Below, in pieces: positions 1 through 64,000 of a DNA stretch of 64,000 bases (position 1 is its first letter; every line of letters begins with the position of its first letter). The position numbers were made by a program, and so were the translations under genes. This DNA is from Nitrospira sp. KM1 (lineage in GTDB: Bacteria > Nitrospirota > Nitrospiria > Nitrospirales > Nitrospiraceae): contig NZ_AP022671.1 of NCBI RefSeq assembly GCF_011405515.1, forward strand, positions 2,976,001-3,040,000. Reading direction: 5' to 3'. The notes beneath the pieces were generated by a model. That model had not been told where the DNA came from and made no database searches. It saw only the letters and a program-made list of their open reading frames with translations.

Positions 1-16
1 GACGGGAGACCATCCG

Positions 17-1204
17 ATGAATTCCCTCACCGTCACTGCGATGACGACGGTCAATCCTCTCGGTCGCGGTCTCGCCGCGACCTGGGACGGGCTGTATCAA
101 AACCGGCACGGACTGCGGCCCAACGATTTTGAGGACGCCGCCATCGACACCTGGATCGGGCGAGTCGACGGACTGGAGAAAGAACCGCTCGAAGGAAACC
201 TGGCTGACTTCGATTGTCGCAACAACCGGCTGGCGGTCATCGCCTTGCGGCAAGACGGATTCGAACAGGCCGTCGCACGAGCGCGTACAAAATACGGCGC
301 GGATCGCATCGGTGTGCTGGTCGGAACGACCACCTCCGGGATTCTCGAAACAGAGATGGCCTACCGCCAGCGAGGTTCACGGAATGGAAATCTGCCGCCC
401 ACGTTACGCTACCGGTGCACCCAAAACGTCTTTTCGGTCAGCGACGTCGCCCGGCGCCACTTGTGTCTGAACGGCCCGGCCGCGTCCGTCTCGACGGCCT
501 GTTCGTCCAGCGCCAAGGTATTTGCCAGTGCGTCCCGCTGGATCGAGGCCGGGTTGTGCGACGCCGTCGTCACGGGCGGGGTCGACAGTCTGTGCCTCAT
601 GACGCTGTACGGGTTTTCATCGCTCGGACTGCTTTCCGACATGCCGTGCCGACCCTGCGATGTGCATCGCAACGGTTTGTCCATCGGAGAGGCGGCAGGA
701 TTCGCATTACTGGAACGGACTCATGAGGCCGACGGCGACATTGTGTTCCTGGGATACGGAGAAAGCACCGATGCCTATCATATGTCGACACCTCACCCGG
801 AAGGAACGGGTGCGGCCGCGGCAATGCAACAGGCTTTGCAGTGCGCCGGCTTGACGCCGAGGGACATCGACTACGTCAATATGCATGGCACCGGCACACA
901 GGCCAATGATCGCGCTGAAGATCAAGCGATCGAACGGACGTTCGGCAAACGGACGCCGTGCAGTTCGACCAAGGGCGGAACCGGCCATACCCTGGGCGCG
1001 GCAGGCATCGTGGAAGCGATTCTGACGATCTTCTGCCTTCGGTATGGGCTGCTGCCGGGAATCATTCATACGCGGCAACTCGACCCGGATTTTCGCAGTC
1101 GGATTCTCCTCCAAAGCGAACGGCGACCGGTACGGTTTGCCATGAGCAACTCCTTCGGGTTCGGCGGCAACAACTGCAGCCTCATTTTTGGAAGGACGGG
1201 CTGA
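17..1204 (+). CDS. Beta-ketoacyl-ACP synthase (KAS II-like) of an aryl-polyene-type cluster
   Basis: Condensing enzyme expected to extend an ACP-bound chain by decarboxylative Claisen condensation. The 395-residue protein has the thiolase-fold triad Cys162 (in TACSSS), His290 (in MHGTGT) and His324 (in GTGHTLGAAG), as in FabF. It is slightly shorter than housekeeping FabF, and is followed directly by a chain-length-factor-like partner, which points to a type II aryl polyene/flexirubin system rather than primary fatty acid synthesis. GGGAG lies 7 bases before the ATG. The stop overlaps the next start (TGATG), so translation is probably coupled. The product is not predictable because the cluster continues left of the window. 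Confidence 0.9.
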   Translation: MNSLTVTAMTTVNPLGRGLAATWDGLYQNRHGLRPNDFEDAAIDTWIGRVDGLEKEPLEGNLADFDCRNNRLAVIALRQDGFEQAVARARTKYGADRIGVLVGTTTSGILETEMAYRQRGSRNGNLPPTLRYRCTQNVFSVSDVARRHLCLNGPAASVSTACSSSAKVFASASRWIEAGLCDAVVTGGVDSLCLMTLYGFSSLGLLSDMPCRPCDVHRNGLSIGEAAGFALLERTHEADGDIVFLGYGESTDAYHMSTPHPEGTGAAAAMQQALQCAGLTPRDIDYVNMHGTGTQANDRAEDQAIERTFGKRTPCSSTKGGTGHTLGAAGIVEAILTIFCLRYGLLPGIIHTRQLDPDFRSRILLQSERRPVRFAMSNSFGFGGNNCSLIFGRTG

Positions 1205-2001
1205 TGCAGCTCTATGTGCAAAGTGTGGGGCTCATGGGGCCTGGATTGAACGGCTGGGTCTCGACGCAACCGATTCTGACCGGCTCCGCTCCCTACCGGT
1301 TCGGCGATACGCCTCGGGTTGTCCCGAGCATCTTGCCGGCGACGGAGCGCCGCCGCAGCAGCGACGCGGTCAGATTGGCCATTGCCGCCGCCGAGGAAGC
1401 CTTGCGGGGCAGCGAGATTACGGGCAACGAGACGGCGACGGTGTTTGCGTCTTCGGACGGCGACGGGTATATCACGCATCAGATCTGTGAGGCATTGACG
1501 ACGCGCGAGAAGGAGATTTCGCCGACTTCGTTTCACAATTCGGTGTACAACGCCCCGGCCGGCTACTGGAGTATCGCCATCGGGTCACGGCTGGGATCGA
1601 CAAGTCTCTGCGCCTTCGACGGCTCGTTTGTCGCCGGCCTCCTGGAAGCCGCCGCTCAAACGTGCGTCGATCATCGGCCGGTCATGCTGATCGCGTCGGA
1701 TCTCCCGTTTCCCTTTCCCCTGTATGCCCTTCGGCCTATCGAGCACGCGTTCTCCGTCGCCATTCTGATGACGCCCGATGCCGGCAGGGGCGCGTTGATG
1801 CAATGGCAGATTCAGATCGGCGCCCGCGAGCCGGCCACGTCTGATCCGGCGGGATTGCCGGCCGGCCTGTACCGTAACCCCGCCGCTCGCTGTTTGCCGT
1901 TGCTGCGGACGCTGGCCTGCCGCTCGACGGAAACCGTGGTTCTCGACTATCTCGACAATAACAGCGTGACCGTGTCTTGCCAGCCGGTGGTGCCGTCATG
2001 A
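1204..2001 (+). CDS. Beta-ketoacyl synthase chain-length factor (KS-beta-like)
   Basis: A 265-residue, truncated ketosynthase-like protein that probably pairs with the preceding ketosynthase to set chain length. The region matching the active-site loop reads SLCAFDGSF, not TACSSS, and the HGTGT and GTGHT histidine motifs are absent, so it should not condense on its own. The size and position match the chain-length-factor family seen in aryl polyene clusters. The ATG overlaps the upstream stop by one base, and the gene overlaps the next by four (ATGA). A longer reading frame extends upstream but would run into the ketosynthase gene, so the start at 1204 is preferred. Confidence 0.8.
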   Translation: MQLYVQSVGLMGPGLNGWVSTQPILTGSAPYRFGDTPRVVPSILPATERRRSSDAVRLAIAAAEEALRGSEITGNETATVFASSDGDGYITHQICEALTTREKEISPTSFHNSVYNAPAGYWSIAIGSRLGSTSLCAFDGSFVAGLLEAAAQTCVDHRPVMLIASDLPFPFPLYALRPIEHAFSVAILMTPDAGRGALMQWQIQIGAREPATSDPAGLPAGLYRNPAARCLPLLRTLACRSTETVVLDYLDNNSVTVSCQPVVPS

Positions 2002-2474
2002 AATCGTCGTCACCCAACATTGCGGACCTCATTCCGCACCAGGGAAGCATGTGCCTGCTCGATTCGGTGGAAACATGGGATGACGAACATATCGTGTGTC
2101 TTGCGACGAGTCATCGCCGCCTCGATAATCCGCTCAGGGACGGCAGCGGATTGCGTGCGCTCTGCGCCATCGAGTACGGCGCTCAGGCGATTGCCGCTCA
2201 TGCGTTCCTGACGCAGGCGTCGCCCGGTGGCCGATCGGGAATCGGACTGTTGGCGGCGGCGCGCGATGTGATTGCTACCGTCTCGCATCTGGATAACGTT
2301 GACGGCCCTTTGACGATTCGTGCGCAGGCTGTGTTGCGATTCGATCGGGGGAACATCTACGACGTGGCGATTCAGTACCGTGAGCGGCCGCTGCTCACGG
2401 GTCGGCTGACGGTCGTATTGGTGAATGCATCGGTTGAACGGAAGCCCGTGAATCAAGGAGGTGACGAACGATGA
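1998..2474 (+). CDS. Hotdog-fold 3-hydroxyacyl-ACP dehydratase (ApeP/FabZ-like)
   Basis: A 158-residue hotdog protein expected to remove water from the 3-hydroxyacyl-ACP intermediate, making the conjugated double bonds of a polyene. The N-terminal IPHQGSMCLLDSV segment resembles the FabZ/FabA PHR-x-P-x-L-L-D signature, with the likely catalytic His in PHQG. Family assignment rests on this motif, the size and the position between chain-length factor and ketoreductase, the same gene set as aryl polyene clusters. It overlaps both neighbours by four bases. Confidence 0.75.
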   Translation: MKSSSPNIADLIPHQGSMCLLDSVETWDDEHIVCLATSHRRLDNPLRDGSGLRALCAIEYGAQAIAAHAFLTQASPGGRSGIGLLAAARDVIATVSHLDNVDGPLTIRAQAVLRFDRGNIYDVAIQYRERPLLTGRLTVVLVNASVERKPVNQGGDER

Positions 2475-3193
2475 GCAAACGTGCTCTCGTCACAGGTGGA
2501 AGCGGCGAGATCGGCTCGGCGATCTGTCACGAACTCGCGGCCGCGGGGTTCGAGGTCATCGTGCACGGCTATCAGCGTGCCGAGCGCGCTCGAGCCGTGG
2601 TGGAAGCCATTCGGGCCAAAGGAGGCGCTGCCGAGGCTGTGTGTTTCGATGTGACGAATGCAGAGGAGACGTCGCGGGTATTGGAAGGTCTCAAGACGAC
2701 CGGCACCATTCAAGTGCTGGTCAATAACGCCGGCATGTATCACGACGCCGTGATGGCCGGGATGACCGTTGAACAATGGAGGTCCGTGATCGACGTTTCC
2801 CTGAACGGATTCTTCCATGTCACGCAACCCTTGCTGCTTCCGATGATTCAAAGCCGCTGGGGCCGCATCGTGAACATTACTTCGATCAGCGGGTTGATCG
2901 GGAATCGGGGACAGGTCAACTATGCCGCCGCGAAGGCGGGGCTCCATGGCGCGACGAAGGCGCTGGCCGTGGAGCTGGCATCCCGTGGCATTACGGTGAA
3001 TGCCGTGGCCCCGGGAGTTATTGCCACTCTCGGCACGGAGGAACTCTTCACGCCGGAGGCCGTCGCCCGTCTCGTCCCGATGAAGCGGGCCGGCGCTCCT
3101 TTCGAGGTCGCCAGCCTCGTAGCCTACCTGGCGTCGGAGGCCGCCGCATACGTCTCCGGTCAGATTATTTCCATCAATGGAGCGATGGCATGA
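2471..3193 (+). CDS. 3-oxoacyl-ACP reductase (SDR family, FabG-like)
   Basis: NADPH-dependent ketoreductase of 240 residues in the classical short-chain dehydrogenase fold. The TGGSGEIGSAI nucleotide-binding motif is near residue 8, followed by NNAG, ITSISG with the catalytic Ser, and YAAAK with the catalytic Tyr and Lys. A strong AAGGAGGTGA ribosome-binding site lies inside the end of the dehydratase gene. It overlaps the following glycosyltransferase by four bases, so KS, CLF, DH, KR and GT form one translationally coupled run. The role in polyene synthesis is inferred from context. Confidence 0.9.
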   Translation: MSKRALVTGGSGEIGSAICHELAAAGFEVIVHGYQRAERARAVVEAIRAKGGAAEAVCFDVTNAEETSRVLEGLKTTGTIQVLVNNAGMYHDAVMAGMTVEQWRSVIDVSLNGFFHVTQPLLLPMIQSRWGRIVNITSISGLIGNRGQVNYAAAKAGLHGATKALAVELASRGITVNAVAPGVIATLGTEELFTPEAVARLVPMKRAGAPFEVASLVAYLASEAAAYVSGQIISINGAMA

Positions 3194-5259
3194 ATCGATC
3201 GTCGGACGGTGTCGCCGCCGTGATCCCCGCGTACAACGAGGCTTCCACCATCCATCGCATTGCCGCAGGCGCGCTTGAATACGTCCCGCGTGTGGTTGTG
3301 GTGGATGATGGTTCATCGGATGACACGGCGGATCGGCTGCGCGGCCTTCCCGTCACCATTCTTCGCCAACCGGGTAATTTGGGCAAAGCCGCGGCCCTTT
3401 GGCGGGGTGCGCAGCATGCGATCGCGCTCGAAGCGGATGCGATCATCACCCTGGACGGAGACGGACAGCACAATCCGCAGGACATTCCTGCACTGATTGC
3501 GATGCACCGGCGAAACTCCGGCGCGATCATATTGGGGTCACGGCGGCACCACGCCGGAAAAATCCCGCTTGTCCGTTACCTTGCCAATCGTCTGGCGGAC
3601 TTTTGGATCTCATCGGCGGGTGGACGAGCCGTTCGAGACAGTCAATCGGGATTCCGCATATATCCGGCTGACGTCTTGCGTGTGTTGGGAGCCCGCTGTG
3701 ATCGGACAGCCGGCTTCGTGTTCGAAAGCGAAATCCTGATCGAAGCGGGTCGCCACGGTGTCCCCATCCATTCGGTACCGATATCGGTGGAATACGGGCG
3801 GCATCTTCGGCGCAGCCATTTCCGGCAGGTCCGCGACGTCAGCCGCATCACGCGCATGGTAACCCGCAAACTGCTCGGGCGCCGCAGGGAGATATCGAGA
3901 CCTCCTGAGGATCGAATCGAGGAAGCGACGCTCTCACCTACAGCTCCGTCCGTCTCGAGGCGAGCCCACGGGTCATCTTTTCGCCGCCGGATCCTGTTCG
4001 TCGCCGAATCCGTCAGTCTGGCGCACGTCGCACGGACAGTCGCCCTGGCACGGACTCTTGATCCGGAACTGTACGACCTGCATATGGCCTGTGATCCAAG
4101 ATACCTCCCGCTGTTTGGATCACTCCATCCAACTCTCCACCATATCCGGTCCATTACATCGGAGCAGTTTCAAGAGCGGCTGCGCACCGGAAGCCCGCTC
4201 TACTCGTCCGATGAACTCCGAGCCTATGTGTCGGAAGAGTTGCGCCTCCTGGCTGATCTGAATCCCCATGCGGTCGTGGGTGACTTCCGCTTGTCGCTGT
4301 CGGTCAGCGCCCGTGTAGTACGGATTCCCTATTTGACCGTCACCAATGCCCATTGGAGTCCCTATGCTCCATCGCGATACGTCGTTCCCGAGCTGACGAT
4401 GACCGATCGATTGGGAGTGCGCGCGGGGCAATGGTGCTTCGACCTGATCCGGCCATTGATCTTTGTGCAGCAATCGTGGGCTTTGAACAACGTGAGACGA
4501 GAATACGGTTTGCCCTCTCTGGATTATACGTTGCCGCACGTGTTTACCGATGCGGACGAGACCCTCTATGCCGACCTCCCCAAACTCGTTCCCACGTTCG
4601 ACTGTCCGGCGCACCATCACTATATCGGGCCGGTGCTCTGGTCCCCGCCCACGCGGCCGTCTTGGTGGAAAGGGATTTCAAAAGACCGGCCGATCGTCTA
4701 TGTGAGTTTGGGATCGACCGGTCCTCATGACCTTCTCAATACGGTCTTGGAGACCCTTGAGGTTCTCGGCCTCTGCGGAATGGTCTCGACGGCGGGGAAA
4801 CCCGCTCCGTCTAGCATCCCCGATCACGTGTTTCTGTCGCCGTTTGTTCCCGGTCTGGAAGCGGCGGAACGTTCGGCACTCATTATTTGCAACGGCGGCA
4901 GCGCGACTGTCTATCAGGCGTTGACCGCCGGGATTCCCGTCCTGGGAATCCCGAGCAACCTGGATCAGTTCCTGATGATGGAATATGCCGCACGGGCCGG
5001 GACCGGCGCATATGTCCGGCCACGCGAGGCAGCCGTGCAGGATCTGGCTCCCATCCTTCACGACCTTCTCACTGATCCTGAATATCGTAGCAAGGCCGAA
5101 ACCTTCAAAGGTCTGATCCGTTCAGGAGACGGCTGTACTTCGTTGGATGCGATCCTCCGCAGACGGCTGAATATGAATTCGAACGGCGATGCATCATCTC
5201 CGGCTGAAAGGCGCCGCGCGTCTCACGACGCGGCGTCCGGTTCTCACTCGGCAGCCTGA
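3190..5259 (+). CDS. GT2-GT1 fusion glycosyltransferase
   Basis: A 689-residue two-domain protein. Residues 1 to about 220 are a family 2 glycosyltransferase of the polyprenyl-phosphate mannose synthase kind: VVVVDDGSSDDT (36-46), DGDGQ as the DxD metal site (89-93) and DSQSGFRIYP. A charged, Pro-rich linker follows. From about residue 270 it is a GT1 UDP-glycosyltransferase: SLAHVAR near its start with a candidate catalytic His, VSLGSTGP, and a C-terminal donor-site motif with NGGSATVYQALTAG and SNLDQ. The start at 3190 overlaps the ketoreductase stop (ATGA). No membrane helix is obvious. Context suggests glycosylation of a polyene lipid, which is inference; the acceptor is unknown. Confidence 0.85.
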   Translation: MNRSSDGVAAVIPAYNEASTIHRIAAGALEYVPRVVVVDDGSSDDTADRLRGLPVTILRQPGNLGKAAALWRGAQHAIALEADAIITLDGDGQHNPQDIPALIAMHRRNSGAIILGSRRHHAGKIPLVRYLANRLADFWISSAGGRAVRDSQSGFRIYPADVLRVLGARCDRTAGFVFESEILIEAGRHGVPIHSVPISVEYGRHLRRSHFRQVRDVSRITRMVTRKLLGRRREISRPPEDRIEEATLSPTAPSVSRRAHGSSFRRRILFVAESVSLAHVARTVALARTLDPELYDLHMACDPRYLPLFGSLHPTLHHIRSITSEQFQERLRTGSPLYSSDELRAYVSEELRLLADLNPHAVVGDFRLSLSVSARVVRIPYLTVTNAHWSPYAPSRYVVPELTMTDRLGVRAGQWCFDLIRPLIFVQQSWALNNVRREYGLPSLDYTLPHVFTDADETLYADLPKLVPTFDCPAHHHYIGPVLWSPPTRPSWWKGISKDRPIVYVSLGSTGPHDLLNTVLETLEVLGLCGMVSTAGKPAPSSIPDHVFLSPFVPGLEAAERSALIICNGGSATVYQALTAGIPVLGIPSNLDQFLMMEYAARAGTGAYVRPREAAVQDLAPILHDLLTDPEYRSKAETFKGLIRSGDGCTSLDAILRRRLNMNSNGDASSPAERRRASHDAASGSHSAA

Positions 5260-5388
5260 TCGGCTCGCTGATCCTCTCAACAATTCCTCGCATGTTCTGA
5301 CGGCTTGCTGCGGACCTTGCAGGGCCTGGGGGGAATTACTAGAATGGCGGCGTTCATGCCGGTTTTCACCTGCTTCCAAGGAGTTCGT

Positions 5389-7890
5389 ATGCCGCCGAAA
5401 AAGAAGCCTTCCGTCGGGCCCAAACAGGGCGGGACAAAACAGATAGCCGAAACGATGTCCGCTCCCTCGACGCAGGATTTCGAAAAACTCGGCGTATTAT
5501 ATCTGGGCCGCCCGTACGATCCTGAGGCTAAACAGCCAAAACCGGGATGGTTCCTCTACGACTCAAAAGATCTGGTCACCCACGCGGTGTGCGTTGGTAT
5601 GACCGGAAGTGGAAAGACCGGCCTCTGCTTATCTCTGCTCGAAGAAGCGGCTATCGACGGTATTCCGGCCATCATCATTGATCCCAAAGGCGACCTTGGG
5701 AATCTTCTGCTTACCTTCCCCGATCTCAAAGGTGAAGACTTTCAGCCCTGGATCAATGAGGACGATGCAAAAAAGAAGGGCTTGTCCACTGCTGATTATG
5801 CCAAAGCTCAGGCAGAATTGTGGGCGAGCGGTCTGGCCGCGTGGAACCAGGACGGCGCACGCATCCGTCGCTTGCGGGATGCCGCCGAGTTCGCCATCTA
5901 TACGCCGGGAAGCCAGGCGGGGTTGCCGGTTTCGATTTTGAAATCCTTTGCGGCGCCGCCGGGCGACGTCCTGAGCGATGCCGAGGTCCTGCGGGAACGA
6001 ATCATGACTACGACGACGGGTCTCTTGGGCCTGCTCGGAGTCGAAGCCGATCCGATACGGAGCCGCGAGCACATTCTCCTATCAACGATTCTGGATCATT
6101 TCTGGAGGCAACAACAGGATCTCGATCTTGCGGCTCTGGTCCGGGCTATTCAAACACCCCCGGTGAACACCGTCGGAGTGATGGACCTGGATGCCTTCTT
6201 CCCCGCCAAGGAACGGTTTGCATTGGCGATGAAGATGAACAATCTCCTTGCCTCGCCGGGATTTCAGGCGTGGATGGAAGGAGAGGCACTGGATATCCAG
6301 CAGCTGCTGTACAGTCCTGCAGGAAAGCCCAGAATGGCGATCTTTTCGATCGCACACCTCAGCGATGCGGAACGGATGTTTTTTGTTACGCTGCTTCTGA
6401 GTCAAATGATCGGGTGGATGCGGGCGCAATCCGGGACGACAAGTCTTCGGGCCCTGCTCTACATGGACGAAATATTCGGATATTTTCCGCCGGTGAGGAA
6501 TCCACCGTCGAAATTGCCGTTGCTCACGTTACTGAAGCAGGCACGGGCGTTCGGGCTTGGCGTCGTGCTGGCCACGCAAAACCCGGTCGATCTCGACTAC
6601 AAAGGGTTGGCCAATACGGGGACCTGGTTCATCGGCCGTTTGCAAACGGAGCGGGACAAGGCACGCGTCCTCGAAGGGTTGGAAGGCGCATCCTCGGGAG
6701 CGGGAATGAAGTTTGACAGAGCCCGCATGGAGAGTCTGCTGGCCGGCTTGGGGAATCGTATTTTTCTGATGAACAATGTGCACGAAGACGAACCCGTCGT
6801 GTTTGAATCCCGGTGGTGTCTCTCGTATTTGCGCGGCCCGCTCACTCGCGCGCAAATCAAGCAGCTCATGGACCTCCAACGGTCTGACGCCGCTCTGCCG
6901 TCATCGTCGGGCAAGGTGGCGCTTCGTGAGCAGGGTGGCGCTCGCCCTTCCGTTGCGCCTGACGTGCCTCAGTTTGTCGTCCCGGTCAGAGGCTCGCGCC
7001 CGAACAATGCCGGGCTGGTCTATCGGCCGATGGTCATGGGAAGCGGTCGGCTCAGGTTCGTCGATGCCAAAAGCGAAGTAGACGACGTGAGGGAAGTGAC
7101 GCGGCTGGCCGAGTTCGGAGACGGCGCCGTGACGGTCGACTGGGATCAGGCGTCGGCCCTCAACGTTTCCGTGACTGATTTGGAATCCGTTCCGGACGAG
7201 ACCGCCCGATTTCTTCCACTCCCTTCTGCGGGAGCAAAAGCGAAAAGCTATGCCGGATGGAACAAAGAGTTCGGTGCCTGGTTGTTCCGTACACAAGGCA
7301 TAGCGGTGCTCAAAAGCCCAAGTACCGGCGCGGCGTCCAAGCCGGGAGAGTCCGAGCGGGATTTCCGCGTGCGATTGCAGCAAGCCGGCCGCGAGCACCG
7401 TGATGAGGCCGCCGAGTCGCTGAGGCGTAAGTATGCTCCGAAAATCGCCTCATTGCAGGAGCGTATCCGCCGAGCCGAGCAGATGCAGGAACGTCAACAG
7501 GCGGAGTCGCGATCGAGCCAGTTGCAGGCCGCAGTTTCGGTCGGAGCCTCCATCCTCGGCGCTTTCCTGGGACGAAAAACGTTGAGCGCAACCAACATCG
7601 GCCGCGCGACGACCGCCATCCGTGGAGCGGGCCGCGTGTTGAAGGAGGCGCAGGACGTCAGCCAGGCACAGGAGACTGTCACCGCGTTGCGGCAACAACT
7701 GTCCGAGTTGGAGAGGCAATTCGAATCCGAACGGGAAGCCCTCTCAGCCGCGACCGATCCGCTCGGTGAGAAACTCGACGTGGTGTCGATCCGGCCGAAC
7801 AAAACCAACATTGCGGTCAAGCTCGTCGCCCTGGTCTGGGTCCCCTACTGGGAAGATGGACAAGGATTGATGACCGCAGCCTATGAATGA
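5389..7890 (+). CDS. HerA/DUF87-like ATP-binding protein
   Basis: An 833-residue ATPase of the FtsK/HerA superfamily, a fold that pumps or remodels DNA. Walker A is GMTGSGKT (residues 70-77), followed by IIDPKGDLGNLL. Walker B-like LLYMDEIFGYFPP and an ATQNP sensor segment come later. The last 250 residues differ: a Glu/Arg-rich coiled coil, a Gly/Ala-rich stretch (VSVGASILGAFLG), then a second coiled coil. The ATG at 5389 follows AAGGAG seven bases upstream, so the upstream in-frame codons are unlikely to be used. It is monocistronic, after a 129-bp gap with nothing else recognised, and convergent with the patatin operon. No NurA nuclease partner is adjacent. Its substrate is unknown. Confidence 0.8.
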   Translation: MPPKKKPSVGPKQGGTKQIAETMSAPSTQDFEKLGVLYLGRPYDPEAKQPKPGWFLYDSKDLVTHAVCVGMTGSGKTGLCLSLLEEAAIDGIPAIIIDPKGDLGNLLLTFPDLKGEDFQPWINEDDAKKKGLSTADYAKAQAELWASGLAAWNQDGARIRRLRDAAEFAIYTPGSQAGLPVSILKSFAAPPGDVLSDAEVLRERIMTTTTGLLGLLGVEADPIRSREHILLSTILDHFWRQQQDLDLAALVRAIQTPPVNTVGVMDLDAFFPAKERFALAMKMNNLLASPGFQAWMEGEALDIQQLLYSPAGKPRMAIFSIAHLSDAERMFFVTLLLSQMIGWMRAQSGTTSLRALLYMDEIFGYFPPVRNPPSKLPLLTLLKQARAFGLGVVLATQNPVDLDYKGLANTGTWFIGRLQTERDKARVLEGLEGASSGAGMKFDRARMESLLAGLGNRIFLMNNVHEDEPVVFESRWCLSYLRGPLTRAQIKQLMDLQRSDAALPSSSGKVALREQGGARPSVAPDVPQFVVPVRGSRPNNAGLVYRPMVMGSGRLRFVDAKSEVDDVREVTRLAEFGDGAVTVDWDQASALNVSVTDLESVPDETARFLPLPSAGAKAKSYAGWNKEFGAWLFRTQGIAVLKSPSTGAASKPGESERDFRVRLQQAGREHRDEAAESLRRKYAPKIASLQERIRRAEQMQERQQAESRSSQLQAAVSVGASILGAFLGRKTLSATNIGRATTAIRGAGRVLKEAQDVSQAQETVTALRQQLSELERQFESEREALSAATDPLGEKLDVVSIRPNKTNIAVKLVALVWVPYWEDGQGLMTAAYE

Positions 7891-7914
7891 CCGTCTTCCC
7901 TTTCTGCGCCGACC

Positions 7915-10554
7915 TCACCCTTGAGCCTGCGCGCGCAGGGTCTCGAAGAGCCGATCGGCCGGCTGGTCAGGGTCGGTCTTCACGTTGCGAAACACCTCAT
8001 CGACGATGTGTGAGCCGAGCTTCCGGTACGATTCGAATTGCGATTCGTCGAAAAACTGGTCCGCCGTCGATTCGTGCGGAAATGCCGGATGGCTGGCCGC
8101 ATAATCGAGGATGTCGGTCGGTTCCTGCCCGCTCAGTGAAGGCTTGAGATACAATAGGAGGCCGCTCGGCGCTCCTGGATCCACCAGATCGTAACGGATC
8201 CTGCCGATCGCATGGTGACGCTCGCTGAAGGGCGATGAGTTCTGCCGGCGCAGTTTGCTCACGTCCATTTCGATTTCGATCCCCAAATCGATGCGGATCT
8301 TTCGAATCGCGTTCCCCAGATCGGAGAATCTCGACAATTGATCGCAGCCGGCATCGCTGACGACGATGATGTGGCAGCGCCTGCGGACCATTTCATAGAG
8401 CGCGAGGTTCTCGAAGTGGCCGCCGTCGGAGAGATAGACATATCGCCGCTCGTTATTGGTGAAGCCGAATGCCTCCGACAGGAGGGGGCCGACGGCGAAC
8501 TCCGGACAGGATCTCTTGTAGGCCGTCCGGCCGGCCTCCCCCGGATTTCCCAGCCACCATCCCAGCCGGATGTTGAACAGCGTCAACAGCAGCGTGACGG
8601 CAGGAGAAGAGTGGTAGCCCATGTTCGGGCTTGCGGCGGCTCCCGAGATGGCCAGCGCGGTTCCGATCGTGATGGCTTGATTGACGGCCGGATTCTTTCC
8701 ATATTCTCGCGTCGGACGGTAGCCCGGCGTCATATTCCCGCTCCCGGAGTGCAGAGGACTGACCGTGAACGACTGCGCCTTTCTTTGCTGCCAGGCGAGA
8801 TTGCTCCCGTGGACGAGGTTCAAGGCGATGTTGACGACGTGGAACGGTTTCTGAACCGGCTTGCCTGCAGGCGCCAGCTCCGCCATTTGGAAGTTATCGT
8901 GCGAATCGAAACCGGTGAAGGCGTTGGGTTCACGATCCCGTCCTCGCGATGCCCCGAGATACGCACGGATGAGGCGATTGCGGTACATGGCATGAAGGGA
9001 AAATTTGTTGATGTTGATGTAAAACGACATCAGGATGGCAAAGAGCCCCATCCCGGTCATGAACTGCCCCACCGTATTTGACGAGGCGTTATCCAAGATG
9101 ACGGAATTGGCCCATGCGAGCAGCATGAGCACCAGCACCACCGTCAGCGGGGCCAGCAGAAGCAGATAACTCTGGACCCCGATCCTCGCCCACCAACTCG
9201 GCCGCTCGTCGTCGCGCCGTACCGCGGTTTTTGAACCGAATCCGAAGAGGATGGTCAACAGTCCCGTGATGCCTCCAGCCGACGTGAGCCATCCTGGAAT
9301 ATAGGACAGGATGTGCGGCCCAAAAATCGCGATGCCGGAAATGCCGGACCAGGTGGCTGTTGCAATCAACGCCCAGGATCCTGAACGGCCCCACCATTCC
9401 CGGTCGTCATCGCCGGTCGCACGGCTCGAGATACCGATGAAGAGAGCGGCGGCGAGGAGAAACAGCGACAGAAAGGCCGGCACGGCCACGCAGGTGTACC
9501 AATTTTCGAACTGAGGCACGTCGTAGAGCGGTTCCGCCTTCATCAGCGCGAGCCACAGCAAGGCGCCGCCGAGTAACCCGCTGAGGGCGATCGTCAAGAG
9601 TTCCAGGTACCGCCACATATCGTTCCACGGTCGTCTGAGAATCAAGGCGGCGATCACCCAGGCGACGGTGTGCATGATCGCGGCTCCCGCCGCCAATGTC
9701 ACCGGGGTAGACAGCCCGTAGAGCGTCATGTGATCGAGCGTGCGGCCCGATTGGAGATACCAGTGCCATGCCAGGGCTAGACACACCGCGCCCACAACGA
9801 GGGGAGTGAGGCACAGCGCTAGAAAGGCCGGCTGTCCTTCGATCTGTTTCCAGATAGGGGCTGAACGCAGCTTGTGCAGGCTCGGCCTGCAAACATGCAG
9901 ATACACCAGATTGATCAATAGGAGCAGGCTTCCCAATGTGGCGGCGGTTCCAGCAATGGCATCTGAATGGGGGATGCGAAGGACCGATCGGTAGAGCAGA
10001 GGCCAAGCCAGGAAGGCAAGAAGAAACGGGATGAAGACCAGCCAATTTAGAATCAAGTTTCTCAGATAGGTGCCGACGAGAGTCCACGAGTCAGCGGACA
10101 GCAAGCCCAAACGAGGAGTCAAGTAGTTACTGTAGGCGCGAAGGTAAGCGATCGGCAGAGGCTCGATGCAGTCAGGCTTCGGTTCGAAGCGCAATTCATC
10201 GGCGACGCCTGCGAGTCCGCGCCGGTGATTGCGGATCCACGCCGACAGCCAACTCCCGATGTATCCCCCTCCCGAGACCGTAGACAGGTAATCGAATCGT
10301 TCCAGAACCTTGAGACGGGCCAATCCCTGCATGACGCCCAATGCGAACGTCGCGCTGCGTATGCCGCCCCCGGAGAGACAGAGCGCCATGCGCGGGCGGG
10401 TCAACGTATGAATGCGGGAATAGATCGCGGCGAGACGGTCGGCTTCGGACGCCGCCGGCCTGGGGGAAGCCAGCGGACCATGGATGGCGGTGTACTCCTC
10501 TTCGAGGACATGGGAAAGGTCAAAGGGGCCGTGTTCGTGAGAATCAGCAGCCAT
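7915..10554 (-). CDS. Multi-spanning patatin-like phospholipase
   Basis: An 879-residue patatin-fold acyl hydrolase with a large membrane insert. The oxyanion-hole motif GGGIR (62-66), the nucleophile Ser94 in TVSGGG and the Asp710-Gly-Gly motif form the Ser-Asp dyad. The elbow is T-x-S-x-G rather than the usual G-x-S-x-G. Between them, roughly residues 165-510, lie many hydrophobic helices, so the two catalytic halves are separated in sequence by the membrane part. It is the last gene of a three-gene operon, 12 bases after a lipoprotein patatin. The likely activity is lipid deacylation at the inner membrane; the substrate is unknown. Confidence 0.8.
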   Translation of the reverse strand: MAADSHEHGPFDLSHVLEEEYTAIHGPLASPRPAASEADRLAAIYSRIHTLTRPRMALCLSGGGIRSATFALGVMQGLARLKVLERFDYLSTVSGGGYIGSWLSAWIRNHRRGLAGVADELRFEPKPDCIEPLPIAYLRAYSNYLTPRLGLLSADSWTLVGTYLRNLILNWLVFIPFLLAFLAWPLLYRSVLRIPHSDAIAGTAATLGSLLLLINLVYLHVCRPSLHKLRSAPIWKQIEGQPAFLALCLTPLVVGAVCLALAWHWYLQSGRTLDHMTLYGLSTPVTLAAGAAIMHTVAWVIAALILRRPWNDMWRYLELLTIALSGLLGGALLWLALMKAEPLYDVPQFENWYTCVAVPAFLSLFLLAAALFIGISSRATGDDDREWWGRSGSWALIATATWSGISGIAIFGPHILSYIPGWLTSAGGITGLLTILFGFGSKTAVRRDDERPSWWARIGVQSYLLLLAPLTVVLVLMLLAWANSVILDNASSNTVGQFMTGMGLFAILMSFYININKFSLHAMYRNRLIRAYLGASRGRDREPNAFTGFDSHDNFQMAELAPAGKPVQKPFHVVNIALNLVHGSNLAWQQRKAQSFTVSPLHSGSGNMTPGYRPTREYGKNPAVNQAITIGTALAISGAAASPNMGYHSSPAVTLLLTLFNIRLGWWLGNPGEAGRTAYKRSCPEFAVGPLLSEAFGFTNNERRYVYLSDGGHFENLALYEMVRRRCHIIVVSDAGCDQLSRFSDLGNAIRKIRIDLGIEIEMDVSKLRRQNSSPFSERHHAIGRIRYDLVDPGAPSGLLLYLKPSLSGQEPTDILDYAASHPAFPHESTADQFFDESQFESYRKLGSHIVDEVFRNVKTDPDQPADRLFETLRAQAQG

Positions 10555-10566
10555 GTGCGCCTGCGA

Positions 10567-12003
10567 TCATTTCGCTTCGAGAAAGCCCACGATGCGATGA
10601 CGGTACTGCTCTACCACCTTGCGGGCGGCTTTGAGGAGTAAATCGCCATGACAAGGGGTCTTAATTTTGAACAAGGTCGGGATCACACTGACTGCCTGCT
10701 GAATCTGCTTCGGCGTCACATCCGTTGAAAAGTCTTTGCGACAGCTCTCCGGCAGATCTTGATACCCGGTCCATTCGGCATCGACGTGTTTCAAGACCAC
10801 GATCCGCAAATGAGCAAAATCCGGCAACACCACTCCCTGCGTCCTCAAGCTGTGCCAGAGTAGCGTCTGATAGGTATTGGCTCGTTCTTCCATGATCCCC
10901 ACGATGCGCGACGGATCCTCACGGAATACCTGAAATCCCTTGTCGTTGCCATCCAGCTCCGGGCCTCCCGCATCGAAGGGAAAAGACGTGTCGATAACGA
11001 TGATGAGCCCGCGCTTGGTGGAACCCTGCGGGATCTTCTTGAGAAAGAGGGTGGTCAGCGATTCTGTCCCGAGATTATCGAACAGCCCCCCGTCCCCGAT
11101 GTGCATATAGGTCGGGGATCCTTCAATGCGGTAGGTCACCGGCCCGACGACTGGCGGAAAGGACGCCGATGTCGCCACGGCGAGCGACAGCCGGAGATTT
11201 CTGTAGTCGGCTCCTACACGTTCGAACGTGAGTGGCAGAAACTGCCGGCTGGCCTTGTCGAGTCCCTTCTGAATGATGGCCATGCCTTCCGGAGTGACGG
11301 GCACGGGCCGGTCCGGTTTCTTCAATTCATCGATCAGAATGTCGATGAAATCGTAATCGAAGTCTGCGGCGGGCAGCGTGGTAAAGGCAAAGCGCCGGCC
11401 GGAGTTATACACCGTTCCGTTCAGGATGACTCGCGGGATATCTCCACGGTGTTCCCTTTCGTAGACCTGGGCGAATGTCATGTCGTGCAGGAATTGCGCA
11501 TCCCATACCTCGGAAAGGGAATAGGCCAGTTTGGTCGGGTTGAAGGCACGGAAGTACGCCAACTGCCGAACGACTCCGCGCTCCTGAAAATTGGTCTGCA
11601 TGGCCGTCTTGTAGCCGGAGAAAAACTCACGATATCGAGGGGACAGTCCTTCCCCTGTCAGCATCGGTTCAGCCCTCGGCGGCTTGTTCGCGATATAGTA
11701 TGCCGTGGCAAGGCTCCCACCCGACACGCTGGACATATAGCTCACGGTCTCCAGTACGCTCCGCCGCGCGGCGCCTTGCTGGACTGAGGTTTCCGCCAGA
11801 GCTTCCAACGCGCCGGCGGCGAACGTCGCCGCACGGCTCCCACCCCCGGACACCGCCAGCCCGACGAGCAGTTCTTGATCCTCCAATGGCGCGAACAGCG
11901 CGGCGGCATCTTTTGGTTGAGCGGGCAGGTCGTGGATCTTCGCGAAGCAACCGGTGAGCGTGAGACACAGCAGCGCACCGATAACAACAGGCGAGTCGTT
12001 CAT
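10567..12003 (-). CDS. Patatin-like phospholipase, lipoprotein
   Basis: A 478-residue protein with a type II signal peptide (lipobox LTGC, Cys19), so it is probably anchored in the envelope. The patatin features are GGGSR (53-57), Ser94 in SVSGGS and Asp304 in GDGG. It shares design with the downstream membrane patatin, including the SVSGG/TVSGG elbow that lacks the first Gly of G-x-S-x-G. The start at 12003 gives a clean signal peptide and has GGAG just upstream; an ATG five codons earlier is possible. Longer upstream readings would overlap the preceding gene. Phospholipase or lysophospholipase activity is expected from the family. Confidence 0.85.
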   Translation of the reverse strand: MNDSPVVIGALLCLTLTGCFAKIHDLPAQPKDAAALFAPLEDQELLVGLAVSGGGSRAATFAAGALEALAETSVQQGAARRSVLETVSYMSSVSGGSLATAYYIANKPPRAEPMLTGEGLSPRYREFFSGYKTAMQTNFQERGVVRQLAYFRAFNPTKLAYSLSEVWDAQFLHDMTFAQVYEREHRGDIPRVILNGTVYNSGRRFAFTTLPAADFDYDFIDILIDELKKPDRPVPVTPEGMAIIQKGLDKASRQFLPLTFERVGADYRNLRLSLAVATSASFPPVVGPVTYRIEGSPTYMHIGDGGLFDNLGTESLTTLFLKKIPQGSTKRGLIIVIDTSFPFDAGGPELDGNDKGFQVFREDPSRIVGIMEERANTYQTLLWHSLRTQGVVLPDFAHLRIVVLKHVDAEWTGYQDLPESCRKDFSTDVTPKQIQQAVSVIPTLFKIKTPCHGDLLLKAARKVVEQYRHRIVGFLEAK

Positions 12004-12044
12004 AGCTCCATCTCCCATAATGAATGCGGCGTGCCGCAATCGAT

Positions 12045-13073
12045 TCAGCCGGCAGATTCCCGAATGAGCCCGCGGTGCGCCATCGGCCGCCGGGTCTGTT
12101 TCACCCGGAAGTAGCAGAACCCTTCGTGCTCGATAAGTTTCCGCGCAATGATGCCTCCTGCAGCTTCCAGGGAAGCCGCCAGGGTTTCGTTTCCTGTTCC
12201 GAAGACTCCGGCCCCACGGACGACTTTTCCCACCTCTGCCGTCACGGCGGCTTCTGCTCGCAAGGCGTCGCGCGTCACTCGAGCCAGGGCGTCCAGCGGG
12301 ATGGGCGGATGATCGGCGCTGAATTCCGGATACGGCGGAATGTCCGGCGGCCACGATATCTGCAGAGCGGTGGCTCCGCTCACCGCTGGAACTTGGAACG
12401 CTGCGTCGAAGAAGGCCTCGAGAAAAATCCTGGTCAGATCCGCGGTGATACCCTGCGACGTCACCGCCTTCGCAACGCTGCGCAAGGGACGGTCGGATGT
12501 AGAAAGGTCGTGGGAGAGACCTGGAAACATGAATATGTTGCCGTTGCGATCGACGAACCCGCCCGACATGGCGGACTTGTTCGCCGATGCGTGAAGCTGG
12601 GCGGCAATGTTCCCGAAATACGCCTTGTTATAGGCGGACAGCAACAGGGTAAAGCGCGACACATCGCGCTCCAGATCATCTTCGTCGAAGTCCAAGTGGG
12701 CGTGCCAGCGATTGATGGCGGCAACCACTTTCCGGAGGAGGCTCACATCGAGCCGCCGGTTGGGTGATTCCTCCAACTCGAACACGATGGTCTGCAGGCC
12801 GTTCAGGCCGTCGGCTTCCTGTGGTTGCCGGTTCAGCAGATGCTTCACCAGCTTTGCGACGGGATCGACGGTTTCCTGCGCCTCAGAGGTCTGTTTCTTC
12901 GGCGGCGCCACACAGGCGACGTATTGTTGGATCGCGCGGTCATCTCCAGCGAGCTTTTCGCGAAATGACGCTCGATGGAGATCCAAGTTCTGCCGAAGAT
13001 CGAGCACGGAAGATGTGCAAGAGGTCAGGCACAGGAGGCCGGTCAAAGGAAGCAAGCCGCGAAAGAGAGGCAT
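12045..13073 (-). CDS. Lipoprotein of unknown function, patatin operon
   Basis: A protein of about 342 residues with a short signal peptide ending in LTSC, a good lipobox. I recognise no enzymatic motif. The rest looks soluble and mostly helical, with a Gly-rich segment reading MSGGFVDRNGNIF near the middle. It is the first gene of the lipoprotein-patatin-patatin operon, 41 bases before the lipoprotein patatin, so it may act with that enzyme at the same membrane. The start is uncertain: the ATG at 13073 is chosen because GGGA lies eight bases upstream; an ATG at 13082 and a GTG at 13091 are also in frame. Confidence 0.65.
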   Translation of the reverse strand: MPLFRGLLPLTGLLCLTSCTSSVLDLRQNLDLHRASFREKLAGDDRAIQQYVACVAPPKKQTSEAQETVDPVAKLVKHLLNRQPQEADGLNGLQTIVFELEESPNRRLDVSLLRKVVAAINRWHAHLDFDEDDLERDVSRFTLLLSAYNKAYFGNIAAQLHASANKSAMSGGFVDRNGNIFMFPGLSHDLSTSDRPLRSVAKAVTSQGITADLTRIFLEAFFDAAFQVPAVSGATALQISWPPDIPPYPEFSADHPPIPLDALARVTRDALRAEAAVTAEVGKVVRGAGVFGTGNETLAASLEAAGGIIARKLIEHEGFCYFRVKQTRRPMAHRGLIRESAG

Positions 13074-13173
13074 GTGCGTCATCCCATCCACACTGGTTGT
13101 TGTCCATGCCCTCGCAGGTAATGTCCGTAAAACGACTCGACCTCTGATCGGCTGCTCGACCGGACCGTGCGGA

Positions 13174-13737
13174 CTAATGTTTTTTGTCCTTTTGCATGAT
13201 CTTATCCGTCCAGGCCAGGAGAATGGCCGACCCGAGAAACGTCATATGAATGAAAATCTTCCATTTGATGTGTTCGGGATCCTCATTGGCCACGTTGACA
13301 AAGGCCTTCAGCAGGTGAATGCTGGAGATCCCAATCAGGGAAGCCGCCAGTTTGACCTTGATCGTGCCGGGGTCCACGTGGCTCAACCAGTCCGGTCTAT
13401 CGGGATGGCCGTCGAGATCCAGTTTGCTGACGAACGTGGCGTAGCCTCCGATCACGACCATAGTCAGGAGATTGGCGACCATGGTGATATCGATCAGGCC
13501 GAGGACGCCGAGCATGAACGTCGTTTCTTCCAGCCGATGGATGTGCGTGATCATTTCCCAGAGTTCGCCCAGAAATTTGTACGCGTACAGCGTTTCTGCG
13601 ACGATCAACCCTCCGTACAGAGGAGCCTGGATCCAGCGGCTGGCGAACACGACGATTTCGAAGGCGTGCTCGACGGGATGATCCTTGAGATAACGCGCGC
13701 TGCGAATGTCATCCTGTTCTAGATGGCCGTCGGACAT
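13174..13737 (-). CDS. UPF0114 (YqhA) family membrane protein
   Basis: A 187-residue membrane protein with about four helices, recognisable as the YqhA/UPF0114 family from the pattern FASRWIQAPLYGGLIVAE near the start, the HRLEE and GLIDITMVANLL segments and the KLAASLIGISSIHLL segment. The biochemical function of the family is not established. The ATG at 13737 has AAGGAG upstream at good spacing; a longer frame adds 13 residues with no ribosome site. The gene ends 100 bases before the patatin operon on the same strand. The 168 bases between this gene and the next response regulator hold no recognisable gene. Confidence 0.8.
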   Translation of the reverse strand: MSDGHLEQDDIRSARYLKDHPVEHAFEIVVFASRWIQAPLYGGLIVAETLYAYKFLGELWEMITHIHRLEETTFMLGVLGLIDITMVANLLTMVVIGGYATFVSKLDLDGHPDRPDWLSHVDPGTIKVKLAASLIGISSIHLLKAFVNVANEDPEHIKWKIFIHMTFLGSAILLAWTDKIMQKDKKH

Positions 13738-13905
13738 CACATCTCCTTGGCGGTGGTGCGTGTTGAGTAGGCGCAACGAAGGACTGGCACGATTCGTTGC
13801 GGGCGTATCCTAGAGGCAGGCCATCGTCGTGTCAATTGCGTCCGAATGGACCGGGTCATCGCGAGCGACGGAGGCAGCAATGATGCGCTGTCGTCGAGCC
13901 GGCAG

Positions 13906-14589
13906 TTATGTCACATCGGCGCGCGATGAAGGAGCCTTGAAGCTTCCCGCGTACAGCGCGGCCACCTGGGAGCGGCGTCCGATCTGAAGCTTGGAATAGA
14001 TATTGGCCAGATAATTTTTTACGGTTTTTTCACTTAGATTCAGCTGTCCGGCGATTTCCTTGTTCGTCATGCCGTCCGCCACGAGCGGCAGCAGGCGTTG
14101 CTCCTGCGGGGAGAGCAACGGCCGTTTCGACGGCCCTCCCGACGCGGAAGACTGCTTGAGCCACTGCACGCCGTACTTGGTAAGTCGCGGGTCCACCAAC
14201 GGCTGACCGCAGGCCACGGTTCTGATGGCGCGGATGAGCGCATCGGACGCGATATCCTTCAGTACATAGCCGTGTGCACCGGAGAGGATGGCCTCGAGCA
14301 CGGTATGATCGTCGGCGAAACTGGTCAGGAACAACACCTTTGTCCCGGGACACGACGAGAGGATTTCTCTCGCGGCCTCGACGCCGCTTCCGTCCGGCAA
14401 ACGGATATCAAGCAGCACCACATCCGGTTTCAGACGAAGGCTCATGGTCCTCGCCTCCTCCTTTCCGGCCGCCTGTCCCACCACTTTGATGCCTGGCGTG
14501 AGACCGAGCACCGCCCCCAGTCCGATCCGGACGACCTCATGATCGTCCACGATGAGCAGCCGTATGACTTTTGATTTTTGAGCGTCCAT
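13906..14589 (-). CDS. NarL/FixJ-family response regulator
   Basis: A 227-residue DNA-binding regulator. The receiver domain has the acidic pair in VDDHE (15-17), the phospho-acceptor Asp61 in LLDIRLPDG and a Lys in YVLKD. After a Ser/Pro linker, a LuxR-type helix-turn-helix follows, with LSPQEQRLLPLVADG and TNKEIAGQLNLSEKTVKNYL. It starts one base after the stop of the large sensor kinase, so the two are co-translated and form a cognate pair. Target genes cannot be told from sequence. It resembles the second response regulator at 17497-18171, which suggests duplication. Confidence 0.92.
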   Translation of the reverse strand: MDAQKSKVIRLLIVDDHEVVRIGLGAVLGLTPGIKVVGQAAGKEEARTMSLRLKPDVVLLDIRLPDGSGVEAAREILSSCPGTKVLFLTSFADDHTVLEAILSGAHGYVLKDIASDALIRAIRTVACGQPLVDPRLTKYGVQWLKQSSASGGPSKRPLLSPQEQRLLPLVADGMTNKEIAGQLNLSEKTVKNYLANIYSKLQIGRRSQVAALYAGSFKAPSSRADVT

Positions 14590-14590
14590 G

Positions 14591-17317
14591 TTATTCAACT
14601 CCTGGCAGTTCGACGGTGATACAAGTGCCACGACCCGGTGCACTTTCGAGCACCAGCCGCGCGCGGATGTTCTTCGCGCGGGCCGCGATGTTCATCAATC
14701 CGTGTCCATGGATGCGCTTCCGTTTGGGGTCGAATCCGATGCCGTCGTCGGAGATCTGCATCACCACGGAGTTCGATTCGCGGCGAAGGGAAACTTGCCG
14801 GTTCGCCGCCTGTCCGTGCCGGACGCTGTTGCTCAGCGCCTCCCTGGCGATGTTCAACAATTGTTCCGCCTGCACCGGAGAAATCGCTTCGATGACGCGG
14901 TCTTCCACGGCGAGGTCCGCCGCTTTCCGGTCGTTGGAAGAAAATGAATCCACGATTTGGCGCAGGGCTTGCCGGAAATTCATCGAAGGGCTCGGTCCCT
15001 GCTTCAGGAGGGCGATGAACGTTCGCACATCCGTCACCAATTGATTGAGTTGGTCGATCGCCTGAGTCATGTAGGTCTTGGACCGGCGAATCGATTGTCC
15101 GGCCACGAGTTTCCCGGCTTCCAGTTGCATGCCCACTGCATAGAGCGACTGCAGGATATTGTCGTGGAGGTCTTGACTGAGCCGTTCCCGCGATTCCGAT
15201 GCCTGTTTCCGTTCCGTGATGTCCTGGACGACCGCCAAGAGCAGGGGGCCAGGATGGTTGGGCATGTCCACTCCGGTGGCGCGGACCGATACCCAGATAG
15301 TTTCCCCGGTTTTCTTGATATAGCGCTTTTCCAAGGCATACTCGGACCGCATGCCATGATACAACTCGTCCGTCAGAGCCACGTTTTTCGGGAGGTCGTC
15401 GGGATGGATATACAGATGATAGCTGTGTCCGACGACCTCCGATTCCGGATATCCGGTGAGGTCGCAGAATGCTCGGTTGGCCGAAAGCAGGCGTTGCTTA
15501 TTGTCCAGGATGACGAGTCCCACGGGGGCCTCCTCCACAAACCGCTGCAGACGGGCCTCGCTGACCCGCAACGCCTCCTCAGCCCGTTTTTGCTCGGTAA
15601 TGTCGGACCCGACTGTCACGACACATTTCACGCCGTTGAGCTCGATCAATTCGGACGAAACCAGGCAACGCCGCAACGAACGTTCCTTCGTATAAAAGTC
15701 CATCTCTTGATTGCGCAGCGATCCCGCTGCGACCAGCCGCTTCAGGAAGTCCGCTCGGCTGGACAACGTAGGCCAGAGACCGAGATTGAGGGTCGTCTGC
15801 CCAACCACTTCGTCGCGGCGGTACCCGAACAGGCGCAGCGAGGCCTCGTTGATTTCCACGCACCGTCCCGTGTCCAGTTCGGTCACGATGATCGGATGCG
15901 GACTCATGCGGAAGGCCTTGCTGAAGCGTTCCTCGCTGGTTCGTAACGCCTCCTCGACCTCCTTCCGGGCCGTGATGTCACGGACGACACAGGCGACAGT
16001 GGCTTTGACGAGCCCCGCTGCGGGGATGCGGCTCAAGACAGCGGAAAAATAGTGACGATACCCGCTGATCGCCAAATCATATTCGATCGCTCGGGTCTCG
16101 CCGGTGTCCAGCACCTGTCGGATCACTTCCAGATGCGCTCCACCCTGTTCTACGCCAAAGACATCCGTCAGGGCTTTGCCGATAATGTCCCGTCTCGGCA
16201 GGGCCAGCATGGCTTCATTCTTCGTCCACACATTGAGATAGGTCCCGGTCTCGTCGAATTCAAATGCAAGGTCATCGAGAGCGTCGAGGAACGACCGGAG
16301 CCGGGCTTCACTTTTCACTTGGGCGGCCTCCGCCCGCTTCAGGTCGGATTGGTCCACATACAGACCGACAGCGGTGGATGATCGCCCCGATTCGGCCGGT
16401 ACGAAGACCGGCCACAACAACAGATCCAGTATGGATCCGTCTTTGCGACACCGCCGGAGTTCGATCGGGCCGGTGATGTCCCCCAGGAGCCCCTGCTCCC
16501 AGAGCACAGAGGCCGCGGCTTCCTCGCCATTGGGAATATACGGCAGTTCGCGCCCCAGGACCTCCTCCTCTGTCCAACCGAAGAGACGCGTCGCGGCCTG
16601 GTTCCAGGTCGTGATCCGGGCATTCTCATCCAGACTCACGAGGGGAAGCGGAGATTCCCGCACCAGCGTGGAAAGCAGTTGGGTGGTGTGCCGGTGCTCC
16701 GTGACATTTTCACAGACGACCATGATGACCAATCCTCGGTGGGGATCGACTGCCGCGCGGGCGCGCTCGTGGACCCACAGCCGGCTGCCGTTCTTCCTGA
16801 CCTTCCGGATCTCCCATTCGAATGTGTCGCCTGGATGCGAGGAGCACGTCTTCAATTGGCGGTGGATCGTCTCATGATCGCCCGATTCAAACACGGTCAG
16901 TACTGATTTCCTGACCAGCTCGTCTCGACGATATCCGAGCTGTTCGGCGCCATAGGTGTTGACGGACAGGACGATGCCGTCGGGAGACAGAATGAAATAC
17001 ATCGAGGGGTTGTTGTCGTAAAGAAACTGAAACTGCTGCTCGCTCTCCCTGAGGGCCTCCTCCGTCCTCTCCCGCTTGCGAAGTGCATGCTCCAGATCAT
17101 CGACGGTGCGCTGCATGGTCTCGACGATCGTTCGGACTTCCGTCAGGAGGCTGTTCTCAGTGCCGTGTGCCTCGGAGAACGGCGCCGCGGGTCCATTGCT
17201 TCGCGCATTCGCACGGGTGGCATGATCGAAAAGCTGTCGAAGGCGTACCAGTTGGGTCTTGAGGGATTCGATCTCGACAGACGAGGGAGAAGATGTCGAA
17301 AGCGGACGCTTCAGCAT
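14591..17317 (-). CDS. Multi-PAS histidine kinase (HisKA_3)
   Basis: A 908-residue sensor kinase. A short coiled-coil start is followed by five PAS-like modules, each opening with a pattern such as SEERFSKAFRMSPHPI, and several ending in a PAC-like YxRxDG segment. The C-terminus has the HisKA_3 dimerisation helix with His718 in QDLHDNILQSL, then the HATPase domain with DDGIGFDP and GLMNIAARA. No membrane helix is visible, so it should sense a cytoplasmic signal such as redox state or a small ligand. The ATG at 17317 has only a weak ribosome-binding site; upstream TTG codons are in frame. It pairs with the response regulator ending at 13906. Confidence 0.88.
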   Translation of the reverse strand: MLKRPLSTSSPSSVEIESLKTQLVRLRQLFDHATRANARSNGPAAPFSEAHGTENSLLTEVRTIVETMQRTVDDLEHALRKRERTEEALRESEQQFQFLYDNNPSMYFILSPDGIVLSVNTYGAEQLGYRRDELVRKSVLTVFESGDHETIHRQLKTCSSHPGDTFEWEIRKVRKNGSRLWVHERARAAVDPHRGLVIMVVCENVTEHRHTTQLLSTLVRESPLPLVSLDENARITTWNQAATRLFGWTEEEVLGRELPYIPNGEEAAASVLWEQGLLGDITGPIELRRCRKDGSILDLLLWPVFVPAESGRSSTAVGLYVDQSDLKRAEAAQVKSEARLRSFLDALDDLAFEFDETGTYLNVWTKNEAMLALPRRDIIGKALTDVFGVEQGGAHLEVIRQVLDTGETRAIEYDLAISGYRHYFSAVLSRIPAAGLVKATVACVVRDITARKEVEEALRTSEERFSKAFRMSPHPIIVTELDTGRCVEINEASLRLFGYRRDEVVGQTTLNLGLWPTLSSRADFLKRLVAAGSLRNQEMDFYTKERSLRRCLVSSELIELNGVKCVVTVGSDITEQKRAEEALRVSEARLQRFVEEAPVGLVILDNKQRLLSANRAFCDLTGYPESEVVGHSYHLYIHPDDLPKNVALTDELYHGMRSEYALEKRYIKKTGETIWVSVRATGVDMPNHPGPLLLAVVQDITERKQASESRERLSQDLHDNILQSLYAVGMQLEAGKLVAGQSIRRSKTYMTQAIDQLNQLVTDVRTFIALLKQGPSPSMNFRQALRQIVDSFSSNDRKAADLAVEDRVIEAISPVQAEQLLNIAREALSNSVRHGQAANRQVSLRRESNSVVMQISDDGIGFDPKRKRIHGHGLMNIAARAKNIRARLVLESAPGRGTCITVELPGVE

Positions 17318-17496
17318 GTACGTGCCCCGCTGCAAACCTCCGACCCTCAAGACACACAGCGGACGCGAATGAAGGTCGAAAGGGACGTTCAGCCCGTTAG
17401 CATAGAGCCGGGTGCCTTGTAATTGCTAGGTGGAAGCGGAGGAGGACTCAAATGCACTTCAGGCGACGGTCCGACAAGACGGGTATGCCGGGGAAG

Positions 17497-18171
17497 TCAG
17501 TGTGGGCTTCCCGGATAGGTGGACTGGCTCTCTCGGACGAACCAGGCGACGGCTTCTGTCCTGCGCTTGACGTTGAGCTTCTCAAAAATATTGGCGAGGT
17601 AGTTTTTAACCGTCTTATCACTCAAATTAAGTTGCGCGGCGATCTCTTTATTGGTTTTGCCTTCGGCGAGCAATGGAATGATGAGCCGTTCCTGGGGAGA
17701 CAGGGGGGTACGGGGAGCCGAGGGATGTTCCTGCCCCGGTTGCATACGAATCCAATGCAGGGCTCGTTGCGTGATCCTGGGATCCAGATATCCGCGGCCT
17801 TCGGCCACCGCGCGAATGGCCCTCACGAGGTCGTCCGTTCGGACGTCTTTCAGCACGTACCCGTGCGCGCCGCTTCGAACGGCGGAGACCACAGTCGAAT
17901 CTTCCGCGTAACTGGTCAGGACCAGGATGCGTACCTGAGGGAGCACAGCCAACAATTGGCGGCAGGTATCCAAACCCGAGGCATCCGGGAGCTTCACGTC
18001 GAGGAGCACCACCTGCGGCTTCACCCGTGCAACGACGGCCACGGCTTCCGCGACGCTGCCTGCTTCTCCGACGATCTTGAAGTCCTCTTCCAGACCGAGG
18101 AGGGAGCGCAAACCGTGGCGTACGACTTCGTGATCATCGACGATGACGATTCTCGTATGGGCTGGTTTCAT
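17497..18171 (-). CDS. NarL/FixJ-family response regulator
   Basis: A 224-residue response regulator with receiver acidic residues at VDDHE (11-13), the phospho-acceptor Asp58 in VVLLDVKLPD, a Lys in YVLKD, and a C-terminal LuxR-type helix-turn-helix (LSPQERLIIPLLAEG, TNKEIAAQLNLSDKTVKNYL). It overlaps the upstream small kinase by four bases (ATGA), marking them as a cognate pair. It is very similar in layout to the regulator at 13906-14589. The 179 bases between its stop and the start of the large kinase probably hold the promoter for that second pair. Confidence 0.92.
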   Translation of the reverse strand: MKPAHTRIVIVDDHEVVRHGLRSLLGLEEDFKIVGEAGSVAEAVAVVARVKPQVVLLDVKLPDASGLDTCRQLLAVLPQVRILVLTSYAEDSTVVSAVRSGAHGYVLKDVRTDDLVRAIRAVAEGRGYLDPRITQRALHWIRMQPGQEHPSAPRTPLSPQERLIIPLLAEGKTNKEIAAQLNLSDKTVKNYLANIFEKLNVKRRTEAVAWFVRESQSTYPGSPH

Positions 18172-18980
18172 ACAGAGGCGACCATCGGTTCCAAGGTAAA
18201 CTCCGCGAGTACGCTGGTTCCGCCCCCGGCCTCAGACCGCACGGACAGATGTCCGCCCAGTTTCTTCGCGCGCGCGACCATATTGGCCAAACCGTAGCCT
18301 TTTGTACCGACCCGATCCTGCGGAAACCCGATTCCGTCGTCCAGAATATGAAGACGCACCTTGTTCCCTTTGGTATGGAGTGACAAGGTGATGCGGGAGG
18401 CTTTGGCATGCCGGACGCAGTTGCTGACCGCCTCTCGGACGATTTTCAAAATTTCCTGTTTCTCTTCGAGCGTTAAAAGCGTCATAGCCTCCGCGTGAAT
18501 GTCATCGACAATCTGAATTCGGGCCGCCTGGCGGTAGGTGCTGATCAACGTTTGCAGTTCCGATGAGAGGTCGAATTCTTGAACAGTTCCCGATTCGAGC
18601 ATGCGGACCATACCTCGGACTTCATGAATCAGGGTATTCAACTGTTCAACGACGAAATCCCCCATGCTATTGACATTTTGTGAGACTGATGATTGCTGCC
18701 GGCGTGATGTTTCGATTCCCAGGCCGATTGCATAGAGGGATTGAAGCACGACGTCGTGAAGATCGCGGCGAATCAACTCCCTGTCATAAAGCAATGACGT
18801 CAATCGTTCCTCGGTGGCCTTGAGAGCGGTGGTAAGTCCCTCTCCTTCATGGAGCAGTTGATTGACGGGGTTCGTCGCCCATGATCGCTGGCCGTCTTCC
18901 TGTAAAGGCAGGTATTCTCCAGACTTCTGGTTGCGCTTTTTGTATCCGTCAATGACCTGAAATCCACGTCGTATTGTCAC
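18168..18980 (-). CDS. Small soluble histidine kinase (HisKA_3/HATPase)
   Basis: A 270-residue NarX/DegS-type kinase. There is no membrane helix and no recognisable sensory domain: an N-terminal stretch of about 65 residues with a short coiled coil leads straight to the HisKA_3 helix (His75 in RRDLHDVVLQSL) and an HATPase domain with DDGIGFP and GYGLANMVARA. Signal input must come from the short N-terminus or a partner protein. It overlaps its response regulator by four bases. It diverges from luxI, with about 205 bases between them that include the lux-box-like repeat. Confidence 0.9.
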   Translation of the reverse strand: MTIRRGFQVIDGYKKRNQKSGEYLPLQEDGQRSWATNPVNQLLHEGEGLTTALKATEERLTSLLYDRELIRRDLHDVVLQSLYAIGLGIETSRRQQSSVSQNVNSMGDFVVEQLNTLIHEVRGMVRMLESGTVQEFDLSSELQTLISTYRQAARIQIVDDIHAEAMTLLTLEEKQEILKIVREAVSNCVRHAKASRITLSLHTKGNKVRLHILDDGIGFPQDRVGTKGYGLANMVARAKKLGGHLSVRSEAGGGTSVLAEFTLEPMVASV

Positions 18981-19096
18981 GGTTGGTCTCGTCTCCTCTC
19001 GGTTCGGGCGATTTTTCTGAAAGCCCTGGATAGTTCCGTCCCCGCGCGTCGTATGGCGCGCGTACTGATGTTTACGGGATTCCCTCCGTCCCCGTC

Positions 19097-19116
19097 ACCT
19101 GGCGTACACGCCAGGT
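19097..19116. promoter_or_regulatory. lux-box-like LuxR operator upstream of luxI
   Basis: A 20-bp perfect inverted repeat, ACCTGGCGTA followed by CACGCCAGGT except for the central two bases, matching the classical lux-box form CTG-N10-CAG. The symmetry extends to 13-base arms around a 2-base centre (19093-19120). It ends 69 bases before the luxI ATG, a suitable place for LuxR-type activation of luxI. It could also serve the divergent small kinase gene. Assigning LuxR as the binder is inference from symmetry and position. Confidence 0.65.
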
Positions 19117-19185
19117 GACGATTGCCGGGCATTTTGGTCATGTGGTGCCTAAATGCTGGCAATTGTCAAAAAACAGGAGGTTCCT

Positions 19186-19962
19186 ATGCAGGTTATGCAG
19201 GAAATCCGGCCGATCGAGTTCATGGAGGACGAATTGCTCGTCAAGACTTTGACGGACGAAGACGAACTAAAAGCATCGTTTCATCTGCGTCACCAGGTAT
19301 TTGCCGAGCGTCTCAAATGGGTCGGATGTAATCAAGACCGACTTGAAATAGATACGTATGATTCCTTTGCCACCTCAGTAGGGCTGTTTGACGGGGCACA
19401 ACTGCGAGGGGTATTCCGGATGGTGGCTCCGCCTTATCCGTTCATGCTCGAGAGCGAATTTCGTTCCTGCCTGGCTCCCGGAAGTGAGATCAGAAGGGAG
19501 CGGGATACGGTCGAAATTACCAGGCTGGCGATCGACCCGACATTATCCGACCGCGGACTCTCAATACGGTTCATGCAGGTTCTTTTTAAAGGGGTATACC
19601 AATGGTCGATTCAGAACGACGTGCGCTTTCTCTACATGGTGGTTGAAAAGCGGTTTCTCAGGGTCCTGCGAGGAATGGGATTTTCCTGTGAGGCGATCAG
19701 TCAGGCCGTCTGCATTCCTCCGGCTGAAGCGCTGTCCATTGCTGCCGTGCTCGATTGGCAGCGTTTCCGTGAAGTGTGTCCGGTCGAGAACCCTGCCTTC
19801 TATAACTGGATTGATATCGTGGATGGATCGACGGTGTTTGAAAAGAGCGGATTTGTGGCGAAGGATGCTAGGGACAACTATACCGAGACTCGCATGCCGC
19901 GGAGCCGGTGGGCTCGTGTCAAAGGAAGGCTGGAGACGGAGAAAGGACTGGCTGTGGCCTGA
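19186..19962 (+). CDS. Acyl-homoserine-lactone synthase (LuxI family)
   Basis: Predicted to make an N-acyl-homoserine lactone from S-adenosylmethionine and acyl-ACP. The 258-residue protein keeps the family's key residues: Arg35, Phe39 and Trp45 in the N-terminal loop (HLRHQVF, LKWV), the acidic pair at Asp56/Asp59, Arg78 in GVFRMV, and Glu110 and Arg113 in VEITRLAI. It is longer than the typical 190-230 residues because of a C-terminal extension. AGGAGG lies six bases before the ATG at 19186; an in-frame ATG eleven codons upstream lacks a comparable site. The luxR gene is convergent, 27 bases away. The acyl chain length cannot be read from the sequence. Confidence 0.88.
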   Translation: MQVMQEIRPIEFMEDELLVKTLTDEDELKASFHLRHQVFAERLKWVGCNQDRLEIDTYDSFATSVGLFDGAQLRGVFRMVAPPYPFMLESEFRSCLAPGSEIRRERDTVEITRLAIDPTLSDRGLSIRFMQVLFKGVYQWSIQNDVRFLYMVVEKRFLRVLRGMGFSCEAISQAVCIPPAEALSIAAVLDWQRFREVCPVENPAFYNWIDIVDGSTVFEKSGFVAKDARDNYTETRMPRSRWARVKGRLETEKGLAVA

Positions 19963-19979
19963 TCTCAGGTGGTCCGGAC

Positions 19980-19998
19980 GACGAATGGACTATTCGTC
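19980..19998. terminator. Possible shared hairpin between convergent luxI and luxR
   Basis: GACGAAT and ATTCGTC are perfect 7-base arms around a 5-base loop, in the 27-base gap between the two stop codons and over the luxR stop. No clear T-tract follows on either strand, so it may be a weak bidirectional terminator or only an mRNA-end stabiliser. Confidence 0.3.
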
Positions 19999-20922
19999 CG
20001 CTAACAAGCCGTTTTCGATGGCAAACGCGACAGCCTGAGTCCTCGAATTGACGTCCAATTTCATGAAGATGCTCTCCACATGAAAACGGACCGTCCGCTC
20101 GCTAACGCCGATGATACGGGAAATTTCCCAATTTGTTTTTCCCTGTTTCATCCACATCAGCACCGTCATTTCCCGCGGGGAAAGACCTTTGACCCTGTTC
20201 GAAACGGGAGTATTGATGTTCGCGATCATAATCCTGTGAAGATAGGGGATGAGATATTCCAACAGGCTCTTGTACCGGATCGTACTTGCCGCGTCCCCCC
20301 CGGCAAATGAGAAGAACGTCGCATATCTGCCGGTACGTTCCCGCATGCCGGTGGTCAGTCCGTGCGTCAACCCATAGGACCGGGCTTCCTCGATGAATTC
20401 CATCTGTCTTGCAGAACTCTTTCCCGAATAGGTCTGAGTCCACACTTGGGTTTCACACGAGGTTAAAAAAGACTGGAGCACGGGATCAACCGCGGCATAT
20501 CCGTTCTTGCCGTAGCTGTACAACCAGTCGTTCGAATAGCTGACGTTCAAGACACTGTTGAATTCCTTGAAGTGTCCTTTTGCCGTCAGTTGTGCGACTC
20601 CGCCGATGACGCGGGGACAGTCGACGGCCTGTTGAATGAGTTGCAAAAGATGATAGACGTCGTCACCCGTAGAGGCATCCAACGCGTGATGAAGAACTTC
20701 AGCGATGTTTTGCGTTTCACGCTTGGACAGGCCGGAGAACAGGTCGGCAGGAAACGGACGACGTTCCTCGATGGGACCGATCGAATTCGACCAGGGCCTA
20801 TGTCTGGCGATACTGTGCGCGTTCGGGTGTGATGTCCAGTTTCCTCCCCTCTGGATGAAAGGAAACTCTCCGGAAAGCGCACTATCAGAAACCAGATATT
20901 CCTGTCCGAGGGGCTCACTCAT
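19990..20922 (-). CDS. LuxR-family quorum-sensing transcription factor
   Basis: A 310-residue regulator with an N-terminal autoinducer-binding domain and a C-terminal helix-turn-helix. The ligand pocket signature is present: Trp and Tyr in DWLYSY, Asp-Pro in AVDPVL, Trp in QVWTQTY and Gly in LTHGLTTGM. The DNA-binding domain reads LSPREMTVLMWMKQGKTNWEISRIIGVSERTVRFHV in overlapping segments, with the usual Glu, Leu and Gly. The start at 20922 has GGGAG seven bases upstream; the longer frame has no such site. It is the obvious receptor for the signal made by the convergent LuxI. About 70 N-terminal residues precede the binding domain and have no recognised function. Confidence 0.88.
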   Translation of the reverse strand: MSEPLGQEYLVSDSALSGEFPFIQRGGNWTSHPNAHSIARHRPWSNSIGPIEERRPFPADLFSGLSKRETQNIAEVLHHALDASTGDDVYHLLQLIQQAVDCPRVIGGVAQLTAKGHFKEFNSVLNVSYSNDWLYSYGKNGYAAVDPVLQSFLTSCETQVWTQTYSGKSSARQMEFIEEARSYGLTHGLTTGMRERTGRYATFFSFAGGDAASTIRYKSLLEYLIPYLHRIMIANINTPVSNRVKGLSPREMTVLMWMKQGKTNWEISRIIGVSERTVRFHVESIFMKLDVNSRTQAVAFAIENGLLADE

Positions 20923-20952
20923 TGGCAGACTCCCGGGTAAATAATGGTGACC

Positions 20953-20965
20953 CTGTTCTGAACAG
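20953..20965. promoter_or_regulatory. Inverted repeat in the luxR leader
   Basis: CTGTTC-T-GAACAG is a perfect 13-bp inverted repeat between the luxR -10 element and its start codon, a position where a bound protein would block transcription. It is shorter than a lux box. The binder is unknown. Confidence 0.35.
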
Positions 20966-20977
20966 CAAATCGGCCAC

Positions 20978-21006
20978 AGTGTAGGGTAGACTGCTTGCAA
21001 TATCAA
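20978..21006 (-). promoter_or_regulatory. Sigma-70-type promoter of luxR
   Basis: Read on the minus strand, TTGATA (21001-21006) and TACACT (20978-20983) are separated by 17 bases, a good fit to a housekeeping -35/-10 pair. The expected transcript start lies about 50 bases before the luxR ATG. Confidence 0.5.
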
Positions 21007-21034
21007 CAATTGACATAGGGTTATTCGAAATAGA

Positions 21035-21064
21035 CCAAACAGCCCTATTGATAGGGCTGTTTGG
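21035..21064. repeat. 13-bp perfect inverted repeat between luxR and the fadL-type gene
   Basis: CCAAACAGCCCTA and TAGGGCTGTTTGG are perfect 13-base arms around the loop TTGA. It lies between the luxR promoter and the start of the divergent outer-membrane protein gene. No T-tract follows on the plus strand, so it looks more like an operator or a structured leader of the fadL-type mRNA than a terminator. Confidence 0.5.
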
Positions 21065-21143
21065 CCCTTGTCGTGAACAGCCGATCCATGTACCTCCAGC
21101 CGGCATTCTCAGAATCCCACAACCGGATCGGGAGGGGTTGAGG

Positions 21144-22502
21144 GTGAATGGTCGCGGCTGGCAGGCGGGCCTGCTGTTATTGGTGTTGATTCATCCGCAT
21201 CCTGCATCCGGCCAGGCCCTACGGTTTCAACCGCAAAGCGCGTCCGCAGCCGGCCAAGGCAATGCGTTCAGCGCTCAGGCGGATGATCCATCCGCGATTC
21301 ACTACAATCCTGCAGGGCTCACACAGGTCGAGGGCATGCAGGCGATGTTCGGAACGGTCCTTCTCGGCGGGTCAGTCAAATACAACAGCCCGGGTGGTGT
21401 GGATACACGCGGAGATTTCGGAGGTAGTGTCGTATTTCCTCCACCGAGTCATACGTACTTCAGTGCCAATCTCGGATCTCTCGGTGCCAAAACTCTTTCT
21501 GCCTTTACCGTGGGGCTCGGATTGACGTCTCCATATGGTCTCAGCACCAGATATCCCGTCGATGGCCCATTCAACACCGCGGTAACCTCGGCAGCGCTGC
21601 CGATGATCGATATCAAGCCAACGCTTGCATACAAATTGAACGAAGATCTGTCGTTCGGCATCGGCGCCGATATCTATACGTTCGCCGGTTTTCTGGGAGA
21701 GGGCCATGCAGAGCAGCGTCAGATTTGGCCTGGCGGACTCGGTGTGCCGGCAGGGGCCTCGCTCGAGTTCTCCGGCAAAGGGACAGGCGCCGGATTTGTA
21801 GCGAGCGCATTGTATACGCCTTTGCGAAATCCCGAAGGCAGGGCGGTGGCTTCCATCGGGCTGGTGTACCACAGTCAGGCATCGGTTCCATTGAACGGCT
21901 CCCTACTGGTGAATGGTGGGAAAATTGCCGATGCATCGACCACTATGGTCCTCCCGCAAATCTTCACTGGGGCGATGGCCATCTGGCCCGTCAGGACCAC
22001 CGAGCGAGAATGGAAGCTGGAACTGGATGTAGACTTCGTCGGGTGGAAATCCATGCGGAATCTCGACGTCCACCTTTCCAACGGCACGACGATTCCTCAA
22101 CCCCAACAATGGAAGACCGTTCCGGTCGTATCGGTCGGGACCGAATACAGATGGCGTGACCCCTCGTGGCTGACCTCTTGGGAAGTGACGATGCGGACGG
22201 GCTACACGTATACGAAAAATCCCGTTCCGGACGCGACGTTCAATCCGGCCATTCTGTCCTTGACGGCTCACACGATTTCGCTTGGCGCCGGATTGCTGTG
22301 CAAAGGTGCCGGCCATTTTTTCGGAGTCGTCCCTTGCTCGGGCGAATCAGCGCTGTGGCCGAAGGCGGTCGGCCTTGATGTCGCGTATCAGGAATGGATC
22401 TACGAGTCGCGTACCGTGACCGGAAATAACAATCCTACCGTCAACGGACGGTACAATGCGTTCATCCATTTGGGAACCGTCAGTCTGCAGATGAGATATT
22501 GA
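21144..22502 (+). CDS. FadL/TodX-family outer-membrane channel
   Basis: A 452-residue outer-membrane protein of the OmpP1/FadL/TodX family, which imports long-chain fatty acids and other hydrophobic molecules. After the signal peptide (hydrophobic LLLLVLIHPHPASGQA) comes the conserved start LRFQPQSASAAGQGNAFSA and the NPAGL motif, then alternating beta-barrel strands with a final aromatic residue near the C-terminus (LQMRY). The GTG at 21144 is preferred: GGAGG lies eight bases upstream and it gives a clean signal peptide. An ATG 32 codons earlier would lie in the inverted repeat. It diverges from luxR and is followed by the convergent uvrC after 123 bases with nothing recognised. Confidence 0.85.
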   Translation: MNGRGWQAGLLLLVLIHPHPASGQALRFQPQSASAAGQGNAFSAQADDPSAIHYNPAGLTQVEGMQAMFGTVLLGGSVKYNSPGGVDTRGDFGGSVVFPPPSHTYFSANLGSLGAKTLSAFTVGLGLTSPYGLSTRYPVDGPFNTAVTSAALPMIDIKPTLAYKLNEDLSFGIGADIYTFAGFLGEGHAEQRQIWPGGLGVPAGASLEFSGKGTGAGFVASALYTPLRNPEGRAVASIGLVYHSQASVPLNGSLLVNGGKIADASTTMVLPQIFTGAMAIWPVRTTEREWKLELDVDFVGWKSMRNLDVHLSNGTTIPQPQQWKTVPVVSVGTEYRWRDPSWLTSWEVTMRTGYTYTKNPVPDATFNPAILSLTAHTISLGAGLLCKGAGHFFGVVPCSGESALWPKAVGLDVAYQEWIYESRTVTGNNNPTVNGRYNAFIHLGTVSLQMRY

Positions 22503-22625
22503 GAACGGGCGAACGTGGGGGATTCGTTGCCAAGTATTCCACGGAAGCAGCTGAGAAATCCTTCGGCTTGATTGACTTCCTTGAAAGAGCACGGTAGGTC
22601 AGGAGGCGGTATAGGTCGGAAGATT

Positions 22626-24431
22626 CTAGGATGCCAGGCTGCGGCGAAGTTCCCGCAATGTTCTTTCATCCAACCCTGCCTGACGCAATGCGTCGTCGCT
22701 TGCACGAGTGATATCCTCTACGCTCTGAAAGTGCTTCAACAGCTTGGTCCGTGTAATCGAGCCTACGCCGATAATTTGATCCAGACGGGAGGATACGAGG
22801 GTCTTCCCACGCAGCTTGCGATGAAACGTGATCGCAAACCGGTGGGCTTCGTCTCGAATCCGTTGAAGCAGGTGCGTGGCCGGTGACTGAGGCTTGAGAA
22901 GAATAGGATTTTTTCTGCCTGCCAAAAAGACCCGCTCGTCTTTATCCCCGCGGGCCTTCGCCAGACCGAGAATCGGCAGATGCGGTTTACCGGCCTGCTT
23001 CAGTCCTTCCATGGCCGCAGCGAGCTGGCCGAGACCCCCATCGATGAGCACGAGATCCGGCAGCGCCAGATCCTCGACGGTCCCATACCGGCGGCTCACC
23101 ACTTCACGCATGCTGGCAAAATCGTTGGCTCCGGTGACCGTGACGATTTTGAAGCGGCGATAATCGGATTTCTTCATCCGGCCCTGCTCCCAGACAACCA
23201 TGGAGGCGACCGACTGGTTTCCCATCGTGTTCGAAATGTCGAAGCCTTCTATTCGGAGCGGCGGGGCTTCGAGATGCAGGAGCCGTTTGAGTTCGGCTCC
23301 GGCCTGACGATCGAGCTCTTCGTCGCGCAAATGCTCGGCCGCCGCCGCTGCGGCATTCTCCTCGGCAAGAAGCACCAGCTGGTGTTTGACGCCCCGCTCG
23401 GGAGCGATGAGACGGACCGTTTCGCCGCGCTTCTCCGTGAGCCAGCGGGCGATCAGCTCCGCATCGGGGATCTCCACAGGCACGAGTAATTCTCGGGGAG
23501 GCTGGCCGTCCTTATTATAGAACTGCTCGATGGCTGAACGGACCAGTTCTTCGTCCGCCGCATCCGCCGACTCAGGCCAGAAGAAATCTTTGCGTCCGAT
23601 CAGCAACCCGCCGCGGACGAACAGCAATTGGAGATCGACCGCCGTCCCCTGCCGGGCGATGCCGATGACGTCCTGATCGGCCGAGACAACCTGTGTGATC
23701 CGCTGTTTTTCGAGCGTGCGCTCGATCTTGAACAAACGGTCGCGCAGGCGGGCTGCCTCTTCGAATTCCTCGCGACCGGCATGCGCTTCCATCCGGCTCC
23801 GCAGATCCTCGACGAGCTCCCGATCCTTCCCCTCGAGGAAATTTCTGACCTGCTTGACGATGGCATGGTAGTCGGCTTTGGACTGTTGGCCGGTGCAGGG
23901 AGCCATGCAGCGCTTGATCTCGAATTCAATGCATGCTCGTTCGGCATGGCCGTCGATATCGATGGTACATGTTGCCAGTGGAAATGCTCTCTTGATGACC
24001 TTCAGCGTTTCGCGCAATGCTCCGGCCGGTGTGTAGGGTCCATAATACAGGGCACCGTCTTTCTGGACCCGACGAACGATCGACAGGCGTGGGAAGTTAT
24101 CTTTTACCGGCAGCCGCAGATAGGGATATTGCTTGTCGTCCCGCAGCACCACATTGAACCGCGGCCGGTGGCGCTTCACCAGATTACTTTCGAGGATAAG
24201 CGCTTCCAGTTCGGATCGTGTCACCATCGTTTCCAGATCGGCGACCTGCCCGACCATCAGCGATGTTTTCGCCGAGTGATCTGTGCCTTTCTGAAAATAC
24301 GATCGGACCCGATCGGACAAGACGGCTGCTTTCCCGATATACAACGGCTCACCGGCGGCATTTCGAAAAAGATAGACGCCGGGTCGATCCGGCACATGTG
24401 CGAGCTTGGATTGCAGAAGGTCTTTCGTCAT
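22626..24431 (-). CDS. uvrC: Excinuclease ABC subunit C
   Basis: UvrC makes both incisions around UvrB-bound DNA damage in nucleotide excision repair. The 601-residue length is normal. The GIY-YIG nuclease starts the protein (PGVYLFRNAAGEPLYIGKA), a Cys-containing segment (CMAPCTG) follows, then the UvrB-binding UVR region near residue 200, the RNase H-like endonuclease domain (EGFDISN, LVLIDGGLGQL), and a C-terminal helix-hairpin-helix pair (IIGVGSITRTKLLKHF). GGTGA lies four bases before the ATG at 24431; another ATG five codons upstream is possible. It sits 83 bases after the DapF-like gene on the same strand. Confidence 0.95.
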   Translation of the reverse strand: MTKDLLQSKLAHVPDRPGVYLFRNAAGEPLYIGKAAVLSDRVRSYFQKGTDHSAKTSLMVGQVADLETMVTRSELEALILESNLVKRHRPRFNVVLRDDKQYPYLRLPVKDNFPRLSIVRRVQKDGALYYGPYTPAGALRETLKVIKRAFPLATCTIDIDGHAERACIEFEIKRCMAPCTGQQSKADYHAIVKQVRNFLEGKDRELVEDLRSRMEAHAGREEFEEAARLRDRLFKIERTLEKQRITQVVSADQDVIGIARQGTAVDLQLLFVRGGLLIGRKDFFWPESADAADEELVRSAIEQFYNKDGQPPRELLVPVEIPDAELIARWLTEKRGETVRLIAPERGVKHQLVLLAEENAAAAAAEHLRDEELDRQAGAELKRLLHLEAPPLRIEGFDISNTMGNQSVASMVVWEQGRMKKSDYRRFKIVTVTGANDFASMREVVSRRYGTVEDLALPDLVLIDGGLGQLAAAMEGLKQAGKPHLPILGLAKARGDKDERVFLAGRKNPILLKPQSPATHLLQRIRDEAHRFAITFHRKLRGKTLVSSRLDQIIGVGSITRTKLLKHFQSVEDITRASDDALRQAGLDERTLRELRRSLAS

Positions 24432-24514
24432 GGATTCACCGGCCATCCGTCAGGATACCAGGAAGTGGGGACGATTGCCCCCGGGAACGGAAGAGAAGAG
24501 GAATTGGAGAGGGA

Positions 24515-25384
24515 CTATCGCAATGCCCGCAGGAATGAGGCGCTCAGCGTACCGCGGGCGACCTCGGCGACCGGTCCGGTCATGGTCAGATCGAAATCCG
24601 GCGCGACGTCGATATTGAGCGAGCCTCCAGGCATGTCGACGCGGACCGGGCTCTTGACCAGTCCCAGGCGAACGGCGGCACTCGCTGCCGCACAGGATGA
24701 GGACCCAGAGGCTTGGGTTTCACCCGCGCCGCGCTCCCAGATGAGGATGAAGAGTTTCTTCGGACCAGTGGGAACGGCAAGCTGGACGTTCGTCCGCCTG
24801 GGGAAAATGGAATGGTGTTCCAGCGCCGGCCCGAGGGCCAAAAGATCCTCACGCGTCCAGGATTGACCGGCTGATTTGAAGACGACGCAATGAGGATTGC
24901 CGACGCTCACTCCGGTAAAGTTCAAGGACCGGCCGGCAGCCTGGATTGGCTGGCGGATCAGTTCATCCGCGCGGAGTGTGCAGGGCAACGCACCGGGGGA
25001 GAACGTGGCACGGCCCATTTCAACTGTGACAGAGGATGCGTCGCGGCGTGCATCGAGATGCAGATCGACCGTGACCAGTCCGCCCTTCGTCTCGACAGTG
25101 AAGTGTGTCTTCTTGGTTCTGCCCGTCGCATGGAGGTACCGGGCGAAAATGCGCAGACCGTTTCCTGACTTTTCCGCTTCGCTTCCGTCCGGATTGAAGA
25201 TGCGGAGTCCGAAATCGGCGCTCTTGGACGGTACCGGAACCAGAATCCCGTCGCTGCCCAGCCCCCAATGACGATTGCAGATCAATGCGACGGTCTTGCT
25301 TTTCAACGCGAAGGTCAATTCCTTCGGGTCCATGACCAGATAGTCGTTTCCCAGCCCGTGCCCGCGAAAAAACCCATTCTTCAT
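24515..25384 (-). CDS. DapF-like epimerase homologue lacking both catalytic cysteines
   Basis: A 289-residue protein of the diaminopimelate epimerase family, which normally interconverts LL- and meso-diaminopimelate for lysine and peptidoglycan. The fold signatures are kept: GNDYLV, FNPDGSEAEKSGNGLR, VGNPHCVVF and ERGAGETQASGSSSCAA. The two catalytic cysteines of DapF are both Ser here: Ser73 (codon TCA), where the family has C in CGNG, and Ser226 (codon TCT), where it has C in ACG. Glu and Asn substrate contacts remain. It may have another isomerase activity, a binding role, or be inactive. It follows the VOC gene by 104 bases and precedes uvrC. Confidence 0.8.
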   Translation of the reverse strand: MKNGFFRGHGLGNDYLVMDPKELTFALKSKTVALICNRHWGLGSDGILVPVPSKSADFGLRIFNPDGSEAEKSGNGLRIFARYLHATGRTKKTHFTVETKGGLVTVDLHLDARRDASSVTVEMGRATFSPGALPCTLRADELIRQPIQAAGRSLNFTGVSVGNPHCVVFKSAGQSWTREDLLALGPALEHHSIFPRRTNVQLAVPTGPKKLFILIWERGAGETQASGSSSCAAASAAVRLGLVKSPVRVDMPGGSLNIDVAPDFDLTMTGPVAEVARGTLSASFLRALR

Positions 25385-25488
25385 CGAAGGCTCCTTCCAA
25401 ACGGCGTTCTGCTAAAAAAACGAACGACAATACTCGGTCCGACGTGAATCCGTCAATGGAACGGGACGGCCGATCCGATGGCGGTCGA

Positions 25489-25887
25489 TCACACGATCGT
25501 GATGTCAGGCGGCCGTTCGATCAATTCGACCTCATAGCCGTCGGGCGCGTCGATGAAAATGAATCGGCTTCCGGAGGATGTCACGGTCGGCCCATCGGTG
25601 ATCCGAATGCCCTGCGCCTTCAGCGAGGACATCGTGTCGTCGAGGTCGTCAACTTGAAAGGCAAGATGCACGAGGTCTTCCTGCACCTTCACGGGACCGC
25701 TGGCGGGAAAGCTGCAGAGTTCAATCAATTCCTCGCTGTTGGGCACCCGCAGGAATGCCAGCTGGGAACCACGGGGAGAGGTCTTGCGTTCGACCACCTG
25801 CAAACCGAGCACGTCCGTGTAGAAAGCGATGGTATGATCCATATTGCTGACCCGCATTCTGGTATGCAACAGCTTCATCACGCGCAT
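25489..25887 (-). CDS. VOC-family glyoxalase I-like protein
   Basis: A 132-residue vicinal-oxygen-chelate protein resembling lactoylglutathione lyase, which converts the methylglyoxal-thiol hemithioacetal to a thioester. The four metal ligands of the family can be seen: His in LLHTRMRV, Glu in ELIELCSF, His in DLVHLAF and Glu in GYEVELIER. The pattern HTIAFYTDVLGL is typical of glyoxalase I. It begins two bases after the GNAT gene stop. The substrate is uncertain because the VOC fold serves many reactions. Confidence 0.82.
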   Translation of the reverse strand: MRVMKLLHTRMRVSNMDHTIAFYTDVLGLQVVERKTSPRGSQLAFLRVPNSEELIELCSFPASGPVKVQEDLVHLAFQVDDLDDTMSSLKAQGIRITDGPTVTSSGSRFIFIDAPDGYEVELIERPPDITIV

Positions 25888-25889
25888 CG

Positions 25890-26372
25890 CTAGATCTCCT
25901 CGGCCCGCATCCCCGGTCCGGTTGTTTTTCTGAGAAGGATTTCCGCAGAACCATCAATCAGGAGGTTCGGAAGAGGCCCGATCTCCTGATAACCGTGCCT
26001 GCGGTAGAAACGGCGGGCCGGTTGGTTGAAGTCCGATACGCAGATGAAGAGATTCGTGGCTCTGGCGAATACCAGCGACTCGACATGTTCGAGTAGGCGA
26101 CTTCCCACTCCGCGTCCCCTGGCCCGTGCAGCCACGCCGAACAGTTCCAGATAATCTCCGAGAAGAAAGTGGCGTCTGACCACGGCGATCGCTGCGACGA
26201 CACCCGCATCATCAGGCAGGACATAACTCTCGCGCCCGGCAGGGATCGGCGCGAAATATCGATCCCAGTCCGCCATCCGATGACCGAGACGTTTCCATGG
26301 CTCTGAGCCGAGCAGGAGGCCGATGACCGCATGACGATCCTCCGCCGTCATCGCTCTGATAGGAGGCGGCAT
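25890..26372 (-). CDS. GNAT-family N-acetyltransferase
   Basis: A protein of about 160 residues that should transfer an acetyl group from acetyl-CoA to an amine. The acetyl-CoA loop reads ARARGRGVGSRLL, preceded by the beta-4 strand LFGVAA and followed by FYRRHGYQEIG, all typical of RimI-like members. The ATG at 26372 overlaps the deacetylase stop by one base (TGATG), a sign of coupled translation; an ATG at 26393 would add seven residues. The substrate cannot be predicted. Confidence 0.82.
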   Translation of the reverse strand: MPPPIRAMTAEDRHAVIGLLLGSEPWKRLGHRMADWDRYFAPIPAGRESYVLPDDAGVVAAIAVVRRHFLLGDYLELFGVAARARGRGVGSRLLEHVESLVFARATNLFICVSDFNQPARRFYRRHGYQEIGPLPNLLIDGSAEILLRKTTGPGMRAEEI

Positions 26373-27070
26373 CAGCGGTTCGTCTGCCGGCATGCGAGGA
26401 CATCCGTGACGGTCATGGGAATCAGGTGGCGCTGCGGCAGTACCTGTTCGGCCAGATGGGCGACCGCCTCATAGGTGTATCGGCCTTTCCCGTTGGCATG
26501 CAGCACGACGATACTGCCTTTGCGAGTGAGGCGGGAGAGCCGGTGATCGATCTGTTCCAGTGAGAGGGTGGGGTCGGGATCCCCCGACACGACGTTCCAA
26601 AGGATGAACTGAAGTCCCAGGTTTTTGACCAGATCGACGGTGTGATCGTTGAACTCGCCGTACGGCGGGCGAAAGAGAGACGTCGCCCGTCCATATTTCG
26701 TTTTGAGCACACGGACGGGTGCCAGGATTTCCTGTTGCTGTTCGTCGAGTGTATGCATGGGAAGGTGCGCGTGCACGTCGCCGTGGGTGCCCACCTCGAA
26801 GTACGGAATCCCTAGGAGGAATTTGACTTCAGTGTCGTGCCGCGCCATCCATCGGCCGGACATGAAGAATGTTGCGGGAATTTTATGTTCGACCAAATAG
26901 TCGATGACTCGTTGATCATAGCCGCTGCCATTGCGGACAGGGCAGAGATCGAACGTCAAGGCGACTCCGGGACAGGCCGGAGGGCCGCTGGTGAGGACTT
27001 CACCGCAGGCGGATCGTGCAAGGACCACGGCAAGGAGAACTGTCCCAAGGGCCAATCGGAGGATAGGCAT
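26372..27070 (-). CDS. Secreted polysaccharide deacetylase (NodB-like)
   Basis: A 232-residue NodB-fold deacetylase with a signal peptide (MPILRLALGTVLLAVVLA), so it acts outside the cytoplasm, probably on an N-acetylated sugar polymer. Motif 1 is TFDLCP, where most family members have TFDDGP; the catalytic-base Asp is kept but the usual metal-binding second Asp is Leu. Motif 2 with the metal histidines is THGDVHAH, and motif 3 is RPPYGEFN. The ATG at 27070 is preferred over a GTG at 27094 because it starts the signal peptide cleanly. It overlaps the GNAT gene by one base, giving a deacetylase-GNAT-VOC transcription unit. Confidence 0.82.
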   Translation of the reverse strand: MPILRLALGTVLLAVVLARSACGEVLTSGPPACPGVALTFDLCPVRNGSGYDQRVIDYLVEHKIPATFFMSGRWMARHDTEVKFLLGIPYFEVGTHGDVHAHLPMHTLDEQQQEILAPVRVLKTKYGRATSLFRPPYGEFNDHTVDLVKNLGLQFILWNVVSGDPDPTLSLEQIDHRLSRLTRKGSIVVLHANGKGRYTYEAVAHLAEQVLPQRHLIPMTVTDVLACRQTNR

Positions 27071-27132
27071 CGTCGTCAGTATACCCGACCGCACGCTTGA
27101 CGGCGAATTTTCGCCGCTGGTACGGTATCTTC

Positions 27133-28311
27133 ATGGCATTGCCTGATTGGGAAATCGGACGGGCGCTCGGCATACCGATACGGATCCACGCGTCGTGGTT
27201 CCTCGTATTTTTCTTCATGAGTTGGACCTTGGCGACAGGCTATCTCCCGGATGCCTTGCCCGGTCTATCCCACGAACGGTATTGGGGAATGGGAGCCGTC
27301 GCGGCCCTGCTCCTGTTCTTGTCAGTTCTGCTTCATGAACTGGGCCACTCCTACGTCGCCAAGCGATATCACATCCCCATCGCCCAAATCACGCTCTTCA
27401 TTTTTGGCGGGGTGGCGCATATGGGAAAGGAACCGCCCCATCCCCGTGCGGAGTTTCTCATTGCCATCGCAGGACCGGCCGTAAGCTTCGTGCTGGGCGT
27501 ACTATGCCTTACGTTGGCGATGACGGCGGATACGGTGTTTCCAGGGCCGTCAGTGCGGGGTTTCGTTGTGCTGGGAGGTTTGCTGGGCATGGTCAATGTC
27601 CAATTGGGGCTGTTCAATCTTATCCCTGGGTTTCCGTTGGACGGCGGTCGAATGTTACGGGCGGGACTATGGGCATGGAGCAAAAATCTTTATCGTGCCA
27701 CCGGTCATGCCGCCATGTTCGGCCTCTGGTGCGGCGTCTTGTTTTGCCTGATTGGAGCCTGGATCGTCGGAGAATCTCTGTTCGGAGGGGGTGAGCAGTC
27801 GGTGGCCGGTAATGGAGGCTGGCTGTTGTTCATCGGTGCGTTCCTGTTCAGCGCCGCTTGGAATGCGAGGAAGCAGGCGTCCCTCCGTATGGCGTTGGAA
27901 GCCACGACCGTTGAGGAAGTCATGGTCCGGACGCCGTTGGTCATCCCATCACATCTGACGGTTCGCGCGGCCGTCGATGACTATTTCGTCGCTCACGGCT
28001 TCAGTGGATTTCCCGTGGCCGAGGGGGATTCCGTGACAGGTGTGATCACTGTGGACGATCTCCAGCGGGTGCCGCAAGCCCTCTGGGATTGGCGGACGGT
28101 GCGGGATGTGATGAGCCCGGCTTCCCCGGATCTGTTCGTGACCAGGGATCGGACGGTCAAGCAGGCGCTTGATCGCATGGCCAGAACCGGCCGGGATCGG
28201 CTTGTGGTGATGGAAGAAGAGCGACCGGTCGGCCTCATCACACAATCGTCGGTCGTGACGTTTTTTCAGTTACATCGAAATGGCCGGGCGCAGAAGAAGC
28301 CGGACACCTGA
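27133..28311 (+). CDS. M50 site-2-type zinc metalloprotease with CBS domains
   Basis: A 392-residue intramembrane protease. The zinc motif HELGH (68-72) sits in a hydrophobic helix, and the second zinc-ligand motif is NLIPGFPLDGGRML. Residues 1-235 form the membrane part; from about residue 260 two CBS domains follow (VMVRTPLVIP and VMSPASPDLFVT segments), which often bind adenine nucleotides and could tie proteolysis to energy state. The ATG at 27133 is the first ATG in frame; a TTG 12 codons upstream is less likely. It diverges from the deacetylase gene and converges with the next gene with only four bases between. The substrate is unknown. Confidence 0.88.
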   Translation: MALPDWEIGRALGIPIRIHASWFLVFFFMSWTLATGYLPDALPGLSHERYWGMGAVAALLLFLSVLLHELGHSYVAKRYHIPIAQITLFIFGGVAHMGKEPPHPRAEFLIAIAGPAVSFVLGVLCLTLAMTADTVFPGPSVRGFVVLGGLLGMVNVQLGLFNLIPGFPLDGGRMLRAGLWAWSKNLYRATGHAAMFGLWCGVLFCLIGAWIVGESLFGGGEQSVAGNGGWLLFIGAFLFSAAWNARKQASLRMALEATTVEEVMVRTPLVIPSHLTVRAAVDDYFVAHGFSGFPVAEGDSVTGVITVDDLQRVPQALWDWRTVRDVMSPASPDLFVTRDRTVKQALDRMARTGRDRLVVMEEERPVGLITQSSVVTFFQLHRNGRAQKKPDT

Positions 28312-28315
28312 ACGG

Positions 28316-29674
28316 CTACCCATCCGCCTTGGCCACCGAGATATTCTGTGCGATGGCAATCCGAATGAGATGCACCACGAGAAGAAATCCATATACCACG
28401 CAGAAGAATTTGAAGGTGACACGATAGAAATCCATCAATAGGACAGGAAGGCAGAGCGCAAACAGGAGGCTCGCGATCAAGGTCATAAACGTCAGGCGCC
28501 GGCAGAATTCATGCGACGCTTCCTTCCCGATCGGCTTGAGGGCTCTCGCATAGCGCTCAGCGCGCTGGAGCCTGGCTTCATAGAGAGAGCGTTCACCGAA
28601 GCCCCAATAGCGGAGGTAGAAGTATCCTGCAACAATCCACAGCCATGGCATCGCCCACAACGGCCAGTAGGTCCCGCCATGATATGTGTCGCTGCTGATC
28701 AATGTGGCGAATGACGGAGCATAGAGCAATCCCAACACCAGAGGGAGGACGCGTTCATCACGAGGACGTTCCCCTGCGGGCCCGCCGTGGATCAGTTCCT
28801 TCTCGAATAGAGGGTAGCCGTACTTGAGAACCACGAGTGCGATCGCCGCGCTCATGGTCTTGTCCGGAATATACCGGATCCAGTTCTGAAGCCAGTTGAC
28901 GATCCACCAACCGATGCTGTCGGCCCATGTCAGGCCGATCAGTGACTCGATGGACTGGTGGACCATGTGTTCCCATTCCAGCACGCGCGTGCTCAGCGTG
29001 TCGGCCAGATCCGGATTGAGGGAAAAGATCGAGTGTTCATTCAGGGCAGCCTGGACGAAGGTCCCCGGCACGCTCATGACCAGTGCGCCGCCGACGCCGA
29101 ACGCATAGAGGAACCAGGCGTGCGAGAGTGCGGAACTTTTTCCGGTCCTGAGATACTTCTGAAATCCTCCCTGCCGTGCCATCCAGCCCCAATACAGAGC
29201 CCCGGTCATACTTACGAGCGACCAGGGAAAAATCACGACGTCTGCTCCCGACTCGGGAAATAGGAGCCAATTCACGATGGAGTTGGAGAGTAGGGCGGCC
29301 GTAGCTCCCCACCACGGACCGAGCAGGAAAGCTACGAGCGCCGTTCCGGTCATATCGAGAAAGAGGATGCTCTCCAGATGACGGCTCAGCGTCAATCCCA
29401 CATAGTTCAAGAGAAGGCCGGCGGCCACGATCACACCGGTTTCATACATCAGAAGATAGGAGGTTCCGCGCAGGGGACGTGACGAAAAGAAATCAATCAC
29501 CGGCGCGGGGTCCGGCAAGGCTCGTTCCGCCGCAGAATGCGCTTTGCGCTCTTGTCCCGACTTGAGCCGGTTCTGAATGTCGAGCAGCTTTTCCATCATG
29601 GACAGCATAGCGGCGACGAAGCCGGCAATGGTGCCGCCCAACATCAACAGATCTTTTCCGAAGTCGTCGAACAT
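28316..29674 (-). CDS. Polytopic membrane protein with an ECF S-component-like segment
   Basis: A 452-residue membrane protein with about eight to ten hydrophobic helices and a charged segment near residues 30-55. The stretch LDMTGTALVAFLLGPWWGA and the helices around it resemble the core of energy-coupling-factor transporter S components, but the protein is about twice the usual S-component length and no ECF ATPase gene is adjacent. A C-terminal charged loop (RLQRAERYARAL) precedes two last helices. I do not recognise a named family, and the function is unknown. It is downstream of yihY on the same strand, after 99 bases. Confidence 0.65.
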   Translation of the reverse strand: MFDDFGKDLLMLGGTIAGFVAAMLSMMEKLLDIQNRLKSGQERKAHSAAERALPDPAPVIDFFSSRPLRGTSYLLMYETGVIVAAGLLLNYVGLTLSRHLESILFLDMTGTALVAFLLGPWWGATAALLSNSIVNWLLFPESGADVVIFPWSLVSMTGALYWGWMARQGGFQKYLRTGKSSALSHAWFLYAFGVGGALVMSVPGTFVQAALNEHSIFSLNPDLADTLSTRVLEWEHMVHQSIESLIGLTWADSIGWWIVNWLQNWIRYIPDKTMSAAIALVVLKYGYPLFEKELIHGGPAGERPRDERVLPLVLGLLYAPSFATLISSDTYHGGTYWPLWAMPWLWIVAGYFYLRYWGFGERSLYEARLQRAERYARALKPIGKEASHEFCRRLTFMTLIASLLFALCLPVLLMDFYRVTFKFFCVVYGFLLVVHLIRIAIAQNISVAKADG

Positions 29675-29773
29675 CTTCCGAAGGTCTCCGATGGTGGTTC
29701 ATTGTAGCCAGGTCGGCACGCCCTCGCCAGAAAAAGCCCGGAAGCCGACAGCGGCAGACCTGCTCCGGATGCA

Positions 29774-30631
29774 TTACAGCGACATGCCGGGAGTCTTGGA
29801 CAGGACGGGGTCGGGCACCCGGATCCGTTGCTGCAGCGAGTGGGCGACAACGGCTCCAAAGAGGAGCAGCGTGGCAGAATAATACAGCCAGAGAAGGAGG
29901 AGAATGACTTCCAACAATGAGCCATAGAGGTCGTACAGCGCGGCGTATTCGGCATAGTTCGTAAACAGCAATTTTGCCGAGACCCACAGGAGGCTGAACG
30001 TGAGGGCTCCGATCATGGCTTCGCGCCACCCGGGAGGGCGGCGGGGTACGAAGCGGTAGAGTGCCGTGACGGTGAGAAAGGCCAGCAGAAACGGAAGCGT
30101 ATAGGTCAGGAAAAAATCATGAGCCGTCAAGGCCAGGAGGTCGAGCCCCCAGAAATGGGGGATATAACTGGTGATGATGTTGACGGTCTGCGTGGCGACG
30201 TACGAGACGACGAGCAACAGTCCGACCGCTCCAAGGGAGGCGACAGAAATAATCGTCGAAATCAGCGGATGGCGTTGCCAGCGGCTTTCGAATACGACAT
30301 TCAGGGCGTAGTCGAGCTCGTAGAAGACCAGCGTGCCGAACCAGGCAAAGGACAAAAAGACGAGCCAGCGCACCGTGTCCAATTCGCTCACGCGCTGCAA
30401 CTCCACGGCCAGCTTGGCGCCGAGAGTCGGGAGAAAGCCTTTCAAGAAGCTGAGGAGCACTTGCGCCCCGATGACATCCTGACTGACGATGAAACTGACG
30501 CCGTACAGCAGGAGAAAGACGAGCGGGAAGAGCGAGAGCAACGAGAAAAATGCGAGGGACGCCGCGAGGCTGCCGCATCCTTGTCTTAAGAACGATGTGA
30601 GGAAGTCTTTGAGCAGACGCCAGAGTTCCAT
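29774..30631 (-). CDS. YihY/BrkB family inner-membrane protein
   Basis: A 285-residue integral membrane protein with about six helices, recognisable as the YihY/UPF0761 (formerly ribonuclease BN/BrkB) family from GCGSLAASLAFFSLLSLFPL at the start, LYRFVPRR in the middle and YGSLLEVILLLLWLYYSA near the end. The family's biochemical role is unsettled. It follows nuoN by 72 bases on the same strand, so it could be read through from the complex I operon, although no shared function is known. Confidence 0.85.
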   Translation of the reverse strand: MELWRLLKDFLTSFLRQGCGSLAASLAFFSLLSLFPLVFLLLYGVSFIVSQDVIGAQVLLSFLKGFLPTLGAKLAVELQRVSELDTVRWLVFLSFAWFGTLVFYELDYALNVVFESRWQRHPLISTIISVASLGAVGLLLVVSYVATQTVNIITSYIPHFWGLDLLALTAHDFFLTYTLPFLLAFLTVTALYRFVPRRPPGWREAMIGALTFSLLWVSAKLLFTNYAEYAALYDLYGSLLEVILLLLWLYYSATLLLFGAVVAHSLQQRIRVPDPVLSKTPGMSL

Positions 30632-30703
30632 TGGCCGCCACCTCTGATGGAATCACTCAGCCTAGCACGGCTGGCGCAGTGATGCACGGGCGGTCAGCCT
30701 GTG

Positions 30704-32191
30704 TTATTTGAGCGGAAGGACCGACTGCACCGCCAGACTTACCAGAGGATTCGGGAACAGTCCGAAGATGATGACTCCGGCGACTGCGCAGGCCAAGACG
30801 ATCGAGAGGGCCGGGGAAGGCACCAGCCGCGGAGGATCAACCACCGATGCATCCGGTTCGCGCATATACATGACCATGACGATCCGCATGTAGTAGTAGG
30901 CGGACACCGCGGCGAAGATCAAGGCGATGACGGCCAACCACGTCAGCCCGGCATCGACCGCCGCCATGAAGACATAGAACTTTCCGATGAACCCGGCGGT
31001 AGGAGGAATGCCGGCGAGCGAGACCATGAACACGAGCATGAGGAACGCCGCCATCGGTTGACGTTTTGCCAGTCCGGTGAAATCCTCGATCTCCTCGCCT
31101 TCTATTCCACCGGTACGGAACATCGCAATCACGGCAAACGCTCCCAGGGTCATGAAGGCGTACAGGACGAGATAGAGCATGACACTGGCGATTCCCGTCG
31201 TCCCTCCCGACTCGCTCATACTGCGACCGGCCGCCACGATGCCGATCAAGGCATACCCGGCATGCGCGATGCTCGAATAGGCCAGCATCCGTTTGATGTT
31301 GGTCTGCACGATTGCCACCAGGTTTCCGAGCACCAACGTGGCGAGACACAGCAGAAGGAACAGCGCGGACCAGTTGGCCTTGAGCCCGCCGAGTCCTTCC
31401 ACGAACACGCGCAGGAAGGCTGCGAAGCTGGCGGCTTTGGATGCGACGGCCATGAAGGCCGTGACGGATGTCGGCGCTCCCTGATAGACATCGGGCGTCC
31501 ACATATGGAACGGCACGACCGCAAGCTTGAACGCAAATCCCACTGCGATCAGGATGGTCCCGATGAGCAGCAATGGATCATCGAAGCCGCGGGATCCTAT
31601 GGCTCCCGCGATGACAGAAAGTCTGGTGCCTCCCGTCACTCCATATAAGAGAGAGATGCCGTACAGCAAGAGACCCGACGAAAAGGCCCCGAGGACGAAA
31701 TATTTGGCCGACGCTTCCAATGACCGTGCCGAAGACCGTTTGAGTCCCGCCATGATATACAGCGACAGAGACATCAGTTCGGTCCCGAGATAAATCGTGA
31801 GCAGATCGGTTCCGGACACCATGACCATCATCCCCGAAAGCGACAGCAGGATGAACCCGTAATATTCACCGAGCTGAAGTCGCTCGACTTTGAGGTAGGG
31901 CATCGACATGAGAATGGTCATGCCGGTCACGACATACAGCATCAGTTTCCAGAAGCGCGCATAGCCATCGACGACGACGAGGTCGTTGAATGCCTGCACC
32001 CGCACGTTCATTGATCCGATCTGGCCGCCGGTGAGCCCGATGCACAAGGCCAGCGACCCGAGACTCAGCCATGCCAGCAATTCCTTGCGCGACGGTTTCG
32101 TCACGGGATCGAGGATAAGCACCAGGCAGGCTGCCGCGACAATCACCAGCTCGGGAAGAAGGACCAACAGGTCGGCGCCGAATGAAGTCAT
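30704..32191 (-). CDS. nuoN: NADH:quinone oxidoreductase subunit N
   Basis: Antiporter-like proton-pumping subunit of complex I, 495 residues with about 14 helices. The Mrp-antiporter core is visible: LYLGTELMSLSLYIMAG with the key Glu, the KLAVVPFHMWTPDVYQGAP segment with the channel Lys and His, and KRMLAYSSIAHAGYALIG. It overlaps nuoM by four bases and is the last nuo gene. The next gene downstream, yihY, is unrelated. Confidence 0.95.
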   Translation of the reverse strand: MTSFGADLLVLLPELVIVAAACLVLILDPVTKPSRKELLAWLSLGSLALCIGLTGGQIGSMNVRVQAFNDLVVVDGYARFWKLMLYVVTGMTILMSMPYLKVERLQLGEYYGFILLSLSGMMVMVSGTDLLTIYLGTELMSLSLYIMAGLKRSSARSLEASAKYFVLGAFSSGLLLYGISLLYGVTGGTRLSVIAGAIGSRGFDDPLLLIGTILIAVGFAFKLAVVPFHMWTPDVYQGAPTSVTAFMAVASKAASFAAFLRVFVEGLGGLKANWSALFLLLCLATLVLGNLVAIVQTNIKRMLAYSSIAHAGYALIGIVAAGRSMSESGGTTGIASVMLYLVLYAFMTLGAFAVIAMFRTGGIEGEEIEDFTGLAKRQPMAAFLMLVFMVSLAGIPPTAGFIGKFYVFMAAVDAGLTWLAVIALIFAAVSAYYYMRIVMVMYMREPDASVVDPPRLVPSPALSIVLACAVAGVIIFGLFPNPLVSLAVQSVLPLK

Positions 32192-33750
32192 GGCAACCGT
32201 TCTCCTTCCAAATGCATCGCCGGTGGAGAGACGAGCGCGGAGACCGGAACTCCGGCAGATGGATGCGTCGTCGGAGCGACTTTGGCCCTGGCCATGGCCT
32301 CAAGGGTCTTATCAACGCTGGCGTGCATGCGGAGAAGGACCGGGTTCGGGTACAGGCCGATCCAAAAGACCAGAATCACGAGGGGCGCGAGGATGCCCAG
32401 TTCACGATGATTCAAATCGGTCAATTTGGGCAGATGGCCGGGAGACGGGACGCCGAATGCGACGCGTTGGATCATCCACAGCATGTAGGACGCAGCGAGG
32501 ATCACCCCGAGAGAGGCAACGGCCGCCGCCGCCTTGCTCCACAGGAACGTGCCGACCAGGACCAAAAATTCTCCGACAAAGCTGTTGGTGGCGGGGAGGC
32601 CGAGAGACGACAGTGAGAAAATCACTAGAAACGTGGCGTAGCGCGGCATCGGATTCGCGAGGCCCGTATTGTCGGCGATCAGGCGGCTGTGCGTGCGTTC
32701 ATAGATGATCCCGACACACAGAAACAGCCCTCCGGTGGTGATCCCGTGATTGATCATTTGCATCACGGCGCCCTCGATCCCCTGCTGGTTCAGCACGAAT
32801 AGACCAAGCGTGACGAATCCCATATGGCTGACGCTCGAGTAGGCGATCAGCTTCTTGAGATCCGTCTGCGCCAAGGCCATGTACGCTCCGTAGATGATCG
32901 CGACGATCGAGAGCAGCGCCATCACCGGGGTCATGACCCGGCTGGCATCCGGGAGCATCGGCAGGCTGAATCGCAGGAATCCGTATGTGCCCATCTTGAG
33001 GAGCACGCTGGCGAGAATGACGCTGCCGGCAGTCGGCGCCTCCACGTGAGCGTCGGGCAACCAGGTGTGGAAGGGAAACATCGGGACTTTCACGGCAAAC
33101 GCGGCGAAAAAGGCAAGGAACAACCAGGTCTGAAGCGGGCCCGGATAGGTCACCTGGCTTAACGCAAGGATGTCGAACGTCCGGCCGCCATAGAAATACA
33201 GCACCAGAATGGCCACGAGCAGCAAGATACTTCCTGCGAGCGTATACAGGAAAAATTTAATCGCTGCATACAACCGGTTCGGTCCTCCCCAGACACCGAT
33301 CAGAAGATACATCGGTATCAGCATCGCTTCCCAAAAGACATAAAAGAGCACGAAGTCCAACGCGGCGAATACCCCCAACATAGCGGTTTCCATGACCAGC
33401 AGCACCGCCATGAAACTTCGGACGCTGACCGTAATCGCCGTCCAGGAGACCAAAACGCACAAAGGCATGAGGGCGGCCGTCATGAGCACCAGCGGAAGAC
33501 TGATCCCATCCAACCCCAGGCTGTAATGGATGGGCGGAGTCTTGATCCAGGCGACATGTTCGACGAACTGCATTTGACTGGAGTGCGCGTCGAAAAGCCA
33601 CCACAGCGGGATTGCCAGGACCAGATCGGCAATCGTCACGCCGAGGGCGATCCAGCGAGCGGACGATTCTTTGGCACAAGCGATCGCTGCGGCTCCCGCG
33701 AGCGGAAGGAAGATCAGAACCGTGAGCCATGGAAAGCCGGTCGAAGACAT
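32188..33750 (-). CDS. nuoM: NADH:quinone oxidoreductase subunit M
   Basis: Antiporter-like proton-pumping subunit, 520 residues and about 14 helices. The family segments are present: FYVFWEAMLIPMYLLIG with the conserved Glu, VKVPMFPFHTWLPDAHVEAP with channel Lys and His, and KKLIAYSSVSHMGFVTLG. The start lies six bases after nuoL, and the stop overlaps the nuoN start. The C-terminal tail after the last helix is longer and Pro/Ala-rich. Confidence 0.95.
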   Translation of the reverse strand: MSSTGFPWLTVLIFLPLAGAAAIACAKESSARWIALGVTIADLVLAIPLWWLFDAHSSQMQFVEHVAWIKTPPIHYSLGLDGISLPLVLMTAALMPLCVLVSWTAITVSVRSFMAVLLVMETAMLGVFAALDFVLFYVFWEAMLIPMYLLIGVWGGPNRLYAAIKFFLYTLAGSILLLVAILVLYFYGGRTFDILALSQVTYPGPLQTWLFLAFFAAFAVKVPMFPFHTWLPDAHVEAPTAGSVILASVLLKMGTYGFLRFSLPMLPDASRVMTPVMALLSIVAIIYGAYMALAQTDLKKLIAYSSVSHMGFVTLGLFVLNQQGIEGAVMQMINHGITTGGLFLCVGIIYERTHSRLIADNTGLANPMPRYATFLVIFSLSSLGLPATNSFVGEFLVLVGTFLWSKAAAAVASLGVILAASYMLWMIQRVAFGVPSPGHLPKLTDLNHRELGILAPLVILVFWIGLYPNPVLLRMHASVDKTLEAMARAKVAPTTHPSAGVPVSALVSPPAMHLEGERLP

Positions 33751-33756
33751 TACGCC

Positions 33757-35655
33757 TCAATAGAGTAAAAACACGGTCAGAATGACGGCCACGCCGAGGG
33801 CCATGCCCAGTGCGTAATGCTGTGTTTGCCCGCTCTGCAGCAGCCGCATGAACCACGCGCCCCATGCGACGGCGCGGGCCACCCCGTTCACGGCCCCGTC
33901 GATGATCCCGACATCGACCCGTTTCCAGAGTTCCCCTGCCGCGCGAAAGGTCGGACGGACGATCACGCGGCTGTAGAGTTCATCCACATACCACTTGTGG
34001 AACGATAATTCATACGCCGCCTGCCACGTGCGGGCGAGGGTATCCGGCAGCGAAGGGTTGACCACATAGGCATAATAGGCGCCCCCGATGCCGAGGACGC
34101 CCATCAGTGTGGCCGCTGCCATGACTCCGGCAGCGCCGCTTCCATGATGCGCCGCCTGTTCACCGCCGGACGAAAACATCGGTTCGAGAAAAGACGGAAT
34201 GCCGAGGTACCCCGTGACGATGCTCAACACCGCGAGAATCATCAGCGGCACGGTAATGGTCGGCGATTGTTCATGGACGTGTGCAGCGTGATGGGGATCG
34301 ACACGGGAAGAACCCCAGAAGGTGACGAAGACCAGGCGGAAACTGTAGAACGCCGTCATGAGCGCCGTGAGCAGACCGAAGACCGTGAGCACCTGACCGA
34401 GCGGCCCGGATGACCAAGTCGATACGAGCAGGTCGTCCTTGCTGAAGAATCCGGCCGTCAGGGGAAATCCGGCGAGGGCGAGGGAACCGACGAGGAAGGT
34501 CCAATACGTGACCGGAAGCTTGTCTTTCAATCCGCCCATATGCCGCATGTCCTGCTCGTGGTGGAGCGCGAGAATCACCGAGCCGCATCCTAAGAAGAGG
34601 AGGGCCTTGAATGCTCCGTGCGTCAACAAATGGTACATGCCGGCCGCATAGGCTCCGAGGCCGCAGGCCATCATCATGTAGCCGAGTTGGCTCATCGTCG
34701 AATAGGCCACCACTCGCTTGATATCTGTTTGGGTGAGCGCGATGGTGGCGCCCAATACCATGGTCAGCCCGCCGACCACGGCAACCACGGTCATAGCCGT
34801 AGGAGACAGGTTGTACAAAGGCGCGAGGCGCGCGACCATGAACACGCCGGCGGTGACCATGGTGGCGGCGTGAATCAACGCGGAGATCGGCGTAGGGCCT
34901 TCCATGGCGTCCGGGAGCCAGACGTGCAAAGGCACTTGAGCCGATTTGCCGACCGCTCCGGTAAACAGGAGAAGACAGATCATCGTCATAACGGGAACGT
35001 CCCACGTGCCGCCCAAGGCGCTCAGGACGTTCAGTGTCGCACCGGCCGCCTCCGGGGCTCTGGCAAAGACGTCGGAATAATCGAGCGAGCCCAACGTCGT
35101 CCAGACGAGCAGAAGGCCAAGGATAAAACCAAAGTCGCCCACGCGGTTGACGATGAATGCCTTCGTCGCAGCCGCGCAGGCTGAAGGCCGTTCATACCAG
35201 TGGCCGATCAGGAGATAGGAACAGAGACCGACCGCTTCCCAAAACACGAAGAGTTGGAGGAAATTATCGGCCAGCACCAGCATGAGCATCGAAAACGTAA
35301 ACAAGGCGATATAGCTGAAAAAGCGCGCATAACCCGGTTCGCCCGCCATGTAACCGATCGTATAGATGTGAACGAGTGTACTGACCGTGGTGACCAGCAG
35401 CAGCATGACGACGGTCAACCGGTCTACCGTCAATCCGATATGGATATCGAGCGTGCCTGAGGTCAGCCAGGTATACAGGCGAAGGGTCGTATGGTGTCCG
35501 CCGGCTACATCGAAAAACGCCAGTAACGACAGCACAAAGGAAAGCGCAACGGCCGGCACCGCCACGAGATGCGCCTTGTCTTTGATCCACTGTCCACCGA
35601 GCCCCAAGATCAGAAACGAGGCCAGCGGAAAGAGAGGAATCAATTCATACGTCAT
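33757..35655 (-). CDS. nuoL: NADH:quinone oxidoreductase subunit L
   Basis: Distal proton-pumping subunit with the long lateral helix, 632 residues. It carries LFVFWEAVGLCSYLLIGHW with the conserved Glu, KSAQVPLHVWLPDAMEGPTP with the channel Lys and His, and KRVVAYSTMSQLGYMMMA, followed by the C-terminal amphipathic region (SFHKWYVDELY). The size is normal for NuoL and distinguishes it from NuoM and NuoN. It is preceded by a 91-bp gap after nuoK in which I see no gene. Confidence 0.95.
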   Translation of the reverse strand: MTYELIPLFPLASFLILGLGGQWIKDKAHLVAVPAVALSFVLSLLAFFDVAGGHHTTLRLYTWLTSGTLDIHIGLTVDRLTVVMLLLVTTVSTLVHIYTIGYMAGEPGYARFFSYIALFTFSMLMLVLADNFLQLFVFWEAVGLCSYLLIGHWYERPSACAAATKAFIVNRVGDFGFILGLLLVWTTLGSLDYSDVFARAPEAAGATLNVLSALGGTWDVPVMTMICLLLFTGAVGKSAQVPLHVWLPDAMEGPTPISALIHAATMVTAGVFMVARLAPLYNLSPTAMTVVAVVGGLTMVLGATIALTQTDIKRVVAYSTMSQLGYMMMACGLGAYAAGMYHLLTHGAFKALLFLGCGSVILALHHEQDMRHMGGLKDKLPVTYWTFLVGSLALAGFPLTAGFFSKDDLLVSTWSSGPLGQVLTVFGLLTALMTAFYSFRLVFVTFWGSSRVDPHHAAHVHEQSPTITVPLMILAVLSIVTGYLGIPSFLEPMFSSGGEQAAHHGSGAAGVMAAATLMGVLGIGGAYYAYVVNPSLPDTLARTWQAAYELSFHKWYVDELYSRVIVRPTFRAAGELWKRVDVGIIDGAVNGVARAVAWGAWFMRLLQSGQTQHYALGMALGVAVILTVFLLY

Positions 35656-35746
35656 GAACCGGGTGCCTCAAGAAACCATCCGCTTGCCGCCGGGACAGAG
35701 CGCAGGATGTGACCCATAGATGCCGTTCCTCCGCCGAACCCGTGCA

Positions 35747-36052
35747 TCACCATTTCAGCAACTGAAAGTCGTCGACATTGATGCTCGACTTGGCCCGATG
35801 CAGCGCGATGATGATCGCCAAGCCGATCGCCACCTCGGCGGCGGCTACCGTCAAGGCGAAAAAGACGAACACCTGACCGGCCACGTTATGGAAATACTCG
35901 GAAAACGCGACGAAATTGATATTTGTGGCGTTCAGCATGAGTTCGACCGACAACAAGATCGTAATGATGTTTCTCCGGATCAACACGCCGGTGACGCCGG
36001 TGAGAAACACGACTCCGCTGAGCACCAGATAGAACGAAAGGGGAACGGTCAT
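35747..36052 (-). CDS. nuoK: NADH:quinone oxidoreductase subunit K
   Basis: Small membrane subunit of complex I, 101 residues with three helices. The conserved Glu residues of the proton path lie in LLSVELMLNATNINFV and in AAAEVAIGLAIIIAL. It overlaps nuoJ by four bases and precedes nuoL, the standard order. Confidence 0.95.
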   Translation of the reverse strand: MTVPLSFYLVLSGVVFLTGVTGVLIRRNIITILLSVELMLNATNINFVAFSEYFHNVAGQVFVFFALTVAAAEVAIGLAIIIALHRAKSSINVDDFQLLKW

Positions 36053-36567
36053 GATTCGGCAGGCTCCAGGAGATCACGCTTGGCGAGCACGATCGCCCCG
36101 ATCATGGCCACGAGGAGAACCAAGGATGCGACTTCAAACGGAAACAGGTAAGTCGAATACAGCACGTCACCAAGGGCTTCCGTGTTTCCCAGCTGTTCCA
36201 CCGCGATGTCGGACGCATGGAGCGCTGGTGAGGGGGTTCGGCCTTTCGCAAGAGTCAGGACGATTCCTTCGAGCGCCAGCAGCGAACCGACGAGGGCGGC
36301 GGCGGGCCATTGGCGGTGATAGCGTTCATCCTGTTTGACGTTCAGCAGCATGACGACAAAGAGATACAACACCAGGATCGCACCGGCATAGACGATGATT
36401 TGCACGGCTGCAAGAAATTCGGCGCGAAGGGTCACGTATAGCCCGGCGACGTGAAAGAACATGATCAACAGGGAGAGCGCGCTGTAGATGGGATTGCGGA
36501 GTGCGACGACGAGCACCGATGTCGCCGCGATCATCAACGCAAAATAGAAGAAAAAGACCTGATCCAT
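36049..36567 (-). CDS. nuoJ: NADH:quinone oxidoreductase subunit J
   Basis: Membrane subunit of complex I at the junction between the quinone site and the antiporter subunits, 172 residues with five helices. The pattern NPIYSALSLLIMFFHVAGLY and the pi-bulge helix with VQIIVYAGAILVLYLFVVM are diagnostic. It overlaps nuoK by four bases and lies 29 bases after nuoI. Confidence 0.95.
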   Translation of the reverse strand: MDQVFFFYFALMIAATSVLVVALRNPIYSALSLLIMFFHVAGLYVTLRAEFLAAVQIIVYAGAILVLYLFVVMLLNVKQDERYHRQWPAAALVGSLLALEGIVLTLAKGRTPSPALHASDIAVEQLGNTEALGDVLYSTYLFPFEVASLVLLVAMIGAIVLAKRDLLEPAES

Positions 36568-36596
36568 CTACTGATTCCCGTCCGGCCTGACGACCG

Positions 36597-37139
36597 TTAC
36601 GAAGGTTTTTGCGGGATGTTCCCGAACGACACGTTGAAAAACGCGACATTCGGATGTTGCAATTCCAATCGCTTTTCTCGCACGGGAAACGAACGGTCCC
36701 CGATGGCGAGCAGTTGCTGTTTGTTCAGCTGCAACTGGCGTTTGTCATAGACAGCCCATTCGAATTCCCGCGTCATTCCCAGGGCATCGACCGGACACGC
36801 ATCGACGCACATGCCGCAAAACAAACAACGGGTCATGTCCATGTAATATTCCTTCGAATAGCGCTTCGTCGGTTCGCCCGGCACTTCGGCGCTGACCACG
36901 CGGATGACCCGCGAGGGACAGGCCGCCTCGCACAGATCGCACCCGACGCATTTTTCCGTGCCGTCATCGTACCGGAGCAGCGCCAGCATCCCCCGGTAGT
37001 TGTCCGGCAAGGTCCGCTTTTCGTGAGGGTACTGGACGGTGATCGGCTTGTAATGCAGGAGATGCGACATGGTGGCCTTCATCCCCACAAGGATTTCGTA
37101 GAAGATGATCGTTTTGAACCACGCTGTCAGCGAACGCAT
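36597..37139 (-). CDS. nuoI: NADH:quinone oxidoreductase subunit I
   Basis: Ferredoxin-like subunit that carries clusters N6a and N6b towards the quinone site, 180 residues. Two classical CxxCxxCxxxCP motifs are present, CVGCDLCEAACP and CLFCGMCVDACP. The N-terminal amphipathic helix (LTAWFKTIIFYEILVG) anchors it on the membrane. It lies between nuoH and nuoJ, with gaps of 34 and 29 bases. Confidence 0.95.
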   Translation of the reverse strand: MRSLTAWFKTIIFYEILVGMKATMSHLLHYKPITVQYPHEKRTLPDNYRGMLALLRYDDGTEKCVGCDLCEAACPSRVIRVVSAEVPGEPTKRYSKEYYMDMTRCLFCGMCVDACPVDALGMTREFEWAVYDKRQLQLNKQQLLAIGDRSFPVREKRLELQHPNVAFFNVSFGNIPQKPS

Positions 37140-37173
37140 GTTCGACCTATTGGATGTTCAGCACACACAAAGG

Positions 37174-38250
37174 CTATTGGGGAAACAAATATGCCGCGAT
37201 CGCCGTCACCACGATATTGCCCAACGCAATGGGCAACATGACTTTCCATCCGAACTTCATCAGCTGGTCATAGCGCAGGCGCGGCAGCGTGGCGCGCAGC
37301 CAGAAAAACAAAAAAAGGAATGTGTAGACCTTGACCGTGAACCACGCGATGTTTTCGGCCCAGGCGAACTGTTCGAGGCCGAGGTGCCCGAGAATGGTCC
37401 CGGGATACGGAGCGTTCCATCCCCCGAGAAACATGGCCGCTGCCACGCAGGACACCAGCACCATATTGGCGTATTCCGCGATGAAGAAAAATGCGAACCG
37501 CATCCCGCTGTATTCCGTAAAAAATCCCGCCACCAGTTCGCTCTCCGCTTCCGGCAAGTCGAACGGGACGCGGTTCGTTTCGGCCACCGCGGAAATGACG
37601 TAGACGACGAACGCGAAAATCTGAGGCGCCGGCAGCGCGAAGACATACCAATGCCAGAATCCTCCGGATTGAGCCTCCGTAATCTTGACGAGGCTCAAGG
37701 AGCCGGCCAGTAAGAGAACCCCGACGATGGCCAAGCCCACGTTCAGTTCGTAACTGATGACTTGGGCGGCTGAGCGCAGTCCTCCCAGCAGGGAATATTT
37801 ACTGTTGGAGGCCCACCCCCCCAGAATGATGCCGTAGGCTCCGATCGAGGTGAACGCAAGAATGTACAGAATGCCGATGTTGATGTCGCTGATCACGAAC
37901 GGCTTGACCGTGATGCCCATGAATTCGAACGGTTGATTCGGCCCGAACGGCACGACGGCAAAGCCGATCAGCGCCGGAACCATGGCGAGGATCGGCGCCA
38001 GCGTGAACATGAACTTGTTGGCTCCGGCCGGTACGATGTCTTCCTTGAAAAACAGCTTCAGACCATCGGCGATCGGTTGCAACACGCCGTAGGGGCCGAC
38101 TTCCATCGGACCCATCCGGTCTTGCATCCAGCCGAGCACCTTGCGCTCGGCCAGGGTCAGGATCATGACCGTGAGCATCACGATACCCATGACGGCTGCG
38201 ATCTGGGCGAGAGAAATAACTAAGCGCACGCTGAGTTCAGTCACGGTCAC
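37174..38250 (-). CDS. nuoH: NADH:quinone oxidoreductase subunit H
   Basis: Membrane subunit that forms the entrance of the quinone chamber, 358 residues with about eight helices. Family signatures are [16 protein letters not shown] near the start, [25 protein letters not shown], and [18 protein letters not shown] with the acidic cluster linking the quinone site to the proton channels. It has a normal length and no insertion, and starts 44 bases after nuoG. Confidence 0.96.
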
Positions 38251-38294
38251 ACTCCCGGATGACAGGTAAGCAACACATTAGTCTGATAGGTTCC

Positions 38295-40964
38295 TCAAGG
38301 AATTTTGACGATCGAGACAGACGTGTTTCTGAACGACGGGACCCGCGTGACCGCGTCGATCGTGCACTCGAACAGATCCATGGCCTGTTGGGCAAAGTGA
38401 TCGGGGAACCAGACGGTGCCCCGGGGCACCCGGTCCGTCAGCTTCACCGTCGTCGTAAAACTGCCGCGCCCATTGGACAACCTGACGCGATCGCCGTTCT
38501 TCAACATGCACGCATCCGCGTCGGCGGCGCTCATGCGCAACGAGCCCGAGCTTTCGACTTGTAGCAGTCCTTTGGCCCGGGTTGAAAGCTTTCCCGAGTG
38601 AAAGAGACTTTGAACGATGCCGAGGTCGACCGTGCCTTCTGCCTGTCCTGTGCGCGGGGCCAGAGTATACCGTCTGTCCAGGTCGAGTCGATATCCCTCT
38701 GTGAGATATCGTGCGATTGTCGATTGATCCGCCTTGGGAGGGACCGGCGCCGGTCCCAATGATCCATATCCGGGAATGATGCTCCGGATTTCCTTCAAGA
38801 CGTCTTTGGCCTCCGCATATTCGAGCGGTGTGCCCAGCAATACGGACAGAACGGAGAGAATCTCCCAATCCGGCCGGCTGTCTCCGACCGGTTCGATTGC
38901 CGGCCGCACGGACTGCGCGTGACCTTCCTGGTTGGTAAACGTGCCGGCTTTTTCCATCGAAGAAGACGCGGGCAGCACAACGTGCGCCTGCAGGGCTGTT
39001 TCCGTCAGAAAGAGTTCCTGGCAGAGGAGAAATTCCAGTTGGCCGATCGCTTGCGCCGCTCCCAGTTGCGCGGGAAGGCTGCCGAGCGGATTCTCGCCGA
39101 CGATGATCATCGCTTTCAACGAACCTCTTGTCGCCTGTTCGATCATCTCCACGAGCGTTGCGCCCCGTTCGGCTGGAATGGCCGCTTTCCAGGCTTGCCC
39201 GATCCTGTTCCGGGATTCCGAATCGGAACAGTCTCTGGGCCCGGGAAGGAGTTCCGCCAGGGCGCCCATTTCTGCAGCTCCCTGATCGTTGTTCTCCTCG
39301 GCGAGCGTGGCCAGGCCGCATCCCGGCGACGTCAATTTGCCGAGCAGCAGCAGGAGATCCAATAGGTTCACGCAGCTGGAATAGCCTCCTGAGCTTCTCA
39401 AGAGTTCCTGCCCCGCCAGTACGACCACACGGCGACCTTTGAGGACTTGCTGCGCGATCGCCATGAATTGTTCCTGCGACGCGCCGGTCACGGACGAGAT
39501 GTCGGTCCAGGAAAGCGCCCCCGCCGCTTGGGTCAACGCTTCGACGTAGCCGGCCGCTTGCGAACGGACTGTTGGATCGACCCCGTTGTGATCGATCACC
39601 GCCTTGATCAGTCCCAGTACCGCACTACCCAATTGAGGCGGCTGCACACAGACATGATGGTGGGACAGATTGGCGATGTTGCTGATCGTCCCGACAGCCG
39701 GAACCATTGAATCGATCGTGCAAAGGGTGGCGCCGTGTTTCTTGACGGCCTCTTTGACTCTCAGTCCGGCGATGGGATTGGTTTCGGTAATGTTGGTTCC
39801 GATCAGGAGCAACGTATCGGCGTGGCTCAGATCTTCAAGACTCACGGTCCACCGGTGCGTGCCTTGCACCCGACGCATAGCCTGTACACCGTTGATCTGC
39901 CCGTATCGGGCGCTGCTGTCGAGGTTGTTGGTGCCCACGACCAGCCGCATGAATTTCTGGAAGAGATACAGATCTTCGTTCGTACAGCGGCCGGATATCA
40001 GCCCACCGAAGGCCTGCGAGCCATGCGCGGCTTTGAGGCGTCCGATTTCATCGGCGGCGAATTGGAGCGCTTCTTCCCATGTCGATTCCACGAGCGTGCC
40101 GTTGCGCCTGATCAGCGGTTTCGTGATACGGTCCGGATGCGTGGCGGCATGATAGCCGAAAAACCCTCTGGGACAGAGATCACCGTTGTTTCGGCCGGCG
40201 CCGTGGGCGGAATTCACTTCGACCAGTAATTGACCCTTGGTTTGCACGGTGATCTGGCAGCCGTCGCCGCAATACTGGCAGATCGTGTCGGCACGCTTGA
40301 GCATCCACGGACGGTACTCATACATGGAGAGACGACTGGTGATTGCGCCCACGGGACAGATCTGGACGCACCCGCCGCAGAATTCGCAGTCCAGCGGATG
40401 CGTGCTGAACGATTTGATCTCCGTCATGGTTCCACGCCCGGACGGGGCCAGCGCTTTGACGTCCATCACTTCGTCGCAATAGCGAACGCATCGCAGGCAC
40501 TGCACGCACCGGTTCATCTGCGTCTCAATGAGCGGGCTGAAGTATTCTTTCTGGAAAATGCGTTTGGTCTCGGCGAAGCGGCCAGCGGTCGCGGTATATT
40601 CATGTGAAAAATCCTGAAGGTCGCAGCGGCCGCCCTGGTCACAGACGGGACAGTCGAGCGGGTGATTCGCCAGAATGAATTCCAGCACGGACTTATGCGC
40701 GTCATTGACCACGCTCGTCGCGGTGCGCACCGCCATGCCGTCCGATGCGACCGTGCTGCAGGACGTCTGGAGTTTCGGCATCTTTTCGATTTCCACCAGA
40801 CACATACGGCAATTGGCGTCGGGCTTGAGCTTGGGGTGATAGCAGAAGTGTGGAATCATCACACCGACCCGCCGGGCAGCTTCAATTACCAGCGTGCCCT
40901 TGGGCACGGTGACTGAGATGCCGTCGATGGTCAAACGGACGGTGTCTGTCGTCGTCTCCGCCAT
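38295..40964 (-). CDS. nuoG: NADH:quinone oxidoreductase subunit G
   Basis: Large electron-transfer subunit, 889 residues. The N-terminal [2Fe-2S] site uses HFCYHPKLKPDANCRMC and TSCST. The N5-type site is HPLDCPVCDQGGRC with its His ligand. Two cubane motifs follow (CVQCLRCVRYC and CEFCGGCVQICP), and then CQYCGDGC with a distant CPRG, the extra N7 cluster motif also found in E. coli. The rest is a molybdopterin-oxidoreductase-like domain that carries no cofactor in complex I. It starts two bases after nuoF. Confidence 0.95.
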   Translation of the reverse strand: MAETTTDTVRLTIDGISVTVPKGTLVIEAARRVGVMIPHFCYHPKLKPDANCRMCLVEIEKMPKLQTSCSTVASDGMAVRTATSVVNDAHKSVLEFILANHPLDCPVCDQGGRCDLQDFSHEYTATAGRFAETKRIFQKEYFSPLIETQMNRCVQCLRCVRYCDEVMDVKALAPSGRGTMTEIKSFSTHPLDCEFCGGCVQICPVGAITSRLSMYEYRPWMLKRADTICQYCGDGCQITVQTKGQLLVEVNSAHGAGRNNGDLCPRGFFGYHAATHPDRITKPLIRRNGTLVESTWEEALQFAADEIGRLKAAHGSQAFGGLISGRCTNEDLYLFQKFMRLVVGTNNLDSSARYGQINGVQAMRRVQGTHRWTVSLEDLSHADTLLLIGTNITETNPIAGLRVKEAVKKHGATLCTIDSMVPAVGTISNIANLSHHHVCVQPPQLGSAVLGLIKAVIDHNGVDPTVRSQAAGYVEALTQAAGALSWTDISSVTGASQEQFMAIAQQVLKGRRVVVLAGQELLRSSGGYSSCVNLLDLLLLLGKLTSPGCGLATLAEENNDQGAAEMGALAELLPGPRDCSDSESRNRIGQAWKAAIPAERGATLVEMIEQATRGSLKAMIIVGENPLGSLPAQLGAAQAIGQLEFLLCQELFLTETALQAHVVLPASSSMEKAGTFTNQEGHAQSVRPAIEPVGDSRPDWEILSVLSVLLGTPLEYAEAKDVLKEIRSIIPGYGSLGPAPVPPKADQSTIARYLTEGYRLDLDRRYTLAPRTGQAEGTVDLGIVQSLFHSGKLSTRAKGLLQVESSGSLRMSAADADACMLKNGDRVRLSNGRGSFTTTVKLTDRVPRGTVWFPDHFAQQAMDLFECTIDAVTRVPSFRNTSVSIVKIP

Positions 40965-40966
40965 GG

Positions 40967-42274
40967 TCAGTGCCGGGCTCCTGCCGGAATCGGCCGAATG
41001 AGATTGGCCGCTTCCGCTTCATGGATCAGCGTGACATATTCAGGCCGCCAGTGTTTCAAGGTGCTCATGATCGGCGCGACTTCCGCATCCCCGAAGGCGC
41101 ACACCGTGCGGCCGGCGATGTTTTTGCAAAGGTCGGACAGGGTTTCAAGATCTTCGGCGCGCCCCTGCTTGGCGACAATGCGCCGCATGGTCTGCACGAG
41201 CCAGGAACTGCCTTCCCGGCACGGACTGCACTTGCCGCATGACTCATGATAGAAAAACTCCATCAGGCGCAGGGCAGCCCAGACCATGCTGGTCCCTTCC
41301 TCCATCACGGTGACGCCGCCGGACCCCAACATCGAGCCGGCCGCCGCCACCGATTCAAAATCCATTTTGACGTCGAGATGATCGGGAGTCAGAAACGGCG
41401 CGGAGGCCCCGCCCGGAATAAATGCCTTGATCGGCTTATTCTCCCGCATGCCGCCGGCATGCTCATCAATCAGCTCGCGGAACGTCACGCCCATGGGCAC
41501 TTCGTAATTTCCTGGACGCTTGATGTGACCGCTGACGCAGAATACCCGCGTGCCCGTGCTCTTGGGCGGCGATCCGATGGCCGCGAACCACTCGAAGCCT
41601 TTTGACAGGATGTGCGGAAGATTGGCGAGGGTCTCGACATTGTTCACTACCGTGGGCTTGTTATAGAGACCATGGGTGGCGGGGAACGGTGGCTTGACGC
41701 GGGGTAGACCGCGCTTGCCTTCCAATGATTCGAGGAGCGCTGTTTCTTCCCCGCAGATGTAGGCGCCGGCACCCCGGTGGACCCAGACATCCACGTTGAC
41801 TCCGGTCCCCAGAATATTCTTCCCGATGTACCCTTTGTCCCTGGCCTCTCCGATGGCCCGCTCGAGGATGCGCGACCCGAGAACCATTTCACCGCGTATA
41901 TAGATGTAGGCGGTTTCGGCTCCAATGGCGTATCCTGCCAAGACGATACCCTCCAACAATTGATGAGGATCCCGCTCCATCAATTGCCGGTCCTTGAAGG
42001 TGCCGGGTTCGCTCTCGTCCGCGTTGCAGCAGAGGTAGCGGGGTCCTTTGTGGTCCTTCGGAAGGAAGCCCCATTTCACTCCGGTGGGAAATCCGGCTCC
42101 TCCGCGCCCCCGGAGTCCTGATTTCATGACCGTGGTCGTCACGTCAGCCGGGGAAATTTTCCCCAACACCTTTCTCAGCGCTTGATATCCTCCAGTCCTT
42201 TCGTAGTCCGCCAGCGAACCGCTGTACCCCTGCGCGGACATATTCTTCAATAGGATAAGTTCGTGTTTCGGCAT
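40967..42274 (-). CDS. nuoF: NADH:quinone oxidoreductase subunit F
   Basis: NADH-oxidising flavoprotein subunit, 435 residues. The FMN/NADH loops are GRGGAGFPTGVKWGF and CNADESEPGTFKDR, with IRGEM and GAGAYICGEETALLESLEG following. The N3 cluster site is SCGKCSPCREG, with a fourth Cys in GRTVCAFGDAE. It lies between nuoE and nuoG with gaps of 10 and 2 bases. The NADH module E-F-G is therefore complete, which is not the case in every bacterial complex I. Confidence 0.96.
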   Translation of the reverse strand: MPKHELILLKNMSAQGYSGSLADYERTGGYQALRKVLGKISPADVTTTVMKSGLRGRGGAGFPTGVKWGFLPKDHKGPRYLCCNADESEPGTFKDRQLMERDPHQLLEGIVLAGYAIGAETAYIYIRGEMVLGSRILERAIGEARDKGYIGKNILGTGVNVDVWVHRGAGAYICGEETALLESLEGKRGLPRVKPPFPATHGLYNKPTVVNNVETLANLPHILSKGFEWFAAIGSPPKSTGTRVFCVSGHIKRPGNYEVPMGVTFRELIDEHAGGMRENKPIKAFIPGGASAPFLTPDHLDVKMDFESVAAAGSMLGSGGVTVMEEGTSMVWAALRLMEFFYHESCGKCSPCREGSSWLVQTMRRIVAKQGRAEDLETLSDLCKNIAGRTVCAFGDAEVAPIMSTLKHWRPEYVTLIHEAEAANLIRPIPAGARH

Positions 42275-42284
42275 CGTCTTCCGA

Positions 42285-42818
42285 TCAATCTTGTGCGGCC
42301 GGTTCGGGCCACATGTAGGGACCGCTTTTCAAAGGGCTCGTGCCGGCGGTCCTCAGGTCCGCGAGAATTCTGTCCACGCGGTCCTCCGTCAACCGCTCGT
42401 AATAGTCATCGTTGATTTGCATCATGGGGCCGGTGCCGCAGGCGGCGAGGCATTCGACGGTGCTCAATGTGAAGAGTCCGTCCGTCGTCGTCTCGCCCGG
42501 GCCGATCCCGAGTTTGTGCTTCAGCCACCCGACCACCGTATCAGAGCCCACCAGAGCGCACATGAGCGATTTGCACACCTGAATGTGGTATCTGCCCACT
42601 TTCTTGAGGTTGAGCATCGTATAGAATGTAGCGGTTTCATAGACCTGCGGCGGCGTCAGGGTCAGCAGCCCCGCTATTTCGATCATGGCCGCTTCTGTCA
42701 CATACCCCTGCTCGCGCTGAGCCAGATACAGCAGCGGAATGAGGGCGGACCGCTTGACCGGGTATCTCATGAGGATATCGTCGATTTCTTTCTGATATTT
42801 CTCTCTTAGCACGGGCAC
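42285..42818 (-). CDS. nuoE: NADH:quinone oxidoreductase subunit E
   Basis: Thioredoxin-like [2Fe-2S] subunit of the NADH module, 177 residues. The four cluster ligands are in VCKSLMC and VECLAACGTGP. The helical N-terminus (AQREQGYVTEAAMIEIAGLL) is typical of NuoE. It is separated from nuoCD by 131 bases, the longest gap inside the operon, where I recognise no gene. Confidence 0.95.
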   Translation of the reverse strand: MPVLREKYQKEIDDILMRYPVKRSALIPLLYLAQREQGYVTEAAMIEIAGLLTLTPPQVYETATFYTMLNLKKVGRYHIQVCKSLMCALVGSDTVVGWLKHKLGIGPGETTTDGLFTLSTVECLAACGTGPMMQINDDYYERLTEDRVDRILADLRTAGTSPLKSGPYMWPEPAAQD

Positions 42819-42949
42819 AGTCCTTTTTATCTATTCTGCCTGCCGTCGGCTTGCTCGAACCTCGGTCTCAGGTCAGCCTCTCAGCGGCCGCATTCCTGAA
42901 GAGCTCCGGCGGAAATTTTTCGTCCGCCCGATTCGCCAACCGGGGCTCT

Positions 42950-44701
42950 CTACCTGTCGCACTCTCCCATGACAATATCGTAGGTGCCGAAGATCGTGAT
43001 GATGTCGGAAATCAAATAGCCCCGCGCCATGTGATCGAACGCTCCCATGTGCACGAACGACGGGGAGCGGATTTTCAAGCGGTAGGGACGGGCCGAGCCG
43101 TCGCTGACGATGAAAAATCCGAGTTCTCCCTTCGGCGCTTCCGTCGCACAGTACGTCTCCGCTTTCGGCGGTTTGAGACCCTGCGTGAAGATGATGAAGT
43201 GATGGATCAAGCTCTCCATATCCCGCATGACGTGCGGCTTCGGGGGCGGAATATATTGAGGCGCATCCGCGATGATCTCCCCGGGCGGCATCTGATCCAG
43301 GCATTGCTTGATGATCCTGGCGCTCTGCCGCATTTCCTCCATCCGGACCCAATAGCGATCGTACGTGTCACCGCTTTTCCCGATCGGGACTTCCCAATCG
43401 ACCCTGTCGTAGACTCCGTAGGGCTCTTCCTTGCGGATATCGTAGGCGACGCCGGATCCCCGCAGCACCGGGCCGGTGCATCCGAAATTGATGGCATCGG
43501 CAGCGGAGATGACGGCGACATTCTTCGTACGGCCGAGCCAGATGCGATTGGTCGCGATCAATGAGTCGTACTCCTTGACCTTGTCCGAGAACGTTTCCAG
43601 AAACGTTTTCATCCGCTGGACGAGGTCGGGGGTGAAGTCGCTGTCAACACCGCCGATGCGATAGTAATTCAACGTCAGACGAGCTCCGCACAGCTTTTCG
43701 AACATGTCGAGCAGAGTCTCGCGCTCTCGGAATGTCCAGAAGAACACCGTCATGGCGCCAATATCCAGTGCCTGTGTCCCCAGCCAGAACAGATGACCGA
43801 TGATGCGCTGCATTTCGGCCACGATCGTGCGGATGTATTCGGCTCGTTCCGGAATCGTGATCCCCAGCAGTTTTTCGACCGTTCGCACGTACGCGTAGTT
43901 GTTGGCCATTGCGCACACATAGTCGAGCCGGTCGGTATGAGGGATGATCTGCATGTACGCGAGGCCTTCGGAAAGCTTCTCGACTCCGCGATGCAGATAC
44001 CCCAGGTCGGGCGTGGCCTTCACGATCCGCTCACCGTCCAGTTCAAGCACCACGCGGAGCACCCCATGAGTGCTGGGGTGCTGCGGCCCCATATTCAGCA
44101 GCAGTTCCTCGCGGCGACGGCGACCGGATGGAACCGAGTCGGATCGGAACACCTGTTTTTCCTGTTCGGGAATCTCGCTGCCGGCCATTTCGGCCGGCGG
44201 TTCGTCCAGGCGCGGGATGAACTCGAACTGGCTGCGCCAACCCCGGCCCTCCGTCGGGAAGTCCTTCCGCAGGGGGAATCCTTCCGCATAGTCCTCGGGC
44301 ATGAGGATCCGGCGGAGATCCGGATGCCCGGTAAAATGAATTCCCATCATGTCGTACACTTCACGCTCAAGAAATTCCGCGCCTTTCCAGATGCCGGTCA
44401 CGGAAGCAATCGTGGGATTGTCCTCATTCAGTCTCGCTTTGAGCCGTAACCGGTGACGATGCGGCAGCGAGTGCAGATGATAGACCACCTCGAACCGCTG
44501 CTGGTCTTCCGGATAATCGACCGAACAAATATCAGAAAGATGGTCGAAGGACGCCTCCGGTGCGTCGTGGAGAAATCTCGCCAACTCCACGATATGCGCC
44601 GATGCCACGGACACAGATACCTCGGACCGTTGCGTATCCGCCTGAACAGACAGCACGGCCTCCGGGAATTTTGTCATCAACGTTTCGAACAAGGATTCCA
44701 T
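42950..44701 (-). CDS. nuoCD: Fused NADH:quinone oxidoreductase subunits C and D
   Basis: One 583-residue polypeptide joining NuoC (about residues 1-180; [20 protein letters not shown]) and NuoD (about 200-583; [17 protein letters not shown]). The NuoD part lines the quinone site next to cluster N2 and ends in GECDR, the usual C-terminus. The linker of about 20 residues is Pro/Glu-rich. The fusion is also known in enterobacteria and other lineages. Arg and His residues of the [12 protein letters not shown] loop lie near cluster N2 in known structures. It begins six bases after nuoB. Confidence 0.95.
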
Positions 44702-44707
44702 AACCGG

Positions 44708-45187
44708 CTATTTCACGAACACCTTTTCCCGCTGAATTTTTTCTTGCAACTTGAGGAGTCCGTCCATCAGCGCCTCCGGCCTGGGAGGACAGCCTGGAAC
44801 ATAGACGTCCACGGGAACGATCTGATCGACGCCCTGCACGACGGCATAGCTGTTGTAATGGTTGCCTGACGTCGCGCAAGAGCCCATTGAAATGACGTAG
44901 CGCGGTTCGGGCATCTGATCGTAGATGCGTCGGATGACCGGGGCCATCTTGCGGCTGACGGTGCCGGCCACGATCATGAGATCCGACTGCCGGGGCGATG
45001 CGCGGAACACGCCGGCGCCGAACCGGTCGATGTCGTAGCGCGATGAAACGCTGGCGATCATTTCGATCGCGCAGCAGGCCAACCCGAACGTCATGGGCCA
45101 CAAGGCGGACTTGCGAGCCCAGTTTACGACCGCGTCCAAATTGGTCGTGATGATATTGGCTTCGAGTTGGCGCTCCAGAAAACTCAT
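44708..45187 (-). CDS. nuoB: NADH:quinone oxidoreductase subunit B
   Basis: Subunit carrying the terminal cluster N2, 159 residues from the preferred ATG at 45187, which has GAGGA five bases upstream. Cluster ligands are the tandem Cys in LACCAIEM, the Cys in GSCATSG and the Cys in [12 protein letters not shown] longer frame adds 12 residues without a ribosome site. It lies between nuoA (76-base gap) and nuoCD. Confidence 0.95.
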
Positions 45188-45263
45188 GTTGTCCTCACCG
45201 TATTCCGTCCCGAATGCAGGCACACTGGGCGAACCGGATGGGCTGAACGAATACTGGCCTCGC

Positions 45264-45635
45264 TCAATCCCATTCTAACGCTCCCTTCTTCCACGCGTAC
45301 CACAGGCCGACCAGAAGAATGGCGATAAAGACCAGCATCTCCGCGAGTCCGAGGAAACCCAACGACTGAAACCGCACCGCCCAGGGAATAATGAAAATGA
45401 CTTCGATGTCGAAAATGACGAATAGCATCGCGATGATGTAGTAGCGAATCGGGAACTGAATGCGCGCATCGGAAAACAGCGGGCTGCCGCTCTCATATGG
45501 ATTGAGCTTGGCGCGATAGGGCCGGCTTGGCCTGACGAGCTTGCCCAATAATAGAGACGCCATGCCAAACACCACGGCAATCCCGATGAAGATCAGAATC
45601 GGGAGATAATTCAGCGGGGTCGTCTCTCCACCCAT
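45264..45635 (-). CDS. nuoA: NADH:quinone oxidoreductase subunit A
   Basis: Small membrane subunit with three helices, 123 residues. The conserved stretch [23 protein letters not shown] gives the family, followed by the Asp/Glu in [15 protein letters not shown]. It is the first structural subunit of the operon and begins nine bases after the MidA-like gene. Confidence 0.95.
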
Positions 45636-45644
45636 AGGTGTTCC

Positions 45645-46811
45645 TCACACCGCAGCGTACGCGCTCAATGCGGAGCCGAAAAATGGTTTGAATGCCAGGC
45701 CATCCAGTTCGGGACGCTCGATCCCTTTGTGCTGGACGAGAATCTTGAATGTGCGGCCCATGCCTTCCGGCTTCAGCAGATGAACAGCCGCTTGAAACTC
45801 CCGGCTTCCCGGTTCATGTCTGGCGATCAGTTCTTCGACCCCGAGACCCATGAGAAAGCTCATTTGATTGGTGAAACCCGTGACGGATAAACCGCACGCT
45901 TCTCCCACCGTGGCCAGAGTCGTAAAATCAACGTGCGCCGTCATGTCTTGCAGTCCGACCCTGATATATGGGTCTTCGGAGGTCATCTGTGCATGGTAAC
46001 AGATCAGCGTCCCGCGTGATCGCTCCGGCCCGTACAGGTCTCGTGCCGCATGGCCGTAATCGATGGTCATGACGATTCCACGGTTGAGACTGCCTGCGAC
46101 CTGCTGCATCCAGGCCGACGCCGCGAGGTTGATCTCCGTGCGATACCCGTCCGGCAGTTCGATGCGGACTCGCTCGAGATATTCGCGGAGGGCCGATTGG
46201 GACAGTGGCCTCAGACATTCGACGAACCGCCCGTCCCGGATCTCGACAAAGATTTCTAAAAGCACGCCGTCCTTCATTTCGACGCGGTGGACCGGGAAGG
46301 CATCGGGCAACTCGTTGCTGAACATCAACCCTGTCGTGCTGGATTCGCCGAGACCGCTCAGATCCTCAAGCCAGGTGATTTGGTCGAACCACGGTCGGAG
46401 ATGCTGTTGTTGCACGGACCTCATCGATGCACTGCGCTCGATCAAGACGTACCGCAACCGGCGCGCCAACGCGGGGCATTCGTCATGCGCGGCGGAGAGG
46501 ACATGTCGTGCGAGCAGTCCCTTTCCCGGCCCCATTTCGATCACGACGAAGGGGTTGGGATGGCCAAGAAGACTGTCGACTTGTTGCGCCTGTCTTGCGA
46601 GCGCCTGCCCCAAAATCGGATGGACATCCGAACTCGTATAGAAATCGCCTGACCACCCGATCCGCTCCTCGTGGGCTTCTGGAGGCCTCATGTAATACCC
46701 GAACTGAGGATGATAGAGCGCCAGTTCCATGAAACGGACAAATGGGATCGGTCCGGTAGCGGAGATCTCGGAGGCGATGGCGGCGATGAGTTCAGGGTGG
46801 CCAAGCGTCAT
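45645..46811 (-). CDS. MidA/NDUFAF7-family SAM-dependent methyltransferase
   Basis: A 388-residue class I methyltransferase of the COG1565/DUF185 family. Motif I reads VIEMGPGKGLLARH (GPGKG at 94-98), after the family block GDFYTSSDVHPILGQALA and before FSNELPDAFPVH. In mitochondria the family member NDUFAF7 (MidA) symmetrically dimethylates an Arg of NDUFS2, the NuoD homologue, and is needed for complex I assembly. Here the gene is the first of the nuo operon, nine bases before nuoA, so the same role on NuoCD is a reasonable inference. The ATG at 46811 matches the family start; a longer frame runs 25 codons upstream. Confidence 0.85.
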   Translation of the reverse strand: MTLGHPELIAAIASEISATGPIPFVRFMELALYHPQFGYYMRPPEAHEERIGWSGDFYTSSDVHPILGQALARQAQQVDSLLGHPNPFVVIEMGPGKGLLARHVLSAAHDECPALARRLRYVLIERSASMRSVQQQHLRPWFDQITWLEDLSGLGESSTTGLMFSNELPDAFPVHRVEMKDGVLLEIFVEIRDGRFVECLRPLSQSALREYLERVRIELPDGYRTEINLAASAWMQQVAGSLNRGIVMTIDYGHAARDLYGPERSRGTLICYHAQMTSEDPYIRVGLQDMTAHVDFTTLATVGEACGLSVTGFTNQMSFLMGLGVEELIARHEPGSREFQAAVHLLKPEGMGRTFKILVQHKGIERPELDGLAFKPFFGSALSAYAAV

Positions 46812-46872
46812 AAAGGTCCCGTTGTCGCGGACAAAGCACGGAAACCAGCATTGAGGGCGAAGAGAATACTCA

Positions 46873-46889
46873 CCCGTGCCCTGCACGGG
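46873..46889. repeat. Inverted repeat in the midA-nuo leader
   Basis: CCCGTGC and GCACGGG are perfect 7-base arms around a 3-base loop. On the expected transcript it would form a stem-loop near the 5' end, about 60 bases before the MidA-like start codon. It could be a leader structure or a protein-binding site. Confidence 0.4.
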
Positions 46890-46902
46890 CCAAAAGTGGC
46901 GT

Positions 46903-46932
46903 AGAGTAGCCTCGCGAGGCGAGTTAAGTCAA
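46903..46932 (-). promoter_or_regulatory. Candidate promoter of the midA-nuo operon
   Basis: On the minus strand TTGACT (46927-46932) and TACTCT (46903-46908) are 18 bases apart. The -35 is good and the -10 is weak. The spacer contains the perfect 12-bp palindrome GCCTCGCGAGGC (46909-46920), where a bound regulator would control access of RNA polymerase. Confidence 0.3.
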
Positions 46933-47247
46933 GGTGAACCAGCCTGAAATCATTGAATTTTTCAATGTTTCACGCACGTCGCTGTCGATGCGCTTGTGCC
47001 CTCAAATTTTAAGTGTCAATGCTCGAGCGTGGCGCCAGTAAGTCTCCGAGGCATTGAGGATGCCCGGCGTCTGGGAGAGGGGAGGAGGCGATTTGTTTCA
47101 TGACAGCATTTGGAAAAGACTTTATATGGGTTTTTTGACTGGAACGCACGATAGCGAAGGCCATTCGTGAGCCGGATCAGCCAGGGAGAATACGTGAAAA
47201 TGACTCTACAGGACAGGGGCAAACGTGAGCGAGGGAGCTGAGGCCGA

Positions 47248-49968
47248 TTAGGCCCCGTGGCACTTCTTATATTTTTTCCCGCTGCCGCAGGGGCAGGGAT
47301 CGTTTCGACCAACCTTGTCGTCGTTTCGCTGGACGGTTTGCGAGGCGATCGGTTCGTTCCCGCGATTAAGGATGAGCTTGGGCTGAGGAGGGGTGATGAC
47401 GGGAGGAGGCGGTGGGGCGGCGGCCGGACCGTCGTTTCTGACCGCCTGCACATGGAACAGCCGATCGATGGTGTCCGATTTGATGCGTTCCATCATGCCG
47501 GCGAAAAGATCAAACCCTTCCCGTTTGTATTCGATCAACGGATCTTTTTGGCCGTACCCGCGCAAACCGATTCCGTCGCGAAGATGGTCCATCGCCAGAA
47601 GATGGTCTTTCCAATGATGGTCGATCACCTGCAACATGAAATTCTTTTCGAGGAACCGCATGAGATCCGATGACAACTCACGCTCTTTGTGACCGTATGC
47701 CTCCTGGACCTGGTGTTTGAGGTCTTCAATGAGTGCGTCACGTCCCATGTCACGCAGCGATTCCCCACCGTCGTGTTTCCCCTGCGTCACATCGAGGCCG
47801 AACTGCCCCTGCATCATCTCGGTCAGGCCCTTCATGTCCCATTCCTCGGGATACTGTTCGGCTGGACAGTAGACAGTGAGTGCGGACTCTGCGATGGACG
47901 ACATCATGTCGAGAACGTCGCCGGCGAGGGTCTCTCCGCTCAGCACCGCTCGGCGGTGACGGTAGATCACTTCGCGCTGTTTGTTCATCACGTCGTCATA
48001 TTCGAGGAGTTGCTTCCGGATCTCGAAATTGTGGGCCTCCACCTTTTTCTGCGCATTGGCGATGGCGCGCGTGACCATGCCGTGCTCGATGGGAATGCCT
48101 TCCTCCATTCCGAGCTTGAGCATCAGCTGCGAGACTCGTTCGGAGGCGAAGATGCGCATCAGATCGTCTTCCAGAGACAAATAGAAGCGGGATGAACCGG
48201 GGTCGCCCTGACGTCCGGCCCGACCGCGGAGCTGATTGTCGATGCGCCGGCTCTCGTGCCGCTCCGTCCCCAGGATATGGAGTCCGCCCAACCCGACCAC
48301 GTCCTGTTTGTTCTTTTCACAATCGGAGCGGATGTCCTCGTAGACGGCCAGTTTTCGCTCATCGGGAAGATTCTCTTCCCGATACAGCACCTGCTTGAAC
48401 ATGAAATCCGCGTTGCCGCCGAGAAGAATATCGGTGCCGCGGCCTGCCATATTGGTGGCGATGGTCACGGCTCCCTTGCGCCCGGCCTGAGCGACGATTT
48501 CCGCTTCGCGCTCGTGCTGTTTTGCGTTCAACACGTTGTGCTTGACCCCGCTGCGGCTCAGCATGCCGGCGATCTTTTCGGACTTCTCGATCGAAATGGT
48601 GCCAACCAGCACGGGTTGGCCCCGTTCATGGCACTCCTTGATCTCTTCGACGATGGCCGCGAATTTTTCCTTCTCCGTGCGATAGACGACGTCGGCGTAA
48701 TCGAGCCTCACCATCTTCCGGTTGGTCGGCACCACGTTCACATCCAGATTGTAAATCTTGGCGAACTCCGAGGCTTCCGTGTCCGCGGTCCCGGTCATGC
48801 CTCCCAGCTTCTTGTACATGCGGAAGTAGTTCTGGAACGTAACGGAGGCGAGCGTTTGATTCTCATTGGCGATTTTGACGCCTTCCTTGGCCTCGACGGC
48901 CTGATGGAGTCCGTCGCTCCAGCGGCGCCCCGGCATCAAGCGACCGGTGAACTCGTCGACGATGATGACCTCACCGTCTTTCACGACGTAATCGACATCC
49001 CTCCGGTAAAGCGCGTGGGCCTGAAGGGCTTTGACCACGTGGTGCACCATGTCCATGTTCGCGGGATCATATAAATTGTCGACTCCTAGGAGCCGTTCGA
49101 CCCGGGCGTTGCCGTCTTCCGTCAACGAGGCGGTCTTCGTTTTTTCCTCGATCGTATAGTCTTGTTCGACCTTGAGTTGGGGGATGATGGCATTGATGCG
49201 ATAGTACAGGTCAGTCGTTTGGTCGGTCGGGCCCGAAATGATCAGCGGCGTTCTGGCTTCGTCGATCAGAATGCTATCCACCTCGTCGACGATGGCGAAA
49301 TTCAATTCCCGTTGCACGCACTGGTTCAAATCCGTGACGACCAGGTTGTCCCGCAGATAATCGAAGCCGTACTCATTGTTCGTGCCGTACGTAATATCCG
49401 CCCGGTAGGCCTCTGGCCTGGTGCAGGGGCGCAGGTGCTGCAGGCGACGGTCCGACGCCTCGTAGGTCGGATCGAAGAAGAACGAGGCATCGTGCTGAAT
49501 GACTCCGGTGGACAGTCCGAGCGCATGGTACAGCTGTCCCATCCATTGGGCGTCCCGTTTCGCCAGGTAATCGTTGACGGTGACCAAATGGGCGCCCTTA
49601 CCTTCGAGCGCATTCAGATAGATGGGAAGGGTCGCCACCAAAGTTTTGCCTTCCCCGGTCTTCATTTCCGAAATGCGACCCTTGTGCAGGATCATCCCGC
49701 CGATGAGCTGCACGTCGAAATGCCGCATGTTGAGTTTCCGTTTTGACATTTCCCGGCAGACGGCAAAGGCCTCCGGCAGAATGTCGTCGAGTGTCTCTCC
49801 GGCGCTGAGCCGTTTCTTGAACTCCTGGGTCTTGTCGGTGAGGGCTTCGTCCGAGAGCGGGGCAAGAGAAGCCTCCAGACCGTTGATACGTTGGACGACA
49901 GGCATCAACGCCTTGATTTCACGTTCGTTCTTGCTGCCGAAGACGAGATTCAATACTTGTGTCAGCAT
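47248..49968 (-). CDS. secA: Protein translocase ATPase SecA
   Basis: Motor of the Sec export pathway, 906 residues. It shows the DEAD-type nucleotide-binding domain ([30 protein letters not shown]), the second motor domain with GRGTDI and [10 protein letters not shown], the helical scaffold, a Pro-rich linker and the C-terminal zinc finger ([12 protein letters not shown]) used for SecB and ribosome contact. The ATG at 49968 is two codons inside a GTG-started frame; no clear ribosome-binding site is visible for either. It diverges from the small His/Cys protein gene. Confidence 0.96.
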
Positions 49969-50099
49969 GGTCACGTGTTATTTATTTAACGGTACCGGCC
50001 GTGCTCATCGCAAGTGTGACGAGCTATTCTGCGGGAGTATACCGGAAACGTACGGTGAATCCTATCGTGAAGACGGCGGAGTTTTAGCGGAGCATCGCC

Positions 50100-50129
50100 T
50101 TGACTCCCCTTGACGCATTCCAGTACCAT
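50100..50129 (+). promoter_or_regulatory. Candidate promoter of the His/Cys protein-TonB run
   Basis: TTGACT (50100-50105) and TACCAT (50124-50129) are 18 bases apart and end 17 bases before the ATG of the first gene of the run. The leader would be short, with AGGAAG as ribosome-binding site. The fit is moderate. Confidence 0.3.
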
Positions 50130-50146
50130 CGCAGCAGGAAGCTTCG

Positions 50147-50458
50147 ATGCCCATGAACGTACGCATGGTCCGATCACTCGTCTCTCTGCTGGTCCTAGGG
50201 ATCATCGTCATGGGCGGGCTTGCGTCCGCGCAATCGCTTACCCATGAATCCCAACATGCCCATCATCAAAAGGCCACTCACGGGACCGTGTTGTGTTCTT
50301 GGATGTGCGCCACAGGGCACGTCTTGGATGCAGCCGTTGTCCCTGACCTTATCGAGCAGCGCCCCGTTGCGTTAGCCGAACCGTACACCATCAAGACCGT
50401 TCCCTCTCTCCATTCTTCGATCGTCACTTCCCGCGGACCTCCTGCTCATACCCTGTAG
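50147..50458 (+). CDS. Small secreted His/Cys protein (CxWxC type), copy 1
   Basis: A 103-residue protein with a signal peptide (cleavage near GLASAQ), then a His-rich stretch (HESQHAHHQKATHG), the motif CSWMC and a C-terminal SRGPP. I know no named family with certainty. The design is the same as that of the protein at 53539-53856: signal peptide, His cluster, C-x-W-x-C, about 45 residues, SRGPP. His and Cys clusters in a periplasmic protein suggest metal binding, most likely copper or zinc, by inference. AGGAA precedes the ATG by six bases. It opens the TonB run, 94 bases before tonB. Confidence 0.7.
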   Translation: MPMNVRMVRSLVSLLVLGIIVMGGLASAQSLTHESQHAHHQKATHGTVLCSWMCATGHVLDAAVVPDLIEQRPVALAEPYTIKTVPSLHSSIVTSRGPPAHTL

Positions 50459-50552
50459 CATTTCCAGTTGACGCAACCGGTTCAGGCAGTCGAACCGGCT
50501 TCATCGCGTCCACCGTTTGCGGGCGTAATCGTCCAGACAGGCGGAACGAGCT

Positions 50553-51644
50553 ATGCGGGGGGTAGAGTCGGTGAATTTTTCTAACACGGCCACCGCGGTC
50601 GATGCAAAACAGATGAGCGGACAGCTTCGGCTCCGCGGCTGGGGTCTGTCCATAGGGCTGCACGGGTTTGCTGTGGCAGGTTCGATGCTTTTGATGGCGC
50701 AGATCCAACCTCCGCCATTGAAAGAGACGTTCCAGTGGGATGTTTCGGTCGTTGAGGCTCCTACGGAAAAGCCGGTCATGGCTGCGGCCCAACCTATGCG
50801 CGCGCCGGTGCCGCCCACGCCTCCACGGCCTCAAAAGGCGACTCCAGCGGCTGAACCTCCTCCTCCCGTTGTGACACGGTCCGTGCAATCCAAGGAGCAG
50901 CCTGTCGTCATGCAGCGCGATCAGCCGCGAACCATCGAACAAGTGACCCCGGTCGTTCAAGCCCAACCGGTCGAACAACACCAGGAACCCGTTCAGGAAA
51001 ATATTCAACCCCAGCAAGTCCAGATGGCCGAGCGGCAGGTTGAACAAGCAACCCATGAAGCCGTACGACACGAAGAGCCGGTCCAAGAAGCGCCTCCTTA
51101 CGAGAAAGTGATCGCACCGGCGCAGCCGGTGCCCACTCAAACGACGGTGGCAGCCGTTCAGCACGAGATGGCGCCCGCAGCGATCGAACAGCAGCGTCAC
51201 GATGCCCCGGTCCAGCGTGCTGCGCCTGCGCAGGAATCCAGTCCGCCGGTATCGGAACGGGCGGACAGCGTGGCTGCAGCCCCTCCGGCTCCCATGGTGA
51301 CGGAGACGCCCGTTCAAGTCGCAAAAGCAACTGTTTCGGGTCCGGAAACCAAGGCCGATCACCGCTGGATCGCCGAATCGCTTGGCCGCAGACTGGCCGA
51401 ACTCAAACGCTATCCCAGTTCTGCGAGGATGAACGGGCTGGAGGGAAAGGTCATTCTGAAAGCCGTCATCCGTTCAGACGGACAATTAGCCGAGGTGTCG
51501 GTGCAGAAAAGTTCCGGGCATGCCGTTCTCGATGCTGCGGCCATAGAAGCCGTCAGGCTGGCCTGCCCGCTGCACATGAAGCATGCGATCGAGAGGCCTC
51601 AGGTGGTCGTCAGTGTACCGATGGTGTACAGCCTTGCCAATTAA
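50553..51644 (+). CDS. tonB: TonB-family energy transducer
   Basis: A 363-residue TonB protein that couples inner-membrane proton-motive force to outer-membrane receptors. One N-terminal helix (SIGLHGFAVAGSMLLMAQI) is followed by a periplasmic linker of about 200 residues rich in Pro, Gln, Val and Glu, and a C-terminal TonB domain (RYPSSARMNGLEGKVILKAVI, with SSGHAVLDAAAIEAVR). No exbB or exbD is adjacent, so these must be elsewhere. The linker has unusually many Gln-Pro-Val repeats. The start at 50553 is the first ATG; a GTG six codons later is possible. Confidence 0.88.
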   Translation: MRGVESVNFSNTATAVDAKQMSGQLRLRGWGLSIGLHGFAVAGSMLLMAQIQPPPLKETFQWDVSVVEAPTEKPVMAAAQPMRAPVPPTPPRPQKATPAAEPPPPVVTRSVQSKEQPVVMQRDQPRTIEQVTPVVQAQPVEQHQEPVQENIQPQQVQMAERQVEQATHEAVRHEEPVQEAPPYEKVIAPAQPVPTQTTVAAVQHEMAPAAIEQQRHDAPVQRAAPAQESSPPVSERADSVAAAPPAPMVTETPVQVAKATVSGPETKADHRWIAESLGRRLAELKRYPSSARMNGLEGKVILKAVIRSDGQLAEVSVQKSSGHAVLDAAAIEAVRLACPLHMKHAIERPQVVVSVPMVYSLAN

Positions 51645-51675
51645 TGACGGAAGAAAAGGCGATCCGCCGGAACGA

Positions 51676-52983
51676 ATGGGCAAACCGGTGATGATTGCGG
51701 GGCCATCCCGCAGAGCAGGATGGTTCGCGGTCTACGGGGTATGGCTCGCCCTATCCGCTACGTCGGCCTGGTCGGGGTCGCAGCTTCCCGTCGAATTCGG
51801 TCAAAAGGACGTCCACACCCATCACGTCAAAAGCGTCGTCGGTCCTTCAGTCCACATCGATGAAAAAGGATTCATCGCCGCCGCCTGGGTGGAAGAGGAT
51901 AAGGATGTACGCACGATCTTCTTTGCAAAGTCCGATACACCCGGCGGACCACTTGGGCAGCCGGTTCGAGTCAATGATCCATCCGAGAGCCCCTATTACA
52001 GACAGGAGTCACCCGCGCTGTCGCTCCATGGAAACGATGTTTTCCTGACCTGGTCGAAGACGCATCCCAACATGACTCCTGACAAGCCGTTTTCCAGCGA
52101 GCTCCGCTTGAGCCGATCCCATGACGGCGGGCGTACATTCGCCCCGTCCACTCTCGTCAACGATGACGGGCAGGTGATCAATCATACGTTCGATGCCATG
52201 CAGGTGGCCCCCGATGGCGCCGTCCATATGGCGTGGATCGATGGTCGCGAAGGCAAGAAAGAACCGGGAACATTTGTGGCCCGCTCGGCCGACGGTGGAC
52301 GGACGGTTACGAAGAACATGAAAGTCGATGAGAATACCTGCGTCTGTTGCCGGACGGCATTAGCCGCCTCTTCCGACGGAACCATTTATCTGGCTTGGAG
52401 AAAAATCCTCGACGGGAACGTTCGTGAAATCGTGGTGTCGCGGTCGATCGACGGAGGGGAGAACTTTTCCCGTCCAACCATCGTCGGGAACGACCGGTGG
52501 GTCTATCCTGCCTGCCCGCATCGGCCGGCTTCTCTCGGTGTCGATCGCCAGGGGCGCCTCTATGTCGCGTGGTACACCGAGGGTGCAGACGAGACTCCTG
52601 CGATCTATCTGGCTTATTCGGACGACAAGGGCTCCACGTTCTCAGAGAAGCATCAACTGAATCGCTCGAAAGGAACCTTTCCGGACCATCCGCAAATGGC
52701 GGTCGATCAGGAGGGCCGGGTCGTCGTTGTCTGGGAAGAACAATCACCGGTACGCCGCGAGGTTGTCGTCAGCTACTCTGTTGATCGAGGCGGGTCGTTC
52801 AGCATTCCGATGAAACTCAACGAAAAAAACGGTCAAACGCCGACTGTCGCGGTGAACCAACAGGGAACCGTGGTGATGGGTTGGAAAGAACATGCCATGC
52901 CGGCTCATCGAATGGTGCTACAGACCATGTCATTTCCCTCCGTGCAGGTTGCCGGAGAAGGATCCGGCCGTCATGGGCACTAG
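51676..52983 (+). CDS. Secreted Asp-box (BNR) beta-propeller protein
   Basis: A protein of about 435 residues with a signal peptide and at least five Asp-box repeats of the form S-x-D-x-G-x-T-F (SHDGGRTF, SADGGRTV, SIDGGENF, SDDKGSTF, SVDRGGSF), giving a sialidase-like propeller. The sialidase Arg triad and FRIP motif were not found, so sialidase activity is doubtful. One loop holds a C-x-C-C motif (Cys222, 224, 225). Placed between tonB and a thioredoxin gene, it may bind a metal or substrate in the periplasm. The ATG at 51676 begins the signal peptide; an ATG five codons later is possible. It overlaps the next gene by 11 bases. Confidence 0.72.
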   Translation: MGKPVMIAGPSRRAGWFAVYGVWLALSATSAWSGSQLPVEFGQKDVHTHHVKSVVGPSVHIDEKGFIAAAWVEEDKDVRTIFFAKSDTPGGPLGQPVRVNDPSESPYYRQESPALSLHGNDVFLTWSKTHPNMTPDKPFSSELRLSRSHDGGRTFAPSTLVNDDGQVINHTFDAMQVAPDGAVHMAWIDGREGKKEPGTFVARSADGGRTVTKNMKVDENTCVCCRTALAASSDGTIYLAWRKILDGNVREIVVSRSIDGGENFSRPTIVGNDRWVYPACPHRPASLGVDRQGRLYVAWYTEGADETPAIYLAYSDDKGSTFSEKHQLNRSKGTFPDHPQMAVDQEGRVVVVWEEQSPVRREVVVSYSVDRGGSFSIPMKLNEKNGQTPTVAVNQQGTVVMGWKEHAMPAHRMVLQTMSFPSVQVAGEGSGRHGH

Positions 52984-53542
52984 CCTCGGCACCCGGTTGG
53001 TCTGTTTGCTCATGCTTGTGGGCGCGGTCTTGCAGACAGGAGACGGCCCGGTATTCGGCGGTGACTCCGCCTCCCGTGATCCCTTTGCCGAACTGAAAAT
53101 CAACCGCACGACTGCCGATCGGATCCTCGAGCCGTTCGATCTGAAGGGGCTCGACGGGGCTTCCGTCCGTTCGGGGGATCTCAATGGGAAAGTGGTGTTG
53201 TTGAATTTTTGGGCGACCTGGTGCGGCCCCTGCAAAGAGGAAATGCCGTCATTAGCACGGCTGCAGCGCGGGTTCGATCCACAGCGATTCGCCGTGGTTA
53301 CGATCACGACCGATGTGCAGCCTCAGGGCATCAAGCAGTTTCTGAATCACTTGGGGATCACGTTACCGGTGCTTTTCGATGAAGACCAGGAGGTTTCGCG
53401 CGGCCTCATGGTGCGCGGATTGCCCACGACCGTACTCGTTGCATCCGACGGGAGAGTGGTCGGCCGCGCCGTGGGACCGCGAGCCTGGGACAGCCCGGAA
53501 TCATTGAATTTGGTGAGGCACGTGCTCGACGACCAGAAATGA
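52973..53542 (+). CDS. TlpA/ResA-type thioredoxin, membrane-anchored or periplasmic
   Basis: A 189-residue thioredoxin-fold protein with an N-terminal hydrophobic segment (LVCLLMLVGAVL) and the active site WCGPC (83-87) in the AhpC/TSA-Redoxin context LLNFWATWCGPCKEEMPSL, with the cis-Pro in RGLPTTVLV. TlpA and ResA proteins reduce cysteines in periplasmic partners, for example in cytochrome c or copper-site assembly. The likely partners here are the Cys-rich products of neighbouring genes, by inference. The start at 52973 lies within the end of the propeller gene, and the stop overlaps the next gene (ATGA). Confidence 0.85.
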   Translation: MGTSLGTRLVCLLMLVGAVLQTGDGPVFGGDSASRDPFAELKINRTTADRILEPFDLKGLDGASVRSGDLNGKVVLLNFWATWCGPCKEEMPSLARLQRGFDPQRFAVVTITTDVQPQGIKQFLNHLGITLPVLFDEDQEVSRGLMVRGLPTTVLVASDGRVVGRAVGPRAWDSPESLNLVRHVLDDQK

Positions 53543-53856
53543 AGCGGGCTCCCGTTCTATTGTCATTGACCGTCGCCCTCTTTTATGCCGCATTGGCGAT
53601 GGGGGCGGCCGGTTGCCAGTTTCTTCATCCGGACAGCCCGTTCCACTCCAGGCACCAGAGCAACTCTCACGTGGCTCACTCGGCGATATGCGCCTGGGCC
53701 TGCCAGGTCAATCCGTCGGCTGCGCTCGTCCCGGTGATTCCATCGGTGACCCTTCTATTCATGCTCTCGCGGGTCCTGCCGCTTCTCAGGACTCCCTACA
53801 TTTCCTTCGCATCGCCCGTTCGGCTCTCCCGCGGCCCCCCACTCGTTGCGCGCTGA
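53539..53856 (+). CDS. Small secreted His/Cys protein (CxWxC type), copy 2
   Basis: A 105-residue protein with a signal peptide that may carry a lipobox-like end (MGAAGC), a His-rich stretch (HSRHQSNSHVAHS), the motif CAWAC and a C-terminal SRGPP. The order of elements matches the protein at 50147-50458, so the two are probably distant paralogues. It overlaps the TlpA-like gene by four bases (ATGA) and precedes the TonB-dependent receptor by 91 bases. The tight linkage to a thioredoxin suggests that its Cys pair is kept reduced for metal binding, which is inference. Confidence 0.68.
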   Translation: MKRAPVLLSLTVALFYAALAMGAAGCQFLHPDSPFHSRHQSNSHVAHSAICAWACQVNPSAALVPVIPSVTLLFMLSRVLPLLRTPYISFASPVRLSRGPPLVAR

Positions 53857-53947
53857 GTTCTATCACCGTCATTCGGTTTTTCACAGGCAAAAGACACCGC
53901 CTGCTTCATGGGCGCTGTCCAGCCCACCATTGAAGGAGTATCGAGCC

Positions 53948-56293
53948 ATGTCGTCTCGTGTACAGGTTTGTCGAGGGTGGTGCATCATGCTATACGCTCT
54001 CGCGGTCGTATTCGGATCATTGGTATGGAGCAGCATTGGCGCCGCTCAAGATACATCTGTCGAACCTGCTCCCTCGGCCCGGGAAACGGAATTGCGCGAT
54101 CAACTCAAGGGTATTCTCCAAGAACTGGAAGACATTCAACACAAGAAGGAACAGGCGGCACCGGAGGCGGAACGTGCGCCTGTCGTCAAGGAAAAGACCT
54201 CGGCGCCGGCACCGGAATCGGAACATGAGACTGTTCCGGAATACGAGCTCGCAGACATGAGCATCGTGAGCAAGCGCATGCAGAAACGTCCGGAAGGCGT
54301 GTCCATCTCGGCTACCATCCCGGCCGAAACCGATTCTCAGCCGACGCGTACGATGAAAGAGTCGATGGAATCTATTCCCGGCGTCGTACTGAGGCAGGCA
54401 AACGGCCCGCGCGACTTCAGCATCATGATTCGCGGCCAGGGCGCCAAGACGGCGTTTGCCGTTCGCGATATCAAGGTCTATGAAGACGGGTTCATTCAGA
54501 CGCAGTCGGATGGTCTCTCGCGCCTGGATATGCAAGACCCCTGGTTCATGCGCAGCACCGAAGTGACACGCGGCGCCTCGTCCTCCCTGTACGATAACTA
54601 TGCGTTAGGCGGTATGGTTCAATTTAGGACAAGGCGCGGCAGCGACATCAACGGGTTCGAAGCCTTTCTCCAAGGCGGATCCTACGGCTTTCAAAAGCAG
54701 GCGTTTGCGGTTGGTCAGCAGTTTGAAAATCTCGACGTGTCACTGTTCGGCAGTAATGCCGCCGAAGACGGATATATCAGGAACAGCGACTATTCGACGC
54801 AGACAATCAACTTCAACCTCCGTTTCAAGATCGATGACAAGCAGAATTTCTACTTCAAGGCGATTTCCAACTGGCTGGATACCAGAGTGCCGACCCGATT
54901 GACTCAAGCACAATTCACGACGGACGATCGCCAAGCCGGAGGAGCTCAGACAACCTGCGTGTCCGGAACGTACATGGCCGGCTGCGCCAATGCGACGTTG
55001 CTCCATCAACAGCGCATCGATCGGCGGACCATCGTGGGGGGTATCTATGAGCGTCAGCTCAACGCGGGCACGGTGCTGACCATCGAAGGGGATTACGACG
55101 TCAAAGACATCAATCAATACTTTTCTCAGATCACCGACAACGTCAATCCAAACGTCAAGTCATACGCCGACCTGCGAAACGACAGCCGGGTCGGAGGTAT
55201 GCCTCTGCGGAGCTACGTCGGATTCTTCATCAACAACATGGAGCAGGAGGGGAACACGTTCCAAAACCTAGCGGACGGTCAAGGCACGCGGGGATCGTTG
55301 CTTCAAAACAACCGCGGCACGATACGGAACATCGGAGGAAGGATTCGAGAGGAACTCGAATTCGTTCCGAAATGGATTCTCGCAGCAGGCTTGGGATTTG
55401 AGCAGTCAATGATCAGCGTGCAGTCAATCAATTACACAGGCGCAACACCGTCGCCGGTGAGCGCGAATCGCACGTTCTATAATTGGGCGCCCGAAGTCTC
55501 GCTATCTTGGAAACCGGAAGACGGCTATCGGACTTGGATACGCGCCTCGACTGGATACGGCATTCCGCAATTCAACAATCTTCTCAGGGATCCGGTGACG
55601 GGACTGCCGGGCACCAATTTCGACCTGAAGCCTCAGAAGAATCTCAACACGGAAATCGGCACGGAAGCGAGGCTTCATCGAACGCTCGGCGTCCAATTAG
55701 TTGGGTTCTGGACATTCTTCAAAAACGAGATCATCACACAGACCATTTCAGGAGGGAATACGGCCTCCGTCAACGCGGATTCTTCCCAATACCGTGGAAT
55801 CGAAGCGTCGTATGACTGGCGGCCGCTTTCCGGATTACGGCTCTCGGGAGCCTATACGCACATCGATGCCCGATATATCAATTTCTCCGATCGGGTCGCA
55901 GCGGGATTTCTCTCGAGAGACGGGAAAAACGTTCCGAATGTTCCGACGGACGTATTACACACGAAGGCCGAGTACGACCACGCGTTGTCCGGATGGGGTG
56001 GATGGATCGAGGCCTCGTATTACAATAGCTACTTTCTGAACAACAGCAATACGTTCGGAATCCCTTCCTATCTCATTGCGAATATCAATGTACACAAAAC
56101 CGTGGACGTAAAGAGCAAGTGGTTCCGTTTTGCCAAATTTTATCTCGAGCTCGATAACATCGCGGATAAGAAATACGTCGCGTCCGGCCAGGTCATCGGC
56201 GGCGAGACCACCGCTGCCGGCGCCTCTCAGCAGGCATTCTTCGCCGGCTACGGGCGGGCTATCTATGGAGGGGTCACGCTGGGATTGTTCTGA
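53948..56293 (+). CDS. TonB-dependent outer-membrane receptor
   Basis: A 781-residue receptor with a signal peptide ending near GAAQ, a short coiled-coil and Ala/Pro/Glu-rich segment (about 35-95), a plug domain (TMKESMESIPGVVLRQAN, IMIRGQGAKTAFAVRDIKVY, GASSSLYDNYALGGMVQF) and a 22-strand-type barrel ending in Phe. Such receptors import chelated metals, cobalamin or similar ligands with energy from TonB. The Fec/FhuE-like layout does not fix the ligand. The ATG at 53948 has AAGGAG ten bases upstream. The tonB gene lies about 2.3 kb upstream on the same strand. Confidence 0.88.
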   Translation: MSSRVQVCRGWCIMLYALAVVFGSLVWSSIGAAQDTSVEPAPSARETELRDQLKGILQELEDIQHKKEQAAPEAERAPVVKEKTSAPAPESEHETVPEYELADMSIVSKRMQKRPEGVSISATIPAETDSQPTRTMKESMESIPGVVLRQANGPRDFSIMIRGQGAKTAFAVRDIKVYEDGFIQTQSDGLSRLDMQDPWFMRSTEVTRGASSSLYDNYALGGMVQFRTRRGSDINGFEAFLQGGSYGFQKQAFAVGQQFENLDVSLFGSNAAEDGYIRNSDYSTQTINFNLRFKIDDKQNFYFKAISNWLDTRVPTRLTQAQFTTDDRQAGGAQTTCVSGTYMAGCANATLLHQQRIDRRTIVGGIYERQLNAGTVLTIEGDYDVKDINQYFSQITDNVNPNVKSYADLRNDSRVGGMPLRSYVGFFINNMEQEGNTFQNLADGQGTRGSLLQNNRGTIRNIGGRIREELEFVPKWILAAGLGFEQSMISVQSINYTGATPSPVSANRTFYNWAPEVSLSWKPEDGYRTWIRASTGYGIPQFNNLLRDPVTGLPGTNFDLKPQKNLNTEIGTEARLHRTLGVQLVGFWTFFKNEIITQTISGGNTASVNADSSQYRGIEASYDWRPLSGLRLSGAYTHIDARYINFSDRVAAGFLSRDGKNVPNVPTDVLHTKAEYDHALSGWGGWIEASYYNSYFLNNSNTFGIPSYLIANINVHKTVDVKSKWFRFAKFYLELDNIADKKYVASGQVIGGETTAAGASQQAFFAGYGRAIYGGVTLGLF

Positions 56294-56323
56294 CAATTTG
56301 AATGGCAACAGACGGCGCGAACG

Positions 56324-56809
56324 ATGGAAACCCTGCACGGACGTCGACCATGTCGTGCGCAGGCGGTCTTGGAGCAATTTGACGACGGCGGCTATGCCGC
56401 ACTGATGGGACTGGTGAAGTCACCTGACGTGTTTGCATGCGCGGTCAGTATCGCCGGCCCAACGGATCTTCGGATGCTGCTCCGCGACAGAGAATTTTAT
56501 GTGGGGGTTGGAAGCCAGGATGAAGTACGGATCGGCCGCTGGTGGTCCGATCGTGAGCGGTTGAGGCTCACATCTCCAGTCGATCAGATTGGCAGTATCA
56601 GAAAACCAGTTCTGCTCTTACACGGCGTGCAAGACGTCGTGGTGCCCGTGGAGCATTCGCGAATCATGGCGGAGAAATTCAAGGCAGCGCGTTATGCGCA
56701 GTATCGATATGTGGAGTTGCCATTTGGAGACCATTGGCTCAGCCGCGAGCAAGACCGGATCCGTGTCTTCAGCGAGCTCGAGGAGTTCCTCACACCGTAT
56801 CTTCAGTGA
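56324..56809 (+). pseudogene. Decayed fragment of an S9 prolyl oligopeptidase-type hydrolase
   Basis: Only about the last 145 residues of a peptidase S9 catalytic domain are present: GGYAALMGLVKSPDVFACAV, then SIAGPTDL, the catalytic Asp region LLHGVQDVVVP and the His region GDHWLS. The nucleophile position in the G-x-S-x-G-G-Y motif reads FDDGGY, so the Ser is lost. A short stretch typical of the missing upstream part (DVDHVVR, 56340-56360) occurs in another frame, which points to a frameshift. An intact family member has over 600 residues. No ribosome-binding site is seen. It is most probably a remnant, although a short protein could still be made. Confidence 0.7.
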
Positions 56810-56962
56810 AGGCGGAGGGCAGATTCTGTTCCCCGACGGGCTTGGATCGGAAGGACCATGGTTCCCATTCACCGCTACAGGCCGAGTTGATTTCATACCC
56901 CTCGGTCCGTATAGTCCAAGCTGTCTACGTGGCAGGCGAATGGTGTGCCGGTTGAAACGCGT

Positions 56963-58012
56963 ATGAGCCCACGCACGCTCAGTATCTTCGCATATGGGCT
57001 CCTCCTGATTTGCCACACGGCCGCTGCCGGTGCCGCGCCATCGGATCCCGCGCGCCGCACGCTGGAGCGGGCCGCCGAATTGTCCAGGGCCGGCGATATC
57101 GATGGCGCGATCGCCTCGGCGCATAAAGCCGTTGAGTTAAACCCGTCATCCGCCGAGGCGTACCATCTTCTTGGATACCTGTATTTCCACCACAAGAAAA
57201 AACCGACTGAAGCGGCTGAGGCGTTCGAGCATGCCCTGAGGATCAAGCCGTCCTATCCTGAGGCGCTGAACGACCTGGCCGAAGTCTATATCGCGCAAGG
57301 GAAGTCGGCCGATGCCGAACACACGCTCAAGCGCGCTCTCGAGGTCGACCCGAAGCACGAAGATTCCTATCTTGATCTGGCACGACTCTATGAAGGAAGA
57401 CGGGAGACGGCTGCCGCCATGAAGACGTACCAGCGGCTGCTGGTGATTCATCCCGGAAGCCCGGAGGGTTTGTTCGGGCTGGCGCTTCTGAACGAAGCCC
57501 AAGGTGAAGACAAGGCTGCCCGCGATCTGCTGGCCAGGTTGACGTCCGTGAATCCCAAGCACGCCGACGGCTGGTATCAGGCAGGAAGGCTGGCAGAGCG
57601 CAACAACGACCTGCTCGAAGCGGCCTATGACTATCGACAGGCGATCGCGGCGAAGCCGAGTCTCGTCGACGCACATTATAACTTGGGGTTCATTCTGCGC
57701 AGCCAAAACAAACCGGCCGATGCCGAACGCGAGTTCCTCGAGGTCATCCGGTATCGTCCGGAATATGCCGAAGCGCACATGAACCTGGGAGTCGTTTACA
57801 CCAGCATGAACAAGCTGGAAGATGCCGAACGGGAATATGAGAAAGCGGTTGAACTCAAGCCGGGCTATGCGGAGGCCCACTATAATCTTGGTGTCTTCTA
57901 TGAGTTGCACCGGAAGGACATGCCCCGGGCGCTTGCGCAGTATCACAAATATCTGAACCTGGGCGGCCGCGACGATCGGGTCGAGCGTATTATCGGAACT
58001 TCAGGACGGTAA
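56963..58012 (+). CDS. Secreted tetratricopeptide-repeat protein
   Basis: A 349-residue protein with a signal peptide (LSIFAYGLLLICHTAAAGA) followed by about eight tandem TPR units of 34 residues, such as YPEALNDLAEVYIAQGKSADAEHTLKRAL and PGYAEAHYNLGVFYELHRKDMPRALAQY in shorter pieces. TPRs form protein-binding superhelices, so it is probably a periplasmic scaffold. The ATG at 56963 is chosen because it starts the signal peptide; a GTG six codons earlier is in frame. The 153 bases before it hold nothing recognisable. It is convergent with slp. Confidence 0.85.
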   Translation: MSPRTLSIFAYGLLLICHTAAAGAAPSDPARRTLERAAELSRAGDIDGAIASAHKAVELNPSSAEAYHLLGYLYFHHKKKPTEAAEAFEHALRIKPSYPEALNDLAEVYIAQGKSADAEHTLKRALEVDPKHEDSYLDLARLYEGRRETAAAMKTYQRLLVIHPGSPEGLFGLALLNEAQGEDKAARDLLARLTSVNPKHADGWYQAGRLAERNNDLLEAAYDYRQAIAAKPSLVDAHYNLGFILRSQNKPADAEREFLEVIRYRPEYAEAHMNLGVVYTSMNKLEDAEREYEKAVELKPGYAEAHYNLGVFYELHRKDMPRALAQYHKYLNLGGRDDRVERIIGTSGR

Positions 58013-58082
58013 TGAGGAAAGCGCCAGCTCGTCTCGCCTGCCTTGGAGAGGGTTGGCGGGAGAGGTCATGTGACGGAGGCGG

Positions 58083-58637
58083 CTACCAATAAGGCCAGGG
58101 ACGCCAGTAGGGACTCCAATACGGGCCCCAATAAGGCCCCGGACCATAATACGAATACGGATAAGGCCTGCTGCGCGGGTAGCTTTGCTCCGAAACATTC
58201 CAGACTTGGAGTTTTCGGGCGTCGACGGTCGGATAGGTGTATTCGGTCTCATCAAGAGGGAGCGTCACGGAACCGGTGACATCTCCGGTGACGGTCACTC
58301 TGGTCCCATGCGGGATGGTGGCTGGATCAAGAAATTCTTTGTGAAGCGCGACGAATCGCCCTTGAGATTGCGTGAGGTCGGAACCAGGCGCTCCGGATCT
58401 GTCCAGAGGAAGCTGAAGGATTTCAATGCGGGTGCCTTCCCTCAGGCGTTTGGCAGAAAGCACTTCTCCGCCCAGCTGCACTTCCTGCCCTCTATATGAG
58501 TCCGGCGACCCCTTGACCTGGGCGAACGTCACCCGGTTGACCGGAACACTGTCATCGCTTTCTTGCGATGAGGCACAACCTGCCAAAAGGGCAAGAAACA
58601 GTGCGGCATACCCGTAGGCACGCAGGTGGATGCGCAT
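58083..58637 (-). CDS. slp: Slp-family outer-membrane lipoprotein
   Basis: A 184-residue lipoprotein (lipobox LLAGC) resembling Slp, the starvation-inducible outer-membrane lipoprotein: VTFAQVKGSPDSYRGQEVQLGGEVL, then RIEILQLPLD and a small OB-like beta fold. The last 30 residues are an extreme Tyr/Pro/Trp-rich tail (repeats of PYW with SYYGPGP), not part of the family core. TATAAT ends seven bases before the ATG, so the mRNA may be nearly leaderless. A longer upstream frame lacks a signal peptide. It diverges from the DsbA-like gene. Confidence 0.8.
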   Translation of the reverse strand: MRIHLRAYGYAALFLALLAGCASSQESDDSVPVNRVTFAQVKGSPDSYRGQEVQLGGEVLSAKRLREGTRIEILQLPLDRSGAPGSDLTQSQGRFVALHKEFLDPATIPHGTRVTVTGDVTGSVTLPLDETEYTYPTVDARKLQVWNVSEQSYPRSRPYPYSYYGPGPYWGPYWSPYWRPWPYW

Positions 58638-58643
58638 ACTGCG

Positions 58644-58649
58644 ATTATA
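58644..58649 (-). promoter_or_regulatory. Perfect -10 element just before slp
   Basis: On the minus strand TATAAT lies six bases before the slp ATG, so transcription would start at or next to the start codon and the mRNA would be leaderless. No good -35 is seen at 17 bases. A second perfect TATAAT faces the other way at 58678-58683, in front of the DsbA-like gene. Confidence 0.4.
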
Positions 58650-58677
58650 ACAAACAGCAGTCGAACGAGGTATTCGA

Positions 58678-58683
58678 TATAAT
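58678..58683 (+). promoter_or_regulatory. -10 element of the DsbA-like gene
   Basis: TATAAT on the plus strand, about 50 bases before the GTG start at 58733. The -35 region is poor. The AAGGAGA ribosome-binding site lies at 58721-58727. Confidence 0.35.
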
Positions 58684-58732
58684 GACGGGTTCGTACGTCG
58701 AAACGCAGCAGATAAGATGAAAGGAGAGAACG

Positions 58733-59371
58733 GTGAAGCGATACGAAATCTGGATGGCGGCACTCTCGATAGGACTGTGGGCGCTTACGGTGGGCGCATT
58801 CGTGCACGCGGCAACTCCGGAGCTGAAGGGCAAGTTCGAGATCCTCAAAGACGAGCGGTCCACCCACTCACCGGGAAAAGTCAGGCTCATCGAGTTCGCC
58901 GATTTTTACTGTCCACATTGTCACCGGTTCGACGGCGAAGGGTTGGCCGTGCTGGAGAAAGAGTTCGGCGACAAGCTCGAGGCGACTATGGTGGGATTCC
59001 CCGTGATCAGAGGAAAGCTCCCGACCCCCTTCGACATGTATGAACAGGCGAAACTCATGGGCAAGGGCAACGAGATGAAGCGGGTGCTTTTCCGCACCAT
59101 TCACACCGACAAGGTCACGGGAGTGTTGGACCGCTCGGTGCGGGAAGTCCTCATCAAAGAAGTGGGGCTCGATCCCAAGTCCTTCGAGGAAGGGATGGCC
59201 AGCGGGAAGCCGGCCAAGCTGTTCGAGGAGGGCCGCGCATGGGGTGAACGAATCAAGATACAACAAACCCCGACCGTACTCCTTGACGGTAATATCAAGG
59301 TCGAGAACATCGACCCGGAAAATCTCAAGCTGATCATCCACAGTATCCTTGACGCGGATCGGAAGAAATAA
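58733..59371 (+). CDS. DsbA-like periplasmic thiol:disulfide oxidoreductase
   Basis: A 212-residue thioredoxin-fold protein with a signal peptide and the active site CPHC in FADFYCPHCHRFD, the DsbA signature, plus the cis-Pro in QQTPTVLL. It is expected to introduce or isomerise disulfides in exported proteins. The GTG start at 58733 has AAGGAGA six bases upstream. It lies 55 bases before the P-type ATPase gene on the same strand. DsbG/DsbC-like roles are possible; no dimerisation domain is present. Confidence 0.88.
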   Translation: MKRYEIWMAALSIGLWALTVGAFVHAATPELKGKFEILKDERSTHSPGKVRLIEFADFYCPHCHRFDGEGLAVLEKEFGDKLEATMVGFPVIRGKLPTPFDMYEQAKLMGKGNEMKRVLFRTIHTDKVTGVLDRSVREVLIKEVGLDPKSFEEGMASGKPAKLFEEGRAWGERIKIQQTPTVLLDGNIKVENIDPENLKLIIHSILDADRKK

Positions 59372-59426
59372 GTGGAAGGGTGTATGACAGACCGTGAAGG
59401 CTGGTCGACATGACCATCGGGTTTCT

Positions 59427-61961
59427 ATGGCGATCGATCCAATTTGCGGCATGACGGTGGATCCGGCCACGGCTGCCGGGAGTTTTGACTATCGCGGCAC
59501 CACATACTACTTTTGCGCGCAGTCCTGCCTGAATACCTTTAAGGCCGATCCCGAACGCGCCGTATTGTCCCAGCCGGCCGCTCTTATCTCGCTGGGCAAG
59601 AAGAAATCGTTACCGATGATGCCGGCCGCGGCTCCGAACTCCGGTCACATCGATCCTGTCTGTGGGATGACTGTGCAACCGGACACTGCTGCCGGTTCCC
59701 ACACCTATCACGGTCGGACGTATTATTTCTGCGCGCAAGGTTGTCTGAACAAATTTCGCGATGATCCGGCGTATTTCGCATTGCCCCCGGACCAGCGGCG
59801 TCCCAAACCGGTGAAAATCCCCGCAGGGGCCGCCGTCGAATACATCTGCCCGATGGATCCGGATGTGCTGGAGACCAAGCCGGGGGCCTGCAGGATTTGC
59901 GGAATGGCGCTGGAACCCAAAGTCGTTTCGTTGGAAGACGGGCCCAATCCCGAACTGGAGGACATGACGAAGCGGTTCTGGATCAGTCTCGCACCGGCGT
60001 CACTCGTGATGGCATTGGCGATGGCCCCGATGATCCCGGGGCAACCGTTGAAGCCGTTTCTCGACGGCCAAGCCGTCAACGTGATGCAATGGATACTCTC
60101 CACGCCGGTTGTGCTCTGGGCCGGCCGGCCATTTTTTGAACGGGCATGGGTTTCCTTCGTGAATCGCGCCCCGAACATGTTCACGTTGATCGGGATTGGA
60201 ACCGGCGCGGCCTATCTCTACAGCACGGTCGCGACGTTCATGCCGGGAATCATGCCGGCCTCGTTCAGCTCGCACGACGGCTCGATGGCGGTCTATTTCG
60301 AAGCAGCGGCCATGATCACGGTGCTGGTTTTGCTCGGCCAAGTCATGGAGTTGCGTGCGCGCCGTCGAACCACTTCAGCGATGAAGGCACTGCTGGGATT
60401 GGTTCCCAAAGCGGCCCGCCGGGTCGAAGATGATGGAGTGGATCGGGAAGTCCCGCTGGAACGGATCCAGGTCGGAGACCGTCTGCGGGTGCGTCCGGGA
60501 GAGCGTATCCCCGTGGATGGCGTCATTATCGACGGGGGAACTTCGGTGGACGAGTCGATGGTTACCGGTGAATCTGTTCCGGTGGAAAAGACCGTCGGTT
60601 CGGCAGTCACGGGAGGCACGATCAACGGAAACGGCAGCGTATTGATGCGGGCCCAGCGCGTAGGGAGGGATACCCTGCTCGCGCGCATCGTTCACATGGT
60701 GGGAGAGGCGCAGCGTACCAGAGCACCGATTCAACGCATTGCCGATATGACCGCCGCCTACTTCGTTCCGATTGTCATAGCCATTTCACTCCTGACGGCG
60801 GTGGCGTGGGGAATCTGGGGACCCGAACCGAGATGGGCCCATGCATTGGTCAATGCCGTGGCCGTGTTGATCATTGCCTGTCCCTGTGCACTGGGCTTGG
60901 CGACTCCCATGTCGATCATGGTCGGGACCGGACGAGGCGCGACTGCAGGCGTATTGGTCAAGAAGGCCGAGGCGCTTGAGGTGCTGGGAAAGGTAGACAC
61001 ATTGGTGATCGACAAGACCGGAACGTTGACCGAAGGAAAACCCAGGCTTGTCTCGATGCGCTTCGTGCCGCCCTGGACGGACGCCGAGGTGTTGAACCTC
61101 GCGGCAAGCCTGGAACGCAACAGCGAACACCCGCTGGCAGCCGCAGTCGTCGCCGGGGCCGAACGACGAGGATCGACGCTCTCGCCCGTCAAGGATTTCA
61201 GGTCCGTGACCGGTCACGGAGTCGTGGGAATGGTCAGGGATCGGCGAATCGTCATTGGAACCTCGACATTTCTGCGGGATGAGGCCGGGGGATCGGCGCC
61301 CGATCTGGACGTGCTCGAAGGCGAAGCCGCAACGCTGCGGCGCGAAGGACAGACCGTGCTGTTCGTGTCCGTGGACGGACAGGTGGCCGGATTGCTCGGC
61401 GTTGCAGATCCAATAAAAGAGTCCACGCCTGAAGCGGTAGCTGCGCTCAAAGCCGACGGCGTCTCTCTGGTGATGGTGACAGGGGATCACCGCGAGACTG
61501 CGGAACGCGTCGCGCGGCAGCTGGGGATCACGGTCGTGCATGCAGGCGTATTGCCCGAGAACAAGGGACGGATTGTGGGTCAATTGAAAGGCGATGGCCG
61601 TGTCGTGGCCATGGCCGGTGATGGCATCAACGATGCCCCGGCCCTGGCGCTCGCGGATGTCGGAATCGCCATGGGGAACGGGACAGATGTCGCCATCGAA
61701 AGCGCGGCCGTTGCGCTGATCAAAGGCGACCTTCGAGCGCTGGTGCGGGCCAGGCGGTTAAGCCGCGAAACCATTCGAAACATTCGACAGAACCTCTTTT
61801 TCGCATTCGCCTATAACATGGTGGGCGTGCCCATCGCAGCGGGTATGCTCTATCCGTTCTGGGGCATTCTCTTGAGCCCGATGCTGGCCAGCGCGGCCAT
61901 GACCTTCAGTTCTCTCTCGGTGATTTCCAACGCCCTTCGACTGCGCCATGTAGAATTATGA
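59427..61961 (+). CDS. P1B-type copper-transporting ATPase with two YHS domains
   Basis: An 844-residue metal pump. In place of the usual HMA domains it starts with two YHS domains (Cys pairs at 7/30/34 and 79/102/106: [14 protein letters not shown] and the second copy) and then a heavy-metal-binding motif ([22 protein letters not shown], in shorter pieces, near 139-160). The pump core has eight predicted helices, CPC in [22 protein letters not shown] with the phosphorylated Asp, TGES and [13 protein letters not shown] points to Cu(I) or Ag(I). The ATG at 59427 matches the YHS start; a GTG 11 codons earlier is in frame. Export of copper from the cytoplasm is the likely role. Confidence 0.9.
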
Positions 61962-61963
61962 GT

Positions 61964-62003
61964 GCGTCCGCTACGGGCGCATGCTAGGCTACGGACGCTT
62001 TTT
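61964..62003 (+). terminator. Rho-independent terminator after the P-type ATPase gene
   Basis: GCGTCCG (61964-61970) and CGGACGC (61992-61998) form a 7-bp GC-rich stem with a 21-base loop, followed by TTTTT. It lies two bases after the ATPase stop codon and would separate this gene from the protease gene. Confidence 0.55.
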
Positions 62004-62033
62004 ATCCTGAAATTCCGACAGAGCGGGAAGGCG

Positions 62034-63461
62034 ATGCGCGTCATTCGACCGTATGTAGGATGTCTGTGGCTCTGCGCGGCAGGATTTTGCCTCACGCAGG
62101 TGGTCCCTGTTGAACGGGCATGGGCCGGAGCCAACCTCATTCCCGTGGCGGCCGCCCATGATCTTCAGGCGCAAATCAAGGGGACTGCAGCCAAAGTTAT
62201 TCCCGCGGTCGTGAGCATCGCGTCGACCGTGATGGTGCGGGACCAGGCGTTCGGCGATGAGGCCCTGCCGTTCGGACTATTCAAAGAACCGCCCGCCCGG
62301 CGCCAATACGGTCAGGGGTCGGGCGTGATCGTGACGGCTGACGGCTATATCATTACGAACAACCATGTTGTGGCCGATGCGGTGAACGTCGAGGTGATCC
62401 TGGCCGACAGGCGGCAATTCAAAGGTCGAGTGGTCGCCACCGATCCGAAGACCGACGTGGCTGTGGTCAAGATCCAGACAACGAATCTTCCGACAGTTTC
62501 ATGGGGTGATTCGAGCCGTCTCGCCGTGGGCGATTTTGTGCTGGCGATCGGCAATCCTTTGGGACTGAGCCGAACGGTGACGTTCGGAATCGTGAGCGCG
62601 GTGGGGCGCGCCGACGTCGGCGTGGCAGATTTCGAGGACTTTATCCAGACAGATGCGCCAATCAATCCCGGGAACTCAGGCGGTGCGTTGGTCAATATCA
62701 ACGGGGAACTGGTCGGCATCAATACCGCGATTGCGAGTCCGACGGGCGGAAGCGTCGGGGTCGGGTTTGCGATTCCCAGCAATATGGCCAAGTCGGCGAT
62801 GCAGAGCCTGATCAAGACCGGCCGGGTTGTCAGAGGATTTTTGGGAGCATCGACCCAGGACGTGACACCGGCGCTTGGGAAGATCTTTCGATTGCCCGAT
62901 GTGAAGGGCGCCATTGTCACGGACGTACAGGCAAAAGGCTCCGCGGAAAAAGCCGGTCTGAGGCGCGGAGACGTCGTGGCCCGCTTCGACGGCCGCGATG
63001 TCATGGATAGCGGCCATCTGCGCAATCTGATCGCAGCCGCCACGGTCGGCAGCAAACACCGCTTGGACATCGTGCGGGACAGCAAATCCCTGCAGGCGGA
63101 ATTGACGGTCCAGGAAGCGCCCCGCGAGCGTGCGAAGCGCAATCAAGGAGAGGCGGCTCCGGACTCGACTTCGCAACATCCGTTGTCCGGAGTGGTCTTC
63201 GACGATATCACGACCCCGCTCGCCCGGCAGATGGATCTGCCGGTCAACAACGGCGTGGTCGTCACGGATATCGAGGAGGGCAGCCTCGCGGAATCGTCCG
63301 GACTCCAACCGGGAGACGTGATTCTCGAGCTGAACCGGCAGCCCATTCCGAATTTCTCAGTCTTCCAACGCCTGGCCGATCCCATGAAGCCGAACGATTT
63401 GGCGCTCCTCCTGATCAACCGCCAGGGAACCGTGCTGTACATCCCCGTGCGCGGCGAATAG
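62034..63461 (+). CDS. DegP/HtrA-type periplasmic serine protease
   Basis: A 475-residue protease and chaperone for misfolded envelope proteins. After a signal peptide comes a trypsin-like domain with the triad His111 (NNHVVAD), Asp141 (KTDVAVVKI) and Ser215 (NPGNSGGAL). Two PDZ domains follow, about 265-355 and 385-475 (GAIVTDVQAKGSAEKAGLRRGD and GVVVTDIEEGSLAESSGLQPGD in shorter pieces). The ATG at 62034 starts the signal peptide. It follows the copper ATPase and could belong to an envelope-stress group with the Dsb protein, by inference. Confidence 0.92.
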   Translation: MRVIRPYVGCLWLCAAGFCLTQVVPVERAWAGANLIPVAAAHDLQAQIKGTAAKVIPAVVSIASTVMVRDQAFGDEALPFGLFKEPPARRQYGQGSGVIVTADGYIITNNHVVADAVNVEVILADRRQFKGRVVATDPKTDVAVVKIQTTNLPTVSWGDSSRLAVGDFVLAIGNPLGLSRTVTFGIVSAVGRADVGVADFEDFIQTDAPINPGNSGGALVNINGELVGINTAIASPTGGSVGVGFAIPSNMAKSAMQSLIKTGRVVRGFLGASTQDVTPALGKIFRLPDVKGAIVTDVQAKGSAEKAGLRRGDVVARFDGRDVMDSGHLRNLIAAATVGSKHRLDIVRDSKSLQAELTVQEAPRERAKRNQGEAAPDSTSQHPLSGVVFDDITTPLARQMDLPVNNGVVVTDIEEGSLAESSGLQPGDVILELNRQPIPNFSVFQRLADPMKPNDLALLLINRQGTVLYIPVRGE

Positions 63462-63727
63462 GCGAGTCCCTAACGGGGAATTCGCTGCGCTCCCTCCTAA
63501 GCACACGGCGAGATCAGGGCCGGGCCGCCTGCCAGTTCCGCCTCGAGCCACTGGCTGCAGGCACGTAACCTCGTCGAAATCGGCTAGGATCTCCTGTCCG
63601 TCCGCCTCGGCATCTTTGACGCACATTCTCCTGTCCGTGCTCATCGTGCGGTGCACAAGTGGTTGACGCCCTGTCACCATAGGTGTTATGAATTTCACAA
63701 TCGTGCTACTGACTGTTCGGTCTGGTC

Positions 63728-64000
63728 ATGAAGAAACTCGTCCGATTCGGCGTCTCACTGGATCATCACCTGCTCGGGGACTTTGACAGAGTCGTCAAGC
63801 GCCGCAAGTACGCCACTCGTTCCGAAGCCCTTCGTGATCTGATTCGAGAGCAGCTCGTCAGTGAGGAATGGACTGAGGACCGGGATCGGGAAGCCGTGGC
63901 GACGATCACGTTCGTCTACGACCACCATGTGCGGGATCTCAGTCGCAAGCTGACGCATATCCAACACGATTTCCAGGGGCATGTCATGGCCGGGATGCAT
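63728..64000 (+). CDS. nikR: Nickel-responsive regulator NikR, 3' part beyond the window
   Basis: An open frame of 91 codons runs to the window end without a stop. It begins with a ribbon-helix-helix domain (KKLVRFGVSLDHHLLGDFDRVV and RRKYATRSEALRDLIREQLV, in shorter pieces), then the start of the ACT-like metal-binding domain (ATITFVYDHHVRDLSRKLTHIQHDF), which matches NikR closely. NikR represses nickel uptake when nickel is bound. The C-terminal nickel ligands lie outside the window except for the first histidines. The 266 bases before it have no gene I can support. Confidence 0.82.
   Translation, partial: MKKLVRFGVSLDHHLLGDFDRVVKRRKYATRSEALRDLIREQLVSEEWTEDRDREAVATITFVYDHHVRDLSRKLTHIQHDFQGHVMAGMH

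Follow-up and report, generated by a model that had tools for sequence, protein, structure and literature searches.

A MidA/NDUFAF7-family gene heads the complex I operon of Nitrospirales: a candidate arginine methyltransferase for NuoCD

In Nitrospira sp. KM1, the nuo operon encoding complex I is headed by a methyltransferase gene of the MidA/NDUFAF7 family, a linkage that is fixed in the order Nitrospirales and specific to that order within Nitrospirota. With a probability of roughly 0.7, this gene encodes a bacterial equivalent of NDUFAF7/MidA, namely a SAM-dependent arginine methyltransferase that dimethylates Arg238 of NuoCD during complex I assembly. Nitrospirales would then probably methylate the arginine that mitochondria methylate next to the last iron-sulfur cluster.

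The window, which is the whole stretch of 64,000 nucleotides that was analysed (positions 2,976,001 to 3,040,000 of contig NZ_AP022671.1), contains a complete nuoA-N operon headed by midA, with all genes on the minus strand:

47248..49974 (-), secA, the upstream neighbour, from its Pfam SecA domains
45645..46811 (-), midA/NDUFAF7-like class I SAM methyltransferase gene, 388 aa from ATG, from PF02636, PDB matches and fold
45636..45648 (-), midA-nuoA junction, from the sequence: midA TGA (45647-45645), overlapping GAGGA, 9-nt gap to the nuoA ATG (45635)
45264..45635 (-), nuoA, from PF00507 (E=8.5e-38)
44708..45223 (-), nuoB, from PF01058, with Thr88 in VAGTVS, the non-swapped state (Arg in Thermus)
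42950..44701 (-), nuoCD, fused, the predicted substrate, from PF00329 and PF00346
43988..43990 (-), codon of NuoCD Arg238 in LHRGVEK, equivalent to bovine Arg85, Yarrowia Arg121 and Paracoccus Arg65
42285..42818 (-), nuoE, from PF01257
40967..42274 (-), nuoF, from PF01512
38295..40964 (-), nuoG, from PF00384 and Fer4_Nqo3
37174..38250 (-), nuoH, from PF00146 (E=4.4e-127)
36597..37139 (-), nuoI, from Fer4 domains and position
36049..36567 (-), nuoJ, from PF00499
35747..36052 (-), nuoK, 101 aa, family from position and reading of the sequence
33757..35655 (-), nuoL, from PF00361 and PF00662
32188..33750 (-), nuoM, from PF00361
30704..32191 (-), nuoN, from PF00361

The junction carries TGAGGAACACCTATG, with a Shine-Dalgarno-like GAGGA (TGAGGA) lying across the midA stop. 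The arrangement looks like a coupled operon and suggests co-transcription of midA with the nuo genes; scans for sigma-70 promoters and terminators gave nothing above chance. The initial annotation had placed a MidA-family gene nine bases before nuoA as the first gene of a complex I operon, and strand, coordinates, family and the 9-nt gap all agree with this description. The ORF could also start from a GTG at 46886, giving 413 aa, but the ATG at 46811 is preferred, as in the starts of homologues (xxxGHPELxAAIASE).

Judging from its sequence and predicted structure, the product is a genuine full-length member of the MidA/NDUFAF7 family and a predicted enzyme. It matches the Pfam profile PF02636 (Methyltransf_28) with E=6e-67 and 226 bits, against a cut-off of 23.3, over profile positions 2-249 of 249. 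Sequence matches were also found in the PDB with 4f3n/4g67, 1zkd and the Dictyostelium MidA 5ztz. The AF2 model (pLDDT 89.8), used as query, aligned over nearly its whole length with family structures at Z scores of 46.7 (4g67), 44.3, 40.4 and 40.4 (5ztz/5zu0) and 38.3 (1zkd), while the best unrelated methyltransferases reached only 17.0, well below the family members. In the alignment with the sequences of 5ztz, 1zkd and 4f3n, the SAM-binding ExGxGxG motif reads EMGPGKG and the invariant blocks NExxD, DYG and D-x-T-x-HV-x-F are kept. The Burkholderia thailandensis (4f3n/4g67, COG1565) and Rhodopseudomonas palustris (1zkd, DUF185) proteins share family and fold, and their PDB entries carry no assigned function. 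The likeness to human NDUFAF7 and Dictyostelium MidA extends to the Pfam family, the full-length fold and the SAM motif, with the substrate arginine present in Nitrospira NuoD as well. Unlike these, the Nitrospira gene lies in a complex I operon, and it is known here from sequence and predicted fold. Identity between Nitrospirales MidA and the Dictyostelium protein is about 30%.

Other, more distant relatives of the family were seen along the way. A 484-aa protein (L002:919-2373, minus strand) has a weak PF02636 match of 26 bits, and comparable weak matches in ORFs of about 475-590 aa recur in most Nitrospirales genomes. In a sister family (f2), many genomes have, besides the nuoA-linked copy, another MidA paralogue that is more diverged (about 135-168 bits), for instance at G312 C1:1167546 and G305 C1:22744.

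Linkage was surveyed in depth in Nitrospirota and Pseudomonadota. Of 118 genomes sampled across the phylum Nitrospirota, 87 have MidA. The gene lay directly 5' of nuoA, in the same orientation, in 22 of 23 members of the window's family and in both genomes of a sister family. One more family has it 4.4-4.8 kb from nuoA in three genomes out of four, and in the locus read the interval contains unrelated genes, nadB among them; no midA-nuo linkage was observed in the remaining MidA-bearing families of this sample. A second sample comprised 97 genomes of the order Nitrospirales from four families, 90 of them with a full-strength MidA match. There, the next gene after midA was a nuo gene in all 90: nuoA in 89 (63 established by coordinates and 26 by direct reading of the DNA) and nuoH in one, the reduced genome G105. 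An apparent lack of adjacency in 27 Nitrospirales genomes was ruled out for 26 by this reading, the 27th being G105. Since the arrangement is kept in 89 of 90 genomes and the 90th has midA before nuoH, the midA-nuoA adjacency is not due to chance. The spacing ranges from -8 to +88 nt, with many gaps of 5-10 nt and an 8-nt overlap of the two genes in three relatives. The gene upstream of midA varies among relatives while midA-nuoA stays; secA was ruled out as a member of the unit in this way, its adjacency being lost in several relatives in which midA-nuoA is kept. The direct genetic link between methyltransferase and complex I that had been proposed for the window is thus conserved in all 90 genomes. 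Extended to the phylum and beyond, the proposal holds for Nitrospirales and for the nuoN-linked Pseudomonadota described below but, save for the 4.4-4.8 kb proximity, not for the other Nitrospirota families.

Among 150 Pseudomonadota genomes sampled, 17 have midA in the same orientation as nuoA and, judged by distance, 15.3-16.4 kb 3' of it. Reading of 14 loci (12 of the 17 and two contig-edge cases) placed it directly after nuoN, and in G234 the nuoN-MidA pair stands at a contig start. The interval between nuoN and midA mostly lacks any ORF of at least 60 aa; two loci differ, L173 having small ORFs there and L175 one of 295 aa. Across the 150 genomes, MidA and NuoA were both present in 114, MidA alone in 2 (one at a contig edge), NuoA alone in 21 and neither in 13, a co-occurrence with a Fisher p of 4e-8 before any phylogenetic correction. 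A tree built from 91 MidA sequences places the Nitrospirales proteins in a clade of their own (support 96) and those of the nuoN-linked Pseudomonadota inside a separate clade with 19 members (support 97). Dictyostelium MidA clusters with alphaproteobacterial sequences (support 100), and the Nitrospirales clade stands elsewhere, outside this alphaproteobacterial-eukaryotic clade. Because the MidA clades are separate and one gene precedes nuoA whereas the other follows nuoN, the two linkages are most simply explained as independent, and apparently are so. A 2018 paper reportedly argues for a proteobacterial origin of MidA.

That MidA is an active methyltransferase whose main substrate is something else, be it a protein, an RNA or a small molecule, and that its place before nuoA stems from an ancestral rearrangement kept for promoter or translational coupling, appears unlikely. 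Such a reading would suit the fact that midA lies away from nuo genes in most of the rest of Nitrospirota and that, in the 80 alphaproteobacterial midA loci read, flanks of up to 8 kb a side contained no recognised nuo subunit gene; the sole matches, at L133, resemble Mrp-type antiporter genes and not nuo. It would also suit G114, a 98% complete genome with MidA and neither a NuoD nor a NuoA match, and a Wolbachia study in which MidA is proposed to have a role linked to DNA methylation (PMC12455994). Two further candidates for MidA in a genome lacking complex I, G067 and G116, were ruled out, as NuoD fragments lie at or near their contig ends, and so was G234, on account of its nuoN-MidA pair at a contig start. 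Against a different main substrate stand the linkage at opposite operon ends in two phyla, the persistence of midA-nuoA while the upstream neighbour changes, and the near-constant presence of complex I in MidA-bearing genomes, both in the 150 Pseudomonadota and in 20 of 20 tested genomes of the alphaproteobacterial MidA loci nearest to Dictyostelium MidA.

The initial annotation had asked which arginine of NuoCD corresponds to NDUFS2 Arg85, and alignment offsets to solved structures gave the answer: Arg238 aligns with bovine residue 85, Yarrowia 121 and Paracoccus 65. The equivalent arginines have been reported to be dimethylated (PMC3750175, PMC8042128). In Paracoccus denitrificans, Arg65 of Nqo4 is symmetrically dimethylated, while Arg249 of E. 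coli NuoCD is unmethylated (PMC3750175), and human NDUFAF7 was shown to methylate Arg85 (PMC3829151). Mutation of the arginine itself destroys the N2 site (PMC8042128), which masks the role of its methylation. Paracoccus resembles the present case in being a bacterium with the equivalent arginine, there methylated; unlike Nitrospira, it is an alphaproteobacterium, and the 80 midA loci read come from other members of that class. The suggestion that the modification may exist in the lineage of the window is supported in part, with a conserved linkage and the equivalent arginine in place, but its occurrence in bacteria is not in itself new (PMC3750175).

All NuoD sequences checked in Nitrospirota have this arginine, whether or not the genome encodes MidA, and it is also found in E. 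coli-type NuoCD (HHRG). The Nitrospirota families f4, f7, f8 and f9 gave no MidA match, and an LHR-motif NuoD was read in f4, f7 and f9. Since MidA-less lineages have LHRG NuoD, the LHR motif does not require MidA. Because the same arginine occurs there, its presence, as read from sequence, is necessary rather than diagnostic and proves little; its presence or absence was accordingly rejected as a marker of MidA. The initial annotation had treated absence of this residue as evidence against the modification; the residue is there, but given its occurrence in MidA-less genomes this is nearly uninformative. A Thermus-type swap of Arg and Thr between NuoD and NuoB was rejected, NuoB keeping its Thr in all loci read, and the NuoCD/NuoB pair of the window is not the Thermus arrangement, because NuoB carries Thr88.

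The motif around the arginine nevertheless differs with MidA status in Pseudomonadota. It was LHRG or LHRA in 20 of 20 sampled genomes with MidA, whereas among 20 MidA-less, NuoA-bearing genomes it was the E. coli-type GYHHRGAEK in 16 and LHRG in four, the latter possibly incomplete assemblies (p=8e-8 for the 20+20 genomes, before phylogenetic correction). The form reported as unmethylated, E. coli NuoCD, is of the HHRG type (PMC3750175). The contrast between LHRG and HHRG probably reflects the type of the entire complex I and not a rule for substrates. It offers two forms for comparison, LHRG mostly in the company of MidA and HHRG lacking it. In the MidA-less f7 genomes (L042, L044), two complex I types were seen, the second NuoD in L044 being GYHHRGAEK.

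The reduced genome G105 (2.0 Mb, Nitrospiraceae) departs from the usual gene order. Its contig 49 (L032) reads secA-midA-nuoH-nuoI-nuoJ, with nuoA-G missing, and its sole NuoD, which carries LHRG, is encoded by another, 2M-like operon on a different contig (L223, contig 39). Because this genome keeps midA-nuoH-I-J and has its only NuoD in a 2M-type operon, MidA may act in trans, and its target is probably not only the NuoCD encoded in cis. The sole nuoH match in G105 adjoins midA and the 2M-like operon has no nuoH, which suggests that NuoH is possibly shared with the 2M-type complex I. The Nitrospira 2M complex I has been published as devoid of nuoE, nuoF and nuoH (PMC6606698). In agreement, no nuoE, nuoF or nuoH match was found in the second complex I operon of the window's genome (L038, G000 C1:2645000-2662000), which has two NuoM-like genes and a NuoD with LHRG.

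It is quite unlikely that MidA serves complex I without methylating Arg238, as an assembly chaperone or by modifying another residue or subunit: the conservation of the arginine regardless of MidA, because of which the substrate site cannot be deduced from sequence, and the retention of midA with nuoH-I-J and not with nuoCD in G105 fit such a role, but the NDUFAF7 and Paracoccus data point to the same arginine (PMC3829151, PMC3750175), the SAM site of Nitrospirales MidA is intact and G105 still has an LHRG NuoCD elsewhere.

Under the preferred reading, namely dimethylation of NuoCD Arg238, MidA would be translated from the shared transcript just ahead of the nuo subunits and would bind newly made NuoCD. 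Symmetric dimethylation of Arg238 (in LHRGVEK), next to cluster N2, would follow, and this would assist the docking of NuoCD to NuoB and the formation of the N2/quinone site. A similar assembly role has been proposed for human NDUFAF7 (PMC3829151). For the Nitrospirales MidA, the family, fold, SAM motif, operon position and presence of the target arginine were observed directly, as was the second linkage in Pseudomonadota; we infer co-transcription, catalysis, substrate identity, the symmetric dimethylation itself and any effect on complex I assembly.

The enzyme family and its mitochondrial role are already established, as is the modification in one bacterium; arginine methylation beside N2 is known from mitochondria and one alphaproteobacterium. 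The order-wide operon link in Nitrospirales, outside Proteobacteria, appears to be new, and so do the nuoN-linked midA and the association of MidA with complex I type, as far as the literature searched shows; this search found no methylation data for Nitrospirota. An operon-encoded bacterial enzyme, with a fixed place in one order and a separate linkage in another phylum, offers a genetically simple route to remove the methyl groups while the arginine is retained, and thanks to the constant gene link in Nitrospirales the bacterial counterpart can readily be tested.

Beyond the operon, the plus strand of the window at 50553-61961 encodes, by eye from the translations, TonB-like, sialidase-like repeat, thioredoxin-like, TonB-dependent receptor and DsbA-like proteins and a heavy-metal P-type ATPase, possibly a cluster for metal uptake and efflux.
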